Positions 1-31,245 of a stretch of DNA of 31,245 bases are shown here, one piece after another. This DNA comes from a virus, in the IMG/VR virus record IMGVR_UViG_3300033141_004299, positions 1 to 31,245 of that record, one strand, 5' to 3'. The position numbers and the translations under genes are program-made. A model generated the notes under the pieces. The model ran no database searches and was not told the DNA's origin. It saw only the letters and a program-made list of their open reading frames with translations. Numbering within the stretch: the stretch's first letter is position 1; every line of letters begins with the position of its first letter.

Positions 1-951
1 GAATTGAATAAGAGTGATTTGACCATTCGTCAGGGTTCAAATGAGATGCTGTTCAAAAGTCTTGACGAAGCTCAGAAGATAAGGTCTTATGAATCTAATT
101 ATATTTGGGCAGAAGAACCATCGGAGAGTAGCTATAGGGATTTTACTCACATGAGATTGAGTTTGAAACGAAAGACGGATACGATGAATCAGATGTTTCT
201 CTCATTTAATCCGATTTCCAAATTACACTGGTTGCATAAAGAGTTTGTAGAGTTATTCAACTCCGAAACCACAGCAATAATGCACTCTACATATAAAGAC
301 AACCCATTTTTACCAGAAGAAAACATCAGAGACTTGCTTGACCTTGAACAGAAAGATTATACATACTATAGAATTTATACATTAGGAGAATGGGGTGTGC
401 TTGAAAATGTCATTTATAACAATTACGAAATCATAGACATTAACAAGTGGCCTGACAGTTTTGATGAAGTGATATATGGATTGGACTTTGGTTTTAATAG
501 TCCATCGGCATTAATAGAGATTGGGTTTAAAGATGGTGTTCCGTATGAAAGAGAATTAATTTATAAAACAAAGCTTACCAATAAGGATTTGATAAGAGAG
601 ATGGATGCGTTGAGAATAGATAAAACTTGTTATATGTTTGCTGATAGTTCTGAACCATCACGAATAGAGGAAATATCGGATGCGGGATACAATATACATC
701 CGTGTAAAAAAGGAAGGGATTCAGTAAAAATGGGCATTGACCACGTGAGGTCAGAGAAATGTTTCATTCTCAATACGAGTGTAAATTTGATTAGAGAAAA
801 ACAAGGATACAAGTACAAAGAGGATAAAGATGGAAACGTATTTGATGAGCCTGTGAAATTTAGAGACCATTTGATGGATGCAGAAAGGATGGCTCGGTGG
901 ACATATCATGAGGAATTTACTGGTGTGAGCGAGGGTGTGGTGACGTGTTAA
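1..951 (+). CDS. Phage terminase large subunit, PBSX type (5' partial)
   Basis: ATPase/nuclease motor that packages DNA into the prohead. The frame is open to the first base, so the N-terminal ATPase part with Walker A lies outside the window; a TTG at base 4 is probably not the true start. Visible are a Walker B-like YIWAEEPSE about 35 codons in, and a C-terminal RNase H-like nuclease domain with the PBSX-family signature GLDFGFNSPSA (Asp about codon 162), then ADSSEPSRIEEI and a final acidic DHLMDAERMARW. These match the Terminase_3/Terminase_3C families. The portal gene follows closely, as expected. No small terminase subunit is visible; it would lie upstream. The family call is firm; only the 5' boundary is unknown. 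Confidence 0.93.
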   Translation, partial: ELNKSDLTIRQGSNEMLFKSLDEAQKIRSYESNYIWAEEPSESSYRDFTHMRLSLKRKTDTMNQMFLSFNPISKLHWLHKEFVELFNSETTAIMHSTYKDNPFLPEENIRDLLDLEQKDYTYYRIYTLGEWGVLENVIYNNYEIIDINKWPDSFDEVIYGLDFGFNSPSALIEIGFKDGVPYERELIYKTKLTNKDLIREMDALRIDKTCYMFADSSEPSRIEEISDAGYNIHPCKKGRDSVKMGIDHVRSEKCFILNTSVNLIREKQGYKYKEDKDGNVFDEPVKFRDHLMDAERMARWTYHEEFTGVSEGVVTC

Positions 952-964
952 TTTTTGGGATGTC

Positions 965-1147
965 ATGATGATTAAGATTTATGGAAAGAATGCCAAGTGG
1001 ATTGGCGAGATTACGACACTTAACATAATGGTTGTTGGTTCCACAGAGGAAGAAGCAATTTATAAATTGTGTCATGTGCTGGAGCATTTTTTGATTGAAA
1101 GTTATCGTAAAGGCAAACTCAGGGCAATATTAGATGACCAAAGATAA
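965..1147 (+). CDS. Small hypothetical protein (60 aa)
   Basis: A 60-residue protein between terminase and portal, starting 14 bases after the terminase stop at ATG-ATG. I do not recognise it with certainty. The middle, VVGSTEEEAIYKLCHVLEHF, vaguely resembles the beta-strand/helix of HicB-like antitoxin N-termini (a strand, then a TxEEA-type helix), but there is no partner toxin and no DNA-binding domain, so this is only a fold-level guess. The upstream ribosome binding site is weak. Same-strand position in the packaging operon supports it being a real gene. Confidence 0.6.
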   Translation: MMIKIYGKNAKWIGEITTLNIMVVGSTEEEAIYKLCHVLEHFLIESYRKGKLRAILDDQR

Positions 1148-1211
1148 ATCAGAAATAAGATTGAAGTTACAAAAGTGTGATTTTTAAAGAAAGATTAAAA
1201 AAGGAATGACC

Positions 1212-2672
1212 ATGAATTTGTTTAGGAAAAGCAAAGAAGAACCAAAGGAGCCGTTTTATGGAGGAGGAGTTACAATTTCCAGCGCTCGATTTAAATCTCC
1301 GTTAAGTCAGGTTATTGCGAAGGCGGAGGAATCAGTCAAAAAAGGCTCGAAGCAAGTCACTGTGTCTATAAAAAAATGGGTTGATATAGAACAGCTTGCG
1401 GCGCATCCGTATAATCCTGATTATTTTTATGAGTTATACGAATCGTGTGAGCCGTTTGCCGCTACGGTTGACCAGATAGCTGTAGACACCGCCGGATTGG
1501 GATGGAAACTCACACTCAAAGAGGGTAAAAAGGAAAGTCAGGACGAAAAGAATAAAATAGAGGCGTTTTTGAGGCATCCTGGCGGAGATAGGACGCTGAG
1601 AGATATATTAAACACATTGATTCGAGATTGGGGAATAACTGGCAGGGCGGCAATTGAGGTTGTGAGGAACGCTAAAGGAGAGGTTGCTGAAATATATCCT
1701 GTAAGACCTGCGACTCTTTGGATTCATAAAGACAGGGAGAAGTATTGTCAGAAGGTTGGATTAGAGAAGGTTTGGTTCAAGCGGTATGGACTTCAAAAGG
1801 ATTTTTCAGCCGAAACTGGTAAGGAAGGAAAATTCAATGAGAAAGATAGAGCAAATGAGATTATCATGTTTGAAACAAAATTTGGAAAGAATCCTTATTA
1901 TGGAATACCTAACATCTTACCAGCTTTGCTTGCTGCGGTATGTTTGAGGGAGATAAGAAGTTTTAATTTGTCCTTTTTTGCCAATTATACCGTGCCTGCT
2001 ATGGCAGTGGTATTGACTGGGAGATGGAAAGAGGGCACAGCAAAAGCCATAACACAATTCCTTGATGAGAAGATAAAAGGCAGTGAAAGTGCTAACAAGA
2101 CCATTGTTCTTGAAGTGCCAAAGGAAGGAGGTGCCAAGTTTGAGCCTCTTACGAAGTTTGAAAAGGAAGCATCATTTATAAAGTATGAGCAAGGTCTTGA
2201 AGATAGCATTTTAATGGTTTATTCAATGCCTCCTTATAGAATTGGTAAACAAGTGGTTGGAAGGCTTGGTGGAACGAACATAAGAGAAGCGACAGAGATT
2301 TATAAAAATTCTGTGATTGAACCGTTGCAAGAAAAACTTGAGAACATCATCAACTTTATGATTATTGAGAAAGGTCTTAACTGTGAATGTTATGAATTTA
2401 AGTTTAACAATCTTGATACAAGGGATTTGACTGATGAGATAGAGAGAGCGGTGAAAGAGATTGAGCATGGAGTGAAGACACCGAATCAGGTCAGGTCAGA
2501 AGTTTATGGATTGGAAGGGTACAGCGGTGGTGACAAGTATTACATAGGTCAGAGCCTCATTGAAGTTGGAGAAGCAGAAGTTACAAAGCAAGATGAAGAT
2601 GACATGGAATTGATTGATGAGGTGGTGAGGTTGAGGAAGGAGATAGAGAAATCAAAAGGAGATGAAAGTTGA
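1212..2672 (+). CDS. Phage portal protein
   Basis: Forms the dodecameric portal ring at the head vertex through which DNA passes. About 486 residues, a usual portal length. Features of the HK97/PBSX portal superfamily include an early region FAATVDQIAVDTAGLGWKL, a turn FGKNPYYGIPNILPALLA followed by a helix, and YSMPPYRIGKQVVGRLGGTN before the helical C-terminal part (around residues 335-355). The C-terminus is charged and coiled. Start choice: an ATG at 1206 directly abuts AAGGA and so cannot use it, whereas the ATG at 1212 lies 6 bases after AAGGA (1201-1205). Lies directly downstream of the terminase, as in most tailed phages. Confidence 0.92.
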   Translation: MNLFRKSKEEPKEPFYGGGVTISSARFKSPLSQVIAKAEESVKKGSKQVTVSIKKWVDIEQLAAHPYNPDYFYELYESCEPFAATVDQIAVDTAGLGWKLTLKEGKKESQDEKNKIEAFLRHPGGDRTLRDILNTLIRDWGITGRAAIEVVRNAKGEVAEIYPVRPATLWIHKDREKYCQKVGLEKVWFKRYGLQKDFSAETGKEGKFNEKDRANEIIMFETKFGKNPYYGIPNILPALLAAVCLREIRSFNLSFFANYTVPAMAVVLTGRWKEGTAKAITQFLDEKIKGSESANKTIVLEVPKEGGAKFEPLTKFEKEASFIKYEQGLEDSILMVYSMPPYRIGKQVVGRLGGTNIREATEIYKNSVIEPLQEKLENIINFMIIEKGLNCECYEFKFNNLDTRDLTDEIERAVKEIEHGVKTPNQVRSEVYGLEGYSGGDKYYIGQSLIEVGEAEVTKQDEDDMELIDEVVRLRKEIEKSKGDES

Positions 2673-2980
2673 GTAATTTAGTTTGCGTCTTGTTGATACT
2701 GATATCGTATATAATTAATGCCTTTTGTGATGCCATAGACCATGCCAAAGGAGCAAGTGAATTAAAGACGCTATGGCATTTGTCTAAAGCTATATCGTAT
2801 GGAATTTTAATTAGTGTAATTTTATTTCAAATGGATGTGGGGTGGAAGGTTTGGGCTCTCGTATGGTTAGCTCTCTGGATTTATTGGGAGCTTTTTTATA
2901 GAATATTTATAAAGCTTGAAGCATATCGTTTGGATGACAAATTTGACATATCACTTTTGAGAAAGATTTGGAGATATTAA
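2669..2980 (+). CDS. Small membrane protein, holin-like region
   Basis: A 103-residue hydrophobic protein starting at TTG 2669, overlapping the portal stop codon, with AAAAGGAG about 7 bases upstream. It has an N-terminal hydrophobic segment (SNLVCVLLILISYIINAF) and two more (around residues 43-56 and 58-80, the latter rich in Trp), then a charged C-terminal tail. It resembles the 3-TM phage membrane proteins encoded near lysis genes, but no family-specific motif is seen. The neighbouring DUF5675 and holin-like genes suggest an inner-membrane role in lysis. Function not established. Confidence 0.7.
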   Translation: MSNLVCVLLILISYIINAFCDAIDHAKGASELKTLWHLSKAISYGILISVILFQMDVGWKVWALVWLALWIYWELFYRIFIKLEAYRLDDKFDISLLRKIWRY

Positions 2981-3439
2981 GTGAATGCATTGTTATTTCG
3001 AAACGAACAGAGCAAATATGGGACGTTTGGAGAATTGTATTTAGAAGGAATGGGCAGGTTTTGTTATACCGCAGAGCCTCCATGGAGAAACAATAAGCCG
3101 AATCTATCTTGCATTCCCGAAGGTGATTATAAAGTTGTGATGCGGTTTTCTCCCAAATATGGATGGGTGTATTGGATCACAGATGTGGTTGATAGGACTT
3201 GGATATTAATTCATCCAGGCAATTATGCTGGGGATAGGAAATTAGATTTGAAGACTCACACTTATGGTTGTTTGTTATTAGGTAGAAAGATAGGCTGGTT
3301 GGGAAGGCAAAAGGCAGTTCTTGTTTCACGGGCTACAGTCTTGCGATTTAATAGTTTAATGAATAGACAACCGTTTAGGTTGAGAATCATCAATATGTAT
3401 AAATATGTTGATATTCATAGAGATGAAACATTAGATTGA
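2981..3439 (+). CDS. DUF5675 family protein, possibly cell-wall active
   Basis: 152 residues, GTG start immediately after the previous stop, with TTGGAG 7 bases upstream. It matches the DUF5675 pattern as I know it: KYGTFGELYLEG, an aromatic CYTAEPPWRNN, SCIPEGDYKVV, then ILIHPGNYAGDR and, about 20 residues on, HTYGCLLLGRKIG. The IHPGN...GCLLLG arrangement recalls the His/Cys core of L,D-transpeptidase-type (YkuD) domains, in which a HG motif is followed by SHGC. A peptidoglycan-related role is therefore an inference, helped by the adjacent membrane and holin-like genes. The C-terminal about 35 residues lie beyond the conserved core. Confidence 0.8.
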   Translation: MNALLFRNEQSKYGTFGELYLEGMGRFCYTAEPPWRNNKPNLSCIPEGDYKVVMRFSPKYGWVYWITDVVDRTWILIHPGNYAGDRKLDLKTHTYGCLLLGRKIGWLGRQKAVLVSRATVLRFNSLMNRQPFRLRIINMYKYVDIHRDETLD

Positions 3440-3482
3440 GGATTATCAATATAGAAAAACAGTTAATCTTGGGAAGAAAGAG

Positions 3483-3803
3483 ATGAAAAATGTTGATGAA
3501 ATAATTGAGGAGTTGGACGATTATGTTGTGCATTTCCTTTCATTGGACATTGAAAATCAGCCTGTTCAAGTTAGAGTTATAATGACAGATTTTATTGACA
3601 GGTTAAGAAAAGCGCGATTGGCGGATAAGGGATTAGAAGACAAGGCGGAGTTGTTGGGAAAGGATGCTTATGAAAGGTTTGCTTCGGCATTTGATTGTGA
3701 TACTCATAAAGGGATTCCTGTTTCATGGAAAGGGGTTCCAGAGAGGAATAAGAAGTTAATGATAGCAGTGTGTAAGGAGATTTTGAGAGGGGGGTTATTA
3801 TGA
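3483..3803 (+). CDS. Hypothetical protein (106 aa)
   Basis: A soluble, mostly helical 106-residue protein preceded by GGGAAGAAAGAG. I do not recognise it. The N-terminal half (MKNVDEIIEELDDYVVHFL) is acidic and helical; the C-terminal half contains WKGVPERNKKLMIAVCKEIL. It has no membrane segment or cysteine cluster. Its stop overlaps the start of the downstream holin-like gene (TTATTATGA), which implies translational coupling and that it belongs to the small-gene block between portal and MuF. Confidence 0.65.
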   Translation: MKNVDEIIEELDDYVVHFLSLDIENQPVQVRVIMTDFIDRLRKARLADKGLEDKAELLGKDAYERFASAFDCDTHKGIPVSWKGVPERNKKLMIAVCKEILRGGLL

Positions 3804-4399
3804 TGGATGTTATGAGTTCTTTGGGAGCTATTTTTTCTGGAGGGTTGACTGGAGTCATAGGGAGTGCTGTATCTGGGTTTTTTGAAATTAAAAAGGCAAG
3901 GCTTTTATATGACCACGAAAAGAACAAGTTTGTTCATGAGGAGAAACTTGAAGAGCTTGCTATGGATGCTATGAAGATGGAGTGGGAAGGCAAAGCCAAA
4001 GTTGCTGAGATAGAAGCTGAAGCTGAAAAAGAGAAAGTTGCTGGAGAAGCGTTTGATACGTCTCTTAAATCGGACAGAGCGACATATTCAAAAGGTCTTG
4101 ACTTTGCGAAAACTAAAGGCGGTTGGTTATATGCGGGAGCAATGGTATTTGTTGATTTTTTGAGAGGAACGTTGAGGCCTGCAGTTACTTATTATTTAGT
4201 AATTTTAATCTCACTAATGTATTTCAATTTTATGAGAGAAATAGATACAATCAAAATTACAAACCCTGAGATGGTTGCTGAGTACCTTGATAAGGTTGTT
4301 TTAGTAATTTTATACGTTTCGACTTCTGTAGTGTTGTGGTGGTTTGGTTCTCGTCAATCATCCAAATTGACAGATAAGATTTTAAATGGAAAGAAATGA
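3800..4399 (+). CDS. Putative holin / 3-TM phage membrane protein
   Basis: 199 residues. An N-terminal Gly/Ser-rich amphipathic segment (about residues 5-27) is followed by a long charged helix rich in Glu/Lys/Ala (about 30-95) and then three hydrophobic segments: WLYAGAMVFVDFLRG, AVTYYLVILISLMYFNF and VVLVILYVSTSVVLWWFGSR. The LRPAVTYY and terminal WWFGSRQSS signatures are those of the GTA_holin_3TM-like family (known from gene transfer agents and phages). The GAGAGGGGGG upstream is a strong ribosome binding site. It probably acts in the inner membrane during lysis; a structural membrane role cannot be excluded. Confidence 0.75.
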   Translation: MMDVMSSLGAIFSGGLTGVIGSAVSGFFEIKKARLLYDHEKNKFVHEEKLEELAMDAMKMEWEGKAKVAEIEAEAEKEKVAGEAFDTSLKSDRATYSKGLDFAKTKGGWLYAGAMVFVDFLRGTLRPAVTYYLVILISLMYFNFMREIDTIKITNPEMVAEYLDKVVLVILYVSTSVVLWWFGSRQSSKLTDKILNGKK

Positions 4400-4413
4400 C
4401 AAGGAGGTGAATT

Positions 4414-4677
4414 ATGGAGTCAATGATTTCTCTGCCGGAGACTGTTTCGGTGGTAGTTGGAGTGTTTATGCCAATTCTTATTCAGTGGATTAAGAGGAAG
4501 GTAAAAGCCAAACAAATTCGGTTTTTGATTGCTTTGGTTTTATGTGGGTTGACTGGCACGGTTGCGGCGCTTGTTGCTGGGGCTGAATGTTCTTGGGCAA
4601 ATGTGGTTGAATTTACGACCATTGCCTTTGGCATGAGTCAGATTGTCTATAATGCGGTAAAGAGCTTGTTTGTTTGA
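4414..4677 (+). CDS. Small holin-like membrane protein (87 aa)
   Basis: Starts at ATG 4414 after a near-consensus AAGGAGGTG. It has two hydrophobic stretches, SVVVGVFMPILIQWI (about residues 11-26) and a longer one around residues 37-56 (FLIALVLCGLTGTVAALVAG), separated by the basic RKVKAKQIR; the C-terminus is another mildly hydrophobic helix. Size and topology fit class II/III holins, and it directly follows the GTA_holin-like gene. Two successive holin-like genes could form a holin/antiholin pair, which is an inference from position only. Confidence 0.68.
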   Translation: MESMISLPETVSVVVGVFMPILIQWIKRKVKAKQIRFLIALVLCGLTGTVAALVAGAECSWANVVEFTTIAFGMSQIVYNAVKSLFV

Positions 4678-4688
4678 AGGGGGAGCAG

Positions 4689-4738
4689 TTTTTAAAGCAT
4701 TCCAATCCTCTTTTTACTAAGGATTGGAATGCTAAAAA
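4689..4738 (+). repeat. Long perfect hairpin between two membrane-protein genes
   Basis: A perfect 14-bp inverted repeat, AGCATTCCAATCCT (4696-4709) and AGGATTGGAATGCT (4720-4733), with a 10-base loop. Beyond a 2-base bulge, TTTTT (4689-4693) can pair with AAAAA (4734-4738), giving about 19 bp in all. On the + strand it is followed by A residues and not T, so it is not a canonical rho-independent terminator for the reading direction of the operon. It may stabilise or process the mRNA, or be a protein-binding site. Confidence 0.6.
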
Positions 4739-4765
4739 ATGAAATAAAGGGGGTAAAACATTCTT

Positions 4766-5092
4766 ATGTTTGGACTGAGTTATACTGAGGTAGTTTTACT
4801 TGGCTTCTTGTTCACTGTATTTATGGTTGTGATTTCAACCGTTGCCTCTTACGTTGGCACAAGGGTAGGCACTCGGAAAGATATTGCTTCCCATGAATCA
4901 AGGTTGAATAAGGCGGAAAGAGAGATTGAGGATTGTGTAGATGAGAAGCATTGTGATGAGAGGAGGGATGTGCTTAGCAGGAACATTGAGCGGGTGGAGA
5001 ATGCTATAGCGGAAAACACGAAAGAGCTTAGGGCTGCTTTTACTAAATTGGATGGCAAACTTGATAAATACATCTTAAATAACAAAAGGTAG
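4766..5092 (+). CDS. Membrane-anchored coiled-coil protein (108 aa)
   Basis: One N-terminal transmembrane segment (about residues 7-30, VVLLGFLFTVFMVVISTVAS) followed by a cytoplasmic or periplasmic helix with heptad character (about 40-100), including CVDEKHCDERRDVLSR. This is the architecture of phage Rz-like or hemolysin XhlA-like accessory lysis proteins, though XhlA has its TM at the C-terminus. GGGGG lies about 12 bases upstream of the ATG, rather far. The two cysteines spaced CX6C could form a disulfide or bind metal. A lysis-accessory role is an inference. Confidence 0.68.
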   Translation: MFGLSYTEVVLLGFLFTVFMVVISTVASYVGTRVGTRKDIASHESRLNKAEREIEDCVDEKHCDERRDVLSRNIERVENAIAENTKELRAAFTKLDGKLDKYILNNKR

Positions 5093-5103
5093 GTAAATCG
5101 GAG

Positions 5104-5319
5104 ATGAGGAGTACAAGTAAGGTGGAAAGTGTGTTTTGTGATATATGTGGTAAAAGACTGACTGGAGGGAGTCATTCCCACTATACTTATTATGGCAGTG
5201 AAATTTATGTTGATTTTAAGGCTGAAGTGTTTTTTAAAAGAGAGTTTCCAGGACAAAGCGAGGTTCCGGACATTTGTGAAGAATGTGCGGATAAGCTTAT
5301 GAAAAATATGAAAAGATGA
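5104..5319 (+). CDS. Small zinc-finger-like protein (71 aa)
   Basis: Two CxxC pairs, CDICGKRL near the N-terminus and CEECADKL near the C-terminus, flank a short beta-rich stretch with SHSHYTYY. They probably bind one zinc ion as a treble-clef or zinc-ribbon-like fold. No family name is recognised. Its stop overlaps the ATG of the MuF gene (ATGA), so the two are probably translated together. Small CxxC proteins are common in this window (see also 7238-7417, 11390-11452, 18372-18791 and 22427-22567). Confidence 0.68.
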   Translation: MRSTSKVESVFCDICGKRLTGGSHSHYTYYGSEIYVDFKAEVFFKREFPGQSEVPDICEECADKLMKNMKR

Positions 5320-7241
5320 ATTCTGTTTTAACAAATGGTTTTACGGAGCGAATTGATAATTTACTTTCTGAGATTATAGAGAAGGTTAATAGGAGAGAGC
5401 TGTCTCAGAGAAGGTTGCATAGGCTTGCCGATAAATGGGAAGTATTGTATCGGAAAAAGGTTGCTGAATGGTTTGAGGTTGTGCGGAAGCAAATTATAAG
5501 AGACCTTAATAAAAAGTTTATCAAAGCAGCAACCCCTTTTAAAATCACTTCCAAACTTACAGACTGGGATTTTATAGAAGCCAATGGAATTGCCACAATA
5601 AAGCCTTTGACCCTTGATATAATGAAAGAGGCTGGTGACGAGTCGTTTAAGTTGGCAGGGATTGAGGGGTCATTTGATGTTTTAAATCCCATATCTGTGG
5701 AGCTGGCAGGCAAGATTACTGCTAAGATGGTTAGGGATGTTACTAAAACGACAAAGCAGGGAATAGCAGAGGCGATTAAACAAGGAATCGTTGAAGGCAA
5801 GTCCATGCCCACGGTAGCAAGAAATATACAGCCACTGATTGGTTTGACAAGACAAGGGGTGAAAGCTGTCGGCAGTTATAAAGAATTTTTGGAAAAGAAG
5901 ATACCGCCGTTAAAAGCTTCTCAAATTGAAAAGAAAGTGAATTTTTATAGAAAGAAATTAATTGAGAAAAGGGCTGAGTTGATAGCAAGGACAGAGACGG
6001 CGAGGGCGATAAATGAGGGAACGATTGAGGGATATAGACAAGGCGGTATTAAAAGGGTTGAATGGGTGACTGCGGCTGGATGTTGTCCTGAATGTGATGC
6101 TCTTAATGGGCATAAATTTACATTAGAAGAGGCGAGTGGAATGATGCCTTTGCATCCTGCTTGTTTAATAGATGCCAAATCTCCTGTTTTTACAAGCAAA
6201 GGGTGGAGAAGGATAGTGGATATTTCGGTGGGAGAGTTGGTATTGACGCATAAGGGAAGATTTAAGAAAGTTATAGAGATTCACAGAAGCAAAAGGAAAA
6301 GTCCAGATGTAGTTAAACTGTTTTTAGGAAAGAAGCACGATTTGGAAAGAATACTGACTGTAACTGATTATCATCCGATTTTGATTGATGGTGAATGGAA
6401 ACCAGCAGAAGACGTTAGAATTGGTGATGTTGTTTCTTATCTGGCTAATAAGCGAGTAATTTCAAATCATGAAGATAATTATGAATTTGTTTCTTTAGAG
6501 GTTACAAATATTAAAAAATGGAGGATTAGGAAACCGAGGACTTTATATAATTTGTCTGTTGAGGAGGATGAAAGTTATGTTGTAAAAGGCTTTGTAGTTC
6601 ATAATTGTAGGTGTACTTGGATCAGTGTGGAAGAACCCCGTAGGATTCCTGAAGCTCCTAAATGGAAACCTATGGAAACTATGGAAGAGGCTAAAAGTTG
6701 GGCGAGAAATCAGGGATTGATTTTAGATTCTCCTTTTCCTAAAGAAGCTGCTTTAGAAGGGATTAAAAGCAGAAAAATGGATTTGATTACTCTTAACCGA
6801 ATAAATGAACAATTTTTTCAGATTCAACAAAGGATTAAGCCGGAATTGGTAAAATATTATAAGAAAGAGGGCATAAGAGTGTTTTCTGTGAATACTGGAA
6901 AATATGGTCCGCCAGGGGTTTCAATGCCTTTAAAAAAGGGTGCTATGGTCGGTATTGACCCATCAAAATCAATTTCAGTTTCCAATGCTAAAAATTTTGT
7001 TGATGCATCAAATGATGGCATTGTGAGACATGAATTAGCTCATGCTTTGGAACATGTTCTTCCTCATGAAAAAGCAGTTATGAGTGGATTATTTTCTATG
7101 GACTATTTTGCTTCAGAATATTCTAAGATTAATTTTAGAGAAAAATGGGCAGAATTTGTTACTAAAATAACAAAACCAGGGTTTAAGATTTCCTCTTTGC
7201 CAAAAAACGCACGAAAAGTTGCGAGGTATTTTTTAAAATGA
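5316..7241 (+). CDS. MuF-like minor head protein with mini-intein and HExxH C-terminal domain
   Basis: 641 residues before splicing, about 493 after. The N-terminal half is helical and leads into a phage Mu gpF/SPP1 gp7-type domain: ELIARTETARAINEGTIEGY, then VEWVTAAGCCPECDALNGH and the HPACR-C zinc motif that ends the domain. The final Cys cluster (HPxCRC) is interrupted by an intein of residues 283-430 (6162-6605), so splicing restores HPACRCTW. The C-terminal extension has VRHELAHALEH (His572, Glu573, His576) and a later Glu613 in EKWAEF, a gluzincin-like zinc metallopeptidase pattern. MuF proteins sit inside the head near the portal, and their variable C-termini can be enzymes or toxins delivered with DNA. 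Starts at ATG 5316, overlapping the previous stop. Confidence 0.9.
   Translation: MNSVLTNGFTERIDNLLSEIIEKVNRRELSQRRLHRLADKWEVLYRKKVAEWFEVVRKQIIRDLNKKFIKAATPFKITSKLTDWDFIEANGIATIKPLTLDIMKEAGDESFKLAGIEGSFDVLNPISVELAGKITAKMVRDVTKTTKQGIAEAIKQGIVEGKSMPTVARNIQPLIGLTRQGVKAVGSYKEFLEKKIPPLKASQIEKKVNFYRKKLIEKRAELIARTETARAINEGTIEGYRQGGIKRVEWVTAAGCCPECDALNGHKFTLEEASGMMPLHPACLIDAKSPVFTSKGWRRIVDISVGELVLTHKGRFKKVIEIHRSKRKSPDVVKLFLGKKHDLERILTVTDYHPILIDGEWKPAEDVRIGDVVSYLANKRVISNHEDNYEFVSLEVTNIKKWRIRKPRTLYNLSVEEDESYVVKGFVVHNCRCTWISVEEPRRIPEAPKWKPMETMEEAKSWARNQGLILDSPFPKEAALEGIKSRKMDLITLNRINEQFFQIQQRIKPELVKYYKKEGIRVFSVNTGKYGPPGVSMPLKKGAMVGIDPSKSISVSNAKNFVDASNDGIVRHELAHALEHVLPHEKAVMSGLFSMDYFASEYSKINFREKWAEFVTKITKPGFKISSLPKNARKVARYFLK
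6162..6605 (+). mobile_element. Mini-intein in the MuF-like protein
   Basis: 148-residue protein-splicing element with no homing endonuclease domain. Cys1 (CLIDAKSPVFTSKGW) starts block A; block B is TVTDYHPILI with the T-x-x-H pattern; blocks F/G end in ESYVVKGFVVHN followed by Cys+1. The boundaries are set by the extein: removal joins HPA to CRCTW, the conserved end of the MuF domain. All canonical splicing residues (Cys1, block B Thr/His, penultimate His, final Asn, Cys+1) are present, so it should be active. Confidence 0.92.
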
Positions 7242-7417
7242 TGTATGAAACGAGACAATGCTTACGATGTAGTCACATTAAAATGAATGCAAAAGTTTTT
7301 CCAATTTGTAAGGCATTTCCAAAAAGAATTCCCGATAAAATTTTGAGTGGGAATTTTGACCATACAAAACCGTATCCAGGAGACAATGGACTACGCTTTG
7401 AGGAAAGAAAAGAATAG
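7238..7417 (+). CDS. Small cysteine-containing phage protein (59 aa)
   Basis: Starts at ATG 7238, overlapping the MuF stop (ATGA). It reads CLRCSHIK at the N-terminus, then ICKAFPKRIPDKILSG, HTKPYPGDNGLRFE. This C-x-x-C ... C-x-AFP-x-x-IP ... H-x-x-x-x-PGDNG-x-x-F pattern recurs in small proteins encoded just after MuF genes in many tailed phages, as I know them. Cysteines and a His suggest metal binding. Function unknown. The overlap and pattern make it a confident real gene despite its size. Confidence 0.8.
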   Translation: MMYETRQCLRCSHIKMNAKVFPICKAFPKRIPDKILSGNFDHTKPYPGDNGLRFEERKE

Positions 7418-7636
7418 AGGAGAATAAAATAGTAACCAATGAAGAAAGAAAGAGAGATTTAAATCGTTCAGCATTTAAGCTGATAAAATTTCTTTTGAGC
7501 ACAAGGACTTGAAATTGGAGGAATGGCATTGAGTTTTCTCCTGATAGCACAATTATTGCTCTTCTATGAAATAGAAGCGACCATAGATAGGATTATCGGA
7601 AATCATTAGAAATTTAATTAAAGGAGGAATGAGAAA
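7418..7636 (+). other. Gene-poor 219-base stretch with two possible tiny ORFs
   Basis: No confident gene. There is a purine-rich leader with AGGAG at 7418-7422. A frame from 7429 to 7512 encodes 27 codons ending KFLLSTRT, but its best start would be ATA after the AGGAG, so it is doubtful. A second tiny ORF is listed separately at 7523-7609. The end of the stretch carries the strong AAGGAGG for the HTH gene at 7637. No terminator-like hairpin or promoter stands out. Confidence 0.4.
7523..7609 (+). CDS. Possible 28-aa hydrophobic peptide
   Basis: ATG 7523 sits one base after GGAGG, which is too close for efficient initiation. The peptide begins MALSFLLIAQLLLFYEIEAT and could form a single short membrane segment. 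The preceding doubtful frame stops 10 bases upstream. It may be a small membrane peptide or chance; composition alone supports it. Confidence 0.22.
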   Translation: MALSFLLIAQLLLFYEIEATIDRIIGNH

Positions 7637-7903
7637 ATGGATAAGGTGTTTTCGGCAAGAGAGGCTGCTGAGATTTTAGGTATTTCAAGAACAGCGATTG
7701 GCAAACTTCTCAAGTCTGGTGTGTTAGAGGGTAAGAAAAATGAAAAAGGGTATTGGGAAATTACGAAAAATGATTTGGATGTTTATATTGCCTCTGATAA
7801 TGAGCCACGTACAGATGCTATTAAAGAAGATCAGGAGAAGTTTTTTGGAGAAGAACCCAAGCCTTCTCGTTTTGTAATGAATGATTATGTTCCTGGCATG
7901 TGA
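7637..7903 (+). CDS. Helix-turn-helix DNA-binding protein (excisionase/MerR-like)
   Basis: 88 residues with a winged-helix HTH of the HTH_17/excisionase type in the first 55 residues: FSAREAAEILGISRTAIGKL, followed by a wing GVLEGKKNEKGYWEITKNDL. The C-terminal tail is acidic. AAGGAGG at 7621-7627 is 9 bases upstream. In head operons such a small HTH protein is often a small-terminase-like or transcription-control factor; here it could regulate late genes or bind packaging sites. The DNA-binding call is firm; the role is not. Confidence 0.82.
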   Translation: MDKVFSAREAAEILGISRTAIGKLLKSGVLEGKKNEKGYWEITKNDLDVYIASDNEPRTDAIKEDQEKFFGEEPKPSRFVMNDYVPGM

Positions 7904-7922
7904 AGAAGGGAGACTGAAAAGG

Positions 7923-8012
7923 ATGAAAAGATGTTTTATCTGGATTCTAATATTATATTTACTTGAGAGGGTAGAAAGTGCTTGGCCTGAAAAGGCGATG
8001 CATCATAATTAG
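7923..8012 (+). CDS. Short signal-peptide-like ORF overlapping the transglycosylase
   Basis: 29 codons from ATG 7923, beginning MKRCFIWILILYLLERVESA and then WPEKAM. It has a basic N-terminus, hydrophobic core and ESA|W cleavage-like end, very like a bacterial signal peptide. AAGGGAG lies about 10 bases upstream. It overlaps the 5' end of the transglycosylase gene in another frame. It may be a small lysis peptide, or a signal sequence separated from the downstream gene by a frameshift. See findings. Confidence 0.35.
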   Translation: MKRCFIWILILYLLERVESAWPEKAMHHN

Positions 8013-8568
8013 TGTTTTCTGTTCTGTTTTTTCGTATAACATAACAGAATTATATGATGCCGAGCTGGATATATTTCCTGAGGCACCTTGTTATTTTGTC
8101 AATGCTGGGCGAATGCCCAGGCAGATATTAAAAATGGCAGATTATGCGAGGCTAAGGAACCCAGATTTAACTGAGAGTCAAGCATTTGAAATTGGAGATG
8201 CCATCTGGGAAGTTTCTTATGATTATGATCTGGAACCCGAATTGTTAATGGCCTTGATAGAAACAGAATCTAATTTTGGGGTTAATGCTGTTAGCAGAAT
8301 GGGAGCTAAGGGTTTGACTCAGGTAATGACAAGATTTTTAACGGGCAAGAATGTTTGGCTTATGGAATTGGAAGAAAAAGGGATTATCAGTGAGGAACAC
8401 GAAATTTTTGAAATCAAGAAAAATATAACTGCCGGGGCTTATATATTGAGGTTATGTTTAGATTTAAGTGATTCTTTAGAAGAGGCTCTTTGGAGATATT
8501 ATGGTGAGAAGTCTTTGTGTTATGCTAATTCAGTAATGACAAATTTGAAAAAGATAAAGGCGTATTAG
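7978..8568 (+). CDS. SLT-type lytic transglycosylase
   Basis: 196 residues, GTG start with GAGAGGG 6 bases upstream. A basic, hydrophobic N-terminus (LKRRCIIISVFCSVF) may be a signal or anchor segment. The catalytic domain follows the soluble lytic transglycosylase pattern: LLMALIETESNFGVNAVS with the catalytic Glu in IETES, then MGAKGLTQVM (family GLMQ motif) and KKNITAGAYILRLCLD, ending with ALWRYYGE, akin to the ALxAYNxG motif. It cleaves peptidoglycan glycan strands, either as an endolysin or as a virion entry enzyme. It lies far from the holin-like genes but in the same operon. Confidence 0.85.
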   Translation: MLGLKRRCIIISVFCSVFSYNITELYDAELDIFPEAPCYFVNAGRMPRQILKMADYARLRNPDLTESQAFEIGDAIWEVSYDYDLEPELLMALIETESNFGVNAVSRMGAKGLTQVMTRFLTGKNVWLMELEEKGIISEEHEIFEIKKNITAGAYILRLCLDLSDSLEEALWRYYGEKSLCYANSVMTNLKKIKAY

Positions 8569-8570
8569 AT

Positions 8571-11393
8571 ATGAGAATAGAAGAGGTTTCTGAGGATAAA
8601 TTAAAAGAGATAGCTGATGCCGAGTTGTATCAGTTAAGGCTCCGCTCAAGACAATTTTATGAAAAATACACGTTATTTGAAAAAGATAACCTTTTCATAA
8701 ACGTGGATTGGGAAGATTTTTTCAATAAGTATGGGGTTCTCATGTCTGAATTTGAGATGAGGGGTTTGAATTTCAATAAATGGGAAATGGATTCTGTTTT
8801 GTATTCGAGAATATCTCTGGCAGAAGATTTTCAAATTAAAGTTCTTGGTTCAATGGCTCAGACCAAATCTCCGCATGGAAATCACTTTAGCCTGTTGATA
8901 TCAAGGAGAGGTAAGAATATATTGGTTGACCCCGCTGTTCACAGGTCTAAGATTGGTGAAGATATTGACTGTATAGTTATTACTCAGACAGACAAAGACC
9001 ACTGGATTTATATTAAAGAGTTTGAAGGTGTGCCAGTGTATTCGGTTGGTGCGATTCTTGACGCTCTCCCTCCCAATGATTTTCATCCTATGTTAAGACC
9101 GCTGGGGTTTGATGGTCTTATAATACGGCCTATTAAAACTACTCATAAGGTGGGTGCTCCATCTATAGGAATCAGGGTTGATTTTGGGGGCATTAAAATT
9201 TCGATTTTGCCTGAATTCTTATACCTTTCAAAGGCCGCAAGAGATTTAACAGCAAAAACCATTTGGATAGCCGGATGCGGAGATTTTGAAGGTGATGATG
9301 AAAAAGGCGGCAAGCTTTCTTTTGTGTCTCTTATTCAGCTTGCTGAAGAACTGAAACCAAGAATGATTTATCTGACGAATCTTAGAAAGGATATTATTAG
9401 ACATAAAGATAAGGTAAATGAAGTTTTGAAAACCTGGAAAGGTAGAATATTGGAGGATGGCGACATTCTCAAGATAAATGATTTCAGAAAGGTAACGTGG
9501 AAATTAGGAAAGCCCGCCTATAGAATATTTGAGATTGAAGATTTGAAGAATACGCCCTATTTTGATAAAGGTCTGGCACTTGTAGAGGTGAAATTTGACG
9601 GTGTGAGGACAAAGATAACAAAGAAAGGGAATACTATTAAGATTTTTACTGACCCGGAGGATGTAGAGAAGCCGGATAAGACTGATAGGCTTCCTTTTCA
9701 AGTTGCAGAGCTGAAAGATATGGAGGATGATTTTGAGGGGGATTCGGAGATTGTTATCATTGAAGGCGGGGAAGTTCTCCATAGAACAGCAACAAATGCG
9801 TTATTGAATTCTAAATTTGACCCTGAAGAATTGAGTGCCAAAGCTCACATTTATATTTTTGATATTCTTAAATACAAAGGGGAAGACGTTTCAACTTGGC
9901 CTTTGAAAGAGCGAAAGGAATTGTTAAGTAAGTTTAAGGATACCGAACATATTCATTTTGTGCGTGCGACTTCCGATTTAGAGAAAGATGCTTTGAGTTA
10001 TAGAGTGAATCTTGAGAGACCTTCTGAGATTAAGAAGGCAGTTAAAAAGATTATGGGTATGTCCCGAAAGGGAAATAAATATCCCAAATTCTTGGCAGAA
10101 GGTGTTATGATTAAGTTATTAAATGCACCTTATGAAGAACCTCAATCGCATTCAATGGTCAAATGGAAGGAAAAATTTGAGATTGATGCTCTGGTTATAG
10201 AGAGATACCAAATAGTGAGAGAGAAGAAGCTTACTCAGACATTCAATTATTTGCTTGCTGTAGGTGATATTTCTAAAGAATGGGCTGAAGCAATTGAAAG
10301 AGCCGATAAGAATGCGGTTGTAAAATTCAAAGGGAAATATTACAATGTCATCGGAAAATCGGACAATACGAACCAGAAAGTAGAAATTGGCTCAATTCTC
10401 AGGGTGGCATCCGAAGATGTTAATAAATACGAAACAGCCGACCCAAGATATCCTTATTATAAGGCTTATGTCTCCATTGTAATGCAACCGGTGCCGGAAA
10501 AGAATGTTCCAGATAGAATGGAGGTGCTTGAACGACTTGCCGAGTTGACTCCGAGAAGGGAGGCATTTGCAAAACAGTCTATTAAGGATGATGTGAGGAT
10601 AAGTATTAAGAATGGCAGAATTCCTAAGGAAATATATGAGAAGTATGCGAAGAAAAATGAACCTCTACCAAAGGAGTTTTACCCTGATTTTGAAGAAGGG
10701 ATAATGTGGGCGCAGTTCCATTTTAGAGGCCTTGAACCAGACGACACAAAAAAGTGGGAACAAAAAAAGATTAGTTTAGCTGAACTTTTAAAGGGTCACA
10801 ACATGCATTGTGACCTCAGGATGAAATTGGGGGATAAATTTGTCCAATGGGTTTTGACTGAAGATTCTATTGATGGGTATATGAATGCTCTTAAAGGGAA
10901 GAGAGACCCGAAAACGGGTAATGTTAATAAAGCCCTTTGTCTTGTAAAGCCATCAGCTGAAGAGCCTCGAGGATTAAAAAAAGAGGATAAAATAAAGGAA
11001 GCATTATTAGATATGGAGTCTGCTAAACGTGTTTCTGAACTTGCTTTATTAAAAGAGTCTTTTATAATCAGAGCAGGAGATGTTGGAGCAACTGCTTATA
11101 AGGATGCCTGGATGCAGGCGATATGTCTTGGAAGAGTGAAAGCGGGTCTTCAAAGGGATGATGTGCATGAGTATTTCTTTTATCCTGAAAAGTGTAAAGA
11201 TAAAGAAATATTAAATGGCCGATATATAATTCGATGTTTTAAAGTGGGAGGAGGAAATAACAGATGGTGGTTTTGGAAGTGTAGTGATAATCCATTGCCA
11301 ATCGACCCTATTGAGCACAAAGCACAAAAAAATTCGTATTATCCGATCCCCGCAAAGAAAGTAAAAAAGTTTGGGAGAGAGAGTTATAGATGA
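8571..11393 (+). CDS. Multidomain MBL-fold / ATP-dependent DNA ligase / 3'-phosphoesterase-like protein
   Basis: 940 residues. Residues about 95-320 read as a metallo-beta-lactamase fold (NHFSLLISRRGKNILVDPAV, TQTDKDHW, THKVGAPSIGIRV) whose usual HxHxDH motif is altered to Gln139-x-Asp141-x-Asp143-His144; His192 is kept. Residues about 330-640 are an ATP-dependent ligase: adenylation motif I EVKFDGVR (Lys341), motif III IYIFDILKYKGEDV (Asp431), motif IV LAEGVMIK (Glu510), motif V MVKWKEKFEIDALV (Lys531/Lys533), then an OB-like part. Residues about 710-800 resemble the LigD phosphoesterase: WAQFHFRG, then MHCDLRM (His746, Asp748, Arg750) and FVQWVLTEDS. A C-terminal part includes NGRYIIRCF and RWWFWK. 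It probably seals DNA with end processing. It begins just after the transglycosylase stop and ends overlapping the next ORF (ATGA). Confidence 0.88.
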   Translation: MRIEEVSEDKLKEIADAELYQLRLRSRQFYEKYTLFEKDNLFINVDWEDFFNKYGVLMSEFEMRGLNFNKWEMDSVLYSRISLAEDFQIKVLGSMAQTKSPHGNHFSLLISRRGKNILVDPAVHRSKIGEDIDCIVITQTDKDHWIYIKEFEGVPVYSVGAILDALPPNDFHPMLRPLGFDGLIIRPIKTTHKVGAPSIGIRVDFGGIKISILPEFLYLSKAARDLTAKTIWIAGCGDFEGDDEKGGKLSFVSLIQLAEELKPRMIYLTNLRKDIIRHKDKVNEVLKTWKGRILEDGDILKINDFRKVTWKLGKPAYRIFEIEDLKNTPYFDKGLALVEVKFDGVRTKITKKGNTIKIFTDPEDVEKPDKTDRLPFQVAELKDMEDDFEGDSEIVIIEGGEVLHRTATNALLNSKFDPEELSAKAHIYIFDILKYKGEDVSTWPLKERKELLSKFKDTEHIHFVRATSDLEKDALSYRVNLERPSEIKKAVKKIMGMSRKGNKYPKFLAEGVMIKLLNAPYEEPQSHSMVKWKEKFEIDALVIERYQIVREKKLTQTFNYLLAVGDISKEWAEAIERADKNAVVKFKGKYYNVIGKSDNTNQKVEIGSILRVASEDVNKYETADPRYPYYKAYVSIVMQPVPEKNVPDRMEVLERLAELTPRREAFAKQSIKDDVRISIKNGRIPKEIYEKYAKKNEPLPKEFYPDFEEGIMWAQFHFRGLEPDDTKKWEQKKISLAELLKGHNMHCDLRMKLGDKFVQWVLTEDSIDGYMNALKGKRDPKTGNVNKALCLVKPSAEEPRGLKKEDKIKEALLDMESAKRVSELALLKESFIIRAGDVGATAYKDAWMQAICLGRVKAGLQRDDVHEYFFYPEKCKDKEILNGRYIIRCFKVGGGNNRWWFWKCSDNPLPIDPIEHKAQKNSYYPIPAKKVKKFGRESYR

Positions 11394-11452
11394 TTGCTTT
11401 AAAATGTTTCTATTGTGGAAGAGAGCATTATAGATATGGAGGTGGTCGGTAG
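11390..11452 (+). CDS. 20-aa CxxC mini-protein
   Basis: ATG 11390 overlaps the ligase-gene stop (ATGA), and the TAG at 11450 is followed directly by ATG 11453. It encodes a 20-residue peptide with KCFYCGREHYRYGGGR, a zinc-knuckle-like CxxC with a His. The tight linkage on both sides suggests translational coupling. It may be a genuine mini-protein, or simply a coupling device: its 3' end contains the GGAGGTGG that serves the next start. Confidence 0.45.
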   Translation: MIALKCFYCGREHYRYGGGR

Positions 11453-11602
11453 ATGCCTTATCAGATATTGGCAAAACAAGAAAAGATTAATAGTCCTACC
11501 TTTGCATATCAAGCAGTTTATGGAAGAGAGGATTTTTGCCTGGTAGGGGTGTTGGGCACAAAGAACATATATGTGATGGAGTTAGTGTGGATGAGCATAT
11601 AA
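11453..11602 (+). CDS. Likely true 5' start of the XkdF-type gene, shifted frame
   Basis: ATG 11453 has a strong GGAGGTGG about 9 bases upstream, and the frame runs 49 codons. Its first 28 codons (MPYQILAKQEKINSPTFAYQ ... YGREDF) read like a normal phage protein N-terminus. After the T5 run at 11533-11537 the -1 frame continues as LPGRGVGHKEHICDG, the long downstream protein, whereas this frame continues with an unconvincing hydrophobic tail. I infer that the two were one frame and are joined by a -1 shift or separated by a one-base deletion. Confidence 0.5.
   Translation: MPYQILAKQEKINSPTFAYQAVYGREDFCLVGVLGTKNIYVMELVWMSI
11531..11539 (+). other. Possible -1 frameshift site (T run)
   Basis: GATTTTTGC. 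A ribosome reading GAT-TTT-TGC can slip the Phe tRNA back one base on the T run and continue TTG-CCT into the downstream open frame. An extra T would give the same fusion. Whether this is recoding, mutation or sequence error cannot be decided here. Confidence 0.4.
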
Positions 11603-14139
11603 AGTGCGAATGGATTGAGGAGCTTAATAAGATTCCAGGAATAGAGATGCGAGCAAGCTGTTATGATGATAAAACGGAAGTATATACTGATGATGGTTTT
11701 AAATTATTCAGAGATGTTTCAACTGACCAACATGTTTTGACTCTAAATCCTGAAAGTCAGAGTCTTGAATGGAGTAAAATAGTAAGAATATTTAAATATC
11801 CTTATAAGGGGAAATTAAAAAGATTCAAATCCAAGAGTTTGGACCTTTGTGTAAGTCCTGACCATAATATGGTATATACTCTTCATTGGAATAGGAATAA
11901 GATTCATTTCTCGACTCCGTCTAAGATGCATAAAAAAGCTATGTTTTTGAATAAGGCTAATTGGACAGGGGAATCGTCAGAAAAAATAAATATTAATGGT
12001 AATGATTTTAATATGATAGCGTTCTGTCAATTTATGGGCTATTATCTTTCAGAAGGTTCTCTTAAAATGCGGAATGGGAAAAAGACCGTTACTAATTCTG
12101 AGTTAGCTACTAATTATTCTATTACAATTGCTCAAAGCAACGATACAACTCGTGAAGAGATGAAAAAGAATCTATTAGGATTGGGTGTTAAGATTAGGGA
12201 GGGTTATAAAGCAATATATATTTCTGATAAACGATTAGGAAAGTATCTATCTCAATTTGGTAAAAGTTTTGAAAAATTTATTCCTTTAGAAATTAAAAAA
12301 TTAGACCAAAAATATATTAAGGTTTTTCTTGATGCTTATTGTGTTGGTGATGGACATATAAGTCTCTCCCACACATGGAAAGGAAGTCGTTTTTCTGAAA
12401 GGAGAGTATTTACAACATCATCTAAACGAATGGCAGATGATATTGGGGAACTTTTGATAAAGATAGGACGGTGGCCCCATTATTATTTGAAAGAAACGAA
12501 GGGAAAATCCCATAAATTTGGGAACGGTGTTTATAAAATTAATCATAATGTATGGACAATCACAGATTGCCGTTCTAAATTTATTTGGAAATATGATATT
12601 AGCGATGAAAAATATGTGGGATTTATTTATGATTTGGAAGCCGCTCATAACCATATTTTATTAGTGAGAAAAAATGGACGAGTTGTTTGGTCTGGAAATT
12701 GCGAAGGGCATTCTGATGAGCGGGTTGCTTACATTGTATTTAGGTTGAGGGATGGGGTTAAGATACACCCTGTTGATATTGTTGCTGAATTAAATAAGAG
12801 AGAGGGACTTTATTCTAAGACCGATGTTGGTAGTGAAGGCAAATCAAGAATTGTTGTTGCAGGCAAAACGTATTATGGAAAGCCAGGGTGGGAGAAGTGG
12901 TGGGCTGGAATGATTGAAGATTTAAAGGATGTAATGGGTAAGGTTTCTAAAGATTCTTATTTGGGATTTGAAAGGATTCGGGAGCTTTCTAAAGATGGTG
13001 AATTTCAATACCTCGAGTTTGATACATCAGAATTAGTCCCTTTTGTTTGGATACCTGAATTTATTTCTCTTGCTGGTTCTGTTTTGTACGAAAGGGAAGA
13101 TGGTAGAGAACCAAATGATATTGATCTTATTGTGAGAGCGGAAGATGAGGGCGAGGATAAGTATAAGGTGATATTAGATTCGGCATTGAGATTGAAGATT
13201 GACAGGGTATTGGAAGAGCAGTTTGGAAATAAGTCAAAGCAGTGGGTAGGAACAACATACGGTCCGAACTGGCGTTATCAGCCTCTCTTTGATTTGGTAC
13301 TTGTTCCTCATAAGCCAACTGAAATTCGAGAAGTGAATGAGTCTGAATTTCGAGATAGATATTATAAAGACAAGGGGGCTGATATTGAGAAGTTGCATTT
13401 GGAGGAATTTAGAAGCACAGGTGTTGATAGGGATATAAAGAATCCAAGAGACAGATGGAAGCAACTATTTGCCGACCTGCGTTATCTCTCTTTAGGTTAT
13501 GCCAGAATTAAAGAGGGAAAAGGATGGGGTGAATGGAAACTTGATGATGTGAAGAGATATTTTGCAAAAGTTGTGGATGCTCTTCGGTCAGTGTATTTTC
13601 CTATTTTGCCCCCAAATGAAGGGGATGAAGAGTATGACACTGATTATTGGAAGTTGTATAGAATTTCAAGTAGTTTAATGAAGACAAAGCCCCCAAGTAA
13701 GGAAACTGTTAAGTTATGGGATAGAAAAAGAAGCGAAATCATTAAAGAAGAATTGGAAAAAAGAGTTATTCCAATATTTGATATTTCTAAATCGGAAGAT
13801 GAGCACATTGTTTGCGGAGTTGTTTACGAACCGGATGAGGTTGACACGGATGGACACGAGGCAAGTGCAGAGGAAATTGAGAAGGCGGCTTATGATTTTA
13901 TGGAAAATGTACGCAAATTTAAGATAGGTCATAGGTTTGAATTTACGAAACAAGTATCTATTTTAGAGAATGTGATTGCACCCGTTGATTTTCTTTTGGA
14001 GGGACGTTCTGTGAAGCATTTTGTGAAAAGAGGTACGTGGTATATGGTTTTGAGAATAAATGATATGAATGTGTGGAAGAAAATAAAGTCGGGGGAGATA
14101 ACAGGGTTATCTATGGCGGGAAAAGCAATGATTTCTTAG
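11536..14139 (+). CDS. Nucleotidyltransferase-like / XkdF-type prohead protease with intein (C-terminus split off)
   Basis: 867 residues from a TTG, about 520 after removal of the 347-residue intein. The N-terminal extein has HICDGVSVDEHIKCEWIEEL and SCEGHSDERVAYIVFRL around the intein site. A Pol-beta-type nucleotidyltransferase signature follows: LAGSVLYEREDGREPNDIDL (Gly514-Ser515 ... Asp528-x-Asp530) and a third acid in FDLVLVPH (Asp586). The last about 100 residues are the XkdF protease: HIVCGVVYEPDEVDTDGHEA, KIGHRFEF (His799), GTWYMVLRI and GEITGLSMAGKA (Ser859), probably the His/Ser catalytic residues that cut scaffold and capsid. The protein stops right after the Ser motif. In relatives the chain continues into LKxIxLxEISLVxxPAN, which is found at 15207, beyond an endonuclease gene. 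The true start is probably 11453. Confidence 0.85.
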   Translation: MPGRGVGHKEHICDGVSVDEHIKCEWIEELNKIPGIEMRASCYDDKTEVYTDDGFKLFRDVSTDQHVLTLNPESQSLEWSKIVRIFKYPYKGKLKRFKSKSLDLCVSPDHNMVYTLHWNRNKIHFSTPSKMHKKAMFLNKANWTGESSEKININGNDFNMIAFCQFMGYYLSEGSLKMRNGKKTVTNSELATNYSITIAQSNDTTREEMKKNLLGLGVKIREGYKAIYISDKRLGKYLSQFGKSFEKFIPLEIKKLDQKYIKVFLDAYCVGDGHISLSHTWKGSRFSERRVFTTSSKRMADDIGELLIKIGRWPHYYLKETKGKSHKFGNGVYKINHNVWTITDCRSKFIWKYDISDEKYVGFIYDLEAAHNHILLVRKNGRVVWSGNCEGHSDERVAYIVFRLRDGVKIHPVDIVAELNKREGLYSKTDVGSEGKSRIVVAGKTYYGKPGWEKWWAGMIEDLKDVMGKVSKDSYLGFERIRELSKDGEFQYLEFDTSELVPFVWIPEFISLAGSVLYEREDGREPNDIDLIVRAEDEGEDKYKVILDSALRLKIDRVLEEQFGNKSKQWVGTTYGPNWRYQPLFDLVLVPHKPTEIREVNESEFRDRYYKDKGADIEKLHLEEFRSTGVDRDIKNPRDRWKQLFADLRYLSLGYARIKEGKGWGEWKLDDVKRYFAKVVDALRSVYFPILPPNEGDEEYDTDYWKLYRISSSLMKTKPPSKETVKLWDRKRSEIIKEELEKRVIPIFDISKSEDEHIVCGVVYEPDEVDTDGHEASAEEIEKAAYDFMENVRKFKIGHRFEFTKQVSILENVIAPVDFLLEGRSVKHFVKRGTWYMVLRINDMNVWKKIKSGEITGLSMAGKAMIS
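11659..12699 (+). mobile_element. LAGLIDADG intein in the XkdF-type protein
   Basis: 347 residues. Cys1 in CYDDKTEVYTDDGFKLF opens block A; block B is LDLCVSPDHNMVYT. Two LAGLIDADG dodecapeptide motifs, FCQFMGYYLSEGSL and VFLDAYCVGDGHIS, mark an endonuclease that spreads the intein. The end is HNHILLVRKNGRVVWSGN before Cys+1, with Ser-Gly-Asn in place of the usual His-Asn, a known variant. Splicing rejoins RAS to CEGHSDE. Confidence 0.92.
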
Positions 14140-14183
14140 ATTCAATTTGTTTTTCTGTTTTTTTGTTTTATTATATTTGTATT

Positions 14184-15050
14184 ATGGGAAGAACGAAAAT
14201 AAAAATAGAAAAGACTTGTTTATATTGCGGTAAAACGTTTACTGTTTATCCATCAGGAAGCTCTCGTAGATTTTGTTCTAAGGAATGTAGTAATAAAAAT
14301 AGAATGAATAAAAGGACTGGTATAGAAAAAGATTGTTTAGTTTGTGGCAAAGTATTTTATGTTTTTCCGAAAGATAAACATCAAAAATGTTGTAGTATGA
14401 AATGTTCTTTCATATTAAGGAAGAAAAAGACCCCAAAAATAAAAATTATATGCAACGGTTGTGGTAAAGAGTTTTTTGTTACGCCTTCACACAGCCATAC
14501 CAAGTTTTGTAATAAGAAATGTTCCCATGAATATCGAATGGTGGAAAGAACATGTGAGTGGTGTGGCAAAAAATTTAGTGTTAAATTATCAAGAGTTAGG
14601 AAAGGTGGGGGCAAATTTTGTAGTCGTAATTGCTATAGTAGATGGCAAGGAAGCGATGAAGGTAGGAAAAAGATGCGTGAGACAATATTAGAGAGTTATG
14701 CATCTGGTGGAAGAAAGCCAAATCGTCACTTTAACACCTCAATCGAAGTTGATATGGAAAATGAATTGAAGAAAATCGGATTGAATTACACTCCTCAATA
14801 CTATATCAAAGGTACTGGTTTTGTGGATTTCTTCTTGTCTGATTATAATGTTATAATTGAATGTGATGGAGACTACTGGCATAATTTAGAGGAACAGAAG
14901 AAAAAAGATGTTTCCAGAGATTTTAATGCTGAATTTCTTCATCAATATCCCACATTGAGATTCTGGGAACACGAAATAAAAGAATCACCAAAGGAATGTA
15001 TTAATAAAATTAAGAAATTTATAAATAAGAGAGAGGCGATATTAGAATAG
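14184..15050 (+). CDS. Homing endonuclease: four zinc ribbons plus Vsr-like nuclease
   Basis: 288 residues from ATG 14184; the frame is open upstream but overlaps the protease gene. Four successive Cys modules (CLYCGKTF/FCSKEC, CLVCGKVF/CCSMKC, CNGCGKEF/FCNKKC, CEWCGKKF/FCSRNC) are DNA-binding zinc fingers. The C-terminal domain (about 180-288) is of the PD-(D/E)XK Vsr-like EDxHD type: SIEVDMENELKKIGLNY, FVDFFLSDYNVIIECDGDYW-H and LRFWEHEIKES. Such enzymes are free-standing or intron-borne homing endonucleases (the I-Bth0305I family). It lies exactly where the XkdF protein should continue and has no clear ribosome binding site, consistent with a selfish insertion. No group I intron core was found around it. 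Confidence 0.85.
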   Translation: MGRTKIKIEKTCLYCGKTFTVYPSGSSRRFCSKECSNKNRMNKRTGIEKDCLVCGKVFYVFPKDKHQKCCSMKCSFILRKKKTPKIKIICNGCGKEFFVTPSHSHTKFCNKKCSHEYRMVERTCEWCGKKFSVKLSRVRKGGGKFCSRNCYSRWQGSDEGRKKMRETILESYASGGRKPNRHFNTSIEVDMENELKKIGLNYTPQYYIKGTGFVDFFLSDYNVIIECDGDYWHNLEEQKKKDVSRDFNAEFLHQYPTLRFWEHEIKESPKECINKIKKFINKREAILE

Positions 15051-15137
15051 ATTGTTTTTTCACTTGTTTTTTTTAAGAAAATAAGTTAAATTATATATTA
15101 CTTAGAATTTTTTGGTTTTAGGAATAGACAAAGCTAT

Positions 15138-15189
15138 TGCCTAATCAACAAAAAAGGTTTGTAATAACTGATGTTGATTAGGCATTTTT
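15138..15189 (+). terminator. Rho-independent terminator-like hairpin after the endonuclease gene
   Basis: A perfect 13-bp inverted repeat TGCCTAATCAACA (15138-15150) / TGTTGATTAGGCA (15172-15184) with a 21-base loop, followed by TTTTT and then GTTGGG. It lies 88 bases after the endonuclease stop and just before the next ribosome binding site (GGGAGGAG at 15193-15200). It could end the endonuclease transcript. If strong, it would also cut off the scaffold and capsid genes, so it is probably leaky or a relic of the inserted element. Confidence 0.6.
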
Positions 15190-15206
15190 GTTGGGAGGAG
15201 ACTACG

Positions 15207-16136
15207 GTGGCGAAAAGACTCAAGCAAATACAGTTAGATGAGATTTCACTTGTTTCTGCTCCTGCAAACAGGAAAAAGTTCTATATTATAAAGGAACAAA
15301 AGTGCCCCGATTGTGGGGGCATTCTGAAGCAAATGAGAATTGATGAAGATGAAGCTTGCACTCAATTGAAATGTTCAGAATGCGGACGTATAATTGAAAG
15401 TTCAACCATAAAGGAGGTTTTTGAAATGGAAGACCTTATGAAAATTTACAAAGAACTCACAGGTGACTCGGAAGATTTTTCTGAGGAACAAATTAGCATT
15501 TTGAAAGCGATGAAGGAAGAGACCCTTAATGCAATCAAGGGTGCTCTCAATATGCTGAATAAGTACAAGGCAGACATGCCTAAAGATTTGAAAGATGCTG
15601 TTGACGTACTTGCGAAGTATGTTACTGGAAAAGCTCCTTATCCATATCCTTATCCTACGAAAAAGGATGCGGAGATTTTAGACCAGCTTATTGAGAAACA
15701 CAAAAAGGAAGTTGTGGAATTGGAAAAGGCGGGCAAAAAACTTTCCAAAGATACAATTGAGAAAATTAGAAGCGTTATCAAATCGCTTGCTGGTCTGCCC
15801 GATGCTATTAAGACTCTCCAAAGTCTGCTTCCTGAGGGGGAGGAAGTTAAGAAAGATACTAATGAAGATGACAAATCTGGCGAGTTAGCAGAGCAAGTCA
15901 AGAAAGAATTTACCGATAAGCTTGGTGAAATTGTCAAAAGCATTGAAAAGATGACCGAGGAGAGCAAGAAAACGGCAGAAGAGGTAAAGAAATCTGCTGA
16001 GGATATGGACAAACGTTTAACAGTGCTTGAAGAAGAAAAAGGTATTAAGAAGAGCATTGATGGTGAGGGGGATGATGATGAGGATGAGGAAGCGGGAAAC
16101 TTTCCATCGATAACCAAAGCTCTTCAGAATGGATAA
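15207..16136 (+). CDS. XkdF C-terminal segment and capsid scaffold protein
   Basis: 309 residues from GTG 15207, which follows GGGAGGAG by 6 bases; an upstream in-frame TTG lies inside a hairpin and is unlikely. It opens with KRLKQIQLDEISLVSAPANR-KKFYIIK, the sequence that follows the XkdF protease domain in related phages, so it is the displaced 3' part of that gene. A zinc ribbon follows (CPDCGG ... KCSECG), then a long charged, helical scaffold-like region with KAGKKLSKDTIEKIRSVIKS and a coiled coil (about residues 230-285), ending with an acidic run. A second in-frame start at 15426 has a perfect ribosome binding site and would give the scaffold alone (236 residues). The major capsid gene is next, as expected for a scaffold. 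Confidence 0.82.
   Translation: MAKRLKQIQLDEISLVSAPANRKKFYIIKEQKCPDCGGILKQMRIDEDEACTQLKCSECGRIIESSTIKEVFEMEDLMKIYKELTGDSEDFSEEQISILKAMKEETLNAIKGALNMLNKYKADMPKDLKDAVDVLAKYVTGKAPYPYPYPTKKDAEILDQLIEKHKKEVVELEKAGKKLSKDTIEKIRSVIKSLAGLPDAIKTLQSLLPEGEEVKKDTNEDDKSGELAEQVKKEFTDKLGEIVKSIEKMTEESKKTAEEVKKSAEDMDKRLTVLEEEKGIKKSIDGEGDDDEDEEAGNFPSITKALQNG
15411..15428 (+). promoter_or_regulatory. Internal ribosome binding site for nested scaffold
   Basis: AAGGAGG (15411-15417), 8 bases before an in-frame ATG (15426) inside the scaffold gene. The product would begin MEDLMKIYKELTGDSEDF, directly after the zinc ribbon, and share the remaining 236 residues. This copies the lambda C/Nu3 arrangement, where a scaffold is made from an internal start in the protease gene. 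Confidence 0.65.
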
Positions 16137-16140
16137 TTAG

Positions 16141-16206
16141 GAGGAAAAAAGAAGTTAAATAATCATACCAACTTTGCATTGAAAGTTTTTTACTTCGTTT
16201 TTCTTC
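16141..16206 (+). repeat. Imperfect hairpin in the capsid gene leader
   Basis: The arms at 16141-16159 and 16188-16206 can pair at 17 of 19 positions (one G-U wobble), with a 28-base loop. It lies between the scaffold stop and the capsid ribosome binding site. It may protect or regulate the abundant capsid mRNA; there is no following T run. Confidence 0.35.
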
Positions 16207-16246
16207 TCAAACTAACTTAACAAAAAAGAATGGGGTGAAAAGAAGA

Positions 16247-17329
16247 ATGATTACAAATCAGGATTTACTTTCCAAAAAGAAGTTCATTAAGGCGGCAAGC
16301 TTGAAAGCTTTACCGTCAATTGAACTTACTGAGGAAGAAGCCGATAAATTTATTGATTATGTCATAGACCAGTCCAAGTGGAAAGACAATGCTCGGATTG
16401 TAAAAATGGCAAAACCCGAAAAGCTTATTAGATACATTGATTTTGCTTCTGGAACAAGGTTTTTGAAACCTGCTGATACATTTTCAAGTTCGGATTATCA
16501 GAAAGAATTCACAAGCGATAAGATTACTCTTTCAAGTAAGAAAGTAAGGGGTTGTGTTGTTATTTATGATGATGATCTTGAAGATAATATTGAGGGACCA
16601 GCTTTTGCTGACCATTTAATGAAACTTGTTGCCATTAAGGCGGCGAATGAACTTGATGAGGCCTTTTGGGTAGCGGTTAAATCAACGGGTACTCCTTATG
16701 ACGATACGGACATTCGTGTCCTTTGGGATGGTTGGAGACATTGTTTATTCAATGATACCGTATTGGGTAATGGTGTGAATTTGCTTGATGCGTCAAACAA
16801 TATTACCGGGCATAAAAGCGACTTTACCAATGCTGGTAAAATTGCAGAGAGGAATGCCACCTCAGGTGTTTGGGAAATCAAATTTGCTAAGATGCTTGCG
16901 ACTTTGCCTTCAAAATATAAAGCCGCAGGACTTACTAATTTAAGATTTTTCTGTAATGATATTGTGGGAAATGATTATGTTGAGGCTCTTTCTGCACGCT
17001 CAACTGTACTTGGTGATAATGCAATTCTCGGCGATGCTCCGTTGAAATATAACAGAGTTCCAATAGTTGATATTCCTCAAATGCCAGTTACTTATACTCA
17101 ATCAGGTGATACAGGTAGGGGGTTGGAAGAATATGGTTCTGGTAGTTATACCGAATGTGTGCTTACTCATAAAGAGAATTTTATAATTGGTATGCAAAGA
17201 GAATTGAAGATGGAAACGAAACGCGCCCCGGAGGACGAGGCTACTTATGCATTTTACAGCATGCGTTTTGATTTGGCTCTACAAAATCCTGAAGCTGCAG
17301 TTTTACTCTGCAACCTGACCACCGGATAA
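16247..17329 (+). CDS. Major capsid protein (HK97 fold)
   Basis: About 360 residues; builds the icosahedral shell. The order protease-scaffold-capsid and the sequence pattern support the call: an N-terminal helical arm, FASGTRFLKPADTFSSSDYQ followed by KEFTSDKITLSSKKVRG (the E-loop/P-domain region), VVIYDDDLEDNIEGPAFADH, a spine helix KLVAIKAANELDEAFW, then an A-domain FAKMLATLPSKYKAAGLTNL-RFFCN and a closing FYSMRFDLALQNPEAAVL. ATG 16247 is chosen because GGGGTGA lies 9 bases upstream; GTG 16235 falls within that site. No long delta domain is seen, so the separate scaffold probably directs assembly and is removed by the XkdF protease. Confidence 0.9.
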   Translation: MITNQDLLSKKKFIKAASLKALPSIELTEEEADKFIDYVIDQSKWKDNARIVKMAKPEKLIRYIDFASGTRFLKPADTFSSSDYQKEFTSDKITLSSKKVRGCVVIYDDDLEDNIEGPAFADHLMKLVAIKAANELDEAFWVAVKSTGTPYDDTDIRVLWDGWRHCLFNDTVLGNGVNLLDASNNITGHKSDFTNAGKIAERNATSGVWEIKFAKMLATLPSKYKAAGLTNLRFFCNDIVGNDYVEALSARSTVLGDNAILGDAPLKYNRVPIVDIPQMPVTYTQSGDTGRGLEEYGSGSYTECVLTHKENFIIGMQRELKMETKRAPEDEATYAFYSMRFDLALQNPEAAVLLCNLTTG

Positions 17330-17361
17330 GAAACAATGAAACTAAGATGGAGGTTTGAACA

Positions 17362-17622
17362 GTGAATTATACTATTGTTAATACTGGGAAGGCACGAGAT
17401 ATTTTTGGTCCAAAGGGAGAGCGTTTTTTCATTGCCCGCCAAGAAACTTTTGTGACTACCAGTAGGACTTTTGCTAAAGAAGCTGTTAAACTGCCGGGTA
17501 TTACTTGTAAAGAGATTGAGATTGAAGAAAGAAGGGTAAGGAAACAATCAACAGAGATAGACAAACAAAAAAAGAATGACTCCTTTCTTAGAAAGATGAG
17601 GAAAAGGATAAAAAACAATTAA
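17362..17622 (+). CDS. Small basic virion-region protein (86 aa)
   Basis: GTG start with GGAGG 8 bases upstream. It begins MNYTIVNTGKARDIFGPKGE with a compact beta-rich N-terminal half, and ends with a highly charged tail (Arg/Lys/Glu). The first half, with RFFIARQETFVTT, looks like a small SH3/beta-barrel-type protein often found after capsid genes, but I do not assign a family. Immediately downstream of the capsid gene, so a capsid-associated role is possible. Confidence 0.68.
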   Translation: MNYTIVNTGKARDIFGPKGERFFIARQETFVTTSRTFAKEAVKLPGITCKEIEIEERRVRKQSTEIDKQKKNDSFLRKMRKRIKNN

Positions 17623-17646
17623 AAAAAAGAATGAGGTGAATAAATA

Positions 17647-18315
17647 ATGAGCATTAGAAATTTAGCAACGCTTGATAGGGATATATGCCAGCCTTTGGGC
17701 AGGATAATCAATGATGCGTTTAAGGATGGTTGGACTGCTACATATACACCAAGCGGTACTTCGGCGGTTAATAATATTGATATAGGGGTTACAGATGCTT
17801 GCACGATGTCAAGTGGTTATGCACACGGAATCCATATCTCTATGAATAATACTGGCGAGAAATCGGGTGGTTGTTCTGTTACCCAAGTAAATGGATTGGG
17901 TGTGGATTACACCTTAACTGAAGGTGGTGCGGCAGGATTTTACGGGTTTTATACATATATAGGTAAGAGCGGAACTCCAGATTTAGAAAATGCCGCAGTT
18001 GCTGGTGCCGTTCTTGATATTGCTGAAGTAGGAGCAACTGATTATCTTGTTCCTCTTTGGTTAAACAAATATAATACTACTAAAGCAACTTCCATTGATG
18101 CATTCATATTAATGGCATGTCAAGGTAGTGGTGTAGCGAAAGCCGGATTTGTTTTTCAGGGGACACAATTGCCTGATAATCTAATTGAAATTGCTTCAGG
18201 AGCCCGAGATATGTTAGTATTAACTGCTGGGACTTATTCAACGGCGGAAGGATATTTTAAAGTCAGCCTTAATGGTTCGGATTACAGAATTCCGTTTTAT
18301 GCTGGTACTGATTAA
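17647..18315 (+). CDS. Virion structural / decoration-type protein (222 aa)
   Basis: A Gly/Ala/Ser/Thr-rich, beta-dominated protein with no signal peptide. It begins MSIRNLATLDRDICQPLG; the body has alternating hydrophobic strands (GYAHGIHISMNNTG, DYTLTEGGAAGFYGFYTYIG) and a C-terminus GSDYRIPFYAGTD. This composition and the position after the capsid gene fit a head fibre, decoration or spike subunit. GAGGTGA is 8 bases upstream of the ATG. No catalytic motif seen. Confidence 0.75.
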   Translation: MSIRNLATLDRDICQPLGRIINDAFKDGWTATYTPSGTSAVNNIDIGVTDACTMSSGYAHGIHISMNNTGEKSGGCSVTQVNGLGVDYTLTEGGAAGFYGFYTYIGKSGTPDLENAAVAGAVLDIAEVGATDYLVPLWLNKYNTTKATSIDAFILMACQGSGVAKAGFVFQGTQLPDNLIEIASGARDMLVLTAGTYSTAEGYFKVSLNGSDYRIPFYAGTD

Positions 18316-18371
18316 AAAAAAGTTTAATGACATAAGGTTTTAACAAACTTTAGAAGAAGGAGAGAAGTAGT

Positions 18372-18791
18372 ATGAAGGTTAAACTACAGGTAGCGGAACG
18401 TATTAATCTATTATCAATTCTGCCTCGTGAGGGGAACTTCATCGACTTGAAAATTATTAGAGAACTCCGTGAAAATCTCAGCTTTAAAGATGAAGAACAC
18501 GGAAAACTCCAATTTAGGTATCCCTGGAAATGCCCTAAATGTGGGTTTATTCATCAAGTTGTTACCTCTCAAGTAAGTTTTGTAAAATGCCCTGAATGTG
18601 GTTCTGGTATGCAAAATACGGGGCAAATTACATGGAATGGTGAACGTGCTGAGGAAGTGGAAATTGAGTTTTCAAATAGGGGGTTTGCTATAATTTCAGA
18701 AGCTCTTGAAAAGCTAAACAATGAGAAAAAGTTAACGGAGGCGCATTTCAATCTTTACGAGAAGTTTTGTGCAGAAAAGGAAAGCGTGTAA
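18372..18791 (+). CDS. Zinc-ribbon protein (139 aa)
   Basis: Contains one clear zinc ribbon, CPKCGFIH followed 15-20 residues on by CPECGSG (residues about 56-80), flanked by a charged N-terminal part and a helical C-terminus (about 100-139). Its GAAGGAGAGAAG leader is a good ribosome binding site. The family is not recognised. Surrounded by virion structural genes; could be a small assembly factor or structural protein stabilised by zinc. Confidence 0.7.
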   Translation: MKVKLQVAERINLLSILPREGNFIDLKIIRELRENLSFKDEEHGKLQFRYPWKCPKCGFIHQVVTSQVSFVKCPECGSGMQNTGQITWNGERAEEVEIEFSNRGFAIISEALEKLNNEKKLTEAHFNLYEKFCAEKESV

Positions 18792-18803
18792 AAACGAAAG
18801 TAG

Positions 18804-19304
18804 GTGATTGCAATAGATTTTGGACATGATTTTTCGATTTATCCGATTCAAGCCGATTTAACAGCTGATGGAGTTCAATATTCCCCCGAAGTTGAAACCA
18901 CAACTCCCGATACCGATGTAGTTGTATTGGAAGGTTCTTTTGATTTAGGCTTTGATAGGCTGGATAAGTACACCAAAAATATAAAATTGTCAATACTCTG
19001 GGCTTATTTTGAATTTCACGTGATGTTCAAAGCAGACGCCTCTACCACTGCTGATATTAAATGGAAAGCACAAGCTCGAAACAAAGATGGAACTTGGGTT
19101 GATTTGTTTGATTATGTAACTTATGCAGATATTGGCACTATTTATGATGAAAAAATTTATAAAGGTTATGCAGACCTTCAAACAAATTTTCAGGAAGTTC
19201 CATTTGATTGGAGAATTGTGTTTCAGTGTAATGAAGAAGATGAAGGCCGGGCGAAAGTAAAAAATACCACTTATTATAGAGTTGTGTTTGAGGATATCGA
19301 TTGA
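18804..19304 (+). CDS. Virion structural protein, beta-sandwich (166 aa)
   Basis: Predominantly beta-strand protein with DADLT-type turns, no Cys cluster and no TM. Motifs seen: LDLGF-like SFDLGFDRLDKYTKN and YFEFHVMFKADASTTADIKW, ending YYRVVFEDID. It reads like a small jelly-roll or carbohydrate-binding-like domain of virion decoration or fibre proteins. The start is uncertain: GTG 18804 lies within the AGGTGA that would be the ribosome binding site for a start some codons later (ATA/ATT), and no later ATG fits well. Confidence 0.7.
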   Translation: MIAIDFGHDFSIYPIQADLTADGVQYSPEVETTTPDTDVVVLEGSFDLGFDRLDKYTKNIKLSILWAYFEFHVMFKADASTTADIKWKAQARNKDGTWVDLFDYVTYADIGTIYDEKIYKGYADLQTNFQEVPFDWRIVFQCNEEDEGRAKVKNTTYYRVVFEDID

Positions 19305-19325
19305 TAAGGAAAGGTGAGATGACTT

Positions 19326-20441
19326 GTGCCTGAGAGTATTGGGAAACGAAATATTAATGTTCTTGACATTGCCACAGATGAGATAAGAGCACGGGATGGA
19401 GATGGGCTGAAGCTATATGATGATGGTGGCAACGGCATTTTTATAGAAGATGGTGGCAACATTGGTATCGGAACGGTGGAGCCTAAGACAAAGCTTCATG
19501 TTTCGGGCGGTGTGGCTTCATACGATGATGATAGAAACTTAACTTCTCTACGTCATCTGGTAGATAGAAAATATGTGGATATAGCAGTTACTGCATTAGG
19601 ACTGAGATACTATATGCTTGATACCGACTCTGGAACAGAGGATTATAAGAATTGTTCTTCATCTTCATCTGATGGTGCAGAACAAAGCTCAAGTAAAGCA
19701 AGCTTATCGGATGATGATTATATCCTCGGCTGGATTGCTCCAAATGCCAATGAACCAGATAAACTGATAATTGGAGAATATAACTGGAGAATTTATGCGG
19801 AAAAAACCGGCGGCACAAAAACATTAAGATTATACTGGAAACTGGTTGAACGGAAAAGCGATACTTCAGAGGTTGTTATCGGAACTTCTATTATTAGCAA
19901 TGACATAACGTCTGGTAAAAACTCATATATTCTTCCTCTGACTTTGTCGGCAGACTACGATATAGCAAGCGATAGCTATGTTGTAGGAAAGATTTATGCC
20001 GATGTATCTGGAAGTGGTTCGGCGCCAAGTGTCACTCTATACTATGAAGGAGACTCCGATTCTCACTGGCAAATACCCGTCAATACAGAGATACTTGATG
20101 GCATATACGTTAATATTGACGGTGATACGATGACCGGGGATCTGACAGTTTCTAACCTCTATGTTCCTGATGGTGGATTTGTGGGAATTAGTGGTGCTGA
20201 CGGCTGGACTTTTGACAGCTCCAATGGTGATATAAGCACTACCAGCAACGTTGGCATTGGGACGACTGAACCGACTGCGGCGTTAGATATAAATTCTGAC
20301 ATTTTACGTTTACGGACAGCAAAAACACCGGCATCATCAGGAGACACAGGGAATGCTGGTGATGTTTGCTGGGACGCTGATTACTTATATATATGCACGG
20401 CAACGAACACGTGGCGCAGAATACAACATGCAACTTGGTAA
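19326..20441 (+). CDS. Phage fibre protein with GIGTTEP repeats
   Basis: 371 residues, GTG start after AAAGGTGAGATGACTT. Two copies of a short fibre motif are seen: GNIGIGTVEPKTKLHVSG (residues about 45-62) and SNVGIGTTEPTAALDIN (about 311-327). Between them lies a trimerisation-type stretch and a larger beta domain (about 115-255, with YNWRIYAEKTGGTKTLRLYW), then DGDTMTGDLTVSNL, a repeat common in tail and head fibres. It ends with GDVCWDADYLYICTATNTWR, a compact C-terminal cap found in many phage fibres. It probably binds the host surface. Placement before the head-tail connector genes suggests a head or capsid fibre. Confidence 0.85.
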   Translation: MPESIGKRNINVLDIATDEIRARDGDGLKLYDDGGNGIFIEDGGNIGIGTVEPKTKLHVSGGVASYDDDRNLTSLRHLVDRKYVDIAVTALGLRYYMLDTDSGTEDYKNCSSSSSDGAEQSSSKASLSDDDYILGWIAPNANEPDKLIIGEYNWRIYAEKTGGTKTLRLYWKLVERKSDTSEVVIGTSIISNDITSGKNSYILPLTLSADYDIASDSYVVGKIYADVSGSGSAPSVTLYYEGDSDSHWQIPVNTEILDGIYVNIDGDTMTGDLTVSNLYVPDGGFVGISGADGWTFDSSNGDISTTSNVGIGTTEPTAALDINSDILRLRTAKTPASSGDTGNAGDVCWDADYLYICTATNTWRRIQHATW

Positions 20442-20580
20442 AAGAAGAATTATGATGATTAATGTGGGTAGATACAAAGAACTAATGGTATTGCTTTCCT
20501 CTTTTTTATATCTGTGATTATTAGCTTCTTTTTTTAACTCACATAATAAGGATTGTTGATTTGAAAGGAATTTAAAAGAG
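20442..20580 (+). other. Non-coding stretch between two virion genes
   Basis: 139 bases, AT-rich. It contains only a doubtful 21-codon frame (ATG-ATG after AAAAGAAGAATT). No convincing hairpin or promoter is recognised. Confidence 0.35.
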
Positions 20581-20727
20581 ATGAAAAACAAGAGAAGAAG
20601 AAAGACAGAAAAGCAGTTGGAGAGAAACGTCTTGGAATATGAAGAAGAATCACAAAAAGAAAACCCTCCTCCTGATTTGGGGGTTTCTGTTAATGATGAA
20701 TTAAACATTAAAGAAAAAATAGGATGA
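20581..20727 (+). CDS. Small charged hypothetical protein (48 aa)
   Basis: ATG 20581, 48 codons. The N-terminus is strongly basic (KNKRRRKTEKQLERNVLEY), followed by an acidic, Pro-containing part (QKENPPPDLGVSVNDELNI). Disordered, DNA/RNA- or protein-binding composition. AAAGGA lies about 12 bases upstream and AAAAGAG closer. Not recognised. It fits the spacing between two virion genes on the same strand. Confidence 0.5.
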   Translation: MKNKRRRKTEKQLERNVLEYEEESQKENPPPDLGVSVNDELNIKEKIG

Positions 20728-20743
20728 AAAGAGGTGAATAAGT

Positions 20744-21232
20744 ATGAGAGAATCGGCACAAACAAAAGAAGGAATCAAGATTCATGGATTCAGCAGAGTT
20801 CAAATTGAAGACCCTAAATCGGGAAAGATTGTCGGCGATTCTGGATGGTGTGGTCCAAATACGGTGACCAACTTAGGCATTCAGCATTATCTTTGCGAGT
20901 TGCTTGGAAATACCACAGGGTCACTTCAAGTTGGGTATATGGCTCTTGGAACTGGCGGAGCTCCTGCAGCGGGCGACACTACTCTTGAGGGAGAACAAAG
21001 CAAGAGAAAAGCAGTTTCGGTCTCTGTCTCAAACTCAAAGACGGCGGTGTTTACAGCAACCTTTGCTTCAAGTGATAGTTTTGTTACCGCAACAAAGAAT
21101 ATTTCTAACATCGGTTTGTTTGCACTGTCTTCAGCAGGAGCTGGTTCAATATTTGCAGGAAATACCTATGCTTCAAGTTCATGTGCGACCAACCAAAACG
21201 TCAACACAACTTATGAGGTGAGATTTTCATAA
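20744..21232 (+). CDS. Virion structural protein (162 aa)
   Basis: GAGGTGA just upstream of the ATG. The N-terminus has EGIKIHGFSRVQIEDPKSGK, then GWCGPNTVTNLGIQHYLCEL, MALGTGGAPAAGDTTLEGE and a C-terminal VTATKNISNIGLFAL. This pattern (a strand, N-T-V-T-N-x-G-x-x-x-x, ALGTG, SNIGLF) is one I associate with structural proteins in phage head/fibre regions of metagenomic siphophages. Ala/Ser/Thr-rich and beta-dominated. It is likely a decoration or fibre-associated protein. Confidence 0.75.
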   Translation: MRESAQTKEGIKIHGFSRVQIEDPKSGKIVGDSGWCGPNTVTNLGIQHYLCELLGNTTGSLQVGYMALGTGGAPAAGDTTLEGEQSKRKAVSVSVSNSKTAVFTATFASSDSFVTATKNISNIGLFALSSAGAGSIFAGNTYASSSCATNQNVNTTYEVRFS

Positions 21233-21246
21233 TATTAAAATAATGT

Positions 21247-21267
21247 ATTATTATTATTATTATTATT
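21247..21267 (+). repeat. ATT trinucleotide microsatellite
   Basis: Seven ATT units. It lies at the 3' edge of the antisense HNH gene (whose TAA falls inside it) and just after a virion gene, possibly at the boundary of the inserted endonuclease cassette. Confidence 0.7.
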
Positions 21268-21799
21268 TAATCTTTTTCTTGGTTTTTACTCGTTTGAACT
21301 TTTTAGGGAGTCCTCGTTGAGCTAATCCGGTTTTTATGTGGGATTCTTTTACGGTTTCGGTTACTGTATACTTTCTTAACGGGATATTATGTGTTTTGAG
21401 ATATTTTTTAACGGTGACCCAACAACAGTTTAGTTCATCGGCTATTTGATAAGTGGTTTTATTAAGTTGTATGTATTGTTGAATCAACCATTTTTTGTTT
21501 TCTAATTTGGTTCTTGATTCATTTGAAATTCTTTTTCTGTTGTGGAGAACAGCGTGTTGGGATTGTCCTTTAAGAATAGTAAGATTGTTTGGATTATTAT
21601 TCCAGCGATTTCCATCCTTGTGATGAACTATTTCTTCTGGTTTAAGAAATCTTCCTATTGTAGATTCGACTATTACATGCGAGAGAAGAATGAACCCCTT
21701 ATTATTAGCATAAGGATGTTCTGGGCATTTAATATATATTCTTCCATCTTGAGAAACGGAAATTGGGAAACGATATCTTGTGGATTTTAATTTATTCAT
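21263..21799 (-). CDS. HNH homing endonuclease with HTH domain
   Basis: 178 residues, the only clear minus-strand gene. On its own strand AGGAG lies 6 bases before the ATG. An HNH nuclease of the HNH_3 type is seen in EEIVHHKDGNRWNNNPNNLT (residues about 55-75), with the two His and Asn of the beta-beta-alpha metal fold. A C-terminal HTH-like stretch, YQIADELNCCWVTVKKYLKT, and a highly basic tail (GLPKKFKRVKTKKKIK) would bind DNA. It sits antisense between a structural gene and a methyltransferase, the typical placement of a free-standing selfish endonuclease. Confidence 0.85.
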   Translation of the reverse strand: MNKLKSTRYRFPISVSQDGRIYIKCPEHPYANNKGFILLSHVIVESTIGRFLKPEEIVHHKDGNRWNNNPNNLTILKGQSQHAVLHNRKRISNESRTKLENKKWLIQQYIQLNKTTYQIADELNCCWVTVKKYLKTHNIPLRKYTVTETVKESHIKTGLAQRGLPKKFKRVKTKKKIK

Positions 21800-21915
21800 G
21801 ATGTTCTCCTTTTTTTGGATTGGTTTTTTTTAAAAGGGAAATGTAATAGATCTGAACCAAAAAGTCAATAGTTAATTTATATTTTGTTTTTAAAAAGAGA
21901 GAGGGTTTGGTTTTG

Positions 21916-22440
21916 ATGAATGATAAGTTCGATTTTGACAAATCCAAAGGGATTTTACTTGACATTGGTTGTGGAGAAAACAAGCAACCAGGTTTTGTTG
22001 GATTAGATAAAAAAGAACTTCCTGGTGTTGATATAGTTTGGAATTTGGAAGAATTTCCTTATCCACTTGAAAATGAATCGTGTTTGACTATTGTGGGTTC
22101 TCACATTGCGGAACACATCAAGCCTTGGTTGACGATTCATTTTTTTGATGAATTATGGAGAATTATGAAGATTGATGGGCAACTTGCTTTATCAATGCCT
22201 TATGGTGTTTCATCTGGATTTTTACAAGACCCGACTCATTGCAACATGTTTAATGAAGTAACATTTCAGTATTTTGACCCTCATTTTCCTTTATATACAA
22301 TATACAAACCAAAACCCTGGAAGATTGAAGAAGGCTTCCCCTGCTGGCAAGTATCAGGAAACATGGAAGTTATGATGAGAAAAATGACTATTAAAGAATT
22401 AGAAAAGCTTTTAGAAGGATTGGGGAATGGTAAGAATTAA
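21916..22440 (+). CDS. SAM-dependent methyltransferase
   Basis: About 174 residues from ATG 21916 (an in-frame TTG at 21907 is possible). The class I Rossmann motif I is GILLDIGCGENKQPGFVGLD, with motif II acids in the following region (LPGVDIVWNLEEFPY) and a post-motif SHIAEHIKPW then WRIMKIDGQLALSMP, the order seen in Methyltransf_11/methyltransferase-like enzymes that modify sugars or small molecules. It lies beside the glycosyltransferase and the long fibre gene, so O-methylation of a virion glycan is plausible. The substrate is not shown by the sequence. Confidence 0.8.
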   Translation: MNDKFDFDKSKGILLDIGCGENKQPGFVGLDKKELPGVDIVWNLEEFPYPLENESCLTIVGSHIAEHIKPWLTIHFFDELWRIMKIDGQLALSMPYGVSSGFLQDPTHCNMFNEVTFQYFDPHFPLYTIYKPKPWKIEEGFPCWQVSGNMEVMMRKMTIKELEKLLEGLGNGKN

Positions 22441-22567
22441 ACTTTGCGAATGCGGCTGTGGTCGAGAAGTGAAAGTAGGAAATAGGTTTATTCATGGACA
22501 TAACAGGAGAAAAGAATGGAAAAAACCTTCTATCTTTTTGAGAGGAATAAGAATTGTCGGAAAATAA
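22427..22567 (+). CDS. Small CxCxC zinc-binding-like protein (46 aa)
   Basis: ATG 22427 overlaps the end of the methyltransferase gene. It reads KLCECGCGREVKVGNRFIHG-HNRRKEW, a compact C-x-C-x-C ... G-x-R-F-x-x-G-H-x-x-R motif I know from small phage proteins and from endonuclease-associated modules. Its 3' end overlaps the TTG start of the glycosyltransferase gene by 14 bases. It is probably translated as a coupled gene; metal binding is inferred. Confidence 0.65.
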   Translation: MVRIKLCECGCGREVKVGNRFIHGHNRRKEWKKPSIFLRGIRIVGK

Positions 22568-24545
22568 CAGACTAATTGTAAATACAGATGAGAAGTTGTT
22601 TAGTAGGAGGATTCTGGTTGGTGTTCCGATGACAGGTTTGGTGCGGAGCGAGTGGGTAATGGCGAGATACGGACAAGCTATCCCAGCAAATTGGAGCTCT
22701 GTAGACATGGTACAATTTATTGACCAATATTCCCCTCTAAAATATCTGGTTGCAGATGCGAGAAATATTATAGCGACGGATTGTGTAGAAAAAGACTTCC
22801 AATTTTTGCTTTTCATTGACCACGATGTAATTCTGCCACAAGGGTTTCTATTAGCAGTTAATAAGAGAATTCAAGAAAATGAAATTCCAATGTGGAGTGG
22901 ATTATATTTTACGAAATCCGTACCGTCTGACCCACTTGTATATAGAGGTCGTGGAAATAGCTATTATAAAGATTGGAAAATGGGAGATGAGGTTTGGGTG
23001 GATGGAATACCAATGGGCTGTTTTCCTCCTGGTCAAAAAGTTCATTTAAATTGTGGTTGGAGAAATATAGAAGATGTGGAATCGGGAGAAAGTGTTTTAT
23101 CCCATACAGGAAAACAGCAAACTGTATATAAAACAATGAAAAGATTTTATAATGGTGATATGATTAGAATTAAGACCGCAAAGTTTTGTGTTCCCGTAGA
23201 ATTAACAAAAGAACATCCTGTTTTGGCAGTTAGATCTAAAAAGACTCAAAGAAATGGTGCTATAAGAAAGCCCGACAGTCCTCTTCGTCCATATAATAGA
23301 TATGAACCTATTTGGATTAAGGCTGGAGATTTGACAGAGGAACACATTGTTTTATATCGCATAAACAAGAAAATAGTGGAGAAAAATGAGATACGGTTAA
23401 GTGATGGGTTTAAAAATTTAGTTTTTAATGGTGATAAAGTTGGGTTTCCTAATCAGAATAAATACCAAGTAAATTGGGTTAAAAATAGTATTAAAATTGA
23501 TGGGAATTTAATGCGTCTTATAGGTTATTATCTTGCTGAAGGAGAGGCAAGAAATTCTCAATTGCGATTTTCTTTCAATGTAAATGAACAAGAATATATT
23601 GATGATGTAATAAGTCTTGTTAAAATGATATTTGGATTGGATAAAGTAAATAGAGATGAAAGAAACAATGGAGTGAGACTAACATTTTCATCTAAAATAT
23701 TATCAAAATGGTTCGAAAAACAATTTTGTCAGGGTTCAAAAAATAAGATAATCCCTGAATGGTGCATGTTTTTAAACTCTGATTTACAAATTGAATTATT
23801 AAAAGGGTATTTACGTGGTGATGGTCATTATGATTTAAGTAGTTTGAGGAGAAGAATTCTTTGTAATAGTGTTTCTGAGGAATTGATATTACAATTGAGA
23901 GAAATCTTTTTACGATTGGGGTATATACCTTCTCACACAAAGGAAATTAATCACGACAAATCTAATAAAGATATATTTAGATTTGGTTTATCGTTATTTG
24001 GTGGACATGCTTCTGATTTGCTAAAAAAGATAGAACCAAATTTAGAGTTCAATCAGAAAATAAAAAAGGAAAACGGTTGTGAAGCTTGGATTAAAGATGA
24101 TTATGTCTGGCTTCCGATTAGAAAAATTGAAAGATACCATTATCAGGGGGAAGTTTTTAATTTATCAGTTAAGAATGATGAATCTTATGTGGTTTCTGGT
24201 TTTACAGTTCATAATTGCACCCTTATTCATGGAAGTATTTTAAAAGTGCTATATGACGAGAGTGAGGAATACGTTTTAGGGGGAATGAAGGTTAGAAAAA
24301 TATTTGAAACTCCTTCTAAAACATTTTACGACCCTGAAACGAGAGGGTGGTTTAATCTGGGAGCTACGGAAGATTTGACGTTATGCACACGGATTATGAG
24401 AGATAATATATTTGCTAAGGCAGGTTGGAAAGAATTTCAAAGGAAAAAATTTCCATTTTTGATTGATACTAAACTTTTCTGCCGTCATATTTCATTTGAT
24501 GGTGTTCAGTACCCCGCTCGTGGGGAAGAGCGACAGTTTATGTGA
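22554..24545 (+). CDS. GT-A glycosyltransferase (family 2-like) with intein
   Basis: 663 residues before splicing, 264 after. TTG start with AGAGGA 7 bases upstream. The extein has ILVGVPMTGLVRSEWV, then the nucleotide-sugar DxD site in FQFLLFIDHDVILPQG (Asp89-His-Asp91) and a segment ending DEVWVDGIPMG. The intein interrupts IPMG|CTLIHGS. Downstream is NLGATEDLTLCTRI (acid in the ED motif, typical of GT2 catalysis) and IDTKLFCRHI. It probably transfers sugar to a virion protein or host-surface mimic; the adjacent fibre proteins and methyltransferase favour virion glycosylation. Confidence 0.86.
   Translation: MSENNRLIVNTDEKLFSRRILVGVPMTGLVRSEWVMARYGQAIPANWSSVDMVQFIDQYSPLKYLVADARNIIATDCVEKDFQFLLFIDHDVILPQGFLLAVNKRIQENEIPMWSGLYFTKSVPSDPLVYRGRGNSYYKDWKMGDEVWVDGIPMGCFPPGQKVHLNCGWRNIEDVESGESVLSHTGKQQTVYKTMKRFYNGDMIRIKTAKFCVPVELTKEHPVLAVRSKKTQRNGAIRKPDSPLRPYNRYEPIWIKAGDLTEEHIVLYRINKKIVEKNEIRLSDGFKNLVFNGDKVGFPNQNKYQVNWVKNSIKIDGNLMRLIGYYLAEGEARNSQLRFSFNVNEQEYIDDVISLVKMIFGLDKVNRDERNNGVRLTFSSKILSKWFEKQFCQGSKNKIIPEWCMFLNSDLQIELLKGYLRGDGHYDLSSLRRRILCNSVSEELILQLREIFLRLGYIPSHTKEINHDKSNKDIFRFGLSLFGGHASDLLKKIEPNLEFNQKIKKENGCEAWIKDDYVWLPIRKIERYHYQGEVFNLSVKNDESYVVSGFTVHNCTLIHGSILKVLYDESEEYVLGGMKVRKIFETPSKTFYDPETRGWFNLGATEDLTLCTRIMRDNIFAKAGWKEFQRKKFPFLIDTKLFCRHISFDGVQYPARGEERQFM
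23019..24215 (+). mobile_element. LAGLIDADG intein in the glycosyltransferase
   Basis: 399 residues. Starts at Cys1 of CFPPGQKVHLNCGW; block B is VELTKEHPVLAV; the endonuclease motifs are LIGYYLAEGEA and LLKGYLRGDGHYDL; the end is DESYVVSGFTVHN before Cys+1. Its final blocks (FNLSVKNDESYVVSGFTVHN) closely resemble those of the MuF mini-intein (YNLSVEEDESYVVKGFVVHN), suggesting common ancestry. Splicing restores GIPMGCTLIHG. Confidence 0.93.
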
Positions 24546-24553
24546 GTTAAGAG

Positions 24554-27500
24554 ATGAAAGTTAAGAAAGTTACAAATTCTGAAAAGGTAGTCACAGACCC
24601 TGTAATGCTCAAGGAGCTTGCACGCCAAAAAATTGATAAAGATTATGTAGAGTTTCATGAGGATTACAACGCTCAGCATCCCTTTGCCAAAGTCTATAGA
24701 GACCGAAAGTCAGGAAAGCGGTTTCAGGTTATTTCTGGATTGCCTAAAGCAAGGAAAACTGATGGAGTCAAGATTGAAGCTGGATGGAATGGTTCTAAAG
24801 GTAAATTCACCGCAAAACCTAATCTGTTTACTGCTTTCGTTAATGGTACAAAGGTAGACATATCGGTTTTGAATGACCAGCCGAATGGTACAAAGGCAGG
24901 GGATACGGTAAGCTGGAATCCACAACTGTTTATAGATGATAAACGTGTATCTCCTATTTCTGAAAATGCTACTCTGCTTTCTGTTGACCCTGTTAATGAG
25001 AATTATAACGAAAATACTCTCGAATGGGATTATGGGGTATGTAAACGCAGGCTCAGAATTATCGAGGGGCGTGTTAGAGAAAAGTGGGTATTTGCAGAGA
25101 AACCAGATGGTAAGATACGAATAAAGCACAATCAGTCTGGAAAAATAAAGCTCAGGCTTGGTTCTGGAATTGATGCCAATGGTGAGCATTTACCAATTGA
25201 AGTCATTAATGATGATGAGGAACGGCTTGATGTTTTCGGTGTTGATTTTCCTGTTGAAATAGGGGCAAGTGCTACATTCTATCCTGATGCTGACCAGGAA
25301 ACTTCGAGCGTTGATGGCTACGTTAAAGAAGAAAAAGGTCTTGGAAACGGAGTAGCTTGGGAAACACTAAGAAGCAGTTCGGGAAGTGGTGTAGATGACA
25401 GTGGGAATTATGTTTATTGCACTCTTATTTATGCAGATAACAATAGCGATAAATGGAAGGATTTATTTAGAGGAATAACATTATTTGATACATCTGCATT
25501 ACCAGATGATTGTACTATAACCGATGCTGTTTTATCAATTCGAGGTCAATCAAAACATGATGGTTTGAATATATATGCAAGTACATATTTAGTTATTGAT
25601 ACCTCAAATCCAGCATCAAATACAGCTTTGGTCGCAGGTGATTTTGATAGTTTTGGAAACAACTCTCAAAGTGGCGCAATAAGTTATAATAATTTTGATA
25701 CAACTGACTATAATAATTTTACTTTAACCGAAACTGGTAAAGGGAATATTGATAAAACAGGAATTAGCAAATTTGGTGTTAGGGAAAGAACTTACGACTT
25801 ACAGGGGAGTGCTCCCGATTGGGTAGATACAGAATACTTAAGTTTAAGAGGTTGGTCATCTGACAAGGGTGCGGGCTTTCAACCGAAACTTATTGTAACG
25901 TATACAGAACCCGCTCTTGAAGTTAATGTTAATGATTCGGTTTCTACAACTGATGTCGTTTCAAAGGCACTTCTTATTTCTCTTATCTCCATATTTTCTG
26001 CGGTTTCTCCCATTGATGCTGTTGCAGTTGATGCTCCTTTTGTTCCTCCACATTCTATAAATGTAAATGATACTATAACACTGGCTGAAAATTCTCCTCT
26101 TGTAATGGATGATTTGGGAATTGACGCTCATGATTCTGTAGAGGCAAGTGATGTTGATGAGGTTGAATTGGTATCATTTGTAGATGTCCATGATGCAGTT
26201 GGGATTGCGGAAGATATTAATACTATTCTTATTCCCCTTATAAATGTCAATGATGCTGTTTCAATAGCGGAAAATATCGATACACGTTTGTATTTTGTAA
26301 TAAATGTTGATGATTCTGTAACCCTTGCTGAAAACGTTTCTTCTGTAATGGATGATATGGAAATTAGTTTGGATGATGACATCACAATTGAGGAATGGTC
26401 TCCAGTTAATTGCCCACAGGAAATCAATGTCTATGACTCTGTGAGCATAGTTTCTGAAAGCGTTGAAATAAGCATTGCATGGCCGATTAATGTTTATGAT
26501 ACCATAACCCTTGCTGAAAGCATAACCACCGTATTGCCTGATGCCCTTGCAATAGATATTAATGATGCTGTAGGTGTTGCCGAAGATGTTACGGTTTCTA
26601 TATATGATTTTACAATAAATGTAAATGACACCATTACTCCGACTGAAGATGTTTCATTGCTTCAGATAAGTTACATTTCTGCAGGCGATGATATTACTCT
26701 CGCAGAAGATGTGAGTTCTGTAATGACAGATATGGCTGTAGATGTAAATGATGCTGTTTCAACAGCCGAATCTATCGGCTTAATTCTTATTTCACTTATC
26801 AATACAAATGATGCTGTTTCAACAGCTGAATCTATTTCCTTTGTAATGAGTGATTCGGAAATTAGTGTTAGTGAATCAATAACTATTGTAGAAAACACAA
26901 ATGAGGTATTGGTTAGCTTTATTGATACAGATGATACCATAACACTGGCAGAATCAATAGAAGTTGTTCCTGATGACCTTACAGTTAATCTTAATGATAA
27001 TGTAATATTAGAAGAAGATATTACAGTTTCAATATACGATTTTTCAATTGATGTGAATGATATGGTTTCTGTAAATGAGTATACCACTCTGGCAATAGGA
27101 AATTTAGTGCCCTCAGTTTATGATACAATAATACTTGCTGAGGACGTTTCCCTTACAATGTCAGATATAGATGTTGGTGTGAATGATAGCATAACTTTAT
27201 CTGAGTTGATAAGCACAGCTCTCGCTTATACAATCAATGTGAATGATACGGTTTTGGTGATTGAAAATGTAGATGTGGATTTACTGATTTCTATTGATGA
27301 GAGTGACACAATCACCCTTGCTGAAAATGTTGGAATCAATATTCCGATAACTATATTTATTGATGAAGATATTGCTCTTGCTGAGAGTATAGACATAGGC
27401 ATAAGCGACTTTGAAATCAATGTCAATAATACTATAACAATTAACGAACTTGCTATTTCGGATTTACAAGTTTCAATAAATACAAATGATTCAATTGCAA

Positions 27501-27709
27501 TCACCGAAGATGTTGATATTGATGCAAGTAGGGTATTATCGGTTTATGAATCAATTTCAATTGCTGAAAATGTGCCTATCTCTGGAGTCATTCAGGGCGA
27601 TATAGACGTGTCATTTAGTATAAGTCAGCCTGATGTGTCTTTTTCAACCATACAACCAGACGTTGTTTTTTCTGTAAGTCAGCCAGATGTGAAGTTTGAG
27701 AGAGGATGA
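24554..27709 (+). CDS. Giant repeat fibre protein with DNRLRE-like domain
   Basis: 1051 residues. An N-terminal beta-rich region (about 1-270) is followed by a DNRLRE-like domain (about 280-450): LFRGITLFDTSALPDDCTIT and the following AVLSIRGQS match the LxxFDLSxIPxGxTIxxAxLxL pattern. From about residue 456 to 1012 there are about 26 tandem units of about 20-22 residues of the type I-N-V-N-D-T-I-T-L-A-E-N, each ending in a hydrophobic strand. The C-terminus has a second repeat DVxFSxxQP (9 residues, three full copies). It is probably a long, stiff fibre or stalk. No clear ribosome binding site except AAGAG next to the ATG. Confidence 0.85.
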   Translation: MKVKKVTNSEKVVTDPVMLKELARQKIDKDYVEFHEDYNAQHPFAKVYRDRKSGKRFQVISGLPKARKTDGVKIEAGWNGSKGKFTAKPNLFTAFVNGTKVDISVLNDQPNGTKAGDTVSWNPQLFIDDKRVSPISENATLLSVDPVNENYNENTLEWDYGVCKRRLRIIEGRVREKWVFAEKPDGKIRIKHNQSGKIKLRLGSGIDANGEHLPIEVINDDEERLDVFGVDFPVEIGASATFYPDADQETSSVDGYVKEEKGLGNGVAWETLRSSSGSGVDDSGNYVYCTLIYADNNSDKWKDLFRGITLFDTSALPDDCTITDAVLSIRGQSKHDGLNIYASTYLVIDTSNPASNTALVAGDFDSFGNNSQSGAISYNNFDTTDYNNFTLTETGKGNIDKTGISKFGVRERTYDLQGSAPDWVDTEYLSLRGWSSDKGAGFQPKLIVTYTEPALEVNVNDSVSTTDVVSKALLISLISIFSAVSPIDAVAVDAPFVPPHSINVNDTITLAENSPLVMDDLGIDAHDSVEASDVDEVELVSFVDVHDAVGIAEDINTILIPLINVNDAVSIAENIDTRLYFVINVDDSVTLAENVSSVMDDMEISLDDDITIEEWSPVNCPQEINVYDSVSIVSESVEISIAWPINVYDTITLAESITTVLPDALAIDINDAVGVAEDVTVSIYDFTINVNDTITPTEDVSLLQISYISAGDDITLAEDVSSVMTDMAVDVNDAVSTAESIGLILISLINTNDAVSTAESISFVMSDSEISVSESITIVENTNEVLVSFIDTDDTITLAESIEVVPDDLTVNLNDNVILEEDITVSIYDFSIDVNDMVSVNEYTTLAIGNLVPSVYDTIILAEDVSLTMSDIDVGVNDSITLSELISTALAYTINVNDTVLVIENVDVDLLISIDESDTITLAENVGINIPITIFIDEDIALAESIDIGISDFEINVNNTITINELAISDLQVSINTNDSIAITEDVDIDASRVLSVYESISIAENVPISGVIQGDIDVSFSISQPDVSFSTIQPDVVFSVSQPDVKFERG
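25919..27580 (+). repeat. About 26 tandem ~60-66 bp coding repeats
   Basis: Each unit encodes about 20-22 residues with the core [IV]-[ND]-x-[NYD]-D-[ST]-[IV]-[ST]-[IL]-A-E-[NDS]. The DNA has drifted, but two neighbouring units (near 26745 and 26808) share an identical 20-base stretch, indicating recent duplication. The spacing of those two is 63 bases (21 codons). Confidence 0.85.
27605..27697 (+). repeat. Three and a half 27-bp repeats encoding DVxFSxxQP
   Basis: Units at 27605-27631, 27632-27658 and 27659-27685, with a partial unit to 27697, encode DVSFSISQP-like 9-mers at the fibre C-terminus. Such QP-containing repeats may form a short triple-strand stem. Confidence 0.7.
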
Positions 27710-27714
27710 TATAG

Positions 27715-28959
27715 ATGGAAGAGTTAGATAGTAGAGCGATAGAACAAAGCACATTTCCTATAACAATGAGTTTCACAGATGATACAGGTACTGCCGTTAA
27801 TCCTGATACATTATTTTGGACACTTATTGACATAAATGGAAATGTGATTAATAACAGAGAGAATGTTGAAATTTCAAATCCAACATCTACTCAAACAATC
27901 ACCTTATCTGGCGATGATTTGGCTATTGATGATAAGACAACGAAAGAGAGAATCTTGCTTGTCAAGGGCACATATACATCAGATTTGGGCTCAGATTTGC
28001 CAATTCGAAAAAGTCTCAAATTTTTTATAGATGAGTTTTTTGAAATACCCGAAAAATGGGAGCCTGTGATAATTACTTTGTCAGAGGTGAGGTCATTGTT
28101 ACAAATAGAGTCAACCGATAATTCAAAGGATGAGAACATCAAAGTTTTAATTCCTCTTGTCCAAGATTGGATTAAGGAATATTGTAATAACAACTTTGAG
28201 GTGAAAGGAGTTTCTATTCCATATAGCAAGGTTATTCATTTTGAAAATGACGATGTTGATACCCCTGAAATTCACGATGATAACTTAAGATTTGCAGATG
28301 AAGGGTTTCAGGTTGCTCTGACCGCCAATTCAGTAACTGGAACTGGAATTGCATTTGTTGATGGAGGTGCATCCAAAGATTCTGTTACAGATACGGGAAA
28401 TGGGTTTTTAGCTGCGGGATTTAAGAAAGGAATGAAATTTGCTGTACTGGGTTCGGCTTCAAATGACGGTATTTATACCGCCCTATCCGTTACTGCTGGT
28501 GTGATTACAGTCGCAACAGGCTCTTTTACTGCAGAAGAAGCAGGGGAAAACATTACAATTACTCACGGCATTGACGTTAGAATAGATGGAAGCAAAAGAA
28601 ATGATGGGCTTTATAAAGTTAAGAAAGTGACCAGTGGCAGATTGTATTTGTTTGATGATGAAATTTTGATTGATGAAAAAAAAGGGAGTTTGGTTTCTAT
28701 TTCAATCATAACAGGAACTAAATTTCCTGATGGACTGAAAATGCCTGTAGCAAAATTGATTGGATACTCTTTATCACAAAAAGATGCGGGAATAGAATCC
28801 GAAAAACTTGGTGATTATAGTGTTAAATTTCGCACAGATTATCCCGAATCACTACTAAGGGATTTAGAACCATGGAAGTTAGGTACGATTTCCATATCTA
28901 CCACAACGGAAGATGTGGCAGATGTCGAAGAAATTGTAATTGAAACAGAATTGCAGTAG
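27715..28959 (+). CDS. Head-tail connector fused to N-terminal Ig-like and internal decoration domain
   Basis: 414 residues, GAGAGGA 8 bases upstream. The N-terminal about 100 residues form a beta-sandwich (FPITMSFTDDTGTAVNPDTL). A head-tail adaptor core of the gp6/gp15 type begins at IITLSEVRSLLQIES, with LIPLVQDWIKEYCNN, and resumes at the end with YSVKFRTDYPESLLRDLEPW. Between them (about 205-285) is an inserted small beta domain, DTGNGFLAAGFKKGMKFAVL followed by GSASNDGIYTALSV, of a type also found in the tail tube protein at 30072. The core should join portal and tail in the connector ring. The position before head-closure genes agrees. Confidence 0.82.
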   Translation: MEELDSRAIEQSTFPITMSFTDDTGTAVNPDTLFWTLIDINGNVINNRENVEISNPTSTQTITLSGDDLAIDDKTTKERILLVKGTYTSDLGSDLPIRKSLKFFIDEFFEIPEKWEPVIITLSEVRSLLQIESTDNSKDENIKVLIPLVQDWIKEYCNNNFEVKGVSIPYSKVIHFENDDVDTPEIHDDNLRFADEGFQVALTANSVTGTGIAFVDGGASKDSVTDTGNGFLAAGFKKGMKFAVLGSASNDGIYTALSVTAGVITVATGSFTAEEAGENITITHGIDVRIDGSKRNDGLYKVKKVTSGRLYLFDDEILIDEKKGSLVSISIITGTKFPDGLKMPVAKLIGYSLSQKDAGIESEKLGDYSVKFRTDYPESLLRDLEPWKLGTISISTTTEDVADVEEIVIETELQ

Positions 28960-28968
28960 AGGTCAGAA

Positions 28969-29286
28969 ATGATAGAAGATTATTATACTCAGACAATGAC
29001 TGTGAAGCGGTCTGCAATTTCGAAATCGGATATAGGCAGTGTGGTTGATAGCTGGGTAACTTCCTCTACCTTTTTAGGCAGAATTAGACCATTGAAAAGC
29101 GATGAAAGGATACAACATGGTAAGATGGAAGAAATAGCTAATTTTAGATTATATTGTAGTGCAAATGAGGATGTGCTTCCAAAAGATAGAATTGAATATG
29201 ATAGCGAACTATATGATGTTATTACTGTGAGAAATCCAATGACATTTAGCCATCATTTGGAATGTGATTTAAGAAAGGTAACCTAA
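28969..29286 (+). CDS. Head closure (stopper) protein
   Basis: 105 residues, GAGGT upstream. It has the phage head-tail joining pattern (SPP1 gp16/HK97 gp7-like): an N-terminal YYTQTMTVKRSA, VVDSWVTSSTFLGRIRPL, ERIQHGKMEE, ANFRLYCSANEDVLPKDRIE and the final LECDLRKVT. This protein plugs the connector and holds DNA in the head. Directly followed by gp10-like and tail-terminator genes, the standard order. Confidence 0.85.
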   Translation: MIEDYYTQTMTVKRSAISKSDIGSVVDSWVTSSTFLGRIRPLKSDERIQHGKMEEIANFRLYCSANEDVLPKDRIEYDSELYDVITVRNPMTFSHHLECDLRKVT

Positions 29287-29631
29287 GTGCGGTATAGAAG
29301 CTATGAGAGAAAATATCTGACTGCTCTTCAGTTGGATATTGTTGATAGATTAGAAAAAGTGGGTCGAATGCTCAAAAATGAAATGAAGACGAGCATGAGA
29401 AAGAAAAGCCCGCCTCCGTCAGCCCCAGGGGAAATACCACATGTGGCAACTGGCACATTGAGAAGAAGCATTGAAGATGAAATAGATGCTTCTAAAATGA
29501 TTTTGAGGGTTGGGACTAATCTTAGTTATGGAAGAGAACTTGAAATTGGAAAGCATAATATGGCTCCACGACCATGGATCAGACCTGCGGTCGAGAAAAG
29601 GAAAAAAGACATAGAGAGAATGTTTAAATGA
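29287..29631 (+). CDS. HK97 gp10-like head-tail protein
   Basis: 114 residues, GTG start in the usual slot between stopper and tail terminator. A helix LQLDIVDRLEKVGRMLKNEM is followed by the family's GTLRRSIEDEID and a C-terminal VGTNLSYGRELEIGKHNMAP then RPWIRPAVEK. This is the neck/tail-completion family PF04883-type as I recall it. It overlaps the next gene by ATGA. Confidence 0.85.
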   Translation: MRYRSYERKYLTALQLDIVDRLEKVGRMLKNEMKTSMRKKSPPPSAPGEIPHVATGTLRRSIEDEIDASKMILRVGTNLSYGRELEIGKHNMAPRPWIRPAVEKRKKDIERMFK

Positions 29632-30050
29632 AAAGTTTATTCAAATCTATAGTAACAAAATATAATGACGCATCGGATGAAAGTGTTGCGTTGCGAGCAG
29701 TTCTTACAAATGGATTATATTGCTATGAAGCACCCCAGAATACCGATTTTCCTTATGGCGTGTTCTTTTTGGTATCGGACATTCCCTGGGATCGTTTTGT
29801 AGAACGTGGAAACGAAGCGGTCATACAATTTAACATTTTTAGCAGAAAGACATCTACAACCGTTGACCCTCTCACAGAAATTTCTAATCTTTATGAATTG
29901 TTAGATGCTGTTTATGACGAATGTACTCTAACTATTGATAACTATACGCATGTTTCTATGAAGAGGGAATTGGGTGAATTGATTCCCGGAGATGAATCAG
30001 GAGTATATCAGTGTAGTATTTCATATAGAGTTCTTATGGAAAAGGTGTAA
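29628..30050 (+). CDS. Tail terminator / tail completion protein
   Basis: 140 residues. The N-terminal helix SLFKSIVTKYNDASDESVAL, the strand GLYCYEAPQNTDFPYGVFFL and the later AVIQFNIFSRKTSTTVDPL correspond to the lambda gpU/SPP1 gp17-type terminator pattern, with SGVYQCSISYRVLMEKV at the C-terminus. It caps the tail tube at the head end. Starts by ATGA overlap; the tail tube genes follow. Confidence 0.8.
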   Translation: MKSLFKSIVTKYNDASDESVALRAVLTNGLYCYEAPQNTDFPYGVFFLVSDIPWDRFVERGNEAVIQFNIFSRKTSTTVDPLTEISNLYELLDAVYDECTLTIDNYTHVSMKRELGELIPGDESGVYQCSISYRVLMEKV

Positions 30051-30071
30051 AAAAAGAGGAGGTGGTAAATT

Positions 30072-30728
30072 ATGGCGGGATTGCCAGGATACAAAGGAAA
30101 GGTAACGATTGGCGCATCGAAGGTTGCCGAAATGGGCAGTTGGAGTGTTTCTGGGCAGGAATGTGAGATGCTTGAAGACAGTGAGTTTGGTGATGACGTC
30201 AAAACCTATGTTCCTGGAAGGATTGATGGTGGGGTAGTTACATTTAGTGGCCACTATGACCCTGATGACACAGTACAAACAGCGCTGCATACTGCTTACC
30301 AAAATAAAACGCAAGTTAATAATATACGTCTTTATTATGGTTCAGGAACAGCGGAGTTCTTCTTCTGTGAAACCGATACGACCTGTGAAGTTCAATCTAT
30401 AGATGACTTAGGAGTTGACCAAAGTGGATTGGGAACGATTGGATTTTCACTGAAGGTATCGGGTAATGTTCTGAAAAAAGCAACAGCAGTTTTTGATGGA
30501 ACAATAAGCTTCACTTCATCAAATAAAAGATTAACCAGAACAGGCGGCACGTCATTTATAACATTAGGTTTTGTGGCTGGTCAAACATTGACTGTTAGAG
30601 GAAGTACAAACAATGATGGTGAGTATACCATTGCGGCAGGAGGAGTAGCATCAACATACCTTACTGTTGAAGAAGATTTGACTGATGAATCGGATGTTGC
30701 AAATACAGAAGTAATTGGAGTTACTTAA
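30072..30728 (+). CDS. Tail tube protein with extra C-terminal domain
   Basis: 218 residues after a near-perfect GAGGAGGTGG site. The first about 135 residues are a tail tube fold: GLPGYKGKVTIGASKVAEMG, GDDVKTYVPGRIDGGVVTFS, GVDQSGLGTIGFSLKVSG. They match the next protein strongly. The last about 80 residues, FDGTISFTSSNKRLTRTGGT ... GSTNNDGEYTIAAGG, add a small beta domain resembling the one inside the connector protein at 27715, probably exposed on the tail surface like the Ig-like C-domain of lambda gpV. Confidence 0.85.
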   Translation: MAGLPGYKGKVTIGASKVAEMGSWSVSGQECEMLEDSEFGDDVKTYVPGRIDGGVVTFSGHYDPDDTVQTALHTAYQNKTQVNNIRLYYGSGTAEFFFCETDTTCEVQSIDDLGVDQSGLGTIGFSLKVSGNVLKKATAVFDGTISFTSSNKRLTRTGGTSFITLGFVAGQTLTVRGSTNNDGEYTIAAGGVASTYLTVEEDLTDESDVANTEVIGVT

Positions 30729-30746
30729 TAAGGAGGTGAAAAAAAC

Positions 30747-31172
30747 ATGGGACAAGGACTACCAGGTTACAAAGGAAAGATAATGGTTGGCACTAATGTT
30801 GTGTCAGAAATGGCATCCTGGTCGGTTTCTGGGATGGAAACTGAGATGCTGGAGGATACTGTACTGGGTGATGACATTAAAACCTACGTTCCCGGGAGGA
30901 TTGATGGTGGTACGGTCACCGTTACGGGACAATATGACCCCTCTGCTGAAGCTTCGAACGCTCAGAATGCCCTCTGGACAGCATTTACAACTCAGACAGC
31001 AGTTGCGGAGGATATGACATTTTACTATAGTGCAACAGGAAATTTTGGTATTTCAACAGGGGGCGAAATATTTGTAGAATCAATTACCGATTTTGGAGTT
31101 GACCAGAGTGGTCTTGGCACAATTGGATTTGTGCTGAGGCTTTCGGGTGGTTATTTAGAAAAGAAGGCTTAA
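30747..31172 (+). CDS. Tail tube protein, short paralogue
   Basis: 141 residues, AGGAGGTGA upstream. Nearly collinear with the previous protein's first 135 residues: GLPGYKGKIMVGTNVVSEMA, MLEDTVLGDDIKTYVPGRID and FGVDQSGLGTIGFVLRLSGG. It lacks the extra C-terminal domain. The tail may use both, one plain and one decorated. After this gene the window ends in about 70 bases without a recognised gene. Confidence 0.85.
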   Translation: MGQGLPGYKGKIMVGTNVVSEMASWSVSGMETEMLEDTVLGDDIKTYVPGRIDGGTVTVTGQYDPSAEASNAQNALWTAFTTQTAVAEDMTFYYSATGNFGISTGGEIFVESITDFGVDQSGLGTIGFVLRLSGGYLEKKA

Positions 31173-31245
31173 TCGTTTAGTTTATATCTTTTTTTTAATA
31201 GCCAAAAAACGTGAAAGATAGGCAAAAATCAGTTATCTACCAAAA

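Follow-up and report, generated by a model that had tools for sequence, protein, structure and literature searches.

Two described systems come closest to the locus analysed here. In LigD, the phosphoesterase (PE) domain is a 3'-DNA/ribonucleotide healing enzyme of DNA repair, which in P. aeruginosa binds manganese through His42, His48, and Asp50 (PMC8656161). Polyvalent proteins are large multidomain chains of nucleic acid and conflict enzymes from phages and conjugative elements; they are coded among virion genes, are predicted to be packaged and injected, and, when they include an assemblin-like protease, always carry it at the C terminus (PMC5512222). We analysed the whole of a 31-kb linear virus fragment (31,245 nucleotides; hereafter, the window), in which two large proteins are encoded on the plus strand: P1 (940 residues; positions 8571 to 11393), with the order HX helical domain, MBL-like domain, DNA ligase (adenylation and OB domains), and LigD-type PE; and P2 (11536 to 14139), with an intein-split X domain, a minimal nucleotidyltransferase (NTase), and an XkdF protease. 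From their domain content, P1 and P2 appear to be one version of a conserved set that comprises HX, NTase, ligase, and LigD-type PE, with Dam and MBL as optional members. The best explanation, to which we give an even chance, is that this set would be packaged in the head and would heal and seal the DNA of the viral genome on entry.

The preliminary description had placed both proteins inside the head-assembly block, and the gene order in the window bears this out: terminase, portal (1206 to 2672; Pfam 1e-33), MuF head protein (5316 to 7241, with a mini-intein at about 6162 to 6605), P1, P2, a homing-endonuclease ORF, a scaffold-like gene (15171 to 16136), whose product shares homology with the C-terminal region of the phrog_3017 head proteases, and the gene for the major capsid protein (16235 to 17329; phrog_1623 at 7.8e-51, among major capsid protein homologs), with the portal, MuF, scaffold-like, and capsid genes likewise on the plus strand. 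The closest named match of the portal is that of Methanobacterium virus Drs3 (32.5%, 3e-48). Drs3 has the order terminase-portal-MuF-XkdF-capsid, and because no annotated gene separates MuF and XkdF there, an insertion at this site seems to have brought in P1 together with the NTase portion of P2. An Rfam search of the window and a plasmid search returned no match.

The ligase occupies P1 residues 310 to 661 (9498 to 10553, plus strand), with motif I, K341-FDG, located at 9591. It contains each of motifs I, III, IIIa, IV, and V, as expected of the complete ATP-dependent core reported earlier, and Pfam DNA_ligase_A_M matches residues 334 to 533 (6.8e-16), while TIGR02779 is the top NCBIfam match. 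In an AlphaFold2 model of P1 (mean pLDDT 82.6), residues 310 to 661, OB domain included, align with human LIG1 (Z about 24) and T4 ligase (Z 22.4), and the profile of the ligase family matches Thermococcus DNA ligase at 1.7e-32 across the adenylation and OB domains. The motif I lysine is kept in 47 of 49 ligases, and the motif III glutamate is conserved. No distinct DNA-binding domain was recognised from the MBL domain to the ligase in P1. By motifs and modelled fold, this region is the adenylation and OB portion of an ATP-dependent DNA ligase, whose activity is predicted.

The PE-like domain follows at P1 residues 709 to 940 (10695 to 11390, plus strand) and contains the motifs QFH (715 to 717), HCDLR (746 to 750), GDVGAT (at 836), and HEYF (at 866). 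The H-x-D-x-R signature that had been singled out as LigD-type is thus present (His746, Asp748, Arg750), together with Q-x-H at 715/717; across the family, the conserved Q-x-H...H-x-D-x-R corresponds to Gln40, His42, His48, Asp50, and Arg52 of P. aeruginosa LigD (numbering of PMC8656161), so that the His-His-Asp manganese triad is retained. Pfam made no PE call in P1 itself; LigD_N was matched by 10 of 39 PE family members (best 1.4e-7), and further Pfam matches of these relatives were few, single, and weak. The top two PDB matches of the PE profile were archaeal LigD-type PE domains, matches that were weak, with non-significant E values of 0.38 and 0.54, yet aligned collinearly over two blocks of motifs. 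Structure prediction bore out the ligase and MBL folds, whereas no PE match appeared among the best 50 structural matches of the P1 model, all of which were taken by the ligase and the MBL domain. We rejected a chance motif, since the PE motifs are conserved across about 60 loci, with LigD_N matches among them. Two anion-binding residues essential in LigD, His84 and Tyr88, have mostly given way to Gln/Glu and Trp among the relatives and lack an obvious counterpart in the window clade, and the chemistry may therefore differ from that of the LigD PE; a HEYF motif, new with respect to LigD, is nearly invariant among the relatives. On this motif pattern, residues 709 to 940 are a divergent PE, not one of the standard type, with predicted activity.

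The N-terminal half of P1 begins with HX (residues 5 to 85; 8583 to 8825, plus strand), which a profile search found in the majority of relatives, where it usually precedes the NTase or the ligase; this shared domain, like the Dam methylase that joins the set in relatives, goes beyond what had been described before. The next domain (residues 86 to 303; 8826 to 9479, plus strand) has an MBL fold. Its best structural matches are PhnP (Z 25.7), YhfI, PqqB, RNase Z (Z about 23), and Apyc1 (Z 22), and no β-CASP chain was found among the structural matches listed. At 8982, the window has TQTDKDH in place of the expected THxHxDH, HxHxDH having become QTDKDH. The motif is gone in every MBL-bearing member of the window clade; it is intact in L012, L015, L040, L043, L058, L061, L062, L093, and L097. 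With the metal motif lost, there is probably no working nuclease here. Of the earlier proposal of an Artemis-type end-processing enzyme, the MBL fold therefore stands, and the working nuclease does not: we rejected a functional Artemis-like enzyme because the window clade is without the metal motif and the fold is nearest to PhnP/RNase Z.

Compared with the near-identical contig L075, the window has lost 7 bp near 11515, and P2 is therefore missing its first residues; L075 reads in frame through the N-terminal X domain and places the start of this domain upstream. A LAGLIDADG intein (residues 42 to 388; 11659 to 12699, plus strand) is inserted between MRAS and CEGHS, a site that is empty in L069; its Pfam matches, LAGLIDADG_3 and Intein_splicing, are both sub-threshold. 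The P2 chain ends in XkdF/Peptidase_S78_2, a head maturation protease (residues 745 to 866; 13768 to 14133, plus strand), with Pfam at 1.4e-25 over residues 750 to 864 and phrog_3017 at 1.2e-32; its structural matches are modest (T4 gp21, Z 7.4; VZV protease, Z 4.9). The same chain carries a putative minimal Pol-β-superfamily NTase (residues 499 to 609; 13030 to 13362, plus strand), as had been noted, with GS...DID at residues 514 to 530 (13075 to 13125) and a third aspartate, Asp586, in FDLVL. In a 33-sequence alignment, the Gly, Asp, and Asp of hG[GS]...DxD are invariant, and several relatives have His, Asn, or Arg where the third aspartate would stand. Statistics for the fold are weak: NTP_transf_2 matched 7 of the 33 NTases (best 0.0019), the profile reached the MntA-type 5yep at E 0.19, and the P2 structure model is poor (pLDDT 57). 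Within these weak matches, the likeness of the NTase is to minimal enzymes of the MNT type and not to a polymerase; a template polymerase was rejected, since the weak matches point to minimal NTases.

These similarities bear on a role in RNA, in which the NTase would restore 3' nucleotides, the PE would heal the ends, and the ligase would seal, for instance in tRNAs cleaved by defence RNases of the host, the MBL domain being ancestrally RNase Z-like. The likeness of the NTase to minimal/CCA-type enzymes, the nearness of the MBL fold to RNase Z and PhnP, an 'RNA ligase' family with a C-terminal XkdF (phrog_14859), and the RNA-ligase-associated NTases of jumbo phages (PMC7824862) all agree with it. 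We nevertheless consider RNA repair rather unlikely, as the ligase matches DNA ligases over both of its domains and the LigD PE is known from DNA repair.

The healing and sealing of viral DNA, our preferred reading, draws on related loci. Contigs were gathered by searches with P1, with the PE alone, and with the NTase alone, and were then annotated with domain profiles. Among 78 contigs, ligase and PE occur together in 66, the NTase is also present in 50, and XkdF in 29, so the set that had been noted in one virus recurs in others. As the contigs were found via these very domains, cross-recovery is the fair way to judge linkage: the NTase-only search yielded 19 loci, 17 of which encode ligase and PE (the other two are short or truncated contigs), and the PE-only search yielded 58 loci, 48 of them with a ligase. 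XkdF shares an ORF with NTase, ligase, or PE in 28 contigs, and NTase, ligase, PE, and XkdF all lie on a single ORF in 8. The domain order is freely permuted (NT-LIG-PE, LIG-NT-PE, NT-PE-LIG-XKD, MBL-LIG-PE, DAM-NT-LIG-PE-XKD, and more); a D12-class Dam methylase is found in 21 contigs, in one of which (L010) it lies between ligase and PE, and the MBL domain is likewise present in some relatives and missing from others.

The setting of these loci also recurs. With profiles that covered few families, a portal, XkdF, capsid, or terminase was recognised in 37 of the 66 ligase- and PE-bearing contigs; where these profiles were silent, a PHROGs check of neighbours in L085, L084, L040, L043, L048, and L063 showed that the set adjoins genes from other families for portals, head proteases (phrog_133, phrog_80, phrog_976), or capsids. 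That its place is kept beside non-homologous neighbours argues for a head-related role. Such a role could be played out in the producing cell, where the set would repair nicks, gaps, and damaged 3' ends of concatemeric DNA before or during packaging, and where location in the head operon would provide timing and recruitment to the portal. The adjacency to portal and head genes fits this, as does the placement of ligase and PE on an ORF apart from XkdF in the window and in several relatives; but the fusion of ligase, PE, or NTase to the protease in 28 contigs would put those chains inside the prohead, and a Dam methylase would be needless for a packaging-only role. On balance, we regard work confined to the producing cell as unlikely.

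A different use of injected proteins would be as anti-host effectors, with the NTase and the MBL domain modifying or degrading defence components or signalling nucleotides and with ligase and PE as auxiliaries. Polyvalent proteins bear NTases, Dam, and similar effectors (PMC5512222); moreover, the anti-Pycsar enzyme Apyc1 is among the matches of the MBL fold, and the NTase resembles an MntA-type antitoxin. However, it is the ligase and the PE, with catalytic residues intact, that recur most constantly (66 of 78 contigs), whereas the MBL domain is optional and is degenerate in the window clade, which leaves the effector role highly improbable.

The preference for DNA healing and sealing accords with the positions of inteins. 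As a rule, inteins survive where they interrupt indispensable active-site motifs in nucleic acid enzymes. In five relatives, they lie inside catalytic or signature motifs of the ligase or the PE, namely in ligase motif I after KWDG (L034); in ligase motif V (L058); in the PE motif H-C-D-L-R, between His and Cys (L009); in the PE motif GEVGxT (L007); and in the PE motif GxQKPYFHEYF (L046). On this ground, the intein-bearing motifs are probably functional.

Some of these viruses can be tied to archaea. Among 50,697 named phage records, ligase and PE were found together only in ANMV-1, which is described as a putative archaeal virus in a text without mention of a ligase (PMC4372165). Its protein AJP62006 (KP703175), annotated solely as an ATP-dependent DNA ligase, carries NTase, ligase, and PE on a single chain directly after the portal gene; MBL and Dam were not found in this chain, nor XkdF in the stretch searched. 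TATA-binding protein, taken as an archaeal marker, was found in ANMV-1 alone. A first scan of cellular genome contigs with an L011-led PE set gave no match, and a second scan gave five cellular contigs, all of them archaeal MAGs (Archaeoglobales, Methanosarcinales, another Euryarchaeota lineage, Geothermarchaeota, and Thermoprotei). At least some of the set-bearing tailed viruses are probably archaeal, and an archaeal host is likely for the window.

Head maturation proteases, among them XkdF, act inside the prohead, and chains fused to XkdF would thus be carried inside. Through its XkdF protease, the chain would co-assemble into the prohead and would be released or trimmed at maturation, after which its large domains would accompany the DNA into the next cell. 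There, (i) the PE would clean 3' ends, (ii) the NTase would act on the ends or on a protein partner, (iii) the ligase would seal nicks and breaks arising from host nucleases, packaging, or ejection, and (iv) Dam, where present, would methylate the incoming DNA against restriction. Carriage in the prohead for repair or circularisation of the genome, as first proposed in the preliminary description, remains the most economical idea. Against the best explanation counts the fact that NTase-XkdF and ligase-PE are separate ORFs in the window, which gives only P2 a direct route into the prohead. The altered His84 and Tyr88 positions of the PE, the variable third aspartate of the NTase, and the weak statistics for its family count against it as well. 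More specifically, and with somewhat less than even confidence, we propose that a partly archaeal lineage of tailed viruses packs a Ku-independent machine for healing and sealing breaks by means of protease fusion and delivers it to undo the cuts of host nucleases. Antirestriction proteins and effectors are among the proteins that phages are known to inject; if the proposal is true, a co-delivered genome repair kit would be a different kind of counter-defence, one that repairs cuts rather than averting them. Large head proteins from archaeal viruses, now listed in databases as 'hypothetical' or 'DNA ligase', would then also gain a testable function.

The name of NHEJ/LigD toolkit, which had been attached to these domains, does not hold. 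With searches in which a B. subtilis positive control matched, neither Ku (PF02735) nor the LigD AEP-type polymerase (TIGR02778) was found in any of 42 records, several of which are fragments, and the NTase, on weak statistics, looks closer to the minimal MNT-like kind than to a polymerase. A LigD-like complex that joins the ends of the injected genome, by Ku-type NHEJ or circularisation, has in its favour the pairing of ligase with PE and the TIGR02779 match of the window ligase; yet both Ku and the LigD polymerase are missing from these records, and by its motif the MBL domain of the window is probably no working nuclease. We therefore hold end joining of this kind to be quite improbable; a Ku-free circularisation, for example through cohesive ends, may nonetheless occur. 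Judged by its domains, the set is not LigD-type NHEJ: it shares with LigD and Ku an ATP-dependent ligase plus a PE, in an order that is likewise permuted between species in LigD (PMC8656161), but it is without POL and Ku in the 42 records, its PE is without equivalents of His84 and Tyr88, and it has an extra minimal NTase and a head protease in a viral head context. Overall, the preferred reading would make it a Ku-free and LigD-polymerase-free analogue of end healing and sealing in the style of polyvalent proteins and, if true, a natural pairing of a ligase with a LigD-type PE.

Other viral systems offer partial likenesses. Giant-virus virions carry DNA repair enzymes; these viruses are unrelated and the enzymes are of base excision, so that the likeness lies in the concept of a virion-packaged repair set, on which a literature search for virion-carried repair enzymes in giant viruses gave nothing specific. 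Among phage protein families, phrog_1530 (Dam-XkdF, Pseudomonas phages) and phrog_14859 (RNA ligase-XkdF) have an enzyme upstream of XkdF, as here, but only one each, without the ligase-PE-NTase combination, and AJP62006 of ANMV-1 is the sole named record with the set. The open-licence literature searched contained no recurrent ligase-PE-NTase core with XkdF, no paper on a ligase plus a prohead protease, and none on archaeal viruses with a fused ligase. Packaged multienzyme proteins of the polyvalent type are themselves already known, and in the accessible parts of their description (PMC5512222) they share with the present set the presence of several nucleic acid and conflict enzyme domains per chain as well as a C-terminal assemblin-like protease, P2 and its fused relatives ending in XkdF. 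Those parts describe Pol-β NTases, Dam, and others, but no DNA ligase or LigD-type PE; compared with the polyvalent proteins as described there, the viral set is distinguished by a recurrent ligase-PE-NTase core that, in permuted order, is joined with XkdF.

Most proteins of the set, which comprises ligase, LigD-type 3'-phosphoesterase-like (PE), and minimal nucleotidyltransferase (NTase) members, carry an undescribed helical domain (residues 5-85 of P1, the MBL-ligase-PE protein) with the pattern L..LH...H..Y...H..V..EM.kRgl.H, which is split by a large insertion in the related contigs L011, L020, and L021. An ASCH-like segment (LVAPHAEMI..GxKxxIVKSxxF) lies inside or adjoining the set's proteins in L012, L015, L009, and L010, among which only L009 gave a Pfam match, and a weak one.

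Compared with L075, a near-identical contig, the window has (i) a 7-bp deletion at 11515, which breaks the N-terminus of P2, the NTase-XkdF protease protein, and (ii) 68 additional bases (15104-15171) ahead of the scaffold gene. Between the protease and scaffold genes sits a homing-endonuclease-like ORF (about 14187-15050) with treble-clef zinc fingers and MTES_1575/DUF559, a relative of which lies between the NTase ORF and the X-XkdF ORF in L001 (15670-16422). Three inteins occur within this single 31-kb viral fragment, namely a mini-intein in the head protein MuF (6162-6605) and LAGLIDADG-bearing inteins in P2 (11659-12699) and in a glycosyltransferase-like protein (23019-24215 within 22554-24545). 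The 1051-aa protein at 24554-27709, with many degenerate repeats (VNDxVxxxExV), had no family match.

In L035, L036, L038, L020, L068, and L049, XkdF is fused to or adjoins a PE domain without a recognizable ligase, which may reflect either divergent ligases or a PE acting alone. XkdF also occurs on chains whose annotation reads RNA ligase, Dam, Zeta toxin, or ChaB (phrog_14859 and phrog_1530; BFVD A0A6J5PIT0 and A0A6J5M6S8). May XkdF, then, be a general carrier for packaged enzymes?
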